NCBI GenBank assembly: GCA_030833445.1
Contig: JAURHD010000010.1
Coordinates: forward strand, 1 to 64,000
DNA: 64,000 nt
Reading direction: 5' to 3'
Source: Cephaloticoccus sp.
GTDB taxonomy: Bacteria; Verrucomicrobiota; Verrucomicrobiia; Opitutales; Opitutaceae
A program made the position numbers and the translations under genes. Below the pieces are notes generated by a model that saw only the letters and a program-made list of their open reading frames with translations, was not told where the DNA came from and did not search any database. Shown here in pieces: positions 1-64,000 of this stretch; positions within the stretch are counted from its first letter, which is position 1; each line of letters starts with the position of its first letter.

Positions 1-39
1 CAACCGCAATCCAGATACAACCCATAACAAGCTCCCAGA

Positions 40-171
40 CTAACACTCGGGGTGGCTCGAAAACTTGAGGCCGGTCATCGCCTTGGGGGCCAACTTGCCA
101 AAACTGTTCAGCATGCGCAGACCGTCGCCCAGCGTGCTCGCCCAGGCGCAAATCCTCTTGCGCAGTGATTC
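40..171 (-). other. Possible small or remnant coding region downstream of hisC
   Basis: On the minus strand, in the frame that continues after the hisC stop, an open stretch of about 43 codons runs between TAG codons at 174-172 and 42-40. Its codons are strongly biased to G or C in the third position, as real genes here are. No start codon follows the upstream TAG, so it may be the tail of a gene broken by that amber codon or by a frameshift. The predicted peptide is basic with a hydrophobic middle and matches no family I know. The remaining bases 1-255 show nothing else convincing. Confidence 0.2.
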
Positions 172-255
172 CTATCTCTTTTTGAGCAATCGCCGAAATT
201 TGCTCGAACCGCTTGGCGCCACGCTCAACAAAACGAACAAAGCTACGGCGAGTGA

Positions 256-1353
256 TTAACTTTGGGTGATAAGTGTTTCCAATGAGGCCAGCAGACGTTT
301 GTTCTGATCAATCGTGCCGACGGTTACCCGCAACCATTCGGGCATGCCGTATGCACGCATAGGCCGGACGATAATCCCTAATTGCTGCAGCTCGGCGAAA
401 ATTTTCTGCCCTTCTCCCACGCGCACCAAAATGAAATTCCCCACACTGGGGACATGCTCCAAGCCGAGCTCCGTAAAGCCGGTCGCCAATTGACGCATAC
501 CTGATAGGTTTTCGGTCCGACACCGCTTTACGAACTCATTGTCATCCAGTGCCGCCACAGCCGCCGCCTGTGCAATGGCGTTAACATTGAACGGCTGTCG
601 CACCCGATTCAGTAAGTTCGCCAATTCAACGCTGGCATAACCATAGCCCACTCGCATGGCGGCCAAGCCGTATATTTTGGAGAAAGTCCGAAGGCAAATA
701 ACTTTAAGTCCTTCGCTAATCAGGGGCCGCATATCGGGGATACTCTCAAGATATTCGGCATAGGCTTCATCGAACACCGTGATCACGTGATCAGGCATCC
801 GACGGGCAAAGGCCAACAACTCTGCTTGGGTGTTGGCCGTGCCGGTGGGATTATTCGGACTGGGCACAAATACCAATCGCGTGCGCGGGGTCACGGCAGC
901 GGCCAACGCGTCCAAATCGTGCCGATGATTCACCAGAGGAATCTCAACCGCTTTCGCCCCGAACAAAAGAGTCACGAGTTTATAGACTACAAAGGCAGGG
1001 TTACCCATCACGACCTCGTCGCCGGGTTTTAGGAAAACGTGGCCCAACAGTTCGATGATTTCGTTTGAGCCGTTCCCCAAAACGAATTGAGCGGGTGCCA
1101 ATCCCCATTTTTCTGCCAGCTTTGCGCGCAAGGCAAAGCAACCGCCGTCGGGATAAAGTTCCGCCTGGTCGAGCGCTTGATGCGCAGCTGCTACGGCCAA
1201 AGGCGATGCGCCCAATGGATTTTCATTGGATGCTAGTTTGATGATACTGTCAGGATCCAATCCCAACTCACGCGCGACCGCTTCAATCGGTTTACCCGGT
1301 TCATACACCGGCTGCGATCTCACTTCTGATTTGGCCAACTCCTCGAAATTCAT
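256..1353 (-). CDS. hisC: Histidinol-phosphate aminotransferase
   Basis: This is a cytosolic PLP-dependent class I/II aminotransferase of 365 residues, the usual HisC length. It converts imidazole-acetol phosphate plus glutamate to histidinol phosphate plus 2-oxoglutarate. Visible marks are the N-terminal SNENPLG motif near residue 43, NPNNPTG-like PSPNNPTG near 165, FDEAYAEY near 194 and the PLP lysine K226 in TFSKIYGLA. The ATG at 1353 was chosen because the family begins close to this point; the frame stays open 18 codons further without similarity. It lies 58 bp after a HAD phosphatase gene on the same strand, so the two may be cotranscribed. HisC-like enzymes sometimes also use aromatic amino acids, and specificity cannot be read here. 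Confidence 0.93.
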   Translation of the reverse strand: MNFEELAKSEVRSQPVYEPGKPIEAVARELGLDPDSIIKLASNENPLGASPLAVAAAHQALDQAELYPDGGCFALRAKLAEKWGLAPAQFVLGNGSNEIIELLGHVFLKPGDEVVMGNPAFVVYKLVTLLFGAKAVEIPLVNHRHDLDALAAAVTPRTRLVFVPSPNNPTGTANTQAELLAFARRMPDHVITVFDEAYAEYLESIPDMRPLISEGLKVICLRTFSKIYGLAAMRVGYGYASVELANLLNRVRQPFNVNAIAQAAAVAALDDNEFVKRCRTENLSGMRQLATGFTELGLEHVPSVGNFILVRVGEGQKIFAELQQLGIIVRPMRAYGMPEWLRVTVGTIDQNKRLLASLETLITQS

Positions 1354-1411
1354 CGTGGCAGCACAACATAAAGCAGCCCGACCGCAAAACACTTTCGCGG
1401 CCGGCAAAAGT

Positions 1412-2005
1412 CTAGCGCGTTTGCGAGTTTACCTTCACCCAACGCATGCCCGCGGCTTCCGCCGCCTGAATGCCCAATTCGGCATCTTCAAAAACCAGGC
1501 ATTGCGCGGGAGGAACCCCCATTTGCTGGGCGGCCAACAAAAAGGTATCCGGCGCCGGCTTCCCTTGCTGGACGTCATTCGCGGATACCACCACCGCAAA
1601 CAGCGATGCCAATTCCTTGATCTCCAACGTATGCAAAACGACATCCCGGGGACCTCCTGACGCCACACTCACGGGATGGGTCAGCGCCATCTTCCGGGCG
1701 AACTCTACGACCGGCCTAATGAGCGGTGCTGTGGGCAATAACCGGGTGAATTTGTGCTCCTTGGCATCGCGCAAACCCAACGGGTCAAAATCAGTCCCAT
1801 GGTGGCGATTGAAGATATCCGCCACCTGCATGGCTGGCACGCCACCCAAGGAATAGAACAGGTCAATATCAAGATCCCGATCCAGGCCAAACTCACGCAG
1901 GGCATCACGCCACGCTTGGTAATGGAGGGGCATGGTGTCCACCAAGGTCCCGTCCAAATCGAAGATGTAACCCGCAAATTCACCTGCCGGTATGTCCAAT
2001 TGCAT
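1412..2005 (-). CDS. HAD-superfamily hydrolase, beta-phosphoglucomutase-like
   Basis: The 197-residue protein has the HAD subfamily IA layout. Motif I, FDLDGTLVD, carries the nucleophile D16 and the acid D18. A helical cap follows, then motif II in VSVASGGPRD, motif III lysine in QQGKPAPDTFL and motif IV in VFEDAELGIQAA. Family members are phosphatases or phosphomutases acting on small phosphorylated metabolites such as sugar phosphates. The substrate cannot be deduced. Position just upstream of hisC on the same strand raises the possibility of a histidinol-phosphate phosphatase role, but this is only inference from neighbourhood, and a phosphoglycolate- or sugar-phosphate phosphatase is equally possible. 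Confidence 0.85.
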   Translation of the reverse strand: MQLDIPAGEFAGYIFDLDGTLVDTMPLHYQAWRDALREFGLDRDLDIDLFYSLGGVPAMQVADIFNRHHGTDFDPLGLRDAKEHKFTRLLPTAPLIRPVVEFARKMALTHPVSVASGGPRDVVLHTLEIKELASLFAVVVSANDVQQGKPAPDTFLLAAQQMGVPPAQCLVFEDAELGIQAAEAAGMRWVKVNSQTR

Positions 2006-2068
2006 AGAGCGCCCAGCCCACCGCGCAGCCGACTGAGTGGCAATCGCGGAGTTCCGGCTACGATTAGA

Positions 2069-3535
2069 TTAATGTCCAGCGCGGGGATTCTTTTTCTCCA
2101 ATCGCTTGAGCTCGGCCATGGAACGCGTCTTCAGACGGGCTGCGCCTTTATATGCCTTGGTTTTGATACGAGGACCGCTGGCGATCCGCTTTTTCGCTGC
2201 ATTAGTTGACCGTTTATATTGCGGCAACCAAGGAGCGTGAGCTACGAGGAAATCGTCGACCATTTGCCACACTTCCGGAGGGTTGCAGACCGCCCCGACC
2301 AAAGGATCCATCAGCATCGCCTGACGCAGCAAGGTATCATCACCGTGAACCGCCGCTTCCACGCCAAGCCGCTGCACCGAAATACTGGCGTTGCAGACTG
2401 CCGCACAACCCAAGGGCAAATCGCCTACACTGGGTGTGTTGAACCCATGTCGATCCACGTAACCGGGAGCCTCGACGATAGCGTCGGGCGGCAAGTTCGT
2501 GATCGTAGAATTGTTCACCAAATTAAAATGCCCGCGGTAGATTCGGCCAGTCTCCATGCCCTCGATGATGTGGCTGCCATGTTCGGAGCTGCGGTTTTCC
2601 GGCGTATACTTCATGGTTTCCGGCCGTTTGCCGCGGCCAAACTCTGCCCGGAACCAATTGCGGCCCTCGGTGACAACCCGTAGATAACCTCCGGTCTCGC
2701 CGCTGATCCAGGAGCCCATGTCGATCCACTGCATAATTTCATTAGGACGTTTGCGATACCACGGCACATACTCGCTCAGGTGTCCGTTGGACTCAGTGGA
2801 ATAATAGCCAAACCGCCGCAGCATATCGATGCGCACCTTTTCGGTTTGCGAGTATTCAGCGTGCCTTTCAAATGCCGCCAGCAGTTTGCCGGTGACATCG
2901 CGTCCCTTGGCCTGAACCGAAACATACCAAGTTTGGTGATTGATCCCGGCGCAGATGATATCGACCTCCTCCTGCTTGAGCCCCAGCACATTGGCGATTT
3001 GATGATGCCCGTGTTGCACGCCGTGACACAGACCCACGCAACGGACGCCACCGTATTGATTCGCCGCCCAGGTCATCATTGCCATGGGATTGGCGTAATT
3101 GAGTAACAGGCAGTCCGGCGCTGCTACCTCCCGGATGTCTTTGCAGAAATCCAAAATGGCAGCGATACCGCGCTGGGCATACATGATGCCGCCGGCGCAA
3201 AGCGTATCGCCCACGCATTGATCCACCCCGTATTTCAAGGGAATCTCGATGTCGTGAACAAATGCCTCGATGCCGCCGATTCGAACGACGCAAAATACAT
3301 AGTTTGCACCCTTAAGTGCGGCGCGACGGTTGGTCGTAGCCGTGATCTTGGTCTGCAGGTTGTTCGCCTCGATATCCCGACGGCAAATCTCCGCCACCAT
3401 ATTCAGGTTGCGGGCATTGATATCCGTAAAAGCGAGTTCAATCCCGGCAAATTCAGGGACCGTGAGCAGGTCGGCAACTAGACGACGGGTAAAACCAATT
3501 GAACCGGCTCCAATAAAGGCAATTTTGATAGGCAT
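2069..3535 (-). CDS. melA: GH4 alpha-galactosidase / alpha-glucosidase-like enzyme
   Basis: This is a glycoside hydrolase family 4 protein of about 488 residues. The family cleaves alpha- (and sometimes beta-) glycosides by an NAD+ and Mn2+ dependent redox-elimination mechanism in the cytosol. The N-terminal FIGAGSIGFTRRL is the Rossmann NAD-binding loop, and C170-H171 in GLCHGVQ and H200 in GINHQTW match the metal-binding residues. The RIGGIEAFVHD segment is typical of the MelA/alpha-galactosidase branch. Translation probably starts at ATG 3535; an upstream in-frame start at 3565 is possible. It is divergent from an AraC-family regulator, the MelR-MelA arrangement, which supports alpha-galactoside use. 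Alpha-glucosidase or glucuronidase activity cannot be excluded. Confidence 0.85.
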   Translation of the reverse strand: MPIKIAFIGAGSIGFTRRLVADLLTVPEFAGIELAFTDINARNLNMVAEICRRDIEANNLQTKITATTNRRAALKGANYVFCVVRIGGIEAFVHDIEIPLKYGVDQCVGDTLCAGGIMYAQRGIAAILDFCKDIREVAAPDCLLLNYANPMAMMTWAANQYGGVRCVGLCHGVQHGHHQIANVLGLKQEEVDIICAGINHQTWYVSVQAKGRDVTGKLLAAFERHAEYSQTEKVRIDMLRRFGYYSTESNGHLSEYVPWYRKRPNEIMQWIDMGSWISGETGGYLRVVTEGRNWFRAEFGRGKRPETMKYTPENRSSEHGSHIIEGMETGRIYRGHFNLVNNSTITNLPPDAIVEAPGYVDRHGFNTPSVGDLPLGCAAVCNASISVQRLGVEAAVHGDDTLLRQAMLMDPLVGAVCNPPEVWQMVDDFLVAHAPWLPQYKRSTNAAKKRIASGPRIKTKAYKGAARLKTRSMAELKRLEKKNPRAGH

Positions 3536-3619
3536 AGGGTTTTGGGTAATTTCGTGCTTAAACATACGAAATCCGATTAGCTCTTGCTAGAGTAAGCTTG
3601 TGCTAATTCATGTCTTTTT
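3536..3619. promoter_or_regulatory. Divergent promoter/operator region between GH4 gene and AraC regulator
   Basis: This 84-bp spacer must contain both promoters and probably the AraC-family operator. It holds short related elements around 3580-3605: TTAGCTC, TTGCTAGAG and GTGCTAA, with CTCT/AGAG forming a small dyad. AraC proteins usually bind tandem half-sites, so these are candidates. No convincing -10/-35 pair was identified. Confidence 0.35.
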
Positions 3620-4480
3620 GTGCCATCTAACCCCCCAAGCATTCCGGTCGGTGAACACAGCGTGTTTTTCCCCGAACGGACTGTTCCACTGCGAGCCATG
3701 CTGGGCAACGTCGGTCATACCACTGTCAGCAGTCATGACTACAATTGGCACGGACATAAACGCGGCCGCGCTGAATTCTCCCTCTTACAATACACCCTTA
3801 GTGGACAGGGCCGATTACGGATCGGGGAAAAGGAGCAGGAAGTGAAACCCGGCATGGCAATGTTGCTCCACTTTCCGGACGATAACCAATACTGGCTTCC
3901 AGCGGATTCAGCCTCATGGGAATTTGCATATGTGTGTTTACATGGACGAGAGGTTTCGCGCATTTGGCGGAGCATCGAGCATGCATTGGGTCCATTGGTG
4001 AGCCTGGAGCCCAACTCATTGATTGTGCAGCACACAGCTCGGATCGTAAGCAAGGCACTGGGGGGCCAACTACTCAATGCCTACAGCGCATCGGCACTGG
4101 CCTACGAACTACTGATGTTGCTTTCCACTGAGGCACTTCATCCGCGCACTAATCCCAAGGTTCAACCCAGATTAGAAAACGCACGGCTGTATGCCGAAGC
4201 AAATTTTGCCAAGCCTCTGACCGTTGACGATCTTGCCCGGCGCGCAGGGATGTCGCGCTATCACTTCAGTCGTCTGTTTGCCACGCACACCGGATTGCCC
4301 CCGGCGGCATGGTTGGTGGAGCAACGCGTGAAGGAAACCGCCCGTCTGCTGCGTGGGACCAAGCTGCCGCTAAAGGAAATCGCCGCTCGCTGCGGTTTCC
4401 CGAATGAAAATTATCTCAGTCGGGTTTTCCGCAAACAAACCGGGATACCGCCTGCCAATTATCGGCGGAGCGGAACCTAG
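3620..4480 (+). CDS. AraC-family transcriptional regulator
   Basis: The 286-residue protein has an N-terminal cupin-like sensing domain (residues about 30-110, with HDYNWHGHKRGRAEF and a GQGRLRIG strand pair) and a C-terminal AraC double helix-turn-helix. The HTH signatures are VDDLARRAGMSRYHFSRLF and LKEIAARCGFPNENYLSRVF. The cupin domain of this branch typically senses a sugar. The GTG at 3620 is the longest start; ATG 3698 is an alternative but would cut into the cupin domain. It is divergent from the GH4 alpha-galactosidase, so it probably activates that gene in response to an alpha-galactoside. That link is inferred from position. Confidence 0.88.
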   Translation: MPSNPPSIPVGEHSVFFPERTVPLRAMLGNVGHTTVSSHDYNWHGHKRGRAEFSLLQYTLSGQGRLRIGEKEQEVKPGMAMLLHFPDDNQYWLPADSASWEFAYVCLHGREVSRIWRSIEHALGPLVSLEPNSLIVQHTARIVSKALGGQLLNAYSASALAYELLMLLSTEALHPRTNPKVQPRLENARLYAEANFAKPLTVDDLARRAGMSRYHFSRLFATHTGLPPAAWLVEQRVKETARLLRGTKLPLKEIAARCGFPNENYLSRVFRKQTGIPPANYRRSGT

Positions 4481-4486
4481 GCGGGA

Positions 4487-5998
4487 CTAACGCCGCATGC
4501 CGCGATGCAGGCGACTCGTGGGCTTGGCCGTCGCCGGCTGAGCGTTCTCATCAAACAGGGCTGAGTAGATGTAGGGGAACCCTTCCACTTTCTTACGTTC
4601 GACGGCCACGCCCATGTAACGCTCGATGCTACGGGCATCGCGCACATCATCTTCGGTCACCAACGTAAAGGCATCACCCGTATTCTGCGCCCGACCTGTG
4701 CGGCCAATGCGGTGAACATAGTCTTCGGCATTTTCCGGCACATCATAATTAATGACATGGGAGACGCCGGCGATGTCGAGACCGCGAGCCGCAATATCGG
4801 TGGCGATCAGCATCTCAAATTTTCCGCTCTTAAATCCATCCAATGCCTCCACACGTTCGCGCTGACTGCGATCGGAATGCATCACCCCCACTGTATGCCC
4901 GTTATTCTGCAGGCGGCGGGCGATTCGATCGGCGCCCATGCGAGTGCGCGTAAAGACCAACACACTCTTGAAATCAGTCTGTTCGAGCAAAAGTTGCAGC
5001 AGATCGAACTTTTGCGAGGCGACCACCGGATAGAAAGCATGCGATATCGTTTCCGCCGGCGAACGCTGTCGGCCAATCTCCACCCTGACTGGATCGCGGA
5101 GAGCCCAGCTGGCGAGTTGCGCGATTTCCGGCGGTAGGGTTGCCGTAAAGAAAAGGGTCTGCCGCGATTTCGGCGTCTGCTCCACGATCCGCTTCACATC
5201 CGGCAAAAAGCCCATGTCGAGCATGCGATCGACTTCGTCGAGGACGAGCACGTCGATGTCCTTGAGCGAGCAATTGCGTTGCTCCAAATGATCAAGCAAA
5301 CGTCCCGGCGTGGCGGCCAAGATGTCCATGCCACGCTTCAGATCCTCCAATTGTTTTCCATAGCCGACGCCGCCGTAAACGATCGTGACCTGCAAGTCGG
5401 TAAACTTGGCGTAGGTTTGAAAGGCTTCCTCCACTTGGAGCGCCAGTTCACGGGTCGGTTCGAGAATGAGGCAACGCAATGCCCCATGGCCGGCAAGCAT
5501 TTGGATGATGGGCAGCGCAAACGCCGCCGTCTTGCCCGTGCCCGTCTGGGCTGAACCAATGACATCGCGACCGGCTAAAATTTGTGGGATTGATTGGGCC
5601 TGAATCGGCGTGGGCTCGGTGTAACCCTTCTCCTGCACGCCAAATGCCAAGGCGTCGCATAGTCCGAGCTTGGAAAAGGCCGTGTCCATTTTCGGCACGT
5701 CCACCGGCACGGCCGGTTTAATGGGCTCGCGACGAGGATGATCGTAATCCCGATCATGGATTCTGACCGGTTGTTTGGTTTCGCCGCGCCGCTGTTGGTC
5801 GCGACCTCCGCGATCCCGTCCCCGTGGTCGCGCGTCGCGCGATGGGCCCCGCCCACCCCTGTCTCGGGGTCTTGAACCTGAAGAGCGCTGAGGTTGCGGT
5901 TCTTTTTTAGAGGGAGATTGGCTGGCAGGTGATTCCGGTTTTTTAGCCGGAGAAGGTGCCGGTTTGCCGCGCAGCTTCGCAATTAACTTTTTAAACAT
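4487..5998 (-). CDS. DEAD-box ATP-dependent RNA helicase, RhlE-like
   Basis: The 503-residue protein starts with about 100 residues rich in K, P, R, S and Q, a disordered basic RNA-binding tail, followed by the two RecA-like helicase domains. Q-motif sequence TPIQAQSIP, motif I AQTGTGKT, Ia PTRELA, Ib TPGR, V ATDIAARGLDI and VI HRIGRTGR are all present. Motif II reads DEVD rather than DEAD and motif III reads TAT rather than SAT. Both are conservative variants expected to keep ATPase function. Roles of the family are ribosome assembly and mRNA turnover, especially in the cold. The ATG at 5998 is preferred over one 60 bp upstream because the basic tail begins there. Confidence 0.9.
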   Translation of the reverse strand: MFKKLIAKLRGKPAPSPAKKPESPASQSPSKKEPQPQRSSGSRPRDRGGRGPSRDARPRGRDRGGRDQQRRGETKQPVRIHDRDYDHPRREPIKPAVPVDVPKMDTAFSKLGLCDALAFGVQEKGYTEPTPIQAQSIPQILAGRDVIGSAQTGTGKTAAFALPIIQMLAGHGALRCLILEPTRELALQVEEAFQTYAKFTDLQVTIVYGGVGYGKQLEDLKRGMDILAATPGRLLDHLEQRNCSLKDIDVLVLDEVDRMLDMGFLPDVKRIVEQTPKSRQTLFFTATLPPEIAQLASWALRDPVRVEIGRQRSPAETISHAFYPVVASQKFDLLQLLLEQTDFKSVLVFTRTRMGADRIARRLQNNGHTVGVMHSDRSQRERVEALDGFKSGKFEMLIATDIAARGLDIAGVSHVINYDVPENAEDYVHRIGRTGRAQNTGDAFTLVTEDDVRDARSIERYMGVAVERKKVEGFPYIYSALFDENAQPATAKPTSRLHRGMRR

Positions 5999-6103
5999 GT
6001 TGGTAGAGTTAACCAGCGTCGTGGTTTCGTCCCGCATTGCAACCCCGTATGCGGTCAAGCGCCTTACCTTGACACCGGGGCCTTGGTAAACGTCTAGAAA
6101 GCT

Positions 6104-6577
6104 ATGCCCATCACTATCCGGTCCGCCACCCTTGCCGATGTCTCCCTGATTTTGAGCTTTATCCGGGAACTGGCTGATTATGAAAAATTGTCGTCGGAAG
6201 TAACGGCCACCGAACCGCTACTTGAACAGACACTCTTCGGTCCGCGGCCTGCGGCAGAGTGCATCTTAGCCTTTGCCGATGACAAACCGGCGGGGTTTGC
6301 CGTCTTCTACACCAATTACTCTACCTTTCTGGCCAAGCCCGGACTCTATTTGGAGGATCTATTCGTAAAACCAAATTATCGCGGTCAAGGGATGGGCAAG
6401 GCACTGCTGCTGCATATCGCAGGGCTCGCTAATGCCCGGGGTTGCGGACGTATGGAATGGACCGTGCTGGACTGGAATCAGCCGGCCATTGATTTCTACG
6501 AATCCCTTGGCGCAAGCCGCATGACCGACTGGACAACATGTCGGCTCGCCGGACCAGCCTTGAGCCGCTACGCCTGA
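6104..6577 (+). CDS. GNAT-family N-acetyltransferase
   Basis: This is a 157-residue single-domain GNAT enzyme. The N-terminal IRSATLADVSLILSFIREL strand-helix opens the fold, and the acetyl-CoA pyrophosphate loop is RGQGMGKALL near residue 93. The later EWTVLDWNQPAIDFYESLGA is the usual motif B. The sequence resembles the spermidine/spermine acetyltransferase-like branch (an N-terminal LADYEKL and a DWNQPAIDFY segment), so polyamines or diamines are plausible acceptors, though this branch also includes thialysine acetyltransferases. It is divergent from the helicase gene and 79 bp before the HPt gene. Confidence 0.85.
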   Translation: MPITIRSATLADVSLILSFIRELADYEKLSSEVTATEPLLEQTLFGPRPAAECILAFADDKPAGFAVFYTNYSTFLAKPGLYLEDLFVKPNYRGQGMGKALLLHIAGLANARGCGRMEWTVLDWNQPAIDFYESLGASRMTDWTTCRLAGPALSRYA

Positions 6578-6656
6578 TTAAAAAATGCAACTTGGCCGGC
6601 TAATATCGCCATGGGCGCATACCCTTTTATAACATTAGTATCGACAACACAGAATC

Positions 6657-6992
6657 ATGAGCCCTACAGACCCCAATGAATCCATAGCCCAGTTGATTGA
6701 TGCACTTGGGGTTGATGATACTCGCGACCTCGTGCGACTCTATCTGGAAGAATACAGCGGTCTGATTCGCACCATGGTCTCTGGTGATCGCGAATCCCAG
6801 CATCGCGCCACCCATTCGCTAAAGAGTAGTTCGCGGCACATGGGTCTGGTTACGCTCGTGCGTAGACTCGAAGCACTTGAAGCGCGCTTGTTCCTCCCCA
6901 CCGGAAAAGTAACGGCCCAAGACATTGAAACGATTACCGGCGAATTCGAAAAGGCGGTGTTGCCGCTGCGGAAATTTGCCAACGGCAAATAA
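6657..6992 (+). CDS. Histidine phosphotransfer (HPt) domain protein
   Basis: The 111-residue all-helical protein is a stand-alone HPt domain. The phosphorylatable residue is H53 in ATHSLKSSSRHMG, the hallmark four-helix-bundle motif of phosphorelay intermediates. Such proteins carry a phosphoryl group from the receiver of a hybrid kinase to a terminal response regulator. No histidine kinase lies in the window. A NarL-type regulator gene ends 11 bp away on the opposite strand, which makes it a candidate partner, but that regulator is frameshifted here. Confidence 0.82.
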   Translation: MSPTDPNESIAQLIDALGVDDTRDLVRLYLEEYSGLIRTMVSGDRESQHRATHSLKSSSRHMGLVTLVRRLEALEARLFLPTGKVTAQDIETITGEFEKAVLPLRKFANGK

Positions 6993-7002
6993 ACCAAACG
7001 CG

Positions 7003-7687
7003 TCAGGATTTTACAATTCCAGCCTGGATGCAGTAAAGGACCAAGCTGGCCACTTCCCGGACCCCGAGTTTGTCCATGATATTGGCCCGGTGCTTTTCCA
7101 CCGTGCGGACACTGAGATTCAATTGTGAGGCGACTTCCTTGGATGAGAGGCCTTCGCTGACCAAACGTGCAACTTCGATCTCACGCGGCGTCAGCGTCTT
7201 GGCTGCCGCCAATGACGGCGCGGATTGAGGCGGTTGTTCCTGTGGTGCTGGACGCACCGGGACTGTATCGCTGGCAGCGGCATTGGCGCGCGGGGGCACA
7301 TTTGCGGCAAAAAACATCCCTCCTTTCATCACCGATTCCACTGCCTGCAAAACGTAATTAAGGGGCGCCGTCTTATCCACGAATCCGTGCACCCCTTGGC
7401 GAATCAATTGCGAAGGTAATTCGCCGTCCGGGTGACTCGTCAGGACAAGGATACGGGTAGCCGGCAATTTTTCCCGGACGATCTTCACAATCTCAAGTCC
7501 GTGCATTCCCGGCAAAAACAAGTCCACCACCAGTAGGTCCGGCTTCTCGCGCAAACAAAACTCCAAGCCCTCACGTCCGTCAGCCAATTCGCCAATTAAC
7601 CGCAGGCCGGTTGATCCGACCCAAAGCTAGCGCCAGCATCTGACGAAAAACCGTCTCGTCTTCAATGATGACCGTGCGGGAGGACAT
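7003..7687 (-). pseudogene. NarL/LuxR-family response regulator, frameshifted in the receiver domain
   Basis: The gene begins at ATG 7687 with a normal receiver N-terminus (TVIIEDETVFRQMLALAL) but this frame stops after about 35 codons. The rest, from GLRLIGELADGREGLEF onward, lies in another frame from about 7615 to 7003. It contains the phospho-acceptor aspartate in LLVVDLFLPGMHG, the switch residues in LVLTSHPDG, the receiver lysine in VDKTAPL, a Pro/Gln-rich linker and a LuxR HTH (LTPREIEVARLVSEGLSSKEVA). One extra base near the CCC at 7620-7622 accounts for the shift. With it removed, the product is an ordinary regulator of about 227 residues. A restart at TTG 7587 would lack the acidic pocket. 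Assembly error is a live alternative. Confidence 0.8.
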
Positions 7688-7809
7688 ATTAATGTATCAG
7701 AGGTATGCCCCTATACGCTTACAAGAACTATTCCAGATCAAACCGTCATTCATATCCTGCAATGGGGCCAAGCTGACAACATTTGTGGCACCCACCTGTC
7801 AGTAGTAAC

Positions 7810-8384
7810 ATGCGAAGTAACATTGCCCTGCTAATTTTTGATGAGGTTGAAGTATTGGATTTTGCCGGTCCCTATGAAGTCTTTTCCGTGGCAGACGAAC
7901 AGCACGACCACCAGCTTTTCAATGTATTTACGGTGGGGTTGCTACCCGGCACCGTCCGGACACGCAATGGTCTGAAGGTTGTGCCGGACTATGCTTTGGA
8001 GCGGTGTCCGGCACCAAATGGACTGATTGTGCCAGGCGGCTTTGGCGCCCACGCCCTGTTAAAGCAGCCCACCTTGTTGGAATGGATTCGGCATAAAACC
8101 AAACATGCTGAATTCACCATGAGTGCGCACTTGTGCTGGCCAAAGCCGGTATGCTGGATGGTTTGCGGGTGACCACCCATCACACCCAGATTGAACTGCT
8201 GACTCGTATGGCACCAAACGCCAGGGTGGATGACTCCGCGCGATTTCACGATAACGGCAAGGTCCTGACCGCCGCGGGCGGCGCGGCAGGCATTGACTGC
8301 GCCCTGCATATGGTTGGCCGTTTCGCCGGATCCGCCGTCGCCACGAACACGGCTGGATATATGGAGTATTCAATGATGTCATAG
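7810..8384 (+). pseudogene. DJ-1/PfpI-family (class I glutamine amidotransferase-like) protein, frameshifted at the nucleophile elbow
   Basis: The first frame, from ATG 7810, gives a normal DJ-1/PfpI N-terminus (IALLIFDEVEVLDFAGPYEVFSV, LIVPGGFGA) up to FTMS at about 8124. The second frame resumes with ALVLAKAGMLDGLRVTTHH and runs to the stop at 8384 (GKVLTAAGGAAGIDCALH). Family members carry a catalytic cysteine in a VCTGA-type elbow exactly between these parts. Here AGT is followed by only two bases before GCA CTT GTG, so the Cys and its neighbours are absent. A loss of about 10 bases fits both the missing residues and the frame change. The gene is therefore probably dead unless the base calls are wrong. 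Confidence 0.8.
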
Positions 8385-8439
8385 GCAAACCCACTGGCCG
8401 GAGTTGCAGAACGGCAAACTTGCTACTCTATGAGCAACC

Positions 8440-9408
8440 GTGACCAATCCCGCCTCACGCACCGCCACCATCCTAGCTTTGACCACTATCTATTTGGTGT
8501 GGGGCAGCACCTACCTGGCGATCCGAGTGGCGGTGGAAACCATGCCCCCATTTGCTATGGCGTCCGTTCGATTCTTGATCGCAGGGGCAGCCTTGTTGTT
8601 GTTTCTTCCGCTCCGGGGCGCAGCCAAACCAACCGCGAGTCAGTGGCGAGACAACGCGATCATCGGCACCCTCTTACTACTGGGCGGCAACGGGCTCGTG
8701 GTCTGGGCTGAGCAGTTCATCCCTTCCGGAATCGCAGCCCTGATTATCGGAGTAGGACCGCTATTCATTGTATTGACGGAATGGGCTTGGCCGGGGGGTC
8801 AAAAACCCAGCTTGGTCACATTTGGTGCCTTGCTACTTGGACTCTCGGGCGTCGTCTGGCTGGCCGCGCCATGGACGGATTCCTCGGCAGGCGGATTCCA
8901 TAAAGTCGGTGTGTTGGTCATCTTGTGCTCCTGTGTTTGCTGGGCCATCGGCTCCATTTATTCTCGTCACGCCAAAAACAGTCCCGACCCATTCGTAGCC
9001 GCCGCACAACAGATGATCTGTGGCGGCACGGCTTTGGGTATTACCGCCCTGCTGGCGGGGGATTTCTCTCGCGTCGATTTAGCTGCGATATCCACGCAAT
9101 CATGGCTCGGTTTTGTCTATCTTATCGTAATGGGCTCTCTGGTGGGATTCTCCACGTTTGTGTGGTTGATTAAAAATGTGCCGCCGGCTCTGGCCGCTAC
9201 CTTCGCTTACGTAAACCCCATCGTGGCCGTATTTCTGGGTTGGTTGATTCTGGATGAGACTTTGAACACACGCACCTTGGTCTCCAGTGTGATCATCATC
9301 GCGGCGGTTGTGATTATTACCGCTGAAAGAAACCGCCACCGACTCACGGTTTCACCCCGGCAAACCGTGGGACTCGCAGAAACCCGGAACATGGAAACCA
9401 AATCATGA
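8440..9408 (+). CDS. EamA/DMT-family transporter (YedA-like)
   Basis: This is an inner-membrane protein of 322 residues with about ten hydrophobic segments and two EamA repeats, the drug/metabolite transporter layout. The first repeat opens with TIYLVWGSTYLAIRVAVETMPP, the typical WGSxxxAI signature. The second shows FAYVNPIVAVFLGWLILDE, the conserved end of the second repeat. Substrates of this branch are exported amino acids or other small metabolites, and the actual one is unknown. GTG 8440 is the start, as no ATG lies near the first membrane segment. A hydrophilic tail of about 30 residues ends the protein. Confidence 0.85.
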   Translation: MTNPASRTATILALTTIYLVWGSTYLAIRVAVETMPPFAMASVRFLIAGAALLLFLPLRGAAKPTASQWRDNAIIGTLLLLGGNGLVVWAEQFIPSGIAALIIGVGPLFIVLTEWAWPGGQKPSLVTFGALLLGLSGVVWLAAPWTDSSAGGFHKVGVLVILCSCVCWAIGSIYSRHAKNSPDPFVAAAQQMICGGTALGITALLAGDFSRVDLAAISTQSWLGFVYLIVMGSLVGFSTFVWLIKNVPPALAATFAYVNPIVAVFLGWLILDETLNTRTLVSSVIIIAAVVIITAERNRHRLTVSPRQTVGLAETRNMETKS

Positions 9409-9459
9409 TCGATTTACTGCCGACCTGAGACGCGACTTACCAGGGTTGGGGTAAACCTT

Positions 9460-10227
9460 TCAGGACTGGTTCTTGAGCAATTCCCGCAAGGTGACGGCGT
9501 CACGCAGGAAACTCTCCGGGTCGTCGTTTTCTACGAATTCCAACATCGCATAGCGCTCACCCGGTATCTGGGCGGTCAAGGAAATGAACTTCCCCCAACG
9601 TTCGATCCCTTGCGCCAAAGGCCGCCGGTCTTTGGTCGTCTGCCAATGAAAAACATGCAGGTGGGCCAAGCGGGGCGCGAGCTGCGTCAGACCGGCCAAA
9701 CAGACTTCGTCGGTCATGCCGCCCAACGGTTGCCAATAGGAGTAGAGATTGGGGTGGTCGACTTCCAACAGGAGCCGGCTGGTTGATTCATTGGTATCAG
9801 TCAGAGTCCCACCGTGAAATTCGGTGGCGATGCGCACCCCGGACTTGGCCGCAAGATCGGCAATACGGCGCAAGTCCGCAACCACCCGCCAACGCGCATC
9901 CTCATCGGTCGCGTCCGAACCGGCCGTGCCAGCCCAGACTCGGATCGTGGTCGCACCAAGTTCCATGGCCGTGTCCAACACCTGTTGAAACGGCAACCCG
10001 TTGTCCTCGCTGTGCGCGACTTTGAAGTAGCTTCCGTATGCCGCAACCGCCAGACCCGCTTCATGTGTCATCTCCCTTACTTCCCGTGCCCGGCCCAGGT
10101 CACCGTGGGGGACATGCACATCACCGCCCCACTCGATCCCATGCAAACCCGCCTGCCGCACCAGCGAAACGATCTCGGCAGGAGCTATCTTGCGGAAAGT
10201 GACCGAAACTAGCCCGGAATGAATCAT
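9460..10227 (-). CDS. Sugar phosphate isomerase/epimerase-like TIM-barrel protein
   Basis: The 255-residue protein belongs to the xylose-isomerase-like / AP endonuclease 2 TIM-barrel superfamily. The repeated strand ends show metal-site style segments: GLHGIEWGGDVHV, TTIRVWAG, VRIATEFHGGTLTD, HLHVFHW and YAMLEFVEND. Glu and His residues at these strand ends are expected to bind one divalent metal. Members isomerise or epimerise keto sugars, inositols or hydroxypyruvate-like compounds. The substrate is not deducible. Start ATG 10227 begins MIHSGLVSVTFRK, which fits the first barrel strand; the reading frame extends 16 codons upstream without similarity. It is convergent with the EamA transporter gene. 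Confidence 0.78.
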   Translation of the reverse strand: MIHSGLVSVTFRKIAPAEIVSLVRQAGLHGIEWGGDVHVPHGDLGRAREVREMTHEAGLAVAAYGSYFKVAHSEDNGLPFQQVLDTAMELGATTIRVWAGTAGSDATDEDARWRVVADLRRIADLAAKSGVRIATEFHGGTLTDTNESTSRLLLEVDHPNLYSYWQPLGGMTDEVCLAGLTQLAPRLAHLHVFHWQTTKDRRPLAQGIERWGKFISLTAQIPGERYAMLEFVENDDPESFLRDAVTLRELLKNQS

Positions 10228-10314
10228 GGCAGCTATCGTGTATGCACATCTCGGAAGGCCAAGCCGCATTTGCATGTTTAACCAATATAGCCAATGTGTT
10301 CAGTATACACTCAG

Positions 10315-10744
10315 ATGAAAACGAGCATCCTTATCGTCATGGCGACCCTTCTGCTGTCCGGCTGTAGCACTTTCGAAAAACGAGCCGAGGAGAAAGCTGC
10401 GGTCTATTCGCAACTTGATCCGGCCACACAGGAGAAATTGCGCAAGGGGGTCATCGAAATTGGCAACACGCCCGACATGGTTTTCATCGCCCTTGGCCAG
10501 CCGGACTCCAAATCCGAGCAGATTACGGCCGACCGGCGTGAGGAAACCTGGATCTATAATTCCTACTACACGGAATACAGTGGTTCGGAACACGTGGGCT
10601 ATCGCCGGATACAACCGGATCACAAAATCCTACATCGTTTACTACGAACCGGTGCGGGTGGATGTTTACCGCGATCGGGTTGAAGACCGGATACGAATTA
10701 CATTCCGTGATGGCAAAGTCGCCGTGCTCGAGCAGGCGAAGTAA
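10315..10744 (+). pseudogene. Small lipoprotein, frameshifted by an imperfect 10-bp duplication
   Basis: The product starts with a lipoprotein signal (MKTSILIVMATLLLSGC, lipobox LSGC). An SmpA/OmlA-like core follows: LDPATQEKLRKGVIEIGNTPDMVFIALGQPD. The frame fails after EHVGYRR. The C-terminal part, TKSYIVYYEPVRVDVYRDR to LEQAK, is in the next frame. At 10605-10614 the bases CCGGATACAA precede CCGGATCACAA, an imperfect direct repeat. Deleting 10 bp restores one reading frame through YRRITKSYIVYY and an intact protein of about 139 residues. The event therefore looks like a short tandem duplication. Function is unknown, but the lipobox places it in the envelope. Confidence 0.75.
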
Positions 10745-10810
10745 TTCCCGCGCCGACCCGACTACTCCACGATTGACCAACCGTGAGGGTCGGCATTGTT
10801 TGGGGATCGT

Positions 10811-11071
10811 ATGGCTACCCCTGAAAACCGTCTGGCACACTGGCGGGCCAATTTGCGACTGATTACCTCTCTGCTTTGCATTTGGGCCTTCGTTTCCTTC
10901 GGCTGCTCCATCTTCTTCGTCGACCAACTGGACAAGATTAAGATCGGTGGCTTCAAACTCGGATTCTGGATGGCCCAACAGGGCTCGATCTATGTCTTCG
11001 TGCTGCTGATCGCGTATTATGCGTGGCGCATGAACCGGATCGATAAGCAATACCAGGTGCACGAGGACTAA
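10811..11071 (+). CDS. DUF4212 small subunit of a sodium/solute symporter
   Basis: This 86-residue inner-membrane protein has two transmembrane helices (about residues 17-37 and 55-75) separated by a short loop carrying KIGGFKLGFWMAQQG. That pattern marks the DUF4212 family, the small partner encoded before VC_2705-type sodium:solute symporters. It precedes the large subunit by 44 bp on the same strand, the standard arrangement. ATG 10811 is used because the family starts with a short ENRLAHW-like segment before the first helix. Its role is presumed to be assembly or stability of the symporter. Confidence 0.85.
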   Translation: MATPENRLAHWRANLRLITSLLCIWAFVSFGCSIFFVDQLDKIKIGGFKLGFWMAQQGSIYVFVLLIAYYAWRMNRIDKQYQVHED

Positions 11072-11115
11072 GCCCGCGCCGACCAACCCGCTTCAAGCAA
11101 CCCCATTACCCCACC

Positions 11116-12846
11116 ATGACTGTTCAGCACTGGACGTTCCTAATCGTCGGCATCTCCTTCGCGCTCTACCTTTACATCGCCTGGCGCTCCCGTGCGAGTT
11201 CGACGAGTGAGTTTTACGTTTCAGGATCGTCAGTGCATCCCGTGCACAACGGCATGGCCACGGCCGCCGACTGGATGAGCGCAGCCTCCTTCATCTCCAT
11301 GGCCGGATTGATTTCCTTTATGGGACGTGACGGCGGGGTCTATCTCATGGGTTGGACGGGAGGTTATGTCCTGCTCGCGCTCCTACTCGCGCCATACCTC
11401 AGAAAATTCGGCAAGTTCACCGTTCCCAACTTCGTGGGCGACCGCTACTATTCCCAATTCGCCCGCTTGGTCGCCGTCCTTTGCGCGATCATGATTTCAT
11501 TTACGTATGTAGCCGGTCAAATGCGCGGAGTAGGCATCGTTTTTTCACGCTTTCTGGAAGTTCCGATCAATACCGGCGTGATCATCGGCACGTTCATCGT
11601 GTTCTGTTACGCCGTCTTCGGCGGCATGAAGGGCATCACCTATACTCAGGTCGCCCAATATTGCGTGCTGATTTTCGCCTATTTGGTCCCGGCCATATTC
11701 ATCACCATCCTGATGACCGGAAATGTAATTCCGCAAATCGGTTTCGGTGCCGCGCTGAGTGATGGCAGCGGGGTTCACTTGCTCGACAAACTGGACGGAC
11801 TGAGCACCGAACTCGGTTTTGCGGCTTACACTTCCGGCGTGCGCCCCACCATCGATGTAGCTGCCATCACCCTCGCCTTGATGGTCGGCACCGCAGGCCT
11901 GCCTCATGTCATCGTGCGATTTTACACCGTGCCGAGCGTCAAGGCTGCACGCGCCTCTGCATTCTGGGCGATTCTCTTTATCGCCCTGCTCTACACCACC
12001 GCACCAGCCATCGCGGCATTTGCCCGCACCAATCTCCTGAACACGGTCAACAATGCAACCTATGCCGAAGTCCCGGAATGGTTCAACAATTGGGAAAAGA
12101 CCGGCTTGATCAGTTTTGAGGACAAGAACGGCGATGGCCGCATCCAATACTACAACGACAAGAGCACCGACGAAGCCTTCCTGGCCAAGGCCAGCGCCGC
12201 CGGTTGGAACGGCAACGAACTCACCATCGACCGCGACATCATGGTCCTCGCCAATCCTGAAATTGCCCGGCTGCCCAACTGGGTGATCGGCCTGGTGGCC
12301 GCCGGTGCACTGGCTGCGGCACTTTCCACCGCCGCGGGCCTGCTGTTGGTTATCTCCACCGCTTTCGCCCATGATTTCGTCAAATGCTGGGCCAAACCTG
12401 GTATCAGCGAAAAAGGCGAACTCACGTGTGCACGCATCGCCGCCGGTGCCGCCGTAATTGTAGCCGCCTATTTCGGGATCAACCCACCCGGGTTTGTGGC
12501 CCAAGTTGTCGCGTTTGCCTTCGGCTTGGCGGCTGCGTCGTTCTTCCCCGCCATCATCATGGGTGTTTTCCAAAAGCGCATGAACCGCGAAGGGGCGGTG
12601 AGTGGCATGGTCGTAGGCATCGTATTTACCGCCGCCTACATCATCTGGTTTAAATTTGTGCACCCCGAACAAAATAATGCCGCCCATTGGTGGTTCGGCA
12701 TATCACCGGAAGGCATCGGTTCACTCGGCATGGTGCTCAATATCGTGGTGGCGCAAGTCATATCGAAATTCACCGCCCCACCACCCGCCGATGTGCAGGA
12801 TATTGTGGACCACATCCGCTTCCCACGCGACATGCGCGTCAAGTGA
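11116..12846 (+). CDS. Sodium:solute symporter large subunit (VC_2705 subfamily, ActP-like)
   Basis: The 576-residue inner-membrane protein of the SSS family has about 13 transmembrane segments. It shows ATAADWMSAASFISMAGLI near the N-terminus, GGMKGITYTQVAQY and GTAGLPHVIVRFYTV, all typical of acetate/monocarboxylate symporters. A hydrophilic insert at residues 318-375 contains D336-KNGDGRIQYYN, an EF-hand-like calcium loop with Asp/Asn at positions 1, 3, 5 and 12. Together with the DUF4212 subunit immediately upstream it should import a small organic acid with Na+. Acetate is the usual guess, but the substrate is not visible. Confidence 0.88.
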   Translation: MTVQHWTFLIVGISFALYLYIAWRSRASSTSEFYVSGSSVHPVHNGMATAADWMSAASFISMAGLISFMGRDGGVYLMGWTGGYVLLALLLAPYLRKFGKFTVPNFVGDRYYSQFARLVAVLCAIMISFTYVAGQMRGVGIVFSRFLEVPINTGVIIGTFIVFCYAVFGGMKGITYTQVAQYCVLIFAYLVPAIFITILMTGNVIPQIGFGAALSDGSGVHLLDKLDGLSTELGFAAYTSGVRPTIDVAAITLALMVGTAGLPHVIVRFYTVPSVKAARASAFWAILFIALLYTTAPAIAAFARTNLLNTVNNATYAEVPEWFNNWEKTGLISFEDKNGDGRIQYYNDKSTDEAFLAKASAAGWNGNELTIDRDIMVLANPEIARLPNWVIGLVAAGALAAALSTAAGLLLVISTAFAHDFVKCWAKPGISEKGELTCARIAAGAAVIVAAYFGINPPGFVAQVVAFAFGLAAASFFPAIIMGVFQKRMNREGAVSGMVVGIVFTAAYIIWFKFVHPEQNNAAHWWFGISPEGIGSLGMVLNIVVAQVISKFTAPPPADVQDIVDHIRFPRDMRVK

Positions 12847-12850
12847 TCCG

Positions 12851-13879
12851 TTAATGCGCGGCTTCGGGGAATGGCGACAGCGTTTCGCTCTTTAATCCCC
12901 GGTTCATGAGGGCATGCAGTGCTGCCGCAGGTGCCTTGCCTTCAAACAGGATCGAATGGATTTCCTGCAGGATGGGTGCATCAATGCCCCGTACCGTGCA
13001 AAGACCGGCAAATGCCTGCGTTGTCTTGTAGCCTTCGACCACAGTTTTGCGCTTGGCGATAAGATCGGCCGCCTTGGCCCCTGCACCAATGAGCTCCCCG
13101 AACTGGCGGTTTCTACTCCACTCTCCATGGCACGTCGCCACTAAGTCTCCGAATCCGCTCAGCCCATAAAAGGTCTCAGCATGGGCACCCAATGCGACTC
13201 CGACCCGCACCATCTCCGCCAAGGCTCGGGTCAACAAAGCCGACTTGGCATTATCGCCTAGTTTGAGGCCGTCGCAACAACCCGCCGCAATGGCGTAGAT
13301 GTTCTTCAAGCACCCCCCGAGCTCGGCCCCAGCCAAGTCCCCGCTGGTATAAACCCGCAACATCGGGCTGCTGAGGGCGGCCTGCACACTTTTTAAATCC
13401 ACGTCAGCTTGGGGCGTAGCCATCACCATTGCCGCCGGTAGCTTCATCGCAACACCCTCGGCGTTGGTTGGTCCGGTCAGGGAACCCACGGTTACTGCCG
13501 GGAAAACCTCGGCAATTACCTCTGAAGGGCGCTTATGGGTCTGCAACTCCAGCCCTTTGACCAGACTCAAGACCAGACTGAATTGCACGGCTTCATTGGT
13601 AGCGGCACGAACCCGAAGGCACGTTTCCCTGAGTGACTGGGAAGGACAGGCCAGCAGCACGATATCCGCGTCCCCCAAAGCGACCGACAGATCCGACGTG
13701 ATCACGAGATTATCGGGGAAAGTGATACCAGGCAGGTAGTCCGTATTTTCACGGGCGGTCAGCATCGCCCCGGTATGCTCCGCCCGCCGCGGCACCAAGC
13801 TTACCGGATGGCCACACCGAGCCAAGTGCACCGCAAATGCAGTGCCCCATGCGCCGGCTCCTATGACCACAAAGTTCAT
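12851..13879 (-). CDS. gpsA: Glycerol-3-phosphate dehydrogenase (NAD(P)+)
   Basis: The 342-residue cytosolic enzyme reduces dihydroxyacetone phosphate to sn-glycerol 3-phosphate for phospholipid synthesis. The N-terminal VIGAGAWGTAFAVHLA is the dinucleotide-binding loop. GSLTGPTNAEGVA, GCLKNIYAIAAGCCDGL (with the catalytic lysine) and YGLSGFGDLVATC match the conserved GpsA motifs. Length agrees with the family. It ends four bases from the symporter stop, so the two genes converge with essentially no spacer and no obvious terminator. Confidence 0.92.
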   Translation of the reverse strand: MNFVVIGAGAWGTAFAVHLARCGHPVSLVPRRAEHTGAMLTARENTDYLPGITFPDNLVITSDLSVALGDADIVLLACPSQSLRETCLRVRAATNEAVQFSLVLSLVKGLELQTHKRPSEVIAEVFPAVTVGSLTGPTNAEGVAMKLPAAMVMATPQADVDLKSVQAALSSPMLRVYTSGDLAGAELGGCLKNIYAIAAGCCDGLKLGDNAKSALLTRALAEMVRVGVALGAHAETFYGLSGFGDLVATCHGEWSRNRQFGELIGAGAKAADLIAKRKTVVEGYKTTQAFAGLCTVRGIDAPILQEIHSILFEGKAPAAALHALMNRGLKSETLSPFPEAAH

Positions 13880-13953
13880 AACTAGGGTTAATCAGGGATT
13901 AACTGAGTCGGCACGGATATTTTTCGTGTTCAGGCTGAGGTCGCAAAACCCGA

Positions 13954-15255
13954 TTACAGAAATGCCGGGATGCGCTCGTTGGCAATCAGCTGCTCAAAAG
14001 TCTCCCGGGCCGAAATCAATTCGAACGAACTTCCCTTGACGAGCACTTCGGCGGGCAGCAACCGCGAGTTGTAACGACTCGCCATGCTATAGCCATAGGC
14101 GCCAGCACTCATTAAAGCCAGCGTCTCACCTTCGCCGACCTCCTGCAGCTGATAATCATGCGCAAAACAATCACTGCTTTCGCAAATCGGTCCCACGACA
14201 TCCGCGACCATGGCCCGGCGTGAAGTATCGCGATGGAGCGGGACAATTTCGTGATACCCTTCATACATCGCAGGTCGAATGAGGTCGTTCATCCCGGCGT
14301 CGACCACGAGAAAGTTCTTACCCGAAGCCCGTTTAAGATACTCCACCTGGGTGAGCAGGATACCGGCATTGCCTACCATAAAACGGCCGTGCTCGAGAAG
14401 TATTTTGAGCCCCAACGGTTCCAAAAGAGGGGTCAAAGCGGCTCCATAACTTTCCGGCGTTATGGGTCGCTGGGCCTGGTCACGCCGCTCCCACCACTCT
14501 GCCCGGCCGCTGGCGAGGGCATCCTGATAGACGATACCCATGCCACCACCGATCGAGAAATACCCGATGTCATGACTGCGTTTCAGTTCAGACACAAACG
14601 GCAGCACTTTCTGCACGGCTTCCACAAAGGGCCCGGTCGCGGTCAATTGTGAACCGATATGCATCTGCACACCCTTGAGCGCCACATGCTTGAGCTTGGC
14701 TACCGCCTCATGAACCAAAGAAGCCTGCGCCAGAGAAATGCCGAACTTGTTGCCACTTTTGCCCGTGGTGATTTTCGCGTGGGTGCGAGCATCGACATCG
14801 GGATTGATCCGGATCGCGACTGGAGCGACCCGTCCGAGCGTCCCGGCTACATGGTTGATGCGGACCAACTCGGGCTCGCTTTCAACGTGAAACGCGAAAA
14901 CACCATTTTCCAAAGCCAGTCGGATTTCATCCTCCGATTTGCCCACGCCGGCAAAAACGCTGCGTTGTAAATCCCCCCCCGCCGCAACGACCCGGCGAAT
15001 CTCCCCTCCGCTGACCAAGTCATACCCCGCCCCAAGATTGTGGAGATGCCGCAAAATGGCCAAGTTCGAGTTGGCTTTCATCGCATAACATATCTGCACA
15101 TCGAGCCCGGGGAACCCGGCCAGCAATCGGCGGTAATTGCTCTCAATCGTGGCTGCACTATAAACGTAGGTCGGCGTGCCGTAGAGACTCGCAACGGCAG
15201 CCAGATCGACCGATTCGCAGTGGAGGTTTTGATCGATGTAAGCGAAGTGATGCAT
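13954..15255 (-). CDS. lysA: Diaminopimelate decarboxylase
   Basis: This PLP enzyme of 433 residues carries out the last step of lysine synthesis, meso-diaminopimelate to lysine. It is a fold-type III decarboxylase. The PLP lysine is in CYAMKANSNLAILRHL (near residue 60). The glycine-rich FSIGGGMGIVYQ, EHGRFMVGNAGILLTQV and VVGPICESSDCFA (catalytic Cys) follow in order, and GAYGYSMASRYNSR closes the domain. Start ATG 15255 begins right at the MHHFAYIDQNLHCE segment. The gene lies downstream of gpsA's start with a 74-bp gap on the same strand. Confidence 0.93.
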   Translation of the reverse strand: MHHFAYIDQNLHCESVDLAAVASLYGTPTYVYSAATIESNYRRLLAGFPGLDVQICYAMKANSNLAILRHLHNLGAGYDLVSGGEIRRVVAAGGDLQRSVFAGVGKSEDEIRLALENGVFAFHVESEPELVRINHVAGTLGRVAPVAIRINPDVDARTHAKITTGKSGNKFGISLAQASLVHEAVAKLKHVALKGVQMHIGSQLTATGPFVEAVQKVLPFVSELKRSHDIGYFSIGGGMGIVYQDALASGRAEWWERRDQAQRPITPESYGAALTPLLEPLGLKILLEHGRFMVGNAGILLTQVEYLKRASGKNFLVVDAGMNDLIRPAMYEGYHEIVPLHRDTSRRAMVADVVGPICESSDCFAHDYQLQEVGEGETLALMSAGAYGYSMASRYNSRLLPAEVLVKGSSFELISARETFEQLIANERIPAFL

Positions 15256-15445
15256 GACCGCGGAGAGAAAATGATGTCAAAAGCCTGCCGTTGGCGAGTT
15301 TGACCTTGAAATTTCCCGGGCAAATTTTGCCAATGGGCATACTGTGTGGCGCGTCGTGAAAAATCTTCTCCATCGACCCACTATTCGAATGGGTATGGCC
15401 CGGGATAGTCGTGGACACTTGCGCGATCCACGGTTCGTCAGCTTC

Positions 15446-15598
15446 ATGGCCCAGACTAATCGTAAGACTCTGGACACCAATTTCCATGATATGGTTATCC
15501 GGGGACGTCGCCTGCTAAGGCACGGTCTGGTCCTGCTGGTTGCGGTAGGATTCGCTTGGGTGGTGATCGAGAGTGCCAAGGCGCTTTCGGTATTCTGA
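15446..15598 (+). CDS. Small single-span membrane protein
   Basis: The 50-residue protein has a polar basic N-terminal half (RKTLDTNFHDMVIRGRRLLR) and one C-terminal hydrophobic helix (HGLVLLVAVGFAWVVIES). Positive residues before the helix suggest a cytoplasmic N-terminus. I recognise no family. The ATG at 15446 gives a compact product, while an upstream GTG at 15344 would add an unremarkable stretch. It precedes the LEA14-like lipoprotein gene by 46 bp on the same strand and may share its transcript. The 190 bp between the lysA start and this gene show nothing further. Confidence 0.45.
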   Translation: MAQTNRKTLDTNFHDMVIRGRRLLRHGLVLLVAVGFAWVVIESAKALSVF

Positions 15599-15644
15599 GA
15601 ATCTCTCATCCGCAGTCTTGCGGTCGGTCAGACCGACCGTTGTC

Positions 15645-16127
15645 ATGAGCCCCATGATAACTGCACGACTCATTTCTGTATTTGCCTTGGGCTTTGCTCT
15701 CTTGCTGGCGGGTTGCCAAACGCGCTCAAGCATTGGTGAAATTTCGGTCACGGTGGTCGATTTCCAGCCCACTGGCAGTTCACTCGCAGAAGCCCGGGCC
15801 ATCATGGCCCTGCGGTTTATCAACGAGAATCTAGCCCCGGTGGCTTTTACGAGTTCCACCCACAAACTCTACCTTAACGGCACCTACGTCGGCAAAGTCC
15901 TCAACAACCAGGCGGTGGGGATCCCCGCCGCCAACACCAGCACTGTGGATGTGGCCGTATTTTTTGAAAATCCGGGCTTGGTCCGTCAACTGGCCGGCAG
16001 TAGTGACGGCCACGCTGTTAGCTACCGCCTCACCAGCTCGATGGAATATCAACGCGGTGATCAAACGGAAACCATCAAAGCTGATACTTCCGGCAGCGTG
16101 GATTTGACCCCATTGCTGGGTAAATGA
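15645..16127 (+). CDS. LEA14/WHy-domain-like lipoprotein
   Basis: The 160-residue product begins with a lipoprotein signal peptide ending in LLLAGC. The mature part looks like a WHy/LEA14-type immunoglobulin-like beta sandwich: SVTVVDFQPTGSSLAEARAIMALRFINEN, followed by TSSTHKLYLNGTYVGKVLN and alternating hydrophobic strands. Bacterial members sit in the periplasm as lipoproteins and are linked to stress tolerance, but their task is not established. ATG 15645 was chosen as the start immediately before the signal; ATG 15654 is also possible. A stem-loop follows 10 bp after the stop. Confidence 0.7.
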   Translation: MSPMITARLISVFALGFALLLAGCQTRSSIGEISVTVVDFQPTGSSLAEARAIMALRFINENLAPVAFTSSTHKLYLNGTYVGKVLNNQAVGIPAANTSTVDVAVFFENPGLVRQLAGSSDGHAVSYRLTSSMEYQRGDQTETIKADTSGSVDLTPLLGK

Positions 16128-16137
16128 GATAAAAAAA

Positions 16138-16164
16138 GCGGTCCCCACCAAAGGCAGGGACCGC
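16138..16164 (-). terminator. Rho-independent terminator
   Basis: GCGGTCCC at 16138-16145 pairs perfectly with GGGACCGC at 16157-16164. On the minus strand the stem is followed by seven T residues (the A-run at 16131-16137), so it terminates the small membrane-protein gene that ends at 16187. It could also weakly stop the lipoprotein gene arriving from the left. Confidence 0.85.
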
Positions 16165-16186
16165 TTCCAGTGCAGATCGTCGGGGA

Positions 16187-16357
16187 TCAGACCGCCGACC
16201 CGAAATAGGTAATCCGGGCAGGGGCGTAATCGTTGCACGCCATTCCAAGAATGGTGGCTCCGATGAATACTCCGAAGACGGCCATCAAGCTGGCGCCGAT
16301 GGCAAGAGCGGCGAAACCGCTGATTAGGATAAAGCTGAGATATAGATTCGTTTTCAT
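16187..16357 (-). CDS. Small hydrophobic membrane protein
   Basis: The 56-residue protein is almost entirely two hydrophobic helices: LYLSFILISGFAALAIGASL and MAVFGVFIGATILGMAC, followed by a polar tail NDYAPARITYFGSAV. No family is recognised. ATG 16357 starts just before the first helix; an in-frame ATG at 16378 would add seven residues. It has its own terminator directly downstream and lies beyond the sdhB stop on the same strand, but 120 bp separate them, so it is probably an independent unit. Confidence 0.6.
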   Translation of the reverse strand: MKTNLYLSFILISGFAALAIGASLMAVFGVFIGATILGMACNDYAPARITYFGSAV

Positions 16358-16478
16358 GGCTGATAGGTTTGTTGCCATGAGAACGCAGATCACCCCACGA
16401 AAGTTGCAGAAAATTTCGTGCCGACGCATTCGCGCCCATTCTTATCCGCAAAGCAGCCCTAACTGCGCACCTACAATC

Positions 16479-17282
16479 TCAGTCACCGGCCGCGTTAGAA
16501 TTCATCTTAAAGGCACCATGAAATGATGCCTTGATGTAATCCCGGTTCATGCGGGCAATGAAATCGTGGGATATCAGCTTGGGGCAGGCCGCACTGCACT
16601 CGTATTGATTGGTGCAATTGCCGAAACCGGCTTCATCCATCGTCTGCACCATGGCCAGCACGCGTGATTCGCGCTCGGGCTGGCCTTGGGGCATCAGACC
16701 GAGGTGAGAAACCTTGGCAGCCACAAAAAGCATTGCACTGGAATTCTTACAGGCCGCCACGCAGGCGCCGCAACCGATGCAGGTGGCCGCGTCCATGGCC
16801 AGATCCGCATCTCCCTTGGGCACGGGTATGGAGTTCGCATCGGGTGCCGCACCGGTGCGCACACTGATGTAGCCGCCCGACTGCTGAATCTTATCAAAGG
16901 CACTGCGATCCACCACGAGGTCCTTGATCAACGGAAAGGCTGCTGCACGGAATGGTTCGACGGTGATCACATCGCCATCCTTGAAGCTGCGCATGTAAAG
17001 CTGGCAGGTGGCGATGCCGCGGCCCGGACCGTGCGGCTTGCCATTGATGGTGCACGAACAAGTGCCGCAAATTCCTTCCCGGCAATCGTGGGCAAAAGCA
17101 ATCGGTTCCTCCCCATTGGCGGTGAGCTCGTCGTTCACGACATCAAGCATCTCCAGGAACGACATGTTGGGGTTCAAATCATGCGCCGGGTATTCCTTGA
17201 ACTGGCCGGATTGGCCCGGTCCGGCCTGACGCCAGACGCGCAAGGTAACGTTAAAAGTCTTGGTGCTATTTTCGGCGACCAT
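16479..17282 (-). CDS. sdhB: Succinate dehydrogenase / fumarate reductase iron-sulfur subunit
   Basis: The 267-residue subunit carries electrons from the flavoprotein to the membrane cytochrome. The plant-type [2Fe-2S] ligands are in [11 protein letters not shown] plus a later Cys in GRGIATC. The C-terminal ferredoxin part has [17 protein letters not shown] and CSAACPK, supplying ligands for the [4Fe-4S] and [3Fe-4S] clusters. The insertion-containing C-terminal half and the order sdhC-sdhA-sdhB resemble the Bacteroidetes/epsilonproteobacterial type. It starts 18 bp after the sdhA stop and is the last gene of the operon. Confidence 0.93.
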
Positions 17283-17300
17283 GGTGTAAATTCCTCGAGC

Positions 17301-19223
17301 TTATTTGTAACTACGGGTGCTCATTTTTACGGTCTCGTAATTGAGCGGTTCAGTGTTGCGCAGCGGTGTTTTGTCACTGCCTTGATATTCCCAGGCCGCG
17401 GCATGGGCGAAATTCTCATCGTCGCGTTTGCACTCACCATCGGGATGCTGGTGCTCTTCGCGAAAATGGCCGCCACAACTTTCTTCGCGGGTCAGCGCAT
17501 CGCGGCACATGAGTTCACCCAGCTCGATAAAGTCGGCTACCCGGCCGGCGTTTTCCAAAGATTGATTTAGGGTGTCGCCGGAACCGGGCACATTCACATT
17601 CTGCCAGAATTCCTCGCGCAGGGCCGGGAGTTCCACCAACGCCTGCTTCAGCCCCTCAGCCGTGCGCGCCATGCCACAGTATTTCCACATAATCTGGCCA
17701 AGCTTTTTGTGGAAGTAGCTGACAGGTTGTTTGCCTTTGTTTTCAAGCAACCGCTTGGTCATCGACGCCACGTTCTCTTCTGCCTGCTTGAACTCCGGGG
17801 CGTCTGTCTTGGGCCGGGTGCCCGGTTTTACTTGGGCGAGATAATTACCCACGGTGTAGGGAGAAACAAAATAGCCGTCGGCCAAGCCCTGCATGAGGGC
17901 GGAGGCTCCGAGACGATTGGCCCCGTGGTCAGAGAAATTTGCTTCTCCGAGCACGAACAGACCGGGGACATTCGACATGAGGTTATAATCTACCCAGAGA
18001 CCACCCATGGTGTAATGCACCGCAGGGAATATCCGCATTGGGGTCTGATAGGCGCTCTCGGCGGTAATCTCGTGATAGATATCGAACAGATTGCCGTAGC
18101 GTTCCCGCACCGCGTCCTCACCTAAACGTCCAATCGCATCGGAAAAATCGAGATAAACGCCCAACCCGCTTTCGCCGACGCCGCGACCCTCGTCGCACAT
18201 GCGTTTGGCCGCCCGGGAAGCCACATCGCGCGGGCAAAGATTACCAAAGCTTGGATAAATGCGCTCGAGAAAGTAATCGCGATCCGCTTCGGCGATATCG
18301 GCAGGATTCTTCAGACGATCTTCAGCCTTCTTCGGCACCCAGATGCGACCGTCATTCCGCAATGACTCCGACATCAAAGTCAGTTTGGATTGGTAATCAC
18401 CACTAACCGGAATGCAGGTCGGATGAATCTGGGTGTAACACGGATTGGCAAAGCAAGCGCCGCGTTTGTATGCCCGCCAGATCGCGGTCGCGTTGGATCC
18501 GCGCGCGTAGGTGGAAAGATTGAAAACGTTACCATAACCGCCCGTCGCCAACACCACGGCATCGGCACTGTGGCGCTCAATCTGTCCAGTGATCAGGTTG
18601 CGGACAATAATGCCCTTGGCATGCCCGTCGACCAACACGAGATCGAGCATCTCGGTGTGAGTGTGCAACTCCACTCCACCCGATCCCACCATGCGCGACA
18701 GTGCACTGTAGGCGCCGAGGAGCAGCTGCTGGCCGGTTTGGCCACGGGCATAAAAGGTGCGCGAAACCTGGGCTCCACCAAAGGAGCGATTGGCCAGTAG
18801 GCCGCCGTATTCACGGGCAAATGGCACACCCTGTGCCGCACACTGATCAATGATGTTGACCGACACCTCGGCCAAGCGATGGACATTGGCTTCGCGTGAA
18901 CGATAGTCGCCGCCCTTAACTGTGTCGTAGAACAAACGGTAAACACTGTCGCCGTCGTTCTGGTAATTCTTGGCCGCATTGATGCCGCCTTGAGCCGCAA
19001 TGGAGTGGGCCCGGCGCGGACTGTCGTGAAAGACAAAGCTCTTAACCTTGTAACCGAGCTCAGCCATCGTCGCCGCCGAGGAGGAACCAGCCAAGCCGGC
19101 CCCGACGACGATGACTTCGTATTTCCGTTTGTTGGCCGGGTTGACCAGCTTCATGTCCATCTTGTGCTTGCGCCATTTGTCAGCGAGCGGACCGGAGGGA
19201 ATGTTGGAATTGAGTTGGGCCAT
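17301..19223 (-). CDS. sdhA: Succinate dehydrogenase / fumarate reductase flavoprotein subunit
   Basis: The 640-residue FAD enzyme oxidises succinate to fumarate (or the reverse) on the cytoplasmic face. [20 protein letters not shown] is the FAD-binding loop, and H73 in [15 protein letters not shown] is the residue to which FAD is covalently attached in the family. Substrate and catalytic segments include [24 protein letters not shown] and [18 protein letters not shown]. The C-terminal portion is about 40 residues longer than in the proteobacterial Sdh, as in the Bacteroidetes-like type. It sits between sdhC (9-bp gap) and sdhB. Confidence 0.94.
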
Positions 19224-19232
19224 GGCGGGCTC

Positions 19233-20012
19233 TTAGTTGTTATCAGGCATGGGAGCATCAGCCATGGCGGCCGGATGCGGCGCCAAGGCTCCCGTGAGAA
19301 TGGCCCCTGGAATTGCCAGATTGCCGAGAAAATAGAGGAGGCAGAATAGGGCGACCAGCTTGCGCAGGACGTTGGCCCAGGTTTGCGAACGCCAGCCGAT
19401 GGTTTGGAAAAGACTCTCCATGCCATGCAGGAGGTGGAATGACAGGAGCCCCACGGCGATCATGTAAAAAATCGCTACCGGCGCGCTTTGAAACCCGCGG
19501 TAAACCATCAGGTAGACATTGTGCACCTCGGTGCCGGCCGCCACGACGGGGAAGCCCGCCACCGCGTAATCATGCTGCATGACATACGCGTGCTGGGTTT
19601 TGAAATCGGCCGGATCGGTAATCCCGAGCGTGAAATGCGCGAGGTGATACAAAATAAAGGCCAGCACCACGTAGCCGGTCCAACGGATATAGCGGGAGGA
19701 CAGCGAAGCCCGAATCCAAGTCTTGCCGGCCCCATAACCTACGCCTCTCGCCCGTCTGTTCTCCAAGGTCAGAACTGTTGCCGCCCAGATGTGCAACCCT
19801 ACCGCCAGCAGCAATCCTATCCGAGCCACCCACAACAAAGGACCCGTCTGGTGGAGAAATTGGGCGTAGCCGTTGATTTTGTCGGGATGCTCAAAAATCT
19901 GCAGGTTGCCCGCCAAGTGCCCGACAATAAAACCGATCAGGATCACACCAGTGATGGCCATGAGAAATTTCCTGCCGATCGAAGAGCGAAAGAGTGTTGC
20001 GAGTAGACTCAT
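19233..20012 (-). CDS. sdhC: Succinate dehydrogenase cytochrome b subunit
   Basis: The 259-residue integral membrane subunit has five hydrophobic helices, as in single-polypeptide type B Sdh/Frd cytochromes that bind two hemes. Candidate heme-ligand histidines lie in FIVGHLAGN, VGLHIWAA, YHLAHFTLG and SFHLLHGMES. It anchors SdhAB and reduces the quinone. ATG 20012 (MSLLATLFRSSIGRK) was chosen because it starts just before the first helix; the open frame continues 36 codons upstream without homology-like sequence. It is first in the sdhCAB operon. The 166 bp upstream should hold the promoter, but no clear boxes were found. Confidence 0.9.
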   Translation of the reverse strand: MSLLATLFRSSIGRKFLMAITGVILIGFIVGHLAGNLQIFEHPDKINGYAQFLHQTGPLLWVARIGLLLAVGLHIWAATVLTLENRRARGVGYGAGKTWIRASLSSRYIRWTGYVVLAFILYHLAHFTLGITDPADFKTQHAYVMQHDYAVAGFPVVAAGTEVHNVYLMVYRGFQSAPVAIFYMIAVGLLSFHLLHGMESLFQTIGWRSQTWANVLRKLVALFCLLYFLGNLAIPGAILTGALAPHPAAMADAPMPDNN

Positions 20013-20178
20013 TGGGGCGGGACTAAAAGGTCGCTGACGAAATTTAAGCGTCAGTCCAATACCGATAAGACAAAACCCACCCCGGATGTAAAGACCTGCG
20101 CCAGATGGGACAATCCACACACCTGAATATTAGGGGGGCTTACCCAAAGGAGAAGCAAAGCCCTGCCGGTTAATGGCT

Positions 20179-21435
20179 TCAGCGGACCAATGGCTTGAGC
20201 AGCGTGAATTTGCCACTCGCGGTCGGAGCAATCACGCGGCGGCGGAAAGCATTCACCCGGACGCCGTCACCCAGCATGGCAGCCAGACCCGTTTCCAACC
20301 CAGCCGGCGCAGTCTCATCGGAAACATAGTGGAAGTCCCAGCGGTTCTCGCTGGTTTGCATCAAGCTGTAATGCCAGCAGGCAAAATCATCCGGCAGCGC
20401 CGCATCGATATCGTAGACCGACACAATGGAACCATCAGGCCGGAAATAGAGATCGCGCTCCCGACCAAGCAGACGGTAACCCGTCGGCAGTTTTTGCACG
20501 ATATCACCGGTATGGTAACGCAGCAAGGGCATCGCCTCACGATCGCGCGTGGTCACATAGATCTGAAAGACGTCACTCAACTCCTTGCGCCATGGCGCGA
20601 GTTCGATGAAGGCATTGCTATCGATCACCTGTGAATCGTCCTTGAACGCTTCTCCCACGAACAAGTAACCCGCTTCGGTCGAACCATAGAGATCCACCTG
20701 CGCCGCCGGAAACACTTCCATTACCCGCGCGGCATGTTGCCGACTCGCCTTGCCGTAAGTCAGGATCACCGCCTTTACGCTGGGCACCTTTACGCCGCGC
20801 TTTTGGGCGGCCCGGGCCAGCAGGGAAAGATACACCGGCTCCCCTTCGATTACTTCAGGCTTAGTGGCCTGTAATTCCATCACGATGCGATCCCACTCAC
20901 TTTCCGGAAAGGAAAACGGATCACTGGAAAGATTCAGATAAACCGTGCCGTCAAAGTAGCGGTGCGGAAACGGGTGATCTTCGTAAGGGCAGAGATTGCT
21001 CGAACATCCGATCGGGGCCAGGACGCACTTGCGATAGGGGCGGCCGACAAATTGCGCGAGAATCGGCGAGGCGAGATAAGCCCGCTTGGTTTGCTCATCC
21101 CACCACCCCTCTTCCATCACCACGGTCATCGGTGACTGTGTGGTGCCACCGGTGGATTCGTATTCAAATTTCTTCTGTGCGAAACCGCGTTCAATCTCCG
21201 CATAGTCCGCGAAAAATGCCTGGTGACCGCGCTCGATGATTTCCTGTTTGGAGAGTGCGGGCATCTCCCGATAGCACGACCATTGCAACGGCTCGTTGTG
21301 CAACGGGAAACGTTGGGCATAGAGCGGACTGCGCGCATATATCCGCCGAATCTCCGACTCCAACGAAGCAGGCAGGTGCTCGGCATCGGATGAGCCCAAG
21401 ACGGCAGATGAGTTGGCAAATGAGGGGGCGGACAT
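20179..21435 (-). CDS. PaaK/CapK-like adenylate-forming enzyme
   Basis: The 418-residue protein resembles phenylacetate-CoA ligase and CapK-type adenylating enzymes. It shows the nucleotide-binding loop YESTGGTTQSP near residue 111, DLYGSTEAGYLF near 256 and RYHTGDI near 309, then a short C-terminal domain with GRERDLYFRPDGS. Family members activate a carboxylate with ATP, usually to a CoA thioester. Here the acid is unknown. The N-terminal YARSPLYAQRF matches the standard start of the family. It is followed upstream on the same strand by a Nudix gene at 40 bp. Confidence 0.75.
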   Translation of the reverse strand: MSAPSFANSSAVLGSSDAEHLPASLESEIRRIYARSPLYAQRFPLHNEPLQWSCYREMPALSKQEIIERGHQAFFADYAEIERGFAQKKFEYESTGGTTQSPMTVVMEEGWWDEQTKRAYLASPILAQFVGRPYRKCVLAPIGCSSNLCPYEDHPFPHRYFDGTVYLNLSSDPFSFPESEWDRIVMELQATKPEVIEGEPVYLSLLARAAQKRGVKVPSVKAVILTYGKASRQHAARVMEVFPAAQVDLYGSTEAGYLFVGEAFKDDSQVIDSNAFIELAPWRKELSDVFQIYVTTRDREAMPLLRYHTGDIVQKLPTGYRLLGRERDLYFRPDGSIVSVYDIDAALPDDFACWHYSLMQTSENRWDFHYVSDETAPAGLETGLAAMLGDGVRVNAFRRRVIAPTASGKFTLLKPLVR

Positions 21436-21475
21436 GTCGGGTGCTTTGGGCAGGAAATGCCTCAGGCCGGGTAAG

Positions 21476-22054
21476 TCAAACGTGGTCGGCCTTCATTTTT
21501 AGCCAGAGTGGCTCAAAGAGAAAGAGGGCACTCAGCACCAAACTATGGGTAATGCCACCGTTGCGGGCCAGTGCCAGCACCTCATCGACCGGTAGCCAGG
21601 CTATCTCGATTTCCTCATCGGGATCCCATGCGATCGAACCGGAAGGCACCGCGTCCCGCACGAGAACAATGTGGCAGTGATTATCCTGGATCGCTGGGTT
21701 GGGCGCGATCGCCCCAAGTATTTCTGCCGTGCCACCCTGATATCCCGTTTCCTCAAGCAATTCACGCTGACCCGCCACCAACGCCGACTCCCCGCGATCC
21801 ATCATTCCTCCAGGTATCTCGAGGGAAAACGTTTTGAGACCGTAGCGAAATTGCCGCACAAGCACCAACTGGTGATCCGGCGTGAGGGCCAGCACATTGA
21901 CCCACTCTGGTGGACGCAGCACCACAAAGTCGCGCTCGGTCTCGCGCACTGGATGGCGAAATTTCACGCTGTCCAATTCGAAGATGCGTGTCTTCGTGAT
22001 CAGCTTGCGGCCAAGCTCATTCCATTCCGCGGGACCTTCTGGAGGGAGTTTCAT
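21476..22054 (-). CDS. Nudix hydrolase, ADP-ribose pyrophosphatase-like
   Basis: The 192-residue enzyme contains a complete Nudix box, from GGMMDRGES through AGQRELLEETGY, near residues 98-120, preceded by VRQFRYGLKTFSLEIPGG as in ADP-ribose pyrophosphatases. It should cleave a nucleoside diphosphate linked to another group, with ADP-ribose or a nucleotide sugar the likely substrate. The start is placed at ATG 22054 because codons further upstream fall inside the terminator of the preceding gene. It lies 40 bp before the PaaK-like gene on the same strand. Confidence 0.82.
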   Translation of the reverse strand: MKLPPEGPAEWNELGRKLITKTRIFELDSVKFRHPVRETERDFVVLRPPEWVNVLALTPDHQLVLVRQFRYGLKTFSLEIPGGMMDRGESALVAGQRELLEETGYQGGTAEILGAIAPNPAIQDNHCHIVLVRDAVPSGSIAWDPDEEIEIAWLPVDEVLALARNGGITHSLVLSALFLFEPLWLKMKADHV

Positions 22055-22061
22055 TTTGGGC

Positions 22062-22097
22062 AAAAAAAAAGCCTCCTGACACGATGGTCGAGGAGGC
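22062..22097 (-). terminator. Rho-independent terminator after the LysM gene
   Basis: GCCTCCT at 22071-22077 pairs with AGGAGGC at 22091-22097. In the minus direction the stem is followed by nine T residues (22062-22070). It ends transcription of the LysM gene, yet lies only 7 bp before the Nudix start codon. Confidence 0.88.
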
Positions 22098-22121
22098 ATG
22101 AAAAATTACGCGAAGAAAATA

Positions 22122-22634
22122 TTACTTCTTCGGGAGCTTGAGCTTCTGGCCGATGGCGAGATGATTCCAATCCACGCCGGCATTGACTGACTGCAAATCG
22201 GAAAGCGCCACGCCTTTAGCGCGGGCAATCTTGACACCGTTGTCGCCCGACTTGACGATATACTCATCGGGACCAGCGACGGCGGGAGCGCCACCCTTGG
22301 CACCCGTTTTGACTGAAGCCTTGGGCGCCTCTTCCAACTTGGCGATTTTGCCATTAATATCAGCGAGCATCGGGCCCATCTGATTGAAGGCATCCTGCGT
22401 GGAGCGGGTCAGGGAAACGATATCACGACCAGCCTTCTCACTCGCGGCAGAGGCAGTGCTGACCTGCGCTTCGAGTGTGTCTAATCGGGCCATCTTCTCC
22501 TCGTTTGCGGCCAGCGTCCGATTGACGCTGGAAAGTTTAATGGCGGAATAGCCGCCGAGCAACAGGCCGATGACGCCAACGATTATGGCGCCGACTGGCA
22601 GCATGCTGTTATTTTCACGAGAAATAGTGTCCAT
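22122..22634 (-). CDS. Membrane-anchored LysM-domain protein
   Basis: The 170-residue protein has an N-terminal transmembrane anchor (VGAIIVGVIGLLLGGYSAI, about 12-30). A coiled-coil-like segment (NRTLAANEEKMARLDTLEAQ onward) follows, then an Ala/Gly/Lys-rich linker and a C-terminal LysM domain (EYIVKSGDNGVKIARAKGV to GQKLKLPKK). LysM binds peptidoglycan, so it probably tethers the inner membrane to the wall or recognises septal peptidoglycan. ATG 22634 puts a short polar segment before the anchor. It has its own terminator and seems monocistronic. Confidence 0.8.
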   Translation of the reverse strand: MDTISRENNSMLPVGAIIVGVIGLLLGGYSAIKLSSVNRTLAANEEKMARLDTLEAQVSTASAASEKAGRDIVSLTRSTQDAFNQMGPMLADINGKIAKLEEAPKASVKTGAKGGAPAVAGPDEYIVKSGDNGVKIARAKGVALSDLQSVNAGVDWNHLAIGQKLKLPKK

Positions 22635-22861
22635 GTATAAAGAAGGGTGCATTTCGAGGTCTAACCGTTCGCTCCCCTGACGCAAGGATAGATTACTAGC
22701 CGGCCAATCACTTGCCCATTTTCAGCCCTTTTCCACGTAACTTCGACGTCGCTCCATCCCACCCCGAGTCAGGTCCGAGCACCCCAATAATTGAATTTGA
22801 AGCAATCTCATCCCAATCATTGACAAGCCTAGGATATTCGTGCCCCTTGGGCCCCTGCCGT

Positions 22862-22938
22862 CGGGGCGTAGCTTAGCCTGGTAGAGCGCCTGGTTTGGGA
22901 CCAGGAGGTCGGGAGTTCGAATCTCTCCGCCCCGACCA
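22862..22938 (+). tRNA. tRNA-Pro (anticodon TGG)
   Basis: The cloverleaf is complete. The acceptor stem CGGGGCG pairs with CGCCCCG, with discriminator A and an encoded CCA end. The anticodon arm is CCTGG-TTTGGGA-CCAGG, giving anticodon TGG (proline, CCA codon). The T arm is GGGAG-TTCGAAT-CTCTC with one G-U pair. Confidence 0.96.
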
Positions 22939-23068
22939 TTCATTACGGTAATAACGTGGATTTGGAACATTACCCGGCTGAATTTTCCGGTTTGTCACAA
23001 AATCGACACGATACACTCCTTGCGTGAACTCAGGCTTCTGGCACGGTTTCAGCAGTTTCCCCACCAAC

Positions 23069-23813
23069 ATGAAAGCACTGCGGATCCTTGTTACAGCATT
23101 TTTAACAACTGGTATTGGGTGTGTAGCGCATGCCCAACTATTTACCTATAATTTTGCAGATGTGGTAGCGGGTAATTCATCCACTTCGGGTGGGGGGGAC
23201 TTCCAGTAACCTGACATTTTCGTCAGTTACTGCAAATGGAGTATCGGCCACATCAAACGCTGGCGGCGTCTTTTCTTTCACATCATGGAGCACTGGAGCT
23301 ACGACCTCGACTGACACTTTTTCAGGTGCACTAGATGCTTCAGATTATTATCAGTTTACCGTCACCCCAGATTCAAGTTATCAATATACTTTGACCAGCA
23401 TAACATTTGACGCGGGCAGAAGTTCGACCGGAGCCCGTCAATTCGAAGCGCGATCGAGTATCGACTCATTTACTACTGCGTTGACCTCATCTGCATCCAA
23501 TCCGGCAGTCAGCATAGTTTCTAGCAATGTTTTCCAGTTTACGGATAATACCAGCACGGCCACATACTCTGGAAATTCAATTACACTGTCGGGACTGAAT
23601 TTTACCGGTATATCCTCGAGCATCACTTTCAGGATTTATGCTTATAACGCAGAAGGCACTTCTGGCACATTCCGGTTGGACAATTTAGCAATTAACGGGT
23701 CTTCAGAACTTGCCGCGGTCCCCGAACCTTCAACCTATGCTGCGATTCTCGGCGGAGTTGCTTTGATCGGCGTGATCGCAATTCGCCGCCGCAAGAAATT
23801 CAGCGCGGCGTAA
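23069..23813 (+). pseudogene. PEP-CTERM exported protein, frame broken at a G7 tract (possible phase-variable gene)
   Basis: ATG 23069 opens a signal peptide (MKALRILVTAFLTTGIG, cleavage near AHAQ) and the mature start LFTYNFADVVAGNSSTSGG, then the frame stops at 23207-23209. The rest lies one frame away: Ser/Thr-rich beta-strand sequence with TSSNLTFSSV, FTVTPDSSYQYTLTSITF and FRLDNLAING, ending in the PEP-CTERM sorting signal VPEPSTYAAILGG, a hydrophobic helix and RRRKK. The two frames meet at seven G residues, 23192-23198; six would restore a 247-248-residue protein. Exosortase normally cleaves at this motif and releases such proteins to the envelope or exopolysaccharide. Slipped-strand phase variation and sequencing error are both possible. 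Confidence 0.85.
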
Positions 23814-23834
23814 ATCTCTCTTTCTTCCCACAAC

Positions 23835-23864
23835 AAAAAGGCCCGCTATCATGCGGGCCTTTTT
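23835..23864. terminator. Bidirectional rho-independent terminator
   Basis: AAAAAGGCCCGC (23835-23846) pairs perfectly with GCGGGCCTTTTT (23853-23864) around a six-base loop. Both strands end in a T-run, so it serves the PEP-CTERM gene from the left and the TPR-protein gene from the right. Confidence 0.92.
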
Positions 23865-23891
23865 GTTAGAGCGAAATAGTGACGCGCTGGC

Positions 23892-24632
23892 TTATTTGCC
23901 GAGGTTCAGCTTGATGAGCGGCTCGGTGGATTCGGCAGGTGCCGGAGTCGCCGCGGCGGGAGTAGAAACGGTGGTAGCTGCGCTTGGCGCGTCCGTCATC
24001 CGCAAGGTCATCACCCGTTGGGCCCAAGGGCTGGCAGGATCGATCTGCATGATGCGATCTGCATATTGTTTCACACCCTCGGCATTGCCACTGGCGTGGG
24101 CGAGACTGGCCAATTGATAGGCCGCTTCAACTTGAACGGCCTTGGACACGGCAGTGGCATCAACCAGTTGCTTCAAACCCGACTGACCCGCGGATACTTG
24201 GCCCGACTGGATTTGAGCCATGGCCAAACCGAGGGAGGCGCGATCCGTAATCGGACCATCGGTCAAAACTTTGTGTGCTTCTTCATAAGCACTGACCGCA
24301 TCGGCATACTTACCTTCCGCGTAAGCCGCATCGGCAACCTGAACCCAAGCCACACCGGCGAGTTCATGTCCGGACTCCGCCTTGGCGAAAGCCTGCAATT
24401 GCTCCGGCGTTTTGGCCAAAGCGTAAGCGCGGCCGATTTCCTTTTCTTTTTGCGCACCCATGTATTCCCAAGCTCCTTTGCCGACAATCGCCAGCAGCAC
24501 GATGACGCCAAGCGCGAGTAGGCCACGCTGGTTGCGCAGCCAAAAGTGCTGCAGCTTCTCCTCGATACCGGGAGTTACATTGATCTCTCCATCCGCAGCG
24601 GGAGAAGATTCGGGTTGGTTGGGTGTGCTCAT
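23892..24632 (-). CDS. Tetratricopeptide membrane protein, YfgM-like
   Basis: The 246-residue protein has a short cytoplasmic N-terminus, one membrane anchor (GLLALGVIVLLAIVGKGAW, about 38-56) and an outer domain of alpha-helical TPR repeats (YAEGKYADAVSAYEEAHK, AAYQLASLAHASGNAEGVKQYADRI split over two repeats). An Ala/Pro/Thr-rich tail follows. This matches the YfgM/tetratricopeptide_21 type, which binds the Sec translocon and assists export in Escherichia coli. ATG 24632 (MSTPNQPESSPAADG) is preferred. The 324 bp upstream, to the DUF3568 gene, contain a strong RNA-like structure described separately. Confidence 0.72.
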   Translation of the reverse strand: MSTPNQPESSPAADGEINVTPGIEEKLQHFWLRNQRGLLALGVIVLLAIVGKGAWEYMGAQKEKEIGRAYALAKTPEQLQAFAKAESGHELAGVAWVQVADAAYAEGKYADAVSAYEEAHKVLTDGPITDRASLGLAMAQIQSGQVSAGQSGLKQLVDATAVSKAVQVEAAYQLASLAHASGNAEGVKQYADRIMQIDPASPWAQRVMTLRMTDAPSAATTVSTPAAATPAPAESTEPLIKLNLGK

Positions 24633-24715
24633 GCGCAAGGGTGTTGTTTTCGGAAAAAAGCCAGCAGAACAAACCCCCGGCTGCATGTAAATGCCGGAAA
24701 CAGCACCCTGGGCTC

Positions 24716-24858
24716 CAGGCCGGAGCGTATAAAGTTCTACTGCGGCGGCTTCGCTGAGCCCGGTCGTGTAACCACTGGGAAGATCGCCACCAACGAAGAT
24801 CCGGGGCAGCGACCCTGGTTACCGTTCTTCTACAATTGCTCAAATCAGCGGCTCCCTG
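24716..24858. ncRNA. Candidate structured RNA (rod-like, 6S-like architecture)
   Basis: Paired segments nest around one axis: CAG...GGAGC (24716-24726) with GCTCC-CTG (24851-24858), CGCTGAGC (24752-24759) with GCT-CAAAT-CAGCG (24838-24850), and GTAACCA...GGG (24768-24779) with CCC-TGGTTAC (24813-24822). The result is an irregular rod of about 143 nt with a large asymmetric internal bubble. A second hairpin, CTGTGCG/CGCACAG, follows at 24856-24889. That overall shape recalls 6S RNA, but I could not match conserved 6S bases, and the strand cannot be decided. It lies between two minus-strand genes with no convincing ORF. Confidence 0.25.
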
Positions 24859-24956
24859 TGCGATGCCGCCCCAAAGAATGGCCGCACAGGATCATGCACG
24901 GCTTATTCGAACGGTGAACAGTTACACCACCGGGTCGGGTTACAGACTGGAGCGAC

Positions 24957-25358
24957 TCAGAGATGCTCTTTAATCGCCACAAAGAGCTTCTGTGATTGGA
25001 CGGTATCGCCGGTGATGCCAAAGCGGATTTTGATACTGGTGCGCTCCTTGGCGACTTCCTTGATGCTGACCGTCACCAAAGTGTCCGCCCGGTCACGACC
25101 CTCCAACTCAGCCTCGATGACCTTCTTCTCGTCCTTGGTTTGGAAAAGCCCGTAATCAGCCATGCCGGCCTTGGCGGCTTTGTAAACGGTGGCAAAATCG
25201 TGATCCACAAAGACCTGCAGCTCCCCGAGACGGACTTCACCTTCATCCTCCTTCGTGACCATTACGCTGGAACAACCGGTCGATCCAAGAACGACCCCAC
25301 CCAACAGGGCCAGACTGAAGACAAGTGGCAGTAAGCTATGATAGCGTGTGATATTCAT
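24957..25358 (-). CDS. DUF3568-family lipoprotein
   Basis: The 133-residue product has a lipoprotein signal ending in VLGSTGC. The mature part reads VRLGELQVFVDHDFATVYKAAKAG and DTLVTVSIKEVAKERTSIKIRFG, the alternating strand pattern of DUF3568, a small alpha/beta periplasmic or outer-membrane lipoprotein family with no established role. The predicted mature protein is about 105 residues. It is the only gene between carB and the TPR protein on this strand. Confidence 0.75.
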   Translation of the reverse strand: MNITRYHSLLPLVFSLALLGGVVLGSTGCSSVMVTKEDEGEVRLGELQVFVDHDFATVYKAAKAGMADYGLFQTKDEKKVIEAELEGRDRADTLVTVSIKEVAKERTSIKIRFGITGDTVQSQKLFVAIKEHL

Positions 25359-25447
25359 GATAATATACTGACCGAGGTCAGGCAGTCAGGTTCACACTTC
25401 TCCCTAACTCTCCCAAAGCCGCTTGATAAACAAGAACTTGGAGCGGA

Positions 25448-28400
25448 TCAAATCACGTTTACGTTACCCTTGTAGTGCTGGATCGGTTTCACCCCGACAC
25501 TTTCGCGTTTCAAGGCTTGGATACCCTGTAGCGCGGCAAAGGCCCCTGTAATCGTGGTCATAATGCACACGTTATGGGCATAGGATGCCGCCCGAATCGC
25601 GTTTTCGTCGCGGCGCGGAATCATGCCGCCGGGGGTGTTGATCACCATGCGAATCTTGCCGTTCTTGATCATGTCGACTGCCGTCGGCCGACCCTCGTCA
25701 ATCTTGGCCAAGCGGGTGACCGGAACGCCATTGTCCGCCAGCATCTTCGCTGTGCCACTCGTGGAATAGACCTCAAAGCCCAAGGCGGTGAGTTCCCGGG
25801 CGATCTCCACCGCGCGCGGTTTGTCGGCATCCTTGACCGAAAGAAATACATTGCCGCTGGTTGGAAGGCCGGGTTTGACCGCAGCCTGAGCCTTGGCAAA
25901 GGCGATGCCCAAGTCGGCATCGATACCCATGACTTCGCCGGTGGAACGCATTTCGGGTCCGAGGGTAATCATCGCCCCGGGGAAGCGCACGAATGGGAAT
26001 ACGGCTTCCTTCACGCACCAGTGTTTCGGCGTCTGCTCACGGGTAACACCCAGGTCGCGCAGTTTCATACCGGTCATGACCTTGGCTGCCAATTTCGCCA
26101 ACGGCACCCCGATGGCCTTGGCCACAAAGGGCACCGTGCGTGAAGCCCGCGGGTTCACTTCGAGAATGTAGAGCTGATTGTCCTTGATGGCGAATTGCAC
26201 GTTCATCAGGCCGATCACATTGAGCTCCTTCGCCAGTGCATGCGTGGCGGTGCGGACCGTATTGAGCATGTCTTTCGAAAGCGTATGCGGAGGCATCACC
26301 ATGGACGCATCGCCCGAGTGCACCCCGGCAAACTCGATATGCTCAAGCATGCCGCCGATCACTGAAGTCTCGCCGTCGCTGATACAGTCGACGTCGAGCT
26401 CGATCGCGTCTTCCAGGAACTTGTCGATAAGCACCGGCTTGTCCGGCATGACGTCGAAAGCCTGACGGATGACCGCCTGAAATTCCTCTTCGTTGTAAAC
26501 GATAAACATGCCACGGCCGCCCAACACGAACGAGGGACGCAGCAAAACGGGGAATCCAACCTCTCTGGCGAAGATCAACGCCTCTTCCTGATTCATCGCC
26601 GTGCGGTTGGCCGGCTGCTTGAGGTTTAATTTGTTCAGGACGTTGGCGAAGAGCTTACGATCTTCAGCCGTATCAATGCTTTCCGGTGACGTGCCGATAA
26701 TGTTTACGCCGTGCGACTTGAGCGCCGAGGCCAGGTTGAGCGGGGTCTGGCCGCCAAACTGCACGATGACTCCGTCGCAAGCTTCCTGCCGGTAGATTTC
26801 CAACACGTCCTCGAGCGTAAGCGGTTCGAAGTAGAGCCGGTCACTCGTGTCATAGTCGGTCGAAACCGTTTCCGGATTCGAGTTAACCATCACGGTTTCG
26901 TAACCAATCTCGCGCAGGGCGAAGCTCGCGTGCACACAGCAATAGTCGAACTCGATCCCCTGCCCGATCCGGTTGGGACCGCCGCCGAGAATCATGATCT
27001 TCTTCTTGCCGCTCGGCGGCATGATTTCGTTTTCGTCGCCGTAACTGGAATAATAGTAAGGTGTGAAGGCCTCGAATTCCGCCGCACAGGTGTCGACCAG
27101 CCGGTAGGTCGTGTTGACCCCGATCTTTTTGCGCAGGTCACGGACAGCCGTGAAGTCGCAGCCGAAGTAGTGCCCGAGCTGGACATCCGAGAATCCATAT
27201 TTCTTGGCGCGACGCAACAGGTCGGGCGCGATGTTATCCAGCGTGTGCTGTTTCAATGAGACTTCCATCTCGTAGATTTCCCGCAGCTGGTGGAGAAACC
27301 AGACGTCGATCTTCGATAGTTCGAAAATGTCGTCGACCGTCATGCCGCACATGAAGCCATAACGGATATAAAAGATGCGCTCGGCATTCGGCGTGGCCAG
27401 TTTGGCGCGGATAACCTTGAGGTCCGGCGGAGTATCCAGCCCGTGTTTACCGCCCCCGCCAAAACCACGGGCACCGGTTTCCAACGAACGCAACGCCTTT
27501 TGCATCGATTCCTTGAAGGTGCGACCGATCGCCATGGCTTCACCCACCGATTTCATGGCGGAGGTCAGGGTCGAATCCGCATCGGGAAATTTTTCAAAGG
27601 TAAACCGCGGAATCTTGGTCACCACGTAATCGATCGTCGGCTCAAACGAGGCCGGGGTGAGCCGGGTGATATCGTTGCGCAGTTCATCGAGCGTGTAGCC
27701 AATTGCCAGCTTGGCCGCGATCTTGGCAATGGGGAACCCGGTGGCCTTCGACGCCAGTGCGGAGGAGCGCGAGACGCGAGGATTCATCTCGATCACCACT
27801 TGGCGACCCGTCTGGGGATCCACGGAGAATTGAATGTTGGACCCGCCAGTCTCGACCCCGATTTCGCGGATGACCGCAAACGAGGCATCGCGCATGGTCT
27901 GGTATTCCTTGTCGGTCAGGGTCATGGCAGGCGCCACCGTGATCGAGTCGCCCGTATGGACGCCCATTGGATCAAAATTCTCGATCGAGCAGATGACGAC
28001 GCACTGATCCTTATGATCGCGCATGACCTCCATCTCGTATTCCTTCCAGCCCAGCAAACATTCCTCGATCAGGACCTCATGCACAGGGGACAGATCAAGG
28101 CCATTGGCCGTGATCTGCTCAAATTCATCCTTATTGTAGGCAATGCCGCCACCGGAGCCGCCCAAGGTAAATGAAGGACGGATGATCAATGGATAATTGC
28201 CGAGTTCATCGGCCGCAGCCCAGGCCTGTTCCATTGATTTGACTGTCTTGGAACGCGCTACATCGAGGCCGATCTTGACCATGGCCTGTTTGAAGAGCTC
28301 GCGATCTTCGCCCTTGTTGATCGCCTCGGGTTTGGCCCCGATCATTTCCACGCCATATTTCCCGAGGATGCCTTTTTCGTGCAGTTCCATCGAGAGATTG

Positions 28401-28687
28401 AGCGCCGTCTGCCCGCCCAAGGTGGGTAGCAGAGCGGATGGACGTTCCGCCGCGATGATTTTTTCGAGGATATCCACCGTTAACGGCTCGATATAGGTGA
28501 CATCCGCAAATTCCGGATCTGTCATGATCGTCGCCGGATTGGAGTTAACCAGAATAACCCGGTAACCCTCTTCTTTGAGCGCTTTGCAGGCTTGAGTGCC
28601 GGAGTAATCAAACTCGCAAGCTTGGCCGATGACGATGGGGCCGGCGCCGATGATAAGGATGGACTGGAGGTCGGTGCGTTTGGGCAT
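25448..28687 (-). CDS. carB: Carbamoyl-phosphate synthase large subunit
   Basis: The 1079-residue cytosolic enzyme makes carbamoyl phosphate from bicarbonate, ATP and glutamine-derived ammonia, feeding pyrimidine and arginine synthesis. Both ATP-grasp halves are visible: [20 protein letters not shown] opens the first and [20 protein letters not shown] the second, with [11 protein letters not shown] and [11 protein letters not shown] as matching grasp loops. The C-terminal MGS-like allosteric domain has [12 protein letters not shown] and INTPGG. The length is full and the frame intact. carA is not in this window. It is unlinked to the arg cluster 10 kb away, as is common. Confidence 0.96.
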
Positions 28688-28780
28688 GGACGTAGATTAG
28701 GGGGAGGGTTGCGCCCACAAACTGACGCGGCAAGCGGGAACTCCGCCGGAACGCGATTTTACGCCCAACCGCGCCTGATT

Positions 28781-30037
28781 TTATCCCAGTCGGGAAACTT
28801 CCACGCCCAATACTTTGGCCGCCTGGACCTTGTCGCCATGGCAAGCGCGCAAGACCATGTCCGCATACTGTTTCTCCTGCCCGGAAAGATACTCCGAAAG
28901 ACTGGGCCAGTGCTTGATCTCACGCAGACGCAAGGGCAGTTGCTGGGAGGTGATGACCCGGGTTTCCGAAGCGGATACAATTTTCGAAATGACTTGGTAA
29001 AACTCGGTCAGATTACCCGGCCAATGATAAGTCGTGAGCAGCGCCATCCCATCTTCGGTAAACTCAACCAATTTGGCATCAAAGTGCGGATTGGCGACTT
29101 TGGAGGCATAATGCTTCACCAGCAGGGGTATATCCTCGGGTCGCTCCCGCACCGGTGGCATTTGCACCGGAAACGATGCCACCCGGTAAAATAATTCATC
29201 ATTAAATCCGCCTTCATCCACCAGTTGTTCCAAATCGACGGCGGAGGTGCAAATGAGTCGAAATCCGTGTGCAGTATTACGGAGGACACTCACCAAAGCT
29301 TCCTGAATATCCGTGGGGAGGCATTGAAGATGCTGCAGGAAAAGGGTGCCGCCTTTGGCTTGTTCAACCCAAGTGCCACCCGCGCCGTTTTCACCCAGTA
29401 ATCCTTCACGAAAATTAGCCGCGGAGCTCAGTGAACAGTCGATGCGGACCAATTTGCTTTCGTCGGCACCCAAAGCCGAATGCAAGACTTCGGCCACGGC
29501 CGTTTTTCCGGTCCCATTTTCTCCCTGGAGCAAGACCGGCGTCTGCACTGTCGCCAGTTTCTTGACCTGTTGGACAAGCTTAACCACCACCGGACTGCGG
29601 CCAATGATGCGATGTCCGATGTCTAACTTGTTTCCGCTCGGCGCGAGGCCCGAGATCGCGCGTTCCGACTGAAATTTTTTAAATTCGATCCCTCGTTTCA
29701 GGGTTTCGATCAGTTCGGTAACGCGAAACGGTTTTTGCAGGTAATCAAATGCGCCATACTTCAAAGCCTGAATGGCGCTCTCGGTGCCGGCGTAGGCAGT
29801 CATGATCACCACCACCACACTGGGATCGTATTGCTTTAAATTTTTCAGGAGGGTGATCCCATCCATCGGCTTCATATCGATGTCGGCCAGCACCAGATCA
29901 AATTTTTCTTCCTTGTAACGAACCAAGGCCTTCTCTCCGTCCGTGGTGAAAGCCGTGTTAAACCCGGTGGGTTGAATCACGGCTTCAAGCATCTCGTGGA
30001 TCGAGAGCAAGTCATCAACGATGAGAACGGAAGACAT
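28781..30037 (-). CDS. NtrC-like response regulator with degenerate AAA+ domain and frameshifted C-terminus
   Basis: The 418-residue reading frame has a normal receiver (VLIVDDLLSIHE, phospho-acceptor D52 in LVLADIDMKPMDG, LQKPF lysine). An AAA+ domain follows with Walker A GENGTGKTAVAE. The GAFTGA sigma-54 contact loop is missing and Walker B reads GGTLFLQHLQ, without the Asp-Glu pair. Arg-finger region NDELFYRVASFPVQMPP is kept. A Fis-type HTH begins (AAKVLGVEVS) but stops at 28781. The next frame supplies DKIRRGWA up to 28759, completing the helix if two bases are restored. The protein therefore probably does not open sigma-54 promoters. ATG 30037 begins the receiver. Confidence 0.78.
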   Translation of the reverse strand: MSSVLIVDDLLSIHEMLEAVIQPTGFNTAFTTDGEKALVRYKEEKFDLVLADIDMKPMDGITLLKNLKQYDPSVVVVIMTAYAGTESAIQALKYGAFDYLQKPFRVTELIETLKRGIEFKKFQSERAISGLAPSGNKLDIGHRIIGRSPVVVKLVQQVKKLATVQTPVLLQGENGTGKTAVAEVLHSALGADESKLVRIDCSLSSAANFREGLLGENGAGGTWVEQAKGGTLFLQHLQCLPTDIQEALVSVLRNTAHGFRLICTSAVDLEQLVDEGGFNDELFYRVASFPVQMPPVRERPEDIPLLVKHYASKVANPHFDAKLVEFTEDGMALLTTYHWPGNLTEFYQVISKIVSASETRVITSQQLPLRLREIKHWPSLSEYLSGQEKQYADMVLRACHGDKVQAAKVLGVEVSRLG

Positions 30038-30089
30038 CGGGCTATACCTTTCCGAGGTGTTGCGGTCTGTCAACGGAGCGAATCACGCC

Positions 30090-31271
30090 CTATTGCAAGC
30101 CACCGGCAACGGCACCGAGTTGGAAGATGGGCAGAAACATCGCCATGACAATGCCACCCACCACCACACCGAGAAACACAATCAACAATGGTTCAATCAG
30201 CGAGGTAAGGGAAGCCACTGTGGCTTCAGCCTCCACGTCGTAAAAATCCGCCACCTTGGTCATCATACCATCCACATTACCCGTGGATTCACCGGCCTTG
30301 ACCATGTGCTTCATCATGGGCGGGAAAAACTCATTGGCGGCCAACACTTCGGAAACCTGTCCACCTTGACTGACGTGTTTGGCAATTTCGTCACAGGCAT
30401 CCTCAATCTGGACCTTATTGCTGGCCGCCGCGACGATTTCCAAAGTCCGCAAGATAGGAACCCCAGAGCGAATCAGGGTGGCGTAGGTGCGACAAAACCG
30501 CGAAAGGGCGATTTTGTGGATCAAATTGCCGAAAATTGGCGCCTTGACCAAAAATATATCCTTGCTGCGGCGCCCTTTGGGCGTGGCGACATATTTGCCG
30601 GTGAGCCAGTAGACGGCGTAAAGGCCCATGCCGATCGCCCACCACCATACTTTCATGAAGTCGGACAAATCGATCAGGAACTGGGTCGGTGCGGGTAACT
30701 TGGCGCCGAAGTCGGCAAACATGGCGGCGAACACCGGAATCACAAAAATCAGCAGCACATTAACCAAGGCCACGGCCAGACCGATAACCGCAATCGGATA
30801 GGTCATGGCGGATTTCACCTTCTTGTTGAGTTTGACCGAGGCTTCAAAATAGCCAGCCACCTTGCCGAGAATTTCCGCCAAGCCACCGCTGGCTTCACCC
30901 GCTTCCACCATCGAAACGAACAAAGTGTTGAATGAGTTGGGGAAGTTTTTAACCGCGGTGGAAAATGAATTGCCGGTTGATATATCGCCGCGCACGTCAC
31001 GGATGACGATTTGGAAAACCGGATCCTCGGTCTGGTCCTGCAAGGCCTCCAAGCATTGCACCAAGGGTAGGCCAGCCACCAGTAGTGAGGCCAGTTGCTG
31101 GGTGAAAATGGCCAGCTCACCCATGGGCAGTTTGTATTTTTTAGCCCTCTTCTCCAAGCTCTTCTGCTTGGCCAAGGCTTGGGCTGCTTGGACACCACTG
31201 CGTCCTTTTTGCTTTGCCCCTTTGGCCGCCGCTGCGGTGGAGGCAGAGGACGAAGATGAAATGATAGCCAT
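30090..31271 (-). CDS. pilC: Type II secretion / type IV pilus inner-membrane protein (GspF/PilC family)
   Basis: The 393-residue protein has the two GspF repeats, each with a cytoplasmic four-helix bundle and membrane helices. The first repeat has FTQQLASLLVAGLPLVQCLEAL, the second FCRTYATLIRSGVPILRTLEIV. Each is followed by a GEASGGLAEIL/GESTGNVDGMM-type turn. The N-terminus is a Ser/Ala/Lys-rich linker of about 40 residues. PilC is the platform protein that couples pilus assembly ATPases to pilin. No pilB, pilT or pilin is nearby, so this gene is an orphan here. It precedes the degenerate NtrC-like regulator by about 50 bp on the same strand, and the two may be coexpressed. Confidence 0.88.
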   Translation of the reverse strand: MAIISSSSSASTAAAAKGAKQKGRSGVQAAQALAKQKSLEKRAKKYKLPMGELAIFTQQLASLLVAGLPLVQCLEALQDQTEDPVFQIVIRDVRGDISTGNSFSTAVKNFPNSFNTLFVSMVEAGEASGGLAEILGKVAGYFEASVKLNKKVKSAMTYPIAVIGLAVALVNVLLIFVIPVFAAMFADFGAKLPAPTQFLIDLSDFMKVWWWAIGMGLYAVYWLTGKYVATPKGRRSKDIFLVKAPIFGNLIHKIALSRFCRTYATLIRSGVPILRTLEIVAAASNKVQIEDACDEIAKHVSQGGQVSEVLAANEFFPPMMKHMVKAGESTGNVDGMMTKVADFYDVEAEATVASLTSLIEPLLIVFLGVVVGGIVMAMFLPIFQLGAVAGGLQ

Positions 31272-31424
31272 TCCGGAAAAGAAACAGCCCGTCTCACGGG
31301 CGGCAACCCCATTTGCTGAGTGATTTAGTAAAAATTAAGCGATAAATTACCCCAGAAGACGGGTCGGTTTAGCGCAACACAGGCTTGACCGCGACGATGG
31401 GTGCGCGAAGCTGCCCTGACGTTC

Positions 31425-31498
31425 GCGGGTGTAGTTTAGTGGTAAAACTCCACTCTTCCAAAGTGGTCTCGTCGGTTCGATTCCGTCCACCCGCTCCA
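31425..31498 (+). tRNA. tRNA-Gly (anticodon TCC)
   Basis: The acceptor stem GCGGGTG pairs with CACCCGC, followed by discriminator T and an encoded CCA. The anticodon arm is CCACT-CTTCCAA-AGTGG, giving TCC (glycine, GGA/GGG). The T arm is GTCGG-TTCGATT-CCGTC. The phosphoribosyltransferase gene on the other strand ends 2 bp away. Confidence 0.96.
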
Positions 31499-31499
31499 T

Positions 31500-31907
31500 T
31501 CAATAGGCACGCCAAGGCCAGGCCACACAGCCTCTAACCTCTTGGATGAGCGCAAAGTCGGCTTTGCCTTTGAGGACAAAAGGCAGCACTTCGACGTTAT
31601 CCGGCAGGAGCTTCCTCGCGGTGTTCCAACTTTGACCTGAGACGTAAACATCGTCCACCAGCAGGACTTTCCTCCACGCTCCCAGATCGGGAATATCGGA
31701 CAACAGTTGCGGCTCAGCAAAACGCGGTTCATTGGCCTCATTGCGGTAGTTGAGCGTGATCATTTTCAACCCGACGCCCAATTGGGCTGCAACCAAGGCA
31801 GCGGGCACCATTCCACCGGTCGCAATGCCGATCACCCCATCAATATCCGGTGGAAATGACCAAGCCCGCAAGCGCCTCGCAATATCCTCAAACGCCAGTG
31901 GCGTCAT
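31500..31907 (-). CDS. Phosphoribosyltransferase-domain protein
   Basis: The 135-residue protein is a short type I phosphoribosyltransferase. The PRPP loop is VLLVDDVYVSGQSWNTAR (the two acidic residues and the following small residues match the 13-residue motif). An upstream IGIATGGMVPAALVAAQLG supplies the pyrophosphate loop. It resembles the xanthine/guanine-phosphoribosyltransferase group, which salvages purine bases, but the hood is too short to assign. It overlaps the start of the tRNA-Gly locus only by its terminal 3' end. The next minus-strand gene, a membrane protein, overlaps its start by 20 bp, so these two are translationally linked. Confidence 0.75.
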   Translation of the reverse strand: MTPLAFEDIARRLRAWSFPPDIDGVIGIATGGMVPAALVAAQLGVGLKMITLNYRNEANEPRFAEPQLLSDIPDLGAWRKVLLVDDVYVSGQSWNTARKLLPDNVEVLPFVLKGKADFALIQEVRGCVAWPWRAY

Positions 31908-32445
31908 GAGAATTTTGGCCAGTCGATTTCGGATAGGCAAAAACCAAGACCAGGTTAATGGTCAGCAAGACCAGCAAACCTGGGATGCCGGCGCGCAAAG
32001 ACTCAATAAAAATACCGGATGCTGGAGCCGCGGTCTGTTGCACCAAGGTCGAAGCAATTTTTGCGATGACATAGCCTACCGGCGCGACCACCCATAACCA
32101 CGGCGCGCGGCGAACCGCCCACCAAGCAAACAAAGAGAAAACGACCAGCTCCAGACTCATCAGTGATAGCCCGTGCAAAGCGGGTAACCCCGTGAGCAGA
32201 AGGTTAAGTGCCGGCGCAAACAGACCTACCAGAAGTCCAATTCGGAGACCGAAAAAATATACGGCGACAAATGCCGCCCAAAACATTGGCAACAGATGAG
32301 CACCCAAGGGACGCTCGCCCCCCCACGGCACCAAGTGCACCAGAAACGGGATCAGCCAAGCTGCCACCAGCAATACGGTGGTATCCTTAAGGGTGGCGCG
32401 TTTAAATCCGGGAGCGGTTGATACGAGTTGAGCAGAGGTAGACAC
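31888..32445 (-). CDS. Multi-span membrane protein, ECF-transporter S-component-like
   Basis: The 185-residue protein has five or six hydrophobic helices (VLLVAAWLIPFLVHL, LLPMFWAAFVAVYFFGLRIGLLVGL, LMSLELVVFSLFAWW, ILVLLTINLVLVFAY-like end). The GLRIGLLVGLFAPALNLLLTG segment is the sort of pattern seen in substrate-binding S components of energy-coupling-factor transporters. That is a weak resemblance, and no ECF ATPase or T component is visible. A GTG at 32445 was chosen; an ATG at 32487 would add 14 residues but would crowd the divergent rsmE start. The stop overlaps the phosphoribosyltransferase start. Confidence 0.55.
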   Translation of the reverse strand: MSTSAQLVSTAPGFKRATLKDTTVLLVAAWLIPFLVHLVPWGGERPLGAHLLPMFWAAFVAVYFFGLRIGLLVGLFAPALNLLLTGLPALHGLSLMSLELVVFSLFAWWAVRRAPWLWVVAPVGYVIAKIASTLVQQTAAPASGIFIESLRAGIPGLLVLLTINLVLVFAYPKSTGQNSHDATGV

Positions 32446-32498
32446 ACCGGGGAAATTATAGCGCGACACATTCCCTGCAATCCACAATCTGAACCCAT

Positions 32499-33218
32499 TT
32501 GAATCTAATCCTGTTCCAACCTGCAGAAATTAGCCGACCGCTACCCATGATTGATCCCCGGGCGATCCATCTAATGAAGGTTTTGCGCCGGCAGCCGGGA
32601 GATAGTTTCGATGCTGGATTAATCAACGGCCCCATGGGCAAAGGAACGTTGCGCGAAGCAACCAAGGATCATCTTATATTGGAATTTCGCTGGGGCTCGC
32701 CCCCGCCCCCACCGGACCCGGTTACATTGGTGATTGGACTACCGCGTCCCCAGACCGCGCGCAAAATATTGCAGGAGGCCACCAGTCTGGGCGTTACCGC
32801 CCTTCATTTCGTGCAGGTGAGCCGCAGTGAACCATCCTACGCGGAAAGCACTCTCTGGAATTCCGGTGAGTGGCAGCGTCACCTCGATGCCGGCGCCGCC
32901 CAAGCATTTTGCACCCGGGTTCCCACTGTCACCTACCATCAAACCCTCAGCGAGGTGGTGGCCACTTTCCCCGACCCAGACAACCGCATTGCGCTGGATA
33001 ATTACGAATCCCCGATCCGGCTTTCAGCATGTCCTTTCTCAAGTGACATTCCCATTGTTTGTGCGTTGGGACCCGAGCGCGGCTGGACCGCAGATGACCG
33101 GCAAATTTTACGTTCCGGTGGATTCAAATTCGCCCATCTGGGCACCCGTGTATTGCGATTGGAGACCGCAGTAGTCGCAGCCCTGACCCTGCTGAAAGCA
33201 CAACGAAATCTTATGTAG
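32499..33218 (+). CDS. rsmE: 16S rRNA (uracil-1498-N3)-methyltransferase
   Basis: The 239-residue SPOUT-class methyltransferase modifies U1498 of 16S rRNA using S-adenosylmethionine. An N-terminal PUA-like domain (HLMKVLRRQPGDSF) precedes the trefoil-knot domain with VIGLPRPQTARKILQEATSLGV, the conserved CALGPERGWTADD loop and LGTRVLRLETAVVAALTLL. TTG 32499 starts the protein at the conserved N-terminal strand. It is divergent from the membrane protein and overlaps the end of rsmD on the other strand by 8 bp. Confidence 0.88.
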   Translation: MNLILFQPAEISRPLPMIDPRAIHLMKVLRRQPGDSFDAGLINGPMGKGTLREATKDHLILEFRWGSPPPPPDPVTLVIGLPRPQTARKILQEATSLGVTALHFVQVSRSEPSYAESTLWNSGEWQRHLDAGAAQAFCTRVPTVTYHQTLSEVVATFPDPDNRIALDNYESPIRLSACPFSSDIPIVCALGPERGWTADDRQILRSGGFKFAHLGTRVLRLETAVVAALTLLKAQRNLM

Positions 33219-33780
33219 TCACCCGCAGGAAAAATCCGACCGAGGGCTGGTGCGCCCCCTTGCCCAATCGTTTGACACAGGTCCAACCCGCGGGACACAG
33301 CGTAATTTTCCCGGGCATTTCAAAGATAACCAAAGGATCGGGATGCGATTTGAGCAAATCCGACAATTTCGCAAAAATACCCGGAGCCACTTCCTCGATA
33401 ATCTCATAGGGCGGGTCAACAAACACCATATCCGGCAAGCCAGATAACGGCCAGGGGACGTGGGTGGCATCAGCAATACTGATCGCCGTATCGGATAGTT
33501 CCCGGCCCAGACTCTTGCCGACTGCGACCAGATTGCGGCGCACGCATTCCGCCGCCTTGTTATTTTTTTCAACCCAGGCTCCACCCGATGCGCCACGGCT
33601 TAACGCTTCCAATCCGTAGGCACCGCTGCCGGCGAATAGATCGAGAAAGCGGGCGCCCGGCACGCGTTGTGCGATGCTGGAAAAAACCGCCTGCCGCATA
33701 CCATCGGTTGCCGGACGCACCGCGTCCCCCTTGGGTGTGACCAAGGGAATCCCGCGAGCTTGGCCTCCGGTTATCCGCAT
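33211..33780 (-). CDS. rsmD: 16S rRNA (guanine-966-N2)-methyltransferase
   Basis: The 189-residue Rossmann-fold methyltransferase acts on G966 of 16S rRNA. It begins MRITGGQARG, the RsmD hallmark. It then shows the AdoMet loop ARFLDLFAGSGAYGLEALSRGA and the catalytic MVFVDPPYEI, a (D/N)PPY motif for amino methylation. The ATG at 33780 is the natural start; the frame is open upstream for over 90 codons but without coding character. It converges with rsmE, overlapping it by 8 bp. Both are ribosome-modifying enzymes, a likely chance pairing. Confidence 0.9.
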   Translation of the reverse strand: MRITGGQARGIPLVTPKGDAVRPATDGMRQAVFSSIAQRVPGARFLDLFAGSGAYGLEALSRGASGGAWVEKNNKAAECVRRNLVAVGKSLGRELSDTAISIADATHVPWPLSGLPDMVFVDPPYEIIEEVAPGIFAKLSDLLKSHPDPLVIFEMPGKITLCPAGWTCVKRLGKGAHQPSVGFFLRVTT

Positions 33781-33852
33781 GTCCGCAGACAAAAGCCCGG
33801 CGCCGCGTTGGCAAACGCGAATCCATGTGCACACTTTCGACAACCTGAACCC

Positions 33853-34824
33853 ATGGCCGTCGCTTCTCTTTATCCCATATCTGACCACTGTGACGGTTTT
33901 CGCTTTTTCAATCCGCAAAACCACGTCAACCGGACTTGGTTGGATGTCCTGAAATGGCGGCGCACCAGCAAGGGCAAGCCGTGGCCCAAACAGGTTGAAA
34001 TAAAAACCGCTCAGAACCTGCCACCATAGGGCGATGCCCTGCTGGCGTGCACCTGGATTAACCACGCGTCCTTTTTAATGCGGTTTCCGAAAGTCAATGT
34101 GCTGATCGACCCGATCTACAGTGAATGTGCGGGACCTTTTGGCCGTTTGGGTCCGAAACGGGTGCATCCTCCCGGGATACGTTTTGCCGATTTGCCACGC
34201 ATTGATGTAGTGCTGCTCAGTCATGACCATTATGACCACTGTGACTTGCCAACCCTGCGCCGATTGGCCGCTGAGCACTCACCGATCGCGATCACCCCGT
34301 TGGGCAATGGCCAACTATTACGCAGGGCTGGTTTTCCGACCGATAGGATCATCGAGCTGGATTGGTGGCAGTCTTGGGCCCACGCCGAGCTGGACATCAC
34401 CTTGACCCCGGCACGGCACTGGAGCAACCGATTGAGCGGGCCGCGCAACGGCCGTTTATGGGGCGGTTTTTATCTCAACAGCTCAAAACGACGCGTCGCC
34501 TATACCGGGGATACAGGTTACGACTCCGACTATTTCACCGAGGTTCAACGTCGCTTGGGTGCCCCTGATCTCGCACTGATTCCCATCGGCGCATACGAAC
34601 CGCGCTGGTTCATGGCCCCGCAGCACTGCAATCCGGCCGAAGCGGTGCAAATCCACCGCGACCTCAGTGCCGGTAAGAGCGTGGCCATGCACTGGGGCAC
34701 CTTTCAACTCACCGATGAGGGCCGGGAGGACCCGTTGGTCGGTTTGGCTGCAGCCTTGGCCGGGCAAGCGATTCCAAAAAATCAATTTCAAGCTATTGAA
34801 CCGGGAGAGACGCTTAACATCTGA
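33853..34824 (+). pseudogene. MBL-fold metallohydrolase (NAPE-PLD-like) interrupted by an in-frame amber codon
   Basis: The full frame from ATG 33853 to 34824 is about 323 codons, the normal size of NAPE-PLD/UlaG-like metallohydrolases. The N-terminal part has HCDGFRFFNPQNHVN and LDVLKWRRTSKG. TAG at 34027-34029 then interrupts it directly before GDALLACTWINHASFLMRF. The metal motif LLSHDHYDHCDLPTL and later AYTGDTGYDSDY, PIGAYEPRWFM and AMHWGTFQLTD are intact. In the absence of suppression, a product could start at ATG 34078 (248 residues) but would lack the first strand pair. A CAG or TGG to TAG change fits. Family substrates are N-acyl ethanolamine phospholipids or cyclic phosphates. Confidence 0.82.
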
Positions 34825-34987
34825 CATGATGGTCATAAACCAAAGGACGATTGGGAACATTACGTCGTCCACGCACTCCACCATCCTGACTGTGTTACGG
34901 ACGACATGGCTGCTGCGGTGTATGATCGACAGGGGCCTTGCCGGCCTTGTAACACTTGGATAGTGACCGGCTATCGAATTGTTAACC

Positions 34988-36469
34988 ATGACTATGCGCC
35001 AGATTATCACCCTCGCAGGATGCGCGCTCATATTGGGCGTTGGCGGGGCGCGCGCTGCTGAAGAGGTTAATCTGTGGCCGGCGAGTGTAAGGTGGCCCGG
35101 TGTCACAAATGAGCCGGGAGAAAAATGGCAGGCGGTGGGTCCGCTATTTTTCCGGACCATCGCTCCGGACCAATCCAACTTCTCCGGACTGCGTCCGCTT
35201 TATCTGCACCACACGGACAAACGGCAGACCTACGAGGAGTCCACGTTTCTCTATCCCCTCTTTTCCATCCGGCGTGATCAGAAAGTTTCCCGCTGGACCG
35301 TGTTCAACCTGATCAACCGCACACGACCCCTTGATCCCCAATCACCGGGGGCAGTGCCGCACTCCTTCGATGTCTGGCCATTGTATTTTTCCCGCGATAC
35401 CGGAGCTCCGGAGACCAGCTACCATGCGCTTTTCCCAGTCGCCGGCACCATCAAGTCCCGTTTCGGTTTTGATCGCCTGCAATGGATGGTCTTCCCGCTA
35501 TTCATGCAGACTGAAAAGGCCGGCGTGGTGTCCACCTCGACTCCATGGCCCATTATCAAACGCAGCACGGGCAACGGTCATGAGGGATTCGCAGTCTGGC
35601 CGCTGTTCGGTCACGGGGAGAAACCCGGCCAGTATCGCCAGCAATTCTACCTATGGCCTTTGATTTATAAGAACGAATTCCGCCTGTCCGAACCGGTGCC
35701 AAGCGTGCAAGAGGGCTTCCTGCCGTTTTATACCCGTGAACAACGGGCCGGGGCCATCAGTGAAAATTTTGTTTGGCCGTTCTTTGGCTACACCAAGCAG
35801 CAGACGCCCGTCACCTATAACGAAACACGGTATCTCTGGCCGTTGCTGGTGCAGGGCCGGGGCGAGGAGCGCTACGTGAACCGGTGGGCGCCCATCTATA
35901 CCCACTCAAACCGCAAGGGCATCGATAAGAAGTGGTATTTGTGGCCGCTGTTGCGAACGGAGCAGTGGACCGCGGACGGTCTCGTTCAGAACAAGGATCA
36001 GTTTGTCTGGTTTTTTTATTGGTCCCTCCAGCAGCGCAGCGCTCGCAATCCGCAACTGGCCGCCGCCTACAAAACTCACCTCTGGCCACTGCTCAGTGTA
36101 TGGGATAATGGGGCCGGACGTCGGCAGGCCCAGTTCCCCAGCCCCCTCGCGGTCTTTTTTCCCACCAATGAAAAAGTCCGCCAGCTCTATACTCCGTTGT
36201 TTGCGCTGTATCGCTATGATCAAAAGACGCCCGATGATGTGCGCCACGCGCTGCTCTGGAATGCCATCACCTGGCATCGCAGTCCGGGAAAACGCGAATT
36301 TCACCTTGGGCCTCTCTTGAGCACAGAACGTGGGACCTCGGGTGCCCGCGTAGCCATCGGTAACGGCTTGATCGGCATGAAGCGCGATGCCGATAAACAA
36401 AAATGGCGTCTGTTCCTGTTCGATTTTTCTCGCGGGAAGCACAAAGGTGAGCCGTCGACCACCAAGTGA
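34988..36469 (+). CDS. Exported WPL-repeat protein upstream of mlaEFD
   Basis: The 493-residue protein has a signal peptide (RQIITLAGCALILGVG, cleavage near ARA-AEE). The mature part is a series of degenerate repeats, each with a WP-L/F/I core and aromatic residues. VWPLYF, PWPII, VWPLFG, LWPLIY, VWPFFG, LWPLLV, LWPLLR and LWPLLS recur at 25-60 residue spacing. Each is followed by charged loops and a PFY/PIYT-type strand. Alternating aromatic short strands suggest an outer-membrane or periplasmic beta protein. I do not recognise a family. It ends one base before mlaE on the same strand, so translation is coupled and a role in lipid transport across the envelope is inferred. Confidence 0.75.
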   Translation: MTMRQIITLAGCALILGVGGARAAEEVNLWPASVRWPGVTNEPGEKWQAVGPLFFRTIAPDQSNFSGLRPLYLHHTDKRQTYEESTFLYPLFSIRRDQKVSRWTVFNLINRTRPLDPQSPGAVPHSFDVWPLYFSRDTGAPETSYHALFPVAGTIKSRFGFDRLQWMVFPLFMQTEKAGVVSTSTPWPIIKRSTGNGHEGFAVWPLFGHGEKPGQYRQQFYLWPLIYKNEFRLSEPVPSVQEGFLPFYTREQRAGAISENFVWPFFGYTKQQTPVTYNETRYLWPLLVQGRGEERYVNRWAPIYTHSNRKGIDKKWYLWPLLRTEQWTADGLVQNKDQFVWFFYWSLQQRSARNPQLAAAYKTHLWPLLSVWDNGAGRRQAQFPSPLAVFFPTNEKVRQLYTPLFALYRYDQKTPDDVRHALLWNAITWHRSPGKREFHLGPLLSTERGTSGARVAIGNGLIGMKRDADKQKWRLFLFDFSRGKHKGEPSTTK

Positions 36470-36470
36470 C

Positions 36471-37223
36471 ATGAAACAAATCAACGCCATACTCGAAGGA
36501 TTCGGTAGCACTGTGATACTATTGGTGCGGTCGTGCAGTCACATCGGCACCTTACCCCGGCAGTTTAAACGGTTCGTGGAACAATGTTACCTGATCGGAT
36601 ATACCACGCTCCCCATCGTGGCGATCCTGAGCTTCTTTATCGGCGGTGTGCTGGCACTGCAAAGCGGCTACAGCATGGAGAATTTTGGGGCCAAGGAATT
36701 CATCGGCTCATTGGTGGGCCTGTCGATGGCCCGGGAACTGGGTCCGGTCATGGTCGCGGTGTTGGTATCAGGCCGGGTAGGCTCGGCCATCGCAGCGGAA
36801 CTTGCGTCAATGAAGGTTTACCAGGAGGTCGACGCTTTGCTGACCATGAATATCCCGCCCGAGCGCATCTTGGTTTTGCCCCGGTTGGCGGCGATCACGG
36901 TCATGATGCCGGTTCTGGCGATCATCGCCAATCTCGTGGGTTGGTATGGTGGCGCCTTGGTCGCCCAAAATGTGAGCTTCATTGCTCTGTCCCCAGAAAA
37001 ATATTTCGAAACGCTGCGACGCTATACCGAATTCAGCGATGTCTGGAGCGGGATCGTCAAATCCGAGATCTTCGGTTTCGTGGTTGTATTGGTCTCATGT
37101 AGTATCGGCCTGCGCACCACCGGTGGACCGCGCGAAATCGGCGCTTCCGTCACCAAGGCCGTGGTAACCTCACTTATTCTCATTCTGGTGCTCGACTACT
37201 TCGTCACCAAGGCCCTGCTCTGA
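36471..37223 (+). CDS. mlaE: MlaE-family lipid ABC transporter permease
   Basis: The 250-residue inner-membrane permease has five to six helices. The typical MlaE segments are VAILSFFIGGVLALQSGYSM, LVGLSMARELGPVMVAVLVSGRVGSAIAAELASM and a late IGLRTTGGPREIGASVTKAVV. It forms the membrane core of the Mla complex that moves phospholipids between inner and outer membrane. ATG 36471 follows the preceding stop by one base. The gene is the first of mlaE-mlaF-mlaD, with mlaF beginning one base after its stop. Confidence 0.9.
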   Translation: MKQINAILEGFGSTVILLVRSCSHIGTLPRQFKRFVEQCYLIGYTTLPIVAILSFFIGGVLALQSGYSMENFGAKEFIGSLVGLSMARELGPVMVAVLVSGRVGSAIAAELASMKVYQEVDALLTMNIPPERILVLPRLAAITVMMPVLAIIANLVGWYGGALVAQNVSFIALSPEKYFETLRRYTEFSDVWSGIVKSEIFGFVVVLVSCSIGLRTTGGPREIGASVTKAVVTSLILILVLDYFVTKALL

Positions 37224-37224
37224 C

Positions 37225-38028
37225 ATGACCTCCAGTTCCACTCGCAATCCATTTACCGCCGAAGAGAGTCCGGCCGTCGGAGTCACACTCGAAAACCTGA
37301 GCAAGCAGTTTGGGAAAAACATCGTGCTGAAAGACATCAGCCTGCAGATTGAGCCCGGTGAAATCTTTGTCCTCATGGGTCCCAGCGGGTCCGGGAAGAG
37401 CGTATTGCTCAAACACATTGTCGGACTGGAGGCACCCACGAGTGGACGGGTGATCGTCGATAGTCAGGACGCGGCCGATCCTGAAACCCGGGAAGAAGTA
37501 AAGATGGCCTTGGTCTTCCAAGCCGGGGCACTTTTCAATTCGCTGTCGGTATACGACAATCTCGCCCTTTATCTGCGTGAGCATCGGCTCGGCAATGAGG
37601 CCGCCATCCGGGAGAAAGTGATGCACGCCCTGCAGATACTCTCCCTGGAAAGTACCGGTGGGAAATTCCCTTCTGAATTGTCAGGGGGCATGAGAAAACG
37701 CGTGGCCATCGCCCGGGCCCTGGTCATGGAACCGCAGCTGATGCTTTACGATGAGCCCACCTCGGAACTCGATCCGGTGATGGCGGCGACCATCAGTGAG
37801 ATTATCGCCAGTTTGAAACACGAATATCACGTGACCTCGATTGTCGTATCCCATGACCGCGACCTCGCCCTTAACATCGCTGACCGCATTGGTCTCCTGA
37901 TGGATGGCGAACTCATCACGGTCGCCTCCCCAGCCGAATTGAAAACCAACACTGACCCCCGGGTGATCGATTTTTTAAATCCCAAGATAGACCTGCACCA
38001 ACCGCGTTTTAAGAAATTGGAGACCTAA
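37225..38028 (+). CDS. mlaF: MlaF-family lipid ABC transporter ATP-binding protein
   Basis: The 267-residue ATPase powers the MlaE permease. Walker A is MGPSGSGKSVLLKHI near residue 52. The signature LSGGMRKRVAIARALVMEPQ and Walker B LMLYDEPTSELDPVMA are complete, followed by the VSHDRDLALNIADRI H-loop. The FQAGALFNSLSVYDNL Q-loop is characteristic of MlaF. It starts one base after the mlaE stop and ends three bases before mlaD, so all three subunits are cotranslated. Confidence 0.92.
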   Translation: MTSSSTRNPFTAEESPAVGVTLENLSKQFGKNIVLKDISLQIEPGEIFVLMGPSGSGKSVLLKHIVGLEAPTSGRVIVDSQDAADPETREEVKMALVFQAGALFNSLSVYDNLALYLREHRLGNEAAIREKVMHALQILSLESTGGKFPSELSGGMRKRVAIARALVMEPQLMLYDEPTSELDPVMAATISEIIASLKHEYHVTSIVVSHDRDLALNIADRIGLLMDGELITVASPAELKTNTDPRVIDFLNPKIDLHQPRFKKLET

Positions 38029-38031
38029 ATC

Positions 38032-39024
38032 ATGAACAGCGCCCACTACACCGCCCGCGTCGGACTATTTTTCCTCCTTGGCATCGCCCTCATCTGGGTG
38101 ACCTACGAAACCCTCGGCAACAAATCCAGTCTCAAGAAAAACGGTTACACGCTGATTGCGGGATTCGACAATCTCAAGGAGCTGAAGGCCGGAGACGACA
38201 TCCGCATGGCCGGCGTCCGAATTGGTGCCGTGGAGCTCACCCGACTGGCCGGAAGCCGGGCCGAGGCTGTGTTCCGGATCGATAAGACCGTCAAAATACC
38301 AAGTGACGCCACCGCCACCATCTCTTCGGCCGGTCTGCTTGGCACCAATTACATCGCGGTCGAGTTGGGCAGTCAAAATGTGCCACCCCTTGAGGCTGGG
38401 GCCGAGATCCGCACTCATAACTCAGCCGATCTCAACACCATCATGACTCAACTCGGTGAACTCGGCGGTAAATTGGAAGACGCTTTGGGTTCCATCGGAG
38501 AAGTCTTCAAAGGCGACTCGGACCATCCCGGTTTACTCCAGCGCGTGGATACCTTGCTCACCGAAAACAGTGCCAAGGTGAATCAAGCCATGACCAACCT
38601 CCAGGAGATCACCGACAAAGTGAACCATGGCGACGGCACCTTGGGCAAACTGGTGAATGATCCCCAACTGCATGATGAACTGCTCTCGGCTATTACGGAG
38701 ATCAAGACCGCCGCGGATGATGCCCGCACCTTTATGACCAACGCTCAGACGCTCGTGGACCATGTCAAATCCGGGCAAGGCACGCTCGGAGCGCTGATCT
38801 ACGACGAAAAGGCCGGTGCCGATCTAAAAGCCACCACGGCGAATCTCCGCAGCGTATCCGACAAACTTGCGAAGGGTGAAGGCACGCTCGGTAAACTCAT
38901 CAATGACGACAGTCTCTATTCTGAAGCCCAAAGCACCCTGCAGAAAGCCGATCGCGCCTTGGATGGTCTGGCTGATTCCGGTCCGATCACGGCAGTGGGC
39001 GTAGTCGCCAACGCGTTGTTCTGA
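38032..39024 (+). CDS. mlaD: MlaD/MCE-domain lipid transport protein
   Basis: The 330-residue protein has an N-terminal membrane anchor (VGLFFLLGIALIWVTYETL) and an MCE domain (IAGFDNLKELKAGDDIRMAGV to GLLGTNYIAVELG). MCE rings form the lipid tunnel. After residue 195 it has three copies of a repeat, GDGTLGKLVND, GQGTLGALIYD and GEGTLGKLIND, separated by helical segments. That extension is longer than in the Escherichia coli MlaD (183 residues) and probably forms coiled coils reaching into the periplasm. It is the last gene of the operon before a terminator. Confidence 0.9.
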   Translation: MNSAHYTARVGLFFLLGIALIWVTYETLGNKSSLKKNGYTLIAGFDNLKELKAGDDIRMAGVRIGAVELTRLAGSRAEAVFRIDKTVKIPSDATATISSAGLLGTNYIAVELGSQNVPPLEAGAEIRTHNSADLNTIMTQLGELGGKLEDALGSIGEVFKGDSDHPGLLQRVDTLLTENSAKVNQAMTNLQEITDKVNHGDGTLGKLVNDPQLHDELLSAITEIKTAADDARTFMTNAQTLVDHVKSGQGTLGALIYDEKAGADLKATTANLRSVSDKLAKGEGTLGKLINDDSLYSEAQSTLQKADRALDGLADSGPITAVGVVANALF

Positions 39025-39046
39025 GCGGTCCTTTCCGAACAATAAA

Positions 39047-39074
39047 AAGCCGGTCTCCATGAAGGGACCGGCTT
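39047..39074. terminator. Rho-independent terminator between mlaD and argG
   Basis: AAGCCGGTC (39047-39055) pairs with GACCGGCTT (39066-39074). On the minus strand the stem is followed by a T-rich run (AATAAAAA on the plus strand), so it mainly ends argG. From the plus side the T-run is short. Confidence 0.82.
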
Positions 39075-39097
39075 GAAAGGGATGGCTTGGGAAGACC

Positions 39098-40324
39098 TCA
39101 GGTCTTGGGGCCGCCCTGGGAAAGGTTACGCGCCCGCAACCGCAGGCCGTTCAACCGAATGAATCCCGTGGCGTCACTCTGGTTATACCAGCTCTTCACG
39201 CCTTCCATCGACGCGATCTTGTCGTCGTAGAGGGAATACTTGGACTTACGACCACAAGTGATGATATTGCCCTTGTAGAGTTTGAGACGAACCGTGCCCG
39301 TGACATAACGCTGACTTTCGTCGATCATCGATTGCAGCATCTCACGTTCTGGTGCGAACCAGAAGCCGTTGTAAACGAGCTCGGCATACTTCGGGATAAA
39401 GCCATCGCGGAGATGCAACACCTCGCGGTCCAAGGTAAGGGACTCAACCTGACGATGGGCTTGCATCAAGATAGTGCCGCCGGGGGTTTCATACACTCCG
39501 CGCGATTTCATGCCCACAAAGCGGTTTTCCACCAAGTCAACGCGGCCGATGCCATGTTTGCCGCCCAGTTTGTTCAGGGCCTTGAGCACGGCGCCGGGAG
39601 TAAGCTTCTTGCCGTTGATCGCCACGCAATCGCCCTTCACAAAATCGAGTTCGACGTATTCGGGTTTGTTCGGCGCATCCTCGGGCGAAACTGACAACTT
39701 GAACATGCCCTTGTTGGCCTTGGTCGTCGGATCAAACCAGGGGTCTTCCAGAATACCCGCCTCGTAGGAGATATGGAGTAGGTTACGATCCATCGAATAC
39801 GGCTTCTTGAGCGAAGCCTCGACGGGGATCTTGTGCTTTGCGCAATAGGCGATCATCTCCGCGCGACCGGGAAACAGGTTACGGTATTCCTCCATCTTCC
39901 AAGGCGCAATGATCTGCAAATTCGGCGCCAGCGCCATGTAGGTCAGTTCAAACCGGCATTGGTCATTACCCTTGCCCGTGGCTCCGTGAGCCACCGTGTC
40001 GGCCTTTTCCTTTTTGGCGATGTCCACCTGGGCCTTGGCGATCAAGGGGCGCGCAATGGACGTGCCGAGGTAATATTGGCCTTCGTAGATCGCATTGGCG
40101 CGAATCATCGGATAGATGTAATCGCTCGCGAACTCTTCCACCAAATCGAGGGTGTAGTGCTTGGAGGCACCGGTCTTCAGGGCCTTCTTGTCCAAACCTT
40201 TCAATTCTTCTTCCTGGCCGACGTCAGCCGCAAAGGTGACGATGTCAGCGGAATAGGTTTCCTTGAGCCATTTGACGATGACCGAGGTGTCGAGACCACC
40301 GGAGTATGCGAGGACGATTTTCAT
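39098..40324 (-). CDS. argG: Argininosuccinate synthase
   Basis: The 408-residue cytosolic enzyme joins citrulline and aspartate with [20 protein letters not shown] at the N-terminus is the PP-loop for ATP, followed by the [12 protein letters not shown] aspartate/citrulline segment and the conserved [13 protein letters not shown]. The C-terminal [22 protein letters not shown]-like end is present. It is the last gene of the minus-strand set argB-argD-argF-argG, beginning 25 bp after argF, and is followed by a terminator. Confidence 0.95.
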
Positions 40325-40348
40325 AAGCGAAATTGGTTTGGAATTTAT

Positions 40349-41293
40349 TTAGGAACGCACCGTTTGGGCCAACATGGCAACAATGGCTTTTTGCATGTGC
40401 AGACGATTTTCCGCCTCGTCAAAAATAATGCAGCGGGGGTTATCGAGCACCGCCTGTTCAACCTCCTCCCCGGCATGGGCCGGCAGACAATGCATGAAAA
40501 GTGCATCGGGTTTAGCCGCCGCAAACACCTTGGCCGTGACGCAGTAGGGAGCCATGACCCGGAGCCTTTCCTTGGTCTCTTCCTCCTTGCCCATGCTCAC
40601 CCAAACATCGGTGTAAACGACATCGGCATCACGCACGGCCTCCATGGGATCAGTCGTGAATTGGTAGTTCTTCGGCAAACCTTCCTTGGCTAACAAAGCA
40701 TCTATCTCCGGTCCCGGCGCAAAGTCGGCCGGACCTGCCAGTGATAATTTCATCCCAAAGTGGGCCGCACCCAATATCCATGAGTTGCCCATGTTGCAGG
40801 CCGTGTCGCCCAAGAACGCAATTTTGCGGCCCTTGAGTGAACCGACCATGTCGCTATCCTTGGCCCAGCGCTCCGCCATGGTGAACACGTCGGTATAGAT
40901 CTGACAGGGATGCAGAAAGTCAGTGAGGGCATTGATCACGGGCACCGAGCCTGCGGCAGCCAAACGCTCCACCTCCGCGTGATCGAAGGTGCGCACAATC
41001 AGGCCGTGCACAAAACGGGACAAGACCCGCGCGGTATCCTCCACGGATTCACCGCGACCGAGCTGAATGTCATTCTTGTTTAGAAAAAGTGGGTTGCCCC
41101 CGAGCTCATGAATACCGACCTCAAAGGAAACCCGGGTGCGCGTGCTCGACTTGGCGAAAATCAACGCCCAGGTCTGACCGGCAATGGCCGGTGGTGTGTG
41201 GCGGCCGCGACCCTTCTTCAGACTTTGCGCCAGCGCAAACAACCCCGGCAATTCGTGTGCCTTGAAGTCGGTCTCTTTGATGAAGTGTTTCAT
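40349..41293 (-). CDS. argF: Ornithine carbamoyltransferase
   Basis: The 314-residue enzyme transfers carbamoyl phosphate to ornithine to give citrulline. The carbamoyl-phosphate loop FAKSSTRTRVSFEVG and the HPCQIYTD motif are intact, and the ornithine-side motifs WVSMGKEEE and FMHCLPAH close the second domain. Its substrate carbamoyl phosphate comes from carB, encoded 12 kb away. The 24-bp gap to argG downstream and 60-bp gap to argD upstream suggest cotranscription with the other arg genes. Confidence 0.94.
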   Translation of the reverse strand: MKHFIKETDFKAHELPGLFALAQSLKKGRGRHTPPAIAGQTWALIFAKSSTRTRVSFEVGIHELGGNPLFLNKNDIQLGRGESVEDTARVLSRFVHGLIVRTFDHAEVERLAAAGSVPVINALTDFLHPCQIYTDVFTMAERWAKDSDMVGSLKGRKIAFLGDTACNMGNSWILGAAHFGMKLSLAGPADFAPGPEIDALLAKEGLPKNYQFTTDPMEAVRDADVVYTDVWVSMGKEEETKERLRVMAPYCVTAKVFAAAKPDALFMHCLPAHAGEEVEQAVLDNPRCIIFDEAENRLHMQKAIVAMLAQTVRS

Positions 41294-41353
41294 GAAAGCC
41301 GTTCGTTTTATACCTGACCGTCAGTTCCCACGAGGGAAAAGTGAAAAGAAATG

Positions 41354-42571
41354 TTACGCTTTGGCGGCTAAAACGGTGCGGATAATCGCCACCGATTTGG
41401 CCAATTCTTCCGGTGTGGCCACCAAGGGCGGCAATACCCGGATAACATTGTTACCCGCCGCGACGACCAAGAGGCCGTTTTCCCTGAGTGCGGTCACATA
41501 AGGAGTGGGATCACCATTCATCTGCAACCCGACGAGATAACCACGGCCACGGACGCCCAATAGATGCTTAGGGAAACTCAAAGCCAATTTTTCCAGTGCC
41601 GCGATCCAGACCAAACTTTGGGCGCGCACCTTGGCGAGAAGTTGCTCCTTTTCGATCACATCCAATACAGCCAATCCGGCCGCACAAGCCAAGGGGGTGC
41701 CCCCGAAGGTTGTGCCGTGTGAACCGGGTTGAAAAAGATTGGCGCAATTTTCACTCGTCCACACCGCCCCGATGGGAAATCCGCCGCCCAACCCCTTGGC
41801 CATGGCTATGGCGTCAGGCCGCACACCGGCCGATTCAAAGGCATAAAAAGTGCCGGTGCGACCGATGCCACATTGGACCTCATCGAGCAGTAGCAGCAAG
41901 TTGTGCTGGTCGCAGAGCTTCCTCAGACCGATCAAGAATTCCTGAGTGCAGGGATTAACGCCACCTTCCCCTTGAATCGTCTCCACCAAAATGGCGGCAG
42001 TATCGGCATCCACCAGATCCGCAAAACTCTGCAGGTTGTTCAGTTCTCCAAACGAGAAACCTGGCACCAACGGGCGGAAGCCTTTTTGAATTTTTTCCTG
42101 TGGTGTCGCGCTCATGCCGCCAAACATCCGGCCGTGAAAGGCCATCTTGGCGCAGACAATTTTGTAACACTTGCCGTCCTCGCCACTCTTCGAGACCCCA
42201 TGCAAGCGGGCCAGTTTGATCAGTGCTTCGTCGGCCTCGCCGCCACTGTTACAGAAGAAAACCCGGCCCGGGCCGGCATATTGGACCAGTCGCCGCGCCA
42301 ATTCACCCTGGTTGGGATGCCGGAACAGGTTGCTGGTGTGCACGAGCTCCGCGGCCTGACGCTGAATTGCCGCGACCCAATGAGGATGACAATGTCCGAG
42401 TGCGCTCACCGCGATACCGGACGTAAAGTCCAGATAAGCATTCCCGGCATCGTCCCATACCTGAGCTCCAAGTCCCCGAGTCAACGTGAGGGCAGCTCGG
42501 GCATAATTTTTGACGACATGGGCGTCGTAAAGATCGGCGGTGTTGGTGCGGGTGATAGTGGGATCGCTCAT
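41354..42571 (-). CDS. argD: Acetylornithine aminotransferase
   Basis: The 405-residue class III aminotransferase converts N-acetylglutamate semialdehyde to N-acetylornithine with PLP. The signature LLLLDEVQCGIGRTGTFYAFE is followed by the PLP lysine in AIAMAKGLGGGFPIGAVW, and the glycine-rich FCNSGGEADEALIKLAR lies upstream. It fits the arginine set, although some family members also act on succinyldiaminopimelate and could serve lysine synthesis. It lies between argB (upstream, 82 bp) and argF. Confidence 0.93.
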   Translation of the reverse strand: MSDPTITRTNTADLYDAHVVKNYARAALTLTRGLGAQVWDDAGNAYLDFTSGIAVSALGHCHPHWVAAIQRQAAELVHTSNLFRHPNQGELARRLVQYAGPGRVFFCNSGGEADEALIKLARLHGVSKSGEDGKCYKIVCAKMAFHGRMFGGMSATPQEKIQKGFRPLVPGFSFGELNNLQSFADLVDADTAAILVETIQGEGGVNPCTQEFLIGLRKLCDQHNLLLLLDEVQCGIGRTGTFYAFESAGVRPDAIAMAKGLGGGFPIGAVWTSENCANLFQPGSHGTTFGGTPLACAAGLAVLDVIEKEQLLAKVRAQSLVWIAALEKLALSFPKHLLGVRGRGYLVGLQMNGDPTPYVTALRENGLLVVAAGNNVIRVLPPLVATPEELAKSVAIIRTVLAAKA

Positions 42572-42653
42572 GGAAATTTCTACTGCTTGCTATACCCTAT
42601 CCGTTAACGACGCGAGCTGGTTAACAATCAAGGTCGGACCCGAAAATAAGCGC

Positions 42654-43535
42654 TTAGCCGTGCACAATCTCGGTGCCGATACCCTTGTCGGTGAAAATTT
42701 CCAACAAGAGACTGTGAGGCAGCCGTCCATCCACGAAGTGCACCCGTTGCACCCCTTCTTGTAGGGCACGGATGGCACTGTGGACCTTGGGTCGCATTCC
42801 CTTGTCGATCACCCCGCGTTTTTTTAGATCATCCACCTGACTGATCTTTAAGGTGGAGATGAGTGAAGTTGGATCCTTGGGGTCGGCCAACAGACCGGGC
42901 ACGTCGCTCATGAAAACCAAACGCCGGGCTCGCAGCGCACTGGCCACCCGACTGGCCACCGTGTCTGCATTCACGTTGTAGGGTTTGCCATCATAACCTT
43001 CCGCAACCGGCGAAATCACCGGAATGAAACCTTCCCCGATTTCCTTTTTGATGAGTTTCACCTTCACCTCGGTCACTTCGCCCACATAACCCAGATCAAT
43101 TGCCTTACCGTCGTCATCCTTCAGCAATTTTTCGCAAACCAGCACGGTGTCGCCGGGCAATCCCTTGGGTTTTCCGCGGGCGGTGCTGATAGCGGCGCAT
43201 ACATCGCGATTGACGATCTCGTCGAGGGTCTTCTTGACGACCGCCACCGTTGCCTCGTCGGTCACCCGCAGGCCGTTGATAAAATTTGATGGGAGGCCGG
43301 ATGTTTCCATCGCTCGGGTGATCGCCTTGCCGCCGCCGTGAACGACCACAACGTTGATGCCGACAGCCGCGAGAAACGCGATGTCGAAGGCCACAAAATT
43401 TCGGGTCGCTGGATCGGGATCATCCATGAAACTCCCGCCATATTTGACGACAAAAGTAGTGCCACGAAAATCTTGTATGTAGGGCAAAGCCTCGAGGAGC
43501 ACCTTGGCCTTGGCGGTTACTTCAGAAACATTCAT
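42654..43535 (-). CDS. argB: Acetylglutamate kinase
   Basis: The 293-residue amino acid kinase phosphorylates N-acetylglutamate, the second step of arginine synthesis. [13 protein letters not shown] and [15 protein letters not shown] form the nucleotide and substrate glycine loops, and the N-acetylglutamate site [12 protein letters not shown] and [19 protein letters not shown] follow. ATG 43535 starts just before [20 protein letters not shown]. It is divergent from argJ across a 69-bp or longer spacer depending on the argJ start. The N-terminal extension typical of arginine-inhibited enzymes is present in part, suggesting feedback control. Confidence 0.94.
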
Positions 43536-43604
43536 CAAAGGTTATGGAAGAGTGTTCGGGCAATGAACAGATGAAGTAGGTGGAGGTGATGGTCACTTGA
43601 GTGG

Positions 43605-45065
43605 ATGGATACGAGGAAAAGTGCACAACGCTCTAACTCACTTCACCCCAGCTTTTCCACCAAAATATTGGGCTGGGCAAAACCACCCGCTTTGACCGCA
43701 TCCATTTTCGCTTCACTCTCCGCCGTCCCGCCCTCAGTTCTATCCTCCGTGGCCAGCACTACATTAACATTTTCCAACCGCGACGCTCATCGAGCCTGGT
43801 TGCTCAGTCAGGCAAAACTGCCGGCAGGTTTTCGCGTGGGCTCAACCCGGTTTGAGTTTGTGCCACGGGAAGCACCCAAGCCGGCCAAGATGACGCTGAC
43901 CTTGATCGCGCTGGACAAACCTACGGAAGATTTCGCCGCCGTTTTCACCCGCAATGCCTTGCCGGGTGCCCCGGTGTTGGTCGGGCGCAGGCGTCTTGGC
44001 GAAAAACAACTGAGTGCTGTGGTGATCAACAACAAGATCTCCAATGTCTGCGCACCCGATGGGGAAACCGCTTCCGAACAAATCTGCTTGCGAACGGCAG
44101 AACTTTTGGGCGTTACGGCCAAGTCGGTGCTGCCCTCCTCAACCGGGGTTATCGGATGGGGATTGCCCGTGGCTGCCATGTTAAGTGCATTGCCGGCCGC
44201 GCTGCCCCACCTGCAAAGCCAGACCATTTTGCCGGCCGCAGAGGGCATCGTGACGACAGATCTCTATCCGAAAATTCGGCGGTTCGATCTGGCGGGCGGT
44301 AGCATCGTAGGCATCGCCAAAGGGGCGGGGATGATCGAGCCCAATCTGGCCACCATGCTCGTCTACATCCTCACCGACCTGGCTGTCCCACGGGATGAAT
44401 TGCGCGCCATGCTCAAGCGTGTAGTGGAGCCTTCATTCAACAGTATCAGCATCGACAGTGACACCAGCACTTCGGATACGGTGGCGCTAATTTCCTCTTC
44501 CTTGGTTCCCTGCTCCGACCTGACCGCTTTTGAGGCCGGTCTCGCACAAGTCTGCCAAGACTTGGCCGAGGATGTAGTGCGTAATGGCGAAGGAGTTCGC
44601 CACGTCATTCGAGTAGCTGTAAGCAATGCACCGAATGCCGCTACGGCGCGTCAGCTGGGCAAAGCCATTGTCAATGCCCCGCTCTTCAAATGCGCCGTGG
44701 CTGGCAATGACCCCAACGTCGGCCGTTTGGTGCAGGCGATCGGCAAGCATGTCGGGGCCCATGGCAATGGGTTGGAGCTGTCGCGCTTACAATTGCACAT
44801 GGGGGGAATCGAACTTTTCGCCCATGGAATTTTCAAACTGGATCCCCTTAAGGAGAAGGCTCTTGGCGAACATCTACGCGCCGCCGAGCTTTATCAAAGT
44901 GTCCCGCCGGTTGACGGTGTGTTTGCCGCCGCAGTGGATTATCCTCCTCACGAGCGCTGCGTGGAAATCGTGGTCGATCTCGGTGTCGGTGATGCAAATG
45001 CCACGGTGCTGGGTGGTGATCTCACCCACGAATATGTGAGTGAGAATGCCGACTACCGTAGTTGA
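43605..45065 (+). CDS. argJ: Bifunctional glutamate N-acetyltransferase / amino-acid acetyltransferase
   Basis: ArgJ transfers the acetyl group from N-acetylornithine to glutamate and can also use acetyl-CoA, so argA and argE are dispensable. The self-cleavage site is T217-T218 in EGIVTTDLYPK. GIAKGAGMIEPNLATML and SISIDSDTSTSDTVALI are conserved, and the C-terminal LGVGDANATVLGGDLTHEYV is complete. The longest frame begins at ATG 43605, but ArgJ proteins are about 400-420 residues, so the true start is probably GTG 43749 or TTG 43800, just before AKLPAGFRVGS. It is divergent from argB and convergent with argC, 6 bp apart. Confidence 0.9.
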   Translation: MDTRKSAQRSNSLHPSFSTKILGWAKPPALTASIFASLSAVPPSVLSSVASTTLTFSNRDAHRAWLLSQAKLPAGFRVGSTRFEFVPREAPKPAKMTLTLIALDKPTEDFAAVFTRNALPGAPVLVGRRRLGEKQLSAVVINNKISNVCAPDGETASEQICLRTAELLGVTAKSVLPSSTGVIGWGLPVAAMLSALPAALPHLQSQTILPAAEGIVTTDLYPKIRRFDLAGGSIVGIAKGAGMIEPNLATMLVYILTDLAVPRDELRAMLKRVVEPSFNSISIDSDTSTSDTVALISSSLVPCSDLTAFEAGLAQVCQDLAEDVVRNGEGVRHVIRVAVSNAPNAATARQLGKAIVNAPLFKCAVAGNDPNVGRLVQAIGKHVGAHGNGLELSRLQLHMGGIELFAHGIFKLDPLKEKALGEHLRAAELYQSVPPVDGVFAAAVDYPPHERCVEIVVDLGVGDANATVLGGDLTHEYVSENADYRS

Positions 45066-45071
45066 GCGGGA

Positions 45072-46094
45072 TTAGATCAACCCCTCTGTTTCCGGGAAGC
45101 CGCACCAAAGGTTCATGATCTGGACCGCTTGGCCGCCGGCACCTTTCATCAGGTTATCCTCGGCCGAGGTGATCACAAAATTCTTGGTGCGGGCATCATA
45201 GACTGCCGAGATGTCGATGCGGTTGGTGCCTACCACGTAGGCCGTATCAGGAGTCTCCCCGGTAGGCAGCACCTGCACGAAGGGCGAATTGCCATAAGTG
45301 GCATTCCAAGCCGCATATAGCGCAGAGATGTCAACCTGTGCGGCCGGAACGGTAATGGTCGTGGCAATCCCCCTCCGCATCGGTGCGAGATGTGGGTTGA
45401 ATTGGATCACGATTGGCGAGCCGGCCGAAAGCGAGAGTTGCTCCTCTACCTCTGCCAAGTGCCGGTGTTGCGTCAATCCATAGGCCTTGGCGCTCTCCGC
45501 CCGTTCGACAAAGAGATAGGCTTCATCAAGCTTCTTCCCGGCGCCACTGACCCCGCTGAAGGAGTTAACAACTATATGCTCCTTGGAAATTATGCCCGCT
45601 TTAAATAGCGGCACCAATGGAACCAAAATACTCGTCGGATAGCATCCCGGAGCAGCCACCAACTTCGCTTCTGCTTTCCAAGTCCCCGCTGTGATCTCCG
45701 GCACCACATAACGTGCATCTTTGAGCAACTCCGGTGCATGATGCTCCCCGTAGTATTTGGTATAGGTAGCCAGATCAGAGATCCGGAAATCGGCACTCAA
45801 ATCGATGACCTTTTTACCGGCAGCCACCAAAGCCTTGGCATAGGTCGCTGCCGCGCCGTGAGGCAACGCGAGGAAAAACAATTCGGTCTCACTCGCCGCC
45901 AAGGTCGCCGGATCAGAGTCCACAAAGCACAAGCCTTGATCGATGCTCCGGAGGGCGGGCACGACCTTGGAGAGCGGTTTCCCGGCATGGGTGCGGGAGG
46001 TCACGGCTGTCAGCTGCACTTGAGGATGCCCCAACAGCAATTGAACCAAAACTTCACCGGTGTAACCGGCTGCGCCAACGATGCCAACTTTCAT
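45072..46094 (-). CDS. argC: N-acetyl-gamma-glutamyl-phosphate reductase
   Basis: The 340-residue NADPH-dependent enzyme reduces N-acetylglutamyl phosphate to its semialdehyde. GIVGAAGYTGEVLVQLLLGHP is the NADP loop. The catalytic cysteine is in VAAPGCYPTSILVPLVPL near residue 149, and VNSFSGVSGAGKKLDE and the C-terminal GQAVQIMNLWCGFPETEGL segment are the ArgC pattern. It is the only arg gene transcribed toward argJ from the right, after the rpsI terminator. Confidence 0.94.
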   Translation of the reverse strand: MKVGIVGAAGYTGEVLVQLLLGHPQVQLTAVTSRTHAGKPLSKVVPALRSIDQGLCFVDSDPATLAASETELFFLALPHGAAATYAKALVAAGKKVIDLSADFRISDLATYTKYYGEHHAPELLKDARYVVPEITAGTWKAEAKLVAAPGCYPTSILVPLVPLFKAGIISKEHIVVNSFSGVSGAGKKLDEAYLFVERAESAKAYGLTQHRHLAEVEEQLSLSAGSPIVIQFNPHLAPMRRGIATTITVPAAQVDISALYAAWNATYGNSPFVQVLPTGETPDTAYVVGTNRIDISAVYDARTKNFVITSAEDNLMKGAGGQAVQIMNLWCGFPETEGLI

Positions 46095-46153
46095 GGTATG
46101 ATGATTTCAGGATTAAAGGGAGCTGAGTCAGTAGCAAAATGCGGACATAAAAA

Positions 46154-46180
46154 AAGCGGGCCGGAAAATCCGGCCCGCTT
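46154..46180 (-). terminator. Rho-independent terminator downstream of rpsI
   Basis: AAGCGGGCCGG (46154-46164) pairs with CCGGCCCGCTT (46170-46180) over 11 bp with a five-base loop. The A-run at 46148-46155 gives a T-run on the minus strand, terminating rplM-rpsI before argC. Confidence 0.92.
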
Positions 46181-46202
46181 TGAAATGGGTGAGGCGTCTC
46201 GA

Positions 46203-46601
46203 TTAGCGCTTGGAGAACTGGAAGCGCTTGCGGGCGCCCGGTTGGCCGGGTTTTTTGCGTTCTTTTTCGCGGGGATCGCGGGTCAGGTGACCGGCCTTCT
46301 TGAGGGCGGCACGCAATTCCGGATCGAGCTTTTGCAGGGCGCGGGCAATGCCATGGGCCACGGCAACCGCCTGGCCGGCAACTCCGCCGCCAACCACATT
46401 TGCGGTGACGTCGATCTTGTCGCGCATTTCAACGGTCAGCAAAGGCGCGTAGGCCTGCTTGGCGAAGTCCTCGTGAGAAAAATGACGACCAAACTCGCGG
46501 CCGTTGGCAATTAGCTTGCCGGAGCCCTGAGTGATACGAACCCGGGCAGTGGCGGTCTTGCGACGGCCGGTGGCGGTGAAAACGGTAGTTTCGGTGCTCA
46601 T
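46203..46601 (-). CDS. rpsI: 30S ribosomal protein S9
   Basis: The 132-residue ribosomal protein contains the conserved ATGRRKTATARVRI opening, VVGGGVAGQAVAVAHGIARAL, LTRDPREKERKKPGQPGARKR and the terminal SKR tail that contacts tRNA in the P site. It follows rplM by 7 bp on the same strand, the universal rplM-rpsI pair, and ends at a strong terminator. Confidence 0.97.
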   Translation of the reverse strand: MSTETTVFTATGRRKTATARVRITQGSGKLIANGREFGRHFSHEDFAKQAYAPLLTVEMRDKIDVTANVVGGGVAGQAVAVAHGIARALQKLDPELRAALKKAGHLTRDPREKERKKPGQPGARKRFQFSKR

Positions 46602-46608
46602 GATCTAA

Positions 46609-47037
46609 TCAGAGGGAAATTTTGACGGGGTTCTGAGCCTCGTGCGTATGGGTCGGGCCGGCGAACACGCGCAGCTTCGTCAGCATCTTGGCCGCCAAAC
46701 GATTCTTGGGCAGCATACCCTTGACCGCGTGCGTGAGGATGAACTCAGGCTTGTTCTTCCGAACATCGGATAGCTTGCGGTAGCTCTCGCCACCGACGAA
46801 ACCGGAGAAGAACATATACTTGTTCTGCTCTTCCTTCTTACCGGTGAGGACGACCTTCTCGGCATTGATTACGACGACGAAATCGCCCGTATCAACATGC
46901 GGAGTATAGTGTGCGTTGTGGCGGCCACGGATAATGTTGGCAATTTTTACTGCGAGACGGCCAAGCACTTGCCCTTCGGCATCGACGAGATGCCACTTGG
47001 GTTGCACGGTCTCCTTTTTGGCGAGGAAGGTTTTCAT
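46609..47037 (-). CDS. rplM: 50S ribosomal protein L13
   Basis: The 142-residue protein has the L13 pattern: WHLVDAEGQVLGRLAVKIANIIRGRH, HVDTGDFVVVINAEKVVLTGKK and MLPKNRLAAKMLTKLRVFAGPTHTHEAQNP near the C-terminus. ATG 47037 gives the canonical MKTFLAKKE start; the frame runs five codons further. An early assembly protein of the large subunit, it is cotranscribed with rpsI. The promoter should lie in the 60-bp stretch before the next terminator. Confidence 0.97.
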   Translation of the reverse strand: MKTFLAKKETVQPKWHLVDAEGQVLGRLAVKIANIIRGRHNAHYTPHVDTGDFVVVINAEKVVLTGKKEEQNKYMFFSGFVGGESYRKLSDVRKNKPEFILTHAVKGMLPKNRLAAKMLTKLRVFAGPTHTHEAQNPVKISL

Positions 47038-47099
47038 GGGAAAAGAGGCCAATAGCTACGGTCTTAAAAGATGGTGTCAAACTGTTTTGATAGCAAAAA

Positions 47100-47122
47100 C
47101 CCGCCCCGGAGGCCGGGGCGGG
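47100..47122 (-). terminator. Rho-independent terminator of the TorF-like gene
   Basis: CCCGCCCCGG (47100-47109) pairs with CCGGGGCGGG (47113-47122) across a three-base loop. The A-run just left gives TTTTT on the minus strand. It separates the TorF-like gene from rplM. Confidence 0.92.
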
Positions 47123-47149
47123 TCAAATACTAGCTATGACCGGGTATTA

Positions 47150-47860
47150 TCAGAATCCGATCGCAACACCGATGGTGCCAAAGAAGTGGCTGTTTTTGCC
47201 GTAGCAATCGCCACCAGCAATGTTGTTGTGACCATAATTAACCCCAACCGTCAGGGTGCCGGACTCAGACAGTGCAAAGGGCACGCTGGCGCCAACACTG
47301 TAGTAGGTCATGCCGGAACCAACATCCGGGTTAACCCGGCCAAGTGCTGCACTGAAGTCCAATGAAGCACCAGCTGGCTCCAATGGAACGCTGTAACCCA
47401 ATGAACCTTCGTAGGTAAAGGCTTTCAACGTCAGGTCGTAATAGACATAGAGGGCAGGAGAAACTCCACCGACGGTTCCGCTGATACCGATATACGGCTC
47501 CCAAGTGACTTCATCAGCGCCACCGCTGGTGTCCAATTCGGGATAGTAGTAGGTGCAGAAGCCTACATCGAGTGCCCATTCACCTTGGAGTGGGATACCG
47601 AAGCCGGCGTAGAAATCGACCTCGTTATCGACATTGTCGATCAAAGGCTGGGCAGACCAGATACCGGCAGTAAATGCACCGGAGGAAACTTCCACCGAGG
47701 GCATCAAGGTATCATCGGCCAATTGCACACCGCGGAACACGTAGCGCGTGGCATACGTGAAATCAACGGTCACAGAATAGGAGCTCGCTGGCTCAGGGTC
47801 CTGAGCACGCAGACTCAAGCAGGAGCAGAGTGCGGCAATAACAAGTAGTGTCTTCTTCAT
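47150..47860 (-). CDS. TorF-family outer-membrane protein
   Basis: The 236-residue product starts with a signal peptide (MKKTLLVIAALCSCLSLRAQ). It continues with alternating amphipathic strands typical of a small beta barrel, and TRYVFRGVQLADDTLMPSVEV is the hallmark opening of the TorF/Gcw_chp putative porin family. The final residues GTIGVAIGF end in Phe, as outer-membrane proteins do. ATG 47860 is chosen for the signal peptide start. Transport substrate is unknown. It is monocistronic with its own terminator. Confidence 0.82.
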   Translation of the reverse strand: MKKTLLVIAALCSCLSLRAQDPEPASSYSVTVDFTYATRYVFRGVQLADDTLMPSVEVSSGAFTAGIWSAQPLIDNVDNEVDFYAGFGIPLQGEWALDVGFCTYYYPELDTSGGADEVTWEPYIGISGTVGGVSPALYVYYDLTLKAFTYEGSLGYSVPLEPAGASLDFSAALGRVNPDVGSGMTYYSVGASVPFALSESGTLTVGVNYGHNNIAGGDCYGKNSHFFGTIGVAIGF

Positions 47861-48017
47861 TAGTTTGGTAGTTTTCTGGGTTAGGTTGACTGTTCCAGTC
47901 ACCCGTGGTGACCGTTTAGGTAAAGACTGGCTTTGCCTAAACGACCCGCACTGGTCTGAATGACCGGACTAGCCGCAGTTAGTTTAGCAATCCCCGGGCC
48001 AGTTCCAAAAAAAAATC

Positions 48018-48413
48018 ATGTTACAACGTTACTCATTTATAATCATTGGTTTATTTGGTATCACCGCGGTGGCACTTGGTGCTTTTGGGGCTCATGCATG
48101 GCGGGCAACGCTTACCGCCCGGGGTTCATTACAGGTGTGGGAAACCGCGGTTACATATCAATTCATCCATACGCTCGCCCTGCTGACCTTAGTCTTGTGC
48201 AGACCCACCCTACGTGATGGCAAGGTCTCATTATTCCCCTGGACGGTTCGTTTCTGGATGGCGGGCGTAGTGTTATTTTCAGGTTCTCTTTATGTGCTGG
48301 CCTTGGGTGGCCCCAGTTTCTTCGGACCGATAACTCCGTTGGGCGGCTTGGCCTTCATCCTAGGATGGGGCTCGCTGATTATCGAGGCTCGCAGCTTATC
48401 AAAGACGCGTTGA
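48018..48413 (+). CDS. DUF423-family inner-membrane protein
   Basis: The 131-residue protein has four transmembrane helices. The family signature is IGLFGITAVALGAFGAHAW, followed by WETAVTYQFIHTLALLTL and SGSLYVLALGGPSFFGPITPLGGLAFILGW. DUF423 proteins (YgdD-like) have no settled role. The gene lies 12 bp before the CCA-transferase gene on the same strand, with which it is likely coexpressed. Confidence 0.88.
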   Translation: MLQRYSFIIIGLFGITAVALGAFGAHAWRATLTARGSLQVWETAVTYQFIHTLALLTLVLCRPTLRDGKVSLFPWTVRFWMAGVVLFSGSLYVLALGGPSFFGPITPLGGLAFILGWGSLIIEARSLSKTR

Positions 48414-48425
48414 ACTTCCCAATCA

Positions 48426-49829
48426 ATGCACCTTCCCCCGGAACTGAAGCCCATTTTAGAGGCCATTCGGCATGTGGGTCGACCGAGATTGGTGGGCGGC
48501 GGAGTCCGTGACTGGCTGTTGGGTAAAAAATCTGTCGATTACGATATCGAGGTTGGCGGGGCGAATTTCGATGAATTGCAGCGAGTATTAACCCCTTGGG
48601 GGGCCACGGATATCGTGGGTCGAAGTTTTGGCGTGATCAAGCTACGCCGGCATGGACGTGAATATGATTTCAGCCTCCCCCGGCGCGAATCCAAGACCGG
48701 GGCGGGGCATCGTGGATTTGCCGTGCAACCGGACCCGCTCCTGAGTGATGCGGACGCAGCAGCTCGACGTGATTTTACGATCAACGCGATTGCTTACGAC
48801 CCCTTCACTGAAGAAATCATTGATCCCCACGATGGGCAGGCAGATTTAAAAAAAGGCATCCTGCGGCATACAAGCCCCGCATTCTCTGAAGATCCACTGC
48901 GCGTCCTTCGTGGATTTCAACTGGCGGCGCGCTTTGATTTTCAACTCGCTCCGGCGACGGCAGAAATTTGCCGCGCAATCTCTCCCACCTACACTGAACT
49001 GCCGGTGGAGCGGGTCTGGGCGGAATGGGAAAAGTGGGCCGTTAAGTCGATCAAACCCTCACGGGGACTGGATGTGCTCGCGGAAACGGACTGGCTGAAA
49101 CATTTCCCTGAAATCGCTGCGCTGCGTGATACTCCCCAGGACCCGGAATGGCACCCGGAAGGGGACGTTTTCAAGCATACCCAACATTGTCTCGATGCGC
49201 TGGTTAAGTTGCCAGAATGGGCGGAAGCGACTCCGGACCGGCGACGCCGGTTAATGTTAGCCGTTTTGGCTCACGATTTCGGCAAACCTGCCACCACCCT
49301 CAAAGCCGAACGCAAGGGGCGTGAACGCTGGATCAGCCCTGGGCATGAAGCAGCCGGTGGTCCTCCAACGGAAAGTTTTCTCAGCCGGATCGGCGCACCC
49401 TTGGAACTACTACCACGGGTAAAACCCTTGGTGCTCCATCACCTCGCCCACCATCACGGCACGGCTGAATTCAGTGACAGCAGCGTGCGTCGACTGGCTC
49501 GCAAACTGGCTCCCGCGAGTATGGATGATCTCATCATCGTGATGCGGGCAGACCACGACGGCCGCCCGCCCCTGCAATCACCTGATTCTCTGGCCCGGAT
49601 AGCTGCCTTGAATGAAAAAGCGCATGAACTGGCCCTGCAATCGAATGCCCCCCAACCACTCATCCTCGGTCGCCATCTCATCGCCTTGGGGCATGTTCCC
49701 GGCCCGAAATTCAAATCCATCCTGGATACGGCCTTTGAGGCCCAACTCGATGGAGCCTTCACTGACGAAGCGTCGGGCCGGGGCTGGTTGGAAAATTATT
49801 TGCGCGAACATCCATTACACCTAGGTTGA
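48426..49829 (+). CDS. cca: CCA tRNA nucleotidyltransferase / poly(A) polymerase family with HD domain
   Basis: The 467-residue protein has a class II nucleotidyltransferase head: [22 protein letters not shown] carries the metal-binding Asp pair, and [14 protein letters not shown] is the next conserved motif. The middle has [20 protein letters not shown], and a C-terminal HD phosphohydrolase domain ([30 protein letters not shown]) follows. It repairs or adds the CCA end of tRNA, with the HD domain hydrolysing 2',3'-cyclic phosphates. Both tRNA genes here encode CCA, so the enzyme would act mainly in repair. Confidence 0.88.
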
Positions 49830-49849
49830 TTGACCCTACCCTTTTACCC

Positions 49850-50797
49850 ATGTCGAAAACCCAACTAGCGCAGCTCAAACAATACACCAAGGTAGTCGCC
49901 GATACCGGCGATTTCGCGAGCATGAAGCAATTTGAGCCTCAGGATGCGACGACCAATCCCAGCCTGATCCTCAAAGCAGCAGGAATGTCAGACTATGCCT
50001 GGTTAATCGACAAAGCCGTGGCGGACGCGGGCACCGGGGCAAAGGTCGGAACCGTAATCGACCGTCTGTTGGTGCTCTTTGGTTTGGAAATTCTTAAAAT
50101 TGTGCCGGGGCGCGTATCAACTGAAGTGGATGCGCGTTTGTCGTTCGACACCTCCGGAACCGTCACCAAGGCCCGCGAGATCATTGATCTATACGAAAAA
50201 GCCGGCATCAGCCGCGACCGGGTGCTGATCAAGATCGCTTCTACCTGGGAAGGCATCAAAGCCGCGGAGGCTTTGGAGAAGGACGGCATCCATTGTAACC
50301 TGACCCTGCTTTTCTCTTTTGCCCAAGCCGTCGCCTGCGCCGAAGCGAAAGTGCAACTGATTTCCCCTTTTGTCGGACGGATCCTCGATTGGTATAAAAA
50401 GAGCACCGGTAAAGACTACTCGGCATCGGAAGACCCCGGGGTGCAATCGGTCACGGAAATTTACACCTATTACAAAAAGTTCGGCCATAAAACCGAAGTC
50501 ATGGGAGCAAGTTTCCGTAACAAGGGTGAAATTCTCGAATTGGCCGGCTGCGATCTCCTGACGATTGCCCCTTCGCTCTTGGGTGAGCTCCAGGCTTCCA
50601 CCGATCCAGTCGATTGCAAACTGGATGCCACCTCGGCAGCTGGAGCAAATCTGCAACGGGCAAGCTTTGATGAGAAGAGTTTCCGCTTTGCGCTGAACGA
50701 AGATGCAATGGCGACTGAAAAAACCGCAGAAGGTATCCGCGCGTTTTCAGCCGATATCGTCAAACTTGAGCAGTTGTTGCAGAAGAAGCTGGGCTGA
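49850..50797 (+). CDS. tal: Transaldolase
   Basis: The 315-residue pentose-phosphate enzyme moves a dihydroxyacetone unit between sugar phosphates. The Schiff-base lysine is K128 in [16 protein letters not shown], and [13 protein letters not shown] and [17 protein letters not shown] are the usual flanking motifs. The length matches the Escherichia coli TalB type. ATG 49850 was preferred over a more upstream start at 49826. Its 3' end overlaps the MOSC gene on the other strand by 38 bp. Confidence 0.94.
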
Positions 50798-51287
50798 GAA
50801 CAGAGCCGATCTTCTTGAGCTCGGTTAAACCGGTTGTGAGCTGCCCATCACGGAGTATTTTGGCGCGCAACCCCCCTCGGCCTTGGAGCCATGTCTCCGC
50901 GCCATCGACCACAGCCTGGTTCATCCAGTAACAGGGTTTGGCTTCACCGGTGCCCTCGAATTCAACGCCCTGGATTTCAAACCGGCACGATTCCAATTGG
51001 GTTAAATCAACGCCGGACAATACCACATTGCGGCGGAATGCCCCGGGCAATAGTCCCGATAAGCCAAAGGCCGCTTTGATTTCGGTATAAGTTTCCCAAG
51101 AGAAAAACGTGATCTGCCCTTTGTAGTCCGGTTTAAAATCGTAGAAGCGATCCCCTTCAATCCCTCTCCCCGCCATACAGTTGATCGTATTGACTTCCAA
51201 GGTGGGTTCCTCCCCGGCAGGCTGACCGTGGTGACCAAAATAGTTATGTCCCGGGGAGACGAAAATTTGACGGATGTGCACTTCCAC
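50760..51287 (-). CDS. MOSC-domain protein
   Basis: The 175-residue protein is a stand-alone MOSC domain. [24 protein letters not shown] and [16 protein letters not shown] are typical, and the catalytic-type cysteine occurs in [20 protein letters not shown] proteins act in molybdenum cofactor sulfuration or in reduction of N-hydroxylated compounds, but single-domain members mostly have unknown targets. The start is uncertain: GTG 51287 begins [13 protein letters not shown], which suits the fold. Its 3' end overlaps the transaldolase stop. Confidence 0.75.
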
Positions 51288-51339
51288 AACCGCCACGTTG
51301 GGCACATTGATTTGGGGACACAAGACCCCGATGGCAGCG

Positions 51340-53223
51340 ATGTCTGATCCGCAAGCCATGATACGCGGTTTTCAGTGGGACCTCGCCCGTCAAGTGGAGC
51401 GATTGGATTGGTTGCTGGCCCAATTGCCTCGTTACGCTGAGTGGGGTTACAACGAGCTCTATCTTCACCTAGAGGATGCCGTGGAATATCCGAGCCTGCC
51501 ACTAGTGGCCCGGAAGGATGCCTACAGTTATCGTCAATTTGAGCAGTTGGTTAAAGCCGCCAGCCGAGTTGGCATCAAGGTGGTGCCCATCGTCAATTTG
51601 CTCGGGCACACTCAATATCTCATCAAAGTGCCCGAACTGCGCGACCTAAACGAACTGCGCCACCCTAACGGCTCAGCACAAGCAGATGGACAGATCTGTC
51701 CTCTTCACCCCCGCACGTTGGAGGTCGCGGAAAAATTATTGCATGACATGGCCCCGTTCTGCACCGCCGGCAAAGTGCACGTGGGACTCGATGAATCCTT
51801 TCACTTGGGCAAGCATCCGACGACCCAGCGGGAGATCAAACGTATCGGTTTACCCGCGCATTTCGCCCGTCATGTGGGGCGTCTGCACACACTGACTCAG
51901 TCCATGAATCTGAAGATGGGAATGTGGGGCGACATGCTCTATTTTCTACCGGCAGCTGTTCCGCTCTTACCCAAGGATGTGACCATCTACGAATGGTATT
52001 ACTATGGGTTCAGGCGGAGACCACGGGTTGAGTTATTCAACTTCGCGGAAAGCCGTTTGGGCCAACAATTACGTGACCGCGGTTTCAAAGTATGGGGATG
52101 TCCGATGAACGGCTCCGCCCGTTATGAACCGCTGCCGCATTTTACGGACCGCTTGCACAACATTCTGTCTTGGTGGCGACATGGACAGCGCATAGGCACC
52201 GAAGGAATGCTGGTTACCTCTTGGGAACCATTCCGCCTGGCGCTGGAGATGACCACGGTGGTGGATGCAGCGGCAGCTTCTCTGTGGCTGAATCCCGGGG
52301 TCACCGATCCACAAGAAATGCTAACTCGGGGTTTCTCTCGGGTGTTTGGATCAAAGACTGCCCGCACTTCGGCCAAGGTGGCGATTGCCTGCGATCGCTA
52401 TCCTTTTAGTGGTTACCCGCTTTGGCAGAGTAACACTCGCTGGGATACGGTTTCACGCCGCACGTCGCTTGCAGTCCACAAAACTGAGGAGCGCTATTTC
52501 GCCAAATTGGCCAAACAAGCCAAAGGTCTCCCCGCTCCGTTGAAAGCGAGCGTGCAATTGCGCCATTATTTTGCCGCCCGGGATCTATTCACTCACACCG
52601 CTGCACAGCACAGCGGCCACCATTCCAGGCACAAAACAGCCGTCAATTTTCCCAATGTAACAGGGTCGTTTTCCAAGGTGTTGAAAACAGGGCAAACTGC
52701 CGCCCGGGAAATGTGGCGATTTACCCGCGATCGACGGGTCAAAGGCGCCAATGAACGCATCCTTAGCATGGACCGACAGAGATTCTCCATGTGGCAGCGT
52801 GGCGAGCCCGTCTTTGGACCACCCTACCAGGTGTGCTATGAGGTCCACAATTTTGAGCCGTGCCTGCAACTGGTGCTGGTGGAGCAGCAAAAATCCGATG
52901 GCGCATGGCAGGTGTTGCAGTCCTGCCACACCATAGAATTCCAAACCAGAGCCGCCCAGCCCAGTGGTGCCGTCATACGCGAACATGCCGCCCCTGTGAT
53001 CTGGGATGGCAATGCCTCAGCCCCGCCGCGATTGCGCATCGCTCTACGTGGGCTTGGACGGGTGAAGCTGCAACGCATCGAGTTGCGCCATGGACATAGC
53101 ATCCTGTTCAAATACCCCCGCAGCATCATTCTGGGGAAAACGGCTCCTAAACAAGGGTTACCCGAACTGCTATGGGGTGATAACGTTGACCAGTGGGCAA
53201 TTCCGTTTCCAGCGAAGGACTGA
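51340..53223 (+). CDS. GH20-like beta-N-acetylhexosaminidase
   Basis: The 627-residue protein opens directly with a GH20-type TIM barrel: FQWDLARQVERLDWLLAQLPRY, YNELYLHLEDAVEYPSL and the acid/base pair Asp-Glu in VHVGLDESFHLG. WGDMLYFLP and WGCPMNGSARYE are substrate-pocket segments. About 220 C-terminal residues form one or more beta-rich domains of unknown type. No signal peptide is visible, so it may work on imported oligosaccharides. ATG 51340 is favoured, but 51331 and 51358 are possible. It is divergent from the MOSC gene and shares a terminator with the TonB receptor gene. Confidence 0.75.
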   Translation: MSDPQAMIRGFQWDLARQVERLDWLLAQLPRYAEWGYNELYLHLEDAVEYPSLPLVARKDAYSYRQFEQLVKAASRVGIKVVPIVNLLGHTQYLIKVPELRDLNELRHPNGSAQADGQICPLHPRTLEVAEKLLHDMAPFCTAGKVHVGLDESFHLGKHPTTQREIKRIGLPAHFARHVGRLHTLTQSMNLKMGMWGDMLYFLPAAVPLLPKDVTIYEWYYYGFRRRPRVELFNFAESRLGQQLRDRGFKVWGCPMNGSARYEPLPHFTDRLHNILSWWRHGQRIGTEGMLVTSWEPFRLALEMTTVVDAAAASLWLNPGVTDPQEMLTRGFSRVFGSKTARTSAKVAIACDRYPFSGYPLWQSNTRWDTVSRRTSLAVHKTEERYFAKLAKQAKGLPAPLKASVQLRHYFAARDLFTHTAAQHSGHHSRHKTAVNFPNVTGSFSKVLKTGQTAAREMWRFTRDRRVKGANERILSMDRQRFSMWQRGEPVFGPPYQVCYEVHNFEPCLQLVLVEQQKSDGAWQVLQSCHTIEFQTRAAQPSGAVIREHAAPVIWDGNASAPPRLRIALRGLGRVKLQRIELRHGHSILFKYPRSIILGKTAPKQGLPELLWGDNVDQWAIPFPAKD

Positions 53224-53252
53224 CCTACGCGTCGGGGAAATTGTCCAACAAA

Positions 53253-53281
53253 AAGGCGGCCGGATTAAATCCGGCCGCCTT
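53253..53281. terminator. Shared terminator of the GH20-like gene and the TonB-receptor gene
   Basis: AAGGCGGCCGGAT (53253-53265) pairs over 13 bp with ATCCGGCCGCCTT (53269-53281) across a three-base loop. The A-run at 53250-53254 provides a T-run for the minus-strand TonB-receptor gene, and it also stops the convergent plus-strand gene. Confidence 0.93.
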
Positions 53282-53310
53282 GTTAAGCGGATACTTTAGC
53301 GGGACTTCGC

Positions 53311-56274
53311 TTAGAAGTCGTAGCCAACACTGAACTGCATGCGACGGGGAGTCTGCCAAGAAGTCGGCAGATTGTAGGTCGCGTTAGGCGTGCCAGCGAG
53401 ACTGATGTTGTAAATCTCAACGCGTTCCGTAACGGCCTGATAGTTCATCAAGTTGAAGATATCGAGCTGCAGGGAGAGCTTCTTCTGCGCCCACTGCGGA
53501 CGGTAGCGAAGGCTGAAGTTGTTCTCGAAGGTCCAATCCATGCGACCAGCCTTACCACGAGGAGTCAGGTAATAGTCCGCTCCATAAGCAGTGCCTACGA
53601 CCGGGTCGTTATACCAACCGAGCTTGTTGAGGCCGCGACCCGAGGTGAGGCGCAGGTTGGTGCCGAGGGTCAGTTCATCGGTCAGTGCATAGGAGCCGAA
53701 GAACTTGAAGGCATGGCGACGGTCGTTGGCCAGATAACCATAAGAGTTAGTCTGGAGAGCCGGGGTATCGAACTGAATCGTGATACCGGCGTCGTCTTGG
53801 TCGTTATCCGACAGAACCCAACCTTCGGTGTTACCGTAGTTTTGTGACCAAGTGTAGGAGAACTGGGCAGACCATTTACCGTCCCAGATCTTTTCAAACA
53901 ACAGCTCGATGGCGGCGTATTTACGGATACCGGGTGAATAGCCCAGCTGCGCAGCGGTCAGGGTGACGGGAACGACACCATTGCCATCCTCGAAATCCCA
54001 AGCCGTCTGCATACCACTACCGGGGTTACCCAAGACATAGTGGAAGTAGCCGGAGAAATCAGCACCTGCGATTCCAAGGGTATTCTGGGCGTATTCGGTC
54101 AAGGCATGGTCGATGATCATGTCGTCCATGGTGGACTTCAACTCACGGTAGGTGCCGCGAACGCCAACCTTGTAGTCATTGCTCAGTGAATGTTCTACAC
54201 CGACGATGATCTCATCCTGATACATTGGCTTGATACCCTTGTCTACGATGGTGTCCTTGTCAGGAATACTGCCATCAGAGTAGAAGGTCGTCGTGCCGAT
54301 TTTGGCACCCTGAACGGGGCTCCCATCAGCATTGATGGACGTCAGCACGTAGTAATCCTGTGTGAAGAGTTCACCACCGGAGAGACGCACATTGGTGTTC
54401 GATGCAACCGGCATGTGGTAACGGCCATAGTTGGCGTAAATCTTGGTCTTCTGGTCGCCGAAAAGGTCGAAAGAAGCACCGAGACGGGGAGCCAACTGGT
54501 TGTCGATCGCAATGAATGAATCGCCTTCCTTATTGAAGTTCTCGAAAGACTCATTACGGAAACCGAGACGAAGCAGCAAACGGTTGTCCATCAGACTCCA
54601 GTTGTCCTCAACGTAATAAGCTTCGGAGGTTACTTGGAAGGAACCCAGAACTTGGTAGTTACGAGCGCGGACAGCTTGGGTCACACCGGCAGGAACCGTG
54701 CCACCCGAGAGGGTGGAGCCGGGGCTGACCGTCACATAACGGTAATAGATACCACCGGAATAGGACGTTTCGTCATCCGAATTATTGTCTTCAGCGTCGT
54801 AACCAGCACGGAATGTATGATCACCCAACAGGCTGAATGTGTAGGTAAGGTCAAGGCGCTTGGACTCGCGGGTGTCAAAACCAGCGGAGACCAGCGAAGT
54901 GGACCCGGAGAGCACTCCAGCGCCACCAGCACGAGCATCGATGACGAGGGGAACCGTGTCCTGATTACTCAGGGTCGAGAGGGTGTTCTCGCTTTTGCCA
55001 AACATGGCCGAAACCGTGAAGTTATCGGTGATGCTACCGATATAACGCGCGATGCGGACATCACCACCAAAGGTGGCGTTGATCGTGGTCAGGTCAGTGT
55101 TGAGATCCTTCTTGGTGGCATAGTCGTAATCTGTATCGCTGTTCACCGTGGTGGACTCATTCTTGATATAGGTGACTTCCAAGGTGTGACCGGCAAATGG
55201 ATTGGCGGTCAACTTGGCCAGATACAACGGGTCATCCAACTTCTGATGGCGGATGCGGGTGCCGGATGAAATGACGTTCTGGGTCTCAATGTTGCGAACG
55301 TTGTAGAGGCCGTAGAAGAACAGCTTGTTCTTAATGATCGGACCGCTCGCATAGACGTTAAGGTCTAGGCTATCATACTCGTCGTCGCCATTGTAGTTCC
55401 AGACGGAACCGGCGGTGCCAGCTTGGTTAGTGTAGAGCCGGTTGGGGCGGTCTTCATAACCAGCATCCGGAATGTAATACACATTAAAACCACCCTTGAA
55501 GGTGTTGGAACCGGTCTTGGTCGTGGCATTGATAACACCACCGAGGGAGCGGCCGAACTCAGCGGAGTAGCCACCGGTCTTGACTTCGAACTGCTCGTAA
55601 GCCTCGAACGGAATGCTCATCGGGTTGGTGCCGGTGCGGAAGTCACTCAAATTGAAACCGTCTACGAAGTAGGCGTTTTCAGCGACAGACGCGCCACCGA
55701 AGGAAGCAAGGTTACCGAAGCCGGGGTCACCAACTACGGTGCCGGGGGCCATCAAAGCGACATCGGTCGTGTTACGAGCTACCGGCAGCGACTTGAGCTG
55801 CACCGCACTGATAACCGTCACAGATTCAGTGCGGCCGAAATCGATCGGGTTGAAAGTCATGCCGCTGACGCTGAATTTTTCCAGCTGCAGAATGGCGTCA
55901 TCACCAAAGCTGACCACGGCAGTGGATGCCAGGCTGACTTCAACAATGGGCTCTTTCTCCTGACCAGTTGCGGTCACCTTGTAGCGACCGGTCGGCACGT
56001 TAGTGATCGTGAAACCACCACTGCTGTTGGCAGTAACGGTGCGGGTGAAACCGTTCTCAAGATTAACGGCAGTGACGGTGCTACCAGCACCGACATCACC
56101 GGTAATTGATCCGGTTACGTTTGATTGGGCATAGCCGGAATTGGTGACCACCAAGGTCGCCAACAGGGCTACGGCCGCGAGAGCGGCAAATCGTTTGGCT
56201 GAGTCATTCAGCAAAACGAGACTATCCAACAGGGCGCGGAAGTTCCACGCCTTCCAGTCGGGAAGTGTGTTCAT
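53311..56274 (-). CDS. TonB-dependent receptor with carboxypeptidase-regulatory-like domain
   Basis: The 987-residue outer-membrane receptor has a long signal region ending near SGYAQ. A CarboxypepD_reg-like beta domain follows (TGDVGAGSTVTAVNLENGF, GGFTITNVPTGRYKVTATG), then a TonB plug (SVTVISAVQLKSLPVARNT, FEAYEQFEVKTGGYSAEF, GGVINATTKTGSNTFKG) and a 22-strand-type barrel ending in QFSVGYDF with the terminal Phe. No SusD partner is adjacent. Receptors of this group import glycans or other large nutrients in Verrucomicrobiota. An inverted repeat upstream may be its operator. The gene is monocistronic with a shared terminator. Confidence 0.88.
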   Translation of the reverse strand: MNTLPDWKAWNFRALLDSLVLLNDSAKRFAALAAVALLATLVVTNSGYAQSNVTGSITGDVGAGSTVTAVNLENGFTRTVTANSSGGFTITNVPTGRYKVTATGQEKEPIVEVSLASTAVVSFGDDAILQLEKFSVSGMTFNPIDFGRTESVTVISAVQLKSLPVARNTTDVALMAPGTVVGDPGFGNLASFGGASVAENAYFVDGFNLSDFRTGTNPMSIPFEAYEQFEVKTGGYSAEFGRSLGGVINATTKTGSNTFKGGFNVYYIPDAGYEDRPNRLYTNQAGTAGSVWNYNGDDEYDSLDLNVYASGPIIKNKLFFYGLYNVRNIETQNVISSGTRIRHQKLDDPLYLAKLTANPFAGHTLEVTYIKNESTTVNSDTDYDYATKKDLNTDLTTINATFGGDVRIARYIGSITDNFTVSAMFGKSENTLSTLSNQDTVPLVIDARAGGAGVLSGSTSLVSAGFDTRESKRLDLTYTFSLLGDHTFRAGYDAEDNNSDDETSYSGGIYYRYVTVSPGSTLSGGTVPAGVTQAVRARNYQVLGSFQVTSEAYYVEDNWSLMDNRLLLRLGFRNESFENFNKEGDSFIAIDNQLAPRLGASFDLFGDQKTKIYANYGRYHMPVASNTNVRLSGGELFTQDYYVLTSINADGSPVQGAKIGTTTFYSDGSIPDKDTIVDKGIKPMYQDEIIVGVEHSLSNDYKVGVRGTYRELKSTMDDMIIDHALTEYAQNTLGIAGADFSGYFHYVLGNPGSGMQTAWDFEDGNGVVPVTLTAAQLGYSPGIRKYAAIELLFEKIWDGKWSAQFSYTWSQNYGNTEGWVLSDNDQDDAGITIQFDTPALQTNSYGYLANDRRHAFKFFGSYALTDELTLGTNLRLTSGRGLNKLGWYNDPVVGTAYGADYYLTPRGKAGRMDWTFENNFSLRYRPQWAQKKLSLQLDIFNLMNYQAVTERVEIYNISLAGTPNATYNLPTSWQTPRRMQFSVGYDF

Positions 56275-56378
56275 AGTTCAGTTGTGTGTGTTGTGTTGTA
56301 AGGCAAGAGAGCGGCCGGAACCGCATGTTCTCTTGTTTATGACAAATGCAACTTCCATGCCGGGAATCAACCAAATTT

Positions 56379-56396
56379 CGTTACGGTTGGGTAACG
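56379..56396. promoter_or_regulatory. Inverted repeat CGTTAC-N6-GTAACG upstream of the TonB-receptor gene
   Basis: The 18-bp element has perfect 6-bp arms around GGTTGG, 105 bp before the receptor start at 56274. Arms of this kind resemble LacI/GalR-type operators. An AT-rich stretch lies just beyond, near 56415-56440 (TATAAATAAATA), and could contain the promoter. The rest of the 204-bp gap shows nothing more. Confidence 0.4.
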
Positions 56397-56478
56397 GTCC
56401 AGAAATCACATGATCATTTATATAAATAAATATACACCAATGTTTTACAACAATGGTGAAAATAGCCAAAAATAATCC

Positions 56479-57618
56479 TTACAAATTGGCCTGCAGGACT
56501 TTCGCCAAAGCCAAAGCCAGATCGGCATTCTCGGCCCTGATGGAGAAGTGACCCATTTTGCGTCCAAGACGGGCTTCTTTCTTTCCGTATAAGTGCAATT
56601 TGGTCGCAGGCTCCTGCAATAATAGCGCCCAGTTCGGAATGACGGGGGAGCCGTCTGATTTCGCGAACCATGCATTTCCCAGAATGTTGGTCATTACTAC
56701 CGGTGCATCCAGCGTCACATCTCCAAGGGGAAGACCGCAGACCGCACGGATATGCTGTTCAAATTGCGACGTGCGGCAGGCATCCAGCGTGTAGTGACCA
56801 GAATTATGAGGCCGTGGGGCCAATTCGTTTACTAGTAATACGCCATCACTGGTCAGGAACAATTCGATGGCCAATAATCCCACCACCCCGATCCTTTCCG
56901 CAATTGCCCGACCAAGTGAATCAGCCTGGGACAGTATCTCAGCCTCTACCCGCGCCGGCACGATGGAAAAATCCAGAATGTGATTGGTATGAATGTTCTC
57001 CGATACGGGGAACGTCTTGGTCTGACCGTTGGCTGATCGCGCCACAACCACCGATAGTTCGCATTGAAAAGTGACGAATTGCTCAATCACCGCCCGTTGT
57101 CCGGAAAATTGCTTCACCGCATCAGCGATACCGGCCGCATTGGTTACCTTGTGCTGGCCCTTCCCATCGTAGCCAAAATCGGCCGTCTTCACCACACACG
57201 GCAGACCTATCCCATGGATTGCAGCCGCCAGATCGCCTTGCTCGTCCACGTTGGCAAAATTGACATGGGGAAATCCGTTTTCGCGCAACCAAGCCTTCTC
57301 CCGGCGCCGGTTTTGGCAAATCTCCAGCACCGACCAATGCGGATACAACTGAGTCAGCCTTTCAATTTCTTGCAGAGGTCCGGCAGGGATATTCTCAAAT
57401 TCATAGGTGATGACGTCACAGCTGCGCGCAAACTCGCTCAAGGCCGCGATATCGGTATAGGGCGCGTTAAACTCGCGATTGGCGACTGCCCCGGCCGGAC
57501 AATCAGCCTGCGGCTCGTAGACATGCACCCGATATCCCATGGTCTGGGCCGCTTGAGCCAACATGCGACCCAATTGGCCGCCACCAAGGATTCCAATTGT
57601 TCCTCCGGGTAGAATCAT
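56479..57618 (-). CDS. purK: N5-carboxyaminoimidazole ribonucleotide synthase
   Basis: The 379-residue ATP-grasp enzyme carboxylates AIR to N5-CAIR in purine synthesis. The opening IGILGGGQLGRMLAQAAQTMGY is the PurK signature. ATP-grasp features include VVKTADFGYDGKGQHKV and the metal loop VNELAPRPHNSGHYT. ATG 57618 fits this opening; a longer frame begins at 57666. It is preceded by purE 60 bp upstream on the same strand, giving the purE-purK pair that carries out the carboxylation step. Confidence 0.93.
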   Translation of the reverse strand: MILPGGTIGILGGGQLGRMLAQAAQTMGYRVHVYEPQADCPAGAVANREFNAPYTDIAALSEFARSCDVITYEFENIPAGPLQEIERLTQLYPHWSVLEICQNRRREKAWLRENGFPHVNFANVDEQGDLAAAIHGIGLPCVVKTADFGYDGKGQHKVTNAAGIADAVKQFSGQRAVIEQFVTFQCELSVVVARSANGQTKTFPVSENIHTNHILDFSIVPARVEAEILSQADSLGRAIAERIGVVGLLAIELFLTSDGVLLVNELAPRPHNSGHYTLDACRTSQFEQHIRAVCGLPLGDVTLDAPVVMTNILGNAWFAKSDGSPVIPNWALLLQEPATKLHLYGKKEARLGRKMGHFSIRAENADLALALAKVLQANL

Positions 57619-57677
57619 AGCTTTCAAGCAGCCAACAAGAGGCACCCGGCTGAACTGGGAAAGCAAAATCCGGCGGA

Positions 57678-58163
57678 TTAAGGCAATCGGGCCTTTAATA
57701 CCTTGCCCGTTTGGGCGGAACGGTGGGTCTCCACCGCCTTCTTTATGGTCCGGTCGCCATGAGCAAGAATCTGGGCGGCAAAGTGGGCGGCGTTGATCGC
57801 CCCGGCTTTGCCGATGGCAAAAGTCGCGACCGGCACCCCACCTGGCATTTGCACAATGGATAACAAAGAATCCATTCCCTTCAAAGCGGCAGACTCCACC
57901 GGCACGCCCAGCACCGGCACGATGGTCATGGATGCGGTCATCCCCGGCAAATGGGCGGCCCCACCCGCCCCGGCTATGATCACTTTGAGTCCGCGCTTTT
58001 CAGCGCTGTTGGCATACGACACCAAAAGTTTCGGCGTGCGATGGGCACTGACCACTCGCTTTTCGAACGGCACCCCAAGTAGCTCCAAGGTCGCCGCCGC
58101 ATGCTGCATGGTCTCCCAATCCGAGGTGCTGCCCATGATAATACCGACCAATGGTTTTGCCAT
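57678..58163 (-). CDS. purE: N5-carboxyaminoimidazole ribonucleotide mutase
   Basis: The 161-residue class I PurE converts N5-CAIR to [31 protein letters not shown] (mobile substrate loop with His) and [14 protein letters not shown] are diagnostic, and the C-terminal [22 protein letters not shown] completes the octameric fold. ATG 58163 is used; ATG 58175 is possible. Its stop is 60 bp before purK, so they likely form an operon. Confidence 0.94.
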
Positions 58164-58215
58164 GACCGGATTCATGGGCACACGGACGCCTCTGTCACCA
58201 CTGAAAAGACAGTTC

Positions 58216-58437
58216 CTATGCGGATTTGCGACGATAGCCCAAGACTCGCGCTGGGATAAATAGCAGGGTCCGGATCAGGGCAAACAAAGCCTCGACCACC
58301 AACCCCAGCATGCGGAAAGGCAGGGCCAGCAACCACACGACCGGCAGCAGCATCGCCGCTAGGATTGCGAGCGGCCAACACAGCACCAAGAGGCAGCACC
58401 AAAGTAGGAATCCTAAGATAATCATCGCGTTTCGCAT
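58216..58437 (-). CDS. Small two-helix membrane protein
   Basis: The 73-residue protein has two hydrophobic helices ([20 protein letters not shown] and [20 protein letters not shown]) and a basic tail GYRRKSA. No family is recognised. Its start lies 5 bp after the stop of the bactofilin-like/RDD gene, so it is probably the last gene of the sigma-factor operon. Confidence 0.6.
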
Positions 58438-58442
58438 TGGAC

Positions 58443-60206
58443 TTACACCAGTGGGGTGCCCTTGGGCGCAATCACCACGACCGTGCCGGCGATTTTATCA
58501 TGCCAGGACTGTCTTTCCTTGTCGAACGCCACCCAGAGAAAGCCGAGACCAGCCACAAACAAGGATAGGAATCCGCCGAGACCCCGCACGATGGCCACGG
58601 TCCAATCCAATTTGCGGTCATCCAGGCGCACAACTTTCAACCCGCATACAATACCGCCGATCGTGCTGCCCTTGAGGGCCCAGAGCACCACGCAGTAGGT
58701 GGCATATAGCAACATGAAGAATGCACCGGATTCCGTTACCGCCGCGAGCACCCCGATAATCACGGCATCCAGCAATGAAGCGGCCAGCCGCAGCCAGAAA
58801 CCAGCCCGGGGCAATGCCGTTACCGGCAGGGTTGGCGGAACCACAGCTGCCGTCGGGGTCGCATTTTCCTCCGATACCGGAACCGGTGTCGACGGAGCAT
58901 TGGCCGCCGCTTGGGCCGCGGCCACCCGCTGTGTTTCCGCTCTTTCAGTCCGCATGGTCAACACCAACGTGTAAACCACTACACCCAGGCCGAGCACTCC
59001 AAGGACCTTCCAGAGGAAAAATCCGAGGAACGGCACGGTGTAGAGGAACAGGATCAGCACGCTGCCCACCAAGGTGGCCACTGCGATGTTGTTCATCGGA
59101 CCCGCTCCGAAATACTTCGTGATCCGACGACCCAACCAGGCATGCATGACCGCCTTGCCGAAGATCGAACCGAATAGCAGGGCTGCGATCACAAATGGCA
59201 GCAACAGGATACCCACTCCGGTAACAATGAGTAACACGATCAAGACCGGCGTGATGAGCACGGTGAGCAGCACCGCCAGCATGGAATAGCCCGGACGTTG
59301 CTCCAAGGTCTCGGCACATTTCTCAAAAGCCCGGGGAAAAAGCAGGGCCAGGAAAACATAAGCAATGAACACGGCGATCGCGATGGTCCATGCCCAGCCC
59401 AGATTTTCCCCAAAGGCCAACGGGCGACCCCACAGCAGACACTTGTGAATCCAGGCTGAGAGCCATGTGAGATCGTGCGCTCCGAGGAAGTTAATCTCTT
59501 GGACATTGCCGTGTATGACCGCACCCGGATCCCGATTCAGGACACCGCCGACCGCCACCACGTCGCCATGGACAATCGCAGTGGGCCCCAAATTGACATT
59601 GCCGAGCACCGCAACCACTTCGCCAAATGATTCACCATTGATGGTGGTGTTGCCCAGAACCGATACGACTTCCCCACCGGATTTGCCGTTAACCGTGGAA
59701 TTACCGAGAATCGATACCACACCGCTTTCGCTCTCACCGTCAACGACCGAGGATCCGAAGATCGAGACCAGCTCACGCACAGTGCTGCCGGCGGGGACGG
59801 TATGATTGCCGAAGGGCATTTCCTCAGCAGGTCCACGGCGACGATGGTGGCCGATTTTTAAACCAACGTCGTCGGTAATTTCGTATTCCTTGTCACCGGT
59901 GGAGACTGATTCGTCGGCATCACCTTCTTCACCGCCCGCCATTTCCGGGTTCTCGTCCGTATCGCTTGCGGCCATAACCACGGTTTCAGTGGGGGCTTCG
60001 TCCAATCGGCGGAGCTCATCTTCGTCTGAGGTTATAGCAGCCGCTGATGTATCGGGTTCCGGAGTGTCTGGCATCGCCGGGGCCTCCGGCGCCGGGGGTG
60101 CGGGTGGCTGAGTGGCTTCTTGCGCGCGGGCCACGACCACAAGGGTGAAGGCGAGGCTCAACGCAATGAGGGCGCTAACGAAAAGATTCTTGGATCGCGT
60201 ATGCAT
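58443..60206 (-). CDS. Membrane protein with bactofilin-like repeats and an RDD domain
   Basis: The 587-residue protein has a signal peptide (LFVSALIALSLAFTLVVVA, cleavage near RAQE) and a Pro/Ala/Glu-rich acidic region to about residue 120. A beta-solenoid of repeats follows, with GVVSILGNSTVNGKS, EVVSVLGNTTINGES and EVVAVLGNVNLG, then VVAVGGVLNRDPGAVIHGNV, the polymer-forming cytoskeletal pattern. Several transmembrane helices (about 255-410) come next, then an Ala/Pro linker and a C-terminal RDD domain (PRAGFWLRLAASLLDAVIIG to FDKERQSWHDKIAGTVVV). The joining of these parts is unusual. It follows the putative anti-sigma gene by 14 bp. Confidence 0.78.
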   Translation of the reverse strand: MHTRSKNLFVSALIALSLAFTLVVVARAQEATQPPAPPAPEAPAMPDTPEPDTSAAAITSDEDELRRLDEAPTETVVMAASDTDENPEMAGGEEGDADESVSTGDKEYEITDDVGLKIGHHRRRGPAEEMPFGNHTVPAGSTVRELVSIFGSSVVDGESESGVVSILGNSTVNGKSGGEVVSVLGNTTINGESFGEVVAVLGNVNLGPTAIVHGDVVAVGGVLNRDPGAVIHGNVQEINFLGAHDLTWLSAWIHKCLLWGRPLAFGENLGWAWTIAIAVFIAYVFLALLFPRAFEKCAETLEQRPGYSMLAVLLTVLITPVLIVLLIVTGVGILLLPFVIAALLFGSIFGKAVMHAWLGRRITKYFGAGPMNNIAVATLVGSVLILFLYTVPFLGFFLWKVLGVLGLGVVVYTLVLTMRTERAETQRVAAAQAAANAPSTPVPVSEENATPTAAVVPPTLPVTALPRAGFWLRLAASLLDAVIIGVLAAVTESGAFFMLLYATYCVVLWALKGSTIGGIVCGLKVVRLDDRKLDWTVAIVRGLGGFLSLFVAGLGFLWVAFDKERQSWHDKIAGTVVVIAPKGTPLV

Positions 60207-60220
60207 GGAATAGGTGGGGT

Positions 60221-60676
60221 TTAACGGTTATTAAAAAATGTGCGGTAAGCGGTGGCCCCAAGTCCGATCAGGGTCGCATACATGAATGCCATGAAGGTGA
60301 GGCCACCGTAGATCCACCAACTGGGGATACTGCGGAAGATCAGGCTGCCAAAGTTCAGGATCCCGTTGGCTCCGGCCTTGAGTTGGCCGAGGAGAGCCAT
60401 TGGTCCGGAGAACAGGGTGGAAGTGGTGGTCTCCGCCCCGGCGCGGATCACCAAGATAATAAGGGTCGCAGCCAATGCGCCACTGAGCACCAGGAACGCA
60501 CCACGTGCCGCCACCGGCCAGTGGGTGAACGATTGATGCCACCACGGCAGTGACTGGCGCGCCGCTATGGCCGCCAGCACCCGGGATTCAAGGGAACGGG
60601 GGGCCGGCCGATCCGGCAGTGACCGCAAGGTCCGGTGAATCAGCTTCTCGAGTTCTTCTGGATTAGGTGAGGACAT
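60221..60676 (-). CDS. Putative anti-sigma factor, membrane protein
   Basis: The 151-residue protein has a cytosolic N-terminus (about 45 residues: LEKLIHRTLRSLPDRPAPRSLESRVLAAIAAR) and two transmembrane helices (ARGAFLVLSGALAATLIILVI and WIYGGLTFMAFMYATLIGL). It starts 5 bp after the ECF sigma gene, the usual place for a cognate anti-sigma factor. A canonical zinc-binding HxxxCxxC motif is absent, so the assignment rests on position and topology. Confidence 0.6.
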   Translation of the reverse strand: MSSPNPEELEKLIHRTLRSLPDRPAPRSLESRVLAAIAARQSLPWWHQSFTHWPVAARGAFLVLSGALAATLIILVIRAGAETTTSTLFSGPMALLGQLKAGANGILNFGSLIFRSIPSWWIYGGLTFMAFMYATLIGLGATAYRTFFNNR

Positions 60677-60681
60677 GTGGA

Positions 60682-61245
60682 TCAGGCGTTGAAAGTTTCG
60701 TGACTGGCGCCGCTGCGCATGAGCACCTGGGCCAGGGCCGCGCGAGCGCGCAGGATATCGGTTTTTACCTTGCTGAGTGAAACGCGGAGTTTTTTAGCAA
60801 TCTCGTCGTAGGGCATTTCTTCAAAATGAAAGAGGACCAGTGGCACGCGTTGGTGTTCGGGTAATTCCTCAAGGGCCCGTTCCACCCATTCCCGGCGTTC
60901 GCCGGAATCGAGTTCACCCAGGAAGTTTTCCGGGGAAGCAAATTCCACCTCCGGGGCATCGCTGTCGTCCGCCGCATCACCATGCCGGGTGAATTCCGAG
61001 AAAAAGCGCCAGCGATTGCGGTATCGCGTCAAATGATTAAGCGAAAGGTTGGTCGTGACGGTTTTCAGCCAGCCACCGGCGGTGGGGCTGGTCTGCAAAT
61101 CATCGAACCGCTCATACGCCTTCAGAAAAACCTCTTGGGAGATGTCCTCCGCCTGCGCCTCGTTACCGACAAGGCGGACCGCCGTGGAGAAGACCATATT
61201 CTGATAGTTGCGCATAAACGTGGTGAAATCGATCGGGGTGATCAT
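60682..61245 (-). CDS. ECF-type RNA polymerase sigma factor
   Basis: The 187-residue protein is a sigma-70 family ECF factor. Region 2 has the -10 recognition and core-binding helices (YQNMVFSTAVRLVGNEAQAEDISQEVFLKAYERF, split across sections), and region 4 has LPEHQRVPLVLFHFEEMPYDEIAKKLRVSLSKVKTDILRARAAL. An acidic linker of about 30 residues separates them. Members are released from a membrane anti-sigma factor by envelope or stress signals. It heads an operon with the anti-sigma-like protein and the bactofilin-like/RDD membrane protein, which may be its regulated target. Region names are from family knowledge. Confidence 0.9.
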   Translation of the reverse strand: MITPIDFTTFMRNYQNMVFSTAVRLVGNEAQAEDISQEVFLKAYERFDDLQTSPTAGGWLKTVTTNLSLNHLTRYRNRWRFFSEFTRHGDAADDSDAPEVEFASPENFLGELDSGERREWVERALEELPEHQRVPLVLFHFEEMPYDEIAKKLRVSLSKVKTDILRARAALAQVLMRSGASHETFNA

Positions 61246-61501
61246 CCCCTCTGGGTTAGTTTACACTGGAGTTTCATCGTTCATGCCCAGAACACGGCCC
61301 GTGCCGCAAAGTCGCAGAAATCTGTATGACACGAACTTCGGCCCACGCCAAGCTTTGTAAATCAGCCCCGTATCGGGTGTTACAAACTGGCTTAAACCAT
61401 GGGCTTACTCGGGCGATAAGTCGGTATTCAACTCCGCCGAGGCTCTGGGTCCCTCTTGCCAAAAGCGAACCGGACAGGAATTGTGTCATAAATTAGTCAT
61501 T
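61246..61501. other. Intergenic region between the sigma operon and putA
   Basis: This 256-bp spacer separates the divergent sigma and putA genes. It contains no convincing ORF or hairpin terminator. A TTGTGTCATAAATTAG stretch just before the putA start could include a promoter or operator, but this is weak. Confidence 0.3.
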
Positions 61502-64000
61502 ATGCCCTCCTTTCTTATCCCGGACCCCAAAATTGAATCGGCCATTCTAGCCAAGGGCCAGCAGCTCTTCGAGTTGATGGAACAACAGCCCACGCCGGCT
61601 CTTTTTTCCAAAAAAGGAGCCTACGCTCGCTTGATGGATTGGTCCATGAAGGACCCCGCCTTCAAAACCCAACTGTTCCGTTTTGTCGATGTCCTGCCTA
61701 CCCTCGGCACCTCCGCCGAAATCGTGCGCCATCTGCAGGAATATCTGGGCGACAAGGCCGTCGCCCTCAAGCCCGCCTTGAAAGCCGGACTGGCAGCCTC
61801 GTCCTTCGCCCCGGCCCTCGTAGCCACGCCGGTCAAGGCGCAGATCGTCGATATGGCCAGTCAGTTTGTGGCCGGCGAAGACGGCGCGGACCTGATCAAG
61901 CAAATCAAACGCAACGCCAAGCAGGGCATAGCCACGACGATTGATCTGCTGGGCGAAACCGTGGTGAGCAGCGCCGAGGCCGACGCCTTTCTTCAACGTA
62001 ATCTCGATATCCTCGATTCCGTATCGAAACACTTTCGTCAGGAAACCACCCCTTGCTTCAGTGACTTGGGGATGGATGGCGCACTGCCACGACTCAATCT
62101 TTCGGTGAAGGTTTCCGCGCTCACGCCCGATGTGCATCCCGCCGATCCGGAAAATTCCATCGCCGCATTGAAGGAACGGCTACGCCCGATTTTGCGGCGC
62201 GCCAAGGAGGTTGGCGCACTAATCAATTTCGACATGGAAAGCTACAAGCTCAAGGACCTTACCTTGGCCTTGTTCAAATCCATCTTTGAGGAGGAAGAAT
62301 TCCGCCAAGCTCCCGCCATCGGCATCGCATTGCAGGCCTACCTGCGCGACTGTGAGCAGGACCTGGGCGCTCTGATTACTTGGGCCCGCCAGCAGCAGCG
62401 TCGCCTCAATGTTCGTCTCGTGAAGGGCGCCTACTGGGACTATGAAACCATCATTGCGCAGCAGCGCGACTGGCCAGTCCCGGTCTGGAGCAAGAAACCG
62501 GAATCAGACGCGAACTTTGAAAAGCTTACCCGGCTGTTGCTGGAAAACATCGACATCGTCACGCCCAACTTCGCCTCGCACAACGTGCGTTCCTGCGCCC
62601 ACGCGATCGCCCAAGCCGAGCAACTCGGCATCGATCCGCGCGCCTACGAATTCCAGGCGCTCTACGGCATGGCGGATGAGTTGAAGCTTTCGTTGATCAA
62701 AATGGGGCATCGCGTGCGCGAGTATTGCGCGATTGGCGAACTGCTGCCCGGCATGGCCTACCTCGTGCGTCGCCTGTTGGAGAACACTTCCAACGAAGGT
62801 TTTCTGCGCATCAAAAACATGGGCGAGGCCACCAAGGAGACACTGCTCGCCAATCCCGCGAATCAGATCGCCGCCGCTCCTGCGCCAATGGAACGCAAGC
62901 CGCGGCCCAGCGGCGCATTCGTTAATGCCGCCAATACGGATTATTCCCAAACGAAGAATCGCGAGAGCCAGCGCGCCGCCCTGACCGCCTACACCGCAAT
63001 GCTGGGCCGAAAATATCCCCTGGTCATAGCCGGACAAAAAATTGCCGATCGCGACTACGTGCCTTCGGTCAATCCCGCCCGGCCTGATCAAGTTGTGGGT
63101 GCGTGGGCTCGCGCCACCATCGCCGACGCCGACGCTGCGGTTGCCGCCGCCAAAACCGCGTTTCCTGCTTGGTCAGCCAAATCCGTCGAGGATCGTGCCG
63201 CGGTGCTGGAACGCGCCGCAGACCTGATGGAGACACGTCGGATGGAATTGAATGCGCTCCTCATTCTGGAAGCCGGCAAGCCCTGGGTTGAGGCCGATGG
63301 GGATGTCTCCGAGGCGATTGATTTCTGCCGCTTTTACGCCGTGGAAATGCGCAAGCTCGCTCTTCCCACGATCACGCAACCGGTGCCGGGAGAGCGCTGC
63401 ACCCAATCTTGGACCGCGCGTGGGGTTGGCGTCGCCATTGCACCGTGGAATTTCCCTTTGGCCATCCTGACTGGTTTGGTCGTCGCCCCTATGGTCGCCG
63501 GCAACACGGTGATTATGAAACCGGCGGAACAAACCTCGGTGATCGGCGCGACCCTGATGGACATATTGGTCGAAGCAGGATTACCCGCCGGGGTCGTCAA
63601 TTTTCTACCGGGCCTGGGCGAAGACGTCGGGGCGCATTTGGTGGCGCACAAGCACGTTGACTTCATTGCCTTCACCGGTTCGCGCGCGGTTGGCTGCCAC
63701 ATTTGGGAAACCGCCGGCCGGACCAAACCCGGACAGCAAAACTTGAAAAAAGTAGTCTGCGAAATGGGCGGGAAAAATGCCCTGATCATCGATACCGATG
63801 CCGATCTCGATGAGGCCATCCCGGCCGCACTTTACAGTGCCTTTGGGTTCAGTGGCCAAAAATGCTCCGCCTTGTCGCGACTGATCGTGCTCGACGGGGT
63901 CTACGATCAATTCGTCGAACGCTTCACCTCCGCGTGCCCGGCTATCCCGGTGGGCGACCCGGCCTTGCCTGGCACCATCATCGGGCCGGTCATCGACGCC
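61502..64000 (+). CDS. putA: Bifunctional proline dehydrogenase / delta-1-pyrroline-5-carboxylate dehydrogenase, partial
   Basis: The frame is open from ATG 61502 to the window edge, exactly 833 codons, so the 3' end is missing. Residues about 80-450 form the FAD TIM barrel, with LNLSVKVSAL, GIALQAYLRD, RLVKGAYWDYE and the YEFQALYGMADEL segment near the flavin. Residues from about 500 are the aldehyde dehydrogenase half: APWNFPLAILTG, AFTGSRAVG, catalytic Glu in VCEMGGKNALI and catalytic Cys in FSGQKCSALSR. It oxidises proline to glutamate, channelling P5C between sites and passing electrons to quinone. No N-terminal RHH domain is present, so it is probably not a self-repressor. Confidence 0.93.
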   Translation, partial: MPSFLIPDPKIESAILAKGQQLFELMEQQPTPALFSKKGAYARLMDWSMKDPAFKTQLFRFVDVLPTLGTSAEIVRHLQEYLGDKAVALKPALKAGLAASSFAPALVATPVKAQIVDMASQFVAGEDGADLIKQIKRNAKQGIATTIDLLGETVVSSAEADAFLQRNLDILDSVSKHFRQETTPCFSDLGMDGALPRLNLSVKVSALTPDVHPADPENSIAALKERLRPILRRAKEVGALINFDMESYKLKDLTLALFKSIFEEEEFRQAPAIGIALQAYLRDCEQDLGALITWARQQQRRLNVRLVKGAYWDYETIIAQQRDWPVPVWSKKPESDANFEKLTRLLLENIDIVTPNFASHNVRSCAHAIAQAEQLGIDPRAYEFQALYGMADELKLSLIKMGHRVREYCAIGELLPGMAYLVRRLLENTSNEGFLRIKNMGEATKETLLANPANQIAAAPAPMERKPRPSGAFVNAANTDYSQTKNRESQRAALTAYTAMLGRKYPLVIAGQKIADRDYVPSVNPARPDQVVGAWARATIADADAAVAAAKTAFPAWSAKSVEDRAAVLERAADLMETRRMELNALLILEAGKPWVEADGDVSEAIDFCRFYAVEMRKLALPTITQPVPGERCTQSWTARGVGVAIAPWNFPLAILTGLVVAPMVAGNTVIMKPAEQTSVIGATLMDILVEAGLPAGVVNFLPGLGEDVGAHLVAHKHVDFIAFTGSRAVGCHIWETAGRTKPGQQNLKKVVCEMGGKNALIIDTDADLDEAIPAALYSAFGFSGQKCSALSRLIVLDGVYDQFVERFTSACPAIPVGDPALPGTIIGPVIDA

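Follow-up and report, generated by a model that had tools for sequence, protein, structure and literature searches.

An unnamed, putatively exported protein encoded beside the MlaEFD lipid pump in much of Verrucomicrobiota as a candidate outer-membrane partner where MlaA and MlaC are mostly missing

Bacterial MlaEFD transporters of the Escherichia coli type operate with an outer-membrane lipoprotein, MlaA, and a periplasmic carrier, MlaC, and a locus which encodes the pump in a genome without these partners raises the question of what serves the outer-membrane end of the lipid transport route. We examined such a locus in a 64,000-nucleotide stretch of Cephaloticoccus sp. (assembly GCA_030833445.1, contig JAURHD010000010.1, positions 1 to 64,000 of the forward strand), referred to here as the window. 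An initial annotation, made from the sequence alone, described a 493-residue secreted protein with recurrent WP-L/F segments ending one base before mlaE and "fused into" the operon, and proposed that it may replace or extend the outer-membrane side of the lipid path as MlaA and MlaC appeared to be absent. The observation was confirmed, with the exception that the protein is encoded by a separate gene and is not fused. The proposed interpretation is supported by the analyses described below, although the placement of the protein on the outer-membrane side is consistent with the data rather than demonstrated by them.

The window encodes four consecutive genes on the plus strand. The first (34988-36469, 493 aa), which we refer to as the WPL protein gene, begins with ATG at 34988 and ends with TGA at 36467-36469, and is separated by a single base (C) from the ATG of mlaE at 36471. 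The mlaE permease gene (36471-37223, 250 aa) is followed by mlaF, encoding the ATPase (37225-38028, 267 aa), and by a long form of mlaD (38032-39024, 330 aa). Pfam searches identified MlaE (PF02405, E 2.2e-74), ABC_tran (PF00005, E 3.1e-34) and the MCE domain of MlaD (PF02470, E 1.6e-16), all above cut-off, which places the three genes in an MlaEFD-type MCE ABC transporter operon. The NCBIfam model TIGR00056 matched MlaE above its cut-off, whereas the NCBIfam equivalog models of MlaF and MlaD scored below theirs, and the ATPase is named MlaF by context. In contrast, the WPL protein matched no Pfam family (at E up to 1) or NCBIfam family, including the PqiC-like family PF03886 of the Mpc/Pqi systems, and a 79-row profile of the family matched no PDB sequence. 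Among 79 aligned members, only two other Pfam families were detected, each in one member and at E 0.03-0.04, and these weak hits are to unrelated families.

The repeats which gave the protein its provisional description are real. The sequence contains 10 WP dipeptides against a mean of 1.7 and a maximum of 7 in 10,000 shuffles, while the looser motif [WYFLVI]P[LFIVA] occurs 13 times (shuffle mean 3.9, maximum 14). In 88 distant homologues, the loop prolines P70, P90, P131, P150, P170, P188, P205, P224, P246, P264 and P285 stand at 1.00. The N-terminus (residues 1-23, 34988-35056) resembles a signal peptide, with a hydrophobic stretch and A-R-A before residue 24, and both secretion and the cleavage site are judged by eye from this appearance. 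About 21 of 98 other homologues carry a lipobox at this position (23 pattern matches, of which those at loci L149 and L215 were judged doubtful by eye).

To evaluate how widely this protein is distributed, we searched genomes of the phylum. The host genome (97.75% complete) contains one copy. A protein search identified homologues in 34 of 57 genomes (the host and relatives), and a profile search identified homologues in 170 of 387 genomes drawn from the phylum, a few of them weak matches near E 1e-5. Among named genomes 178 relatives were found, of which the best 80 were retained, and all 80 are named as Verrucomicrobiota or groups within it. Of the alignments used, one leaves out L024 (a locus with an internal stop), a second uses 78 of the 80 named loci (L074 and L089 have a stop inside the match range), and a third uses 73 of the 80.

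The initial annotation had set two conditions which would count against its reading, and the first of these, that homologues are unlinked to mla in most genomes, does not hold. In 80 of 80 named loci mlaE lies downstream on the same strand, with a stop-to-start gap of +1 in 36 and -4 in 35, and mlaF follows in 77 and mlaD in 75, the misses being contig ends. Of the first 30 loci from the other genomes, one of them the window itself, 29 show mlaE and one (L026) does not, and one relative (L028) has an in-frame join of a truncated WPL frame with mlaE. A further set of 30 loci (L115-L144) shows mlaE downstream in 30 of 30. Of 98 additional loci, representing 96 of the 170 genomes from the profile search plus two further genomes (G044 and G048), 81 have mlaE downstream on the same strand within 1.5 kb, 3 are cut by a contig end, and 14 do not, although one of the 14 (L168) has mlaE about 1.49 kb away. 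Excluding ten loci of the window's own order and class, the corresponding values are 74, 3 and 11 of 88, at a median identity of 21.8%. Gap values for these distant loci are offset by the unaligned N-terminus of MlaE and were used only to score loci as linked or unlinked, and re-measured start distances were exactly -4 in 24 of 80. Together with L115-L144, these counts cover 124 of the 170 genomes and leave out 46, among them the weakest matches.

These data bear on the possibility that the WPL protein is simply a neighbor with no functional tie to Mla. In favor of that reading are the 14 of 98 unlinked loci, and the fact that among the named loci the window's other neighbors are nearly as constant (RsmD in 60 and RsmE in 54 of 64), so that only the distant loci make the linkage telling. 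However, mlaE stays next to the gene in 74 of 88 loci at 18-25% identity, where RsmD is found in 0 and RsmE in 1. Furthermore, in two of the unlinked genomes (G048 and G044) the separate mlaE still falls in the WPL-type clade of the MlaE tree, and their MlaD keeps the long form and the hydrophobic tail described below. Membership in the operon is considered very secure and an unrelated neighbor is regarded as a remote possibility.

We next examined the relationship of the WPL protein to the usual pump partners. Neither MlaA (PF04333) nor MlaC (PF05494) was matched in the host genome. In the 57 genomes the same 13 carry MlaA and MlaC, and only one of these (G032) also has the WPL protein, on another contig; with 3% contamination listed for this genome, mixing cannot be excluded. 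Thus 1 genome has both the WPL protein and MlaC, 33 have the WPL protein only, 12 have MlaC only (with MlaA), and 11 have neither (Fisher p 1.9e-5). In the 387 genomes the corresponding values for MlaC are 9, 161, 38 and 179 (p 2.5e-4), and 19 genomes carry both the WPL protein and MlaA (p 3e-25). Of the nine genomes with both the WPL protein and MlaC, one (G395) has an MlaC match below its cut-off and another (G200) scores 47 bits, and both are without MlaA. Eighty-four genomes have none of the three proteins. These p-values treat genomes as independent and ignore shared ancestry. In addition, the MlaE tree places the 16 MlaC-operon MlaE proteins on one side of a fully supported branch, with a warning that long branches meet there, which suggests that lineages in Opitutales exchanged whole operons rather than single parts, so the exclusion need not mean one-for-one replacement. 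The premise of the initial annotation that Mla systems use MlaA and MlaC also requires correction, as systems without them are common. MlaABC are reported to be restricted mostly to Proteobacteria (PMC10665443), although we found MlaC in 47 and MlaA in 152 of the 387 genomes of this phylum.

The MlaD protein differs with the partner present. Lengths estimated from alignment to the window MlaD are 323-332 residues in named WPL operons, 248-407 (median 331) in 75 further WPL operons, and 150-175 (median 156) in fifteen MlaC operons out of 20 loci. The window MlaD is predicted by AlphaFold2, at low confidence (mean pLDDT 64.5), to consist of one TM helix, the MCE domain and a helical extension of about 190 residues, with only helices from 134 to 329. 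It ends in a hydrophobic tail which is conserved in 74 sequences, and 75 of 75 complete MlaD proteins of the further WPL operons end in G followed within a few residues by a final L or F. This ending is found in none of 16 MlaC-operon MlaD proteins, which share a short LISRFAFG-like stretch of their own, nor in the host's second MCE protein. The tail may serve as a contact for a partner, but it may instead serve MlaD's own oligomer.

The second condition named in advance, a predicted soluble enzyme fold, was also not observed. An AlphaFold model of the mature WPL protein, based on 79 sequences (mean pLDDT 93.6, pTM 0.81), consists nearly entirely of short strands, 45 in number with a median length of 6 and a maximum of 8 residues, and no enzyme fold was recognized. 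The turns alternate such that the WP-L/F turns are hydrophobic and line one edge while the others are polar or charged. This pattern repeats in 88 distant homologues, where the WPL loops are 90% hydrophobic and 2% charged and the other loops are 38% charged, with turn positions taken from the window's model. The predicted structure is described as a ribbon of about 470 residues with one hydrophobic and one charged edge, a description which rests on the predicted strands and turns and not on overall shape or curvature. Foldseek searches against PDB and BFVD listed no match with TM above 0.30 (up to 0.18 by query and 0.30 by target length). VIA-align gave partial matches of the C-terminal half of the model to the TCP10 domain of CPAP (Z 12.7), MORN1 (Z 11.2), OspA (Z 9.6) and junctophilin (Z 8.9), which are single-layer strand meanders, at 3-9% identity and rmsd of about 5-9 A. 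No family in this list covers the whole chain well, although absence from the list excludes nothing, and no MORN- or TCP10-like Pfam family was detected in 79 members at E up to 0.1. MORN1 is reported to bind single phospholipids but not membranes (PMC7725318).

An integral outer-membrane beta-barrel or porin replacing OmpC-MlaA could be envisaged from the nearly all-strand prediction and from matches to LptD, VDAC, porins and ushers (Z 5-7, rmsd 4.5 to 28 A). However, strands of outer-membrane barrels require about 9 or more residues to cross the membrane, none of the 45 strands is this long, and the window protein ends in STTK without an aromatic C-terminal residue. We rejected a transmembrane barrel on strand length and consider this reading very unlikely. 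A second alternative is that the ribbon itself is the lipid path, a hydrophobic-edged ladder along which lipids slide between the membranes, beside or instead of the MlaD needle. At roughly 4.8 A per strand, 45 strands would reach about 215 A if they formed one continuous sheet, one edge is hydrophobic throughout, also in the 88 distant homologues, and the ninth-ranked structural match is the lipid belt of ApoB100 (Z 9.2). Against this, MlaD in these operons is already long enough to be a needle and no lipid groove was shown, and we regard this alternative as possible but unlikely.

The lipobox distribution and the gene spacing are relevant to a third alternative, in which the WPL protein is a periplasmic subunit on the inner-membrane side that binds the MlaD ring or MlaE and acts in assembly, gating or substrate loading. 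The tight spacing to mlaE specifically, with a gap of +1 or -4 in 71 of 80 named loci, favors this view. None of the lipobox sequences has Asp after the Cys, which in E. coli points away from inner-membrane retention, and the exclusion with MlaA and MlaC points to the outer side, such that this reading is also considered unlikely. Of the 21 lipobox proteins, 15 are linked to mlaE and six come from unlinked loci, which are only 14 of the 98, so the lipid anchor may belong in part to a different use.

Taken together, the explanation we favor, with moderate confidence, is that the WPL protein is a fourth, dedicated component of a three-gene MlaEFD lipid transporter lacking MlaA and MlaC. The analysis establishes that the gene lies directly upstream of mlaE across the phylum, that it goes with long MlaD, and that it mostly occurs where MlaA and MlaC do not, while the ribbon of short strands is a structure prediction. 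The remainder of the model, including export, location, contact with MlaD and lipid handling, is inferred. In this view the protein would be exported to the periplasm, and lipid-anchored in some lineages, and would sit at the inner face of the outer membrane with its hydrophobic edge against lipid. There it would receive the tip of the hexameric MlaD needle, the helices of which end in the conserved hydrophobic tail, so that lipid passes between inner and outer membrane without the MlaC shuttle. A bolder and more tentative possibility, which we consider less likely than not, is that it represents a previously undescribed class of lipid-transfer protein, a single-layer strand ribbon with one continuous hydrophobic edge, which alone links the MlaD needle to the outer membrane and carries lipid. 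This would define a further architecture of Mla transport in much of Verrucomicrobiota, besides MlaA-MlaC shuttles, barrel-tipped MlaD and PqiC-like caps. No paper describing the protein was found among the top-ranked results of searches of the open-licence PMC literature, and an essential-gene study of Verrucomicrobium (PMC12283558) contained none of the Mla terms sought.

Comparison with described systems places the locus in context. The E. coli system (MlaFEDB-MlaC-MlaA) shares MlaE, an MlaF-like ATPase and a single-MCE MlaD with this operon, but neither MlaA nor MlaC was found in the host genome, and the MlaD is about twice as long as in MlaC operons of relatives. The Veillonella-type system likewise has MlaEFD without MlaA and MlaC and with an elongated MlaD, which there carries a beta-barrel (PMC10665443). 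No barrel is seen in the low-confidence model of the window MlaD, and the same study reports the barrel absent from MlaD of the PVC group and raises as yet unidentified proteins, there for barrel folding, as one possibility for barrel-less MlaD. This leaves open how lipids reach or leave the outer membrane in the PVC group, and a conserved, operon-encoded candidate for the missing outer part, which fills the gap on genomic grounds, makes the question directly testable. The nearest precedent is the Mpc system of Brucella (MpcEFD plus MpcA), which combines an MlaE-MlaF-long MlaD transporter with one extra outer-side partner in the operon and no MlaC, and in which the PqiC-like lipoprotein MpcA is proposed to cap the needle protein MpcD (PMC12436622), the job which the WPL protein would do here. 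Some WPL homologues also carry a lipobox, but MpcA is PqiC-like and encoded last, whereas the WPL protein is encoded first, has no Pfam match and is predicted as a strand ribbon. The host has a separate Mpc-like locus (L265), which encodes an MlaE of 418 aa, an ATPase, an MCE protein of 332 aa and a PF03886 lipoprotein.

To evaluate the gene neighborhood in which the WPL-repeat protein is encoded, we examined the genes flanking the WPL gene in the window and in the named loci. An MBL-fold hydrolase (PF12706) is encoded just upstream of the WPL gene at window positions 34078-34824 and was found upstream in 25 of 64 named loci, while RsmD (60 of 64) and RsmE (54 of 64) are steadier neighbors. 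At locus L172, from genome G044, the WPL gene is kept beside genes that look like RsmD and RsmE, as judged by eye, although mlaE is located elsewhere in that genome, so the position looks ancestral. At the other end of the gene set, a perfect 9-base inverted repeat occupies window positions 39047-39074, between mlaD and the opposing argG gene, and has a terminator-like appearance by eye.

The relationship between the WPL and mlaE reading frames takes a different form in one relative, locus L028 (positions 1501-3495; also L266, genome G018), where the WPL frame is cut short by about 50 residues and runs in frame into mlaE as one open frame of 865 amino acids. As the N-terminal helix of MlaE lies in the cytoplasmic leaflet (PMC7790496), an exported fusion of the two proteins is implausible, and mlaE keeps its own ATG in this frame. 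Long open frames were also associated with MlaA matches among the phylum genomes of five of the families in our set (f35, f40, f51, f53 and f60). Many of these matches lie in stop-to-stop open frames of about 600-880 residues, far longer than MlaA, which may mean that MlaA is joined to a larger protein in these genomes.

The host genome also contains a second MCE locus (L265, contig C7 of the host assembly, positions 50000-60500), which comprises an MlaE of 418 amino acids, an ATPase, an MCE protein of 332 amino acids and a PF03886 lipoprotein, and is Mpc/Pqi-like.
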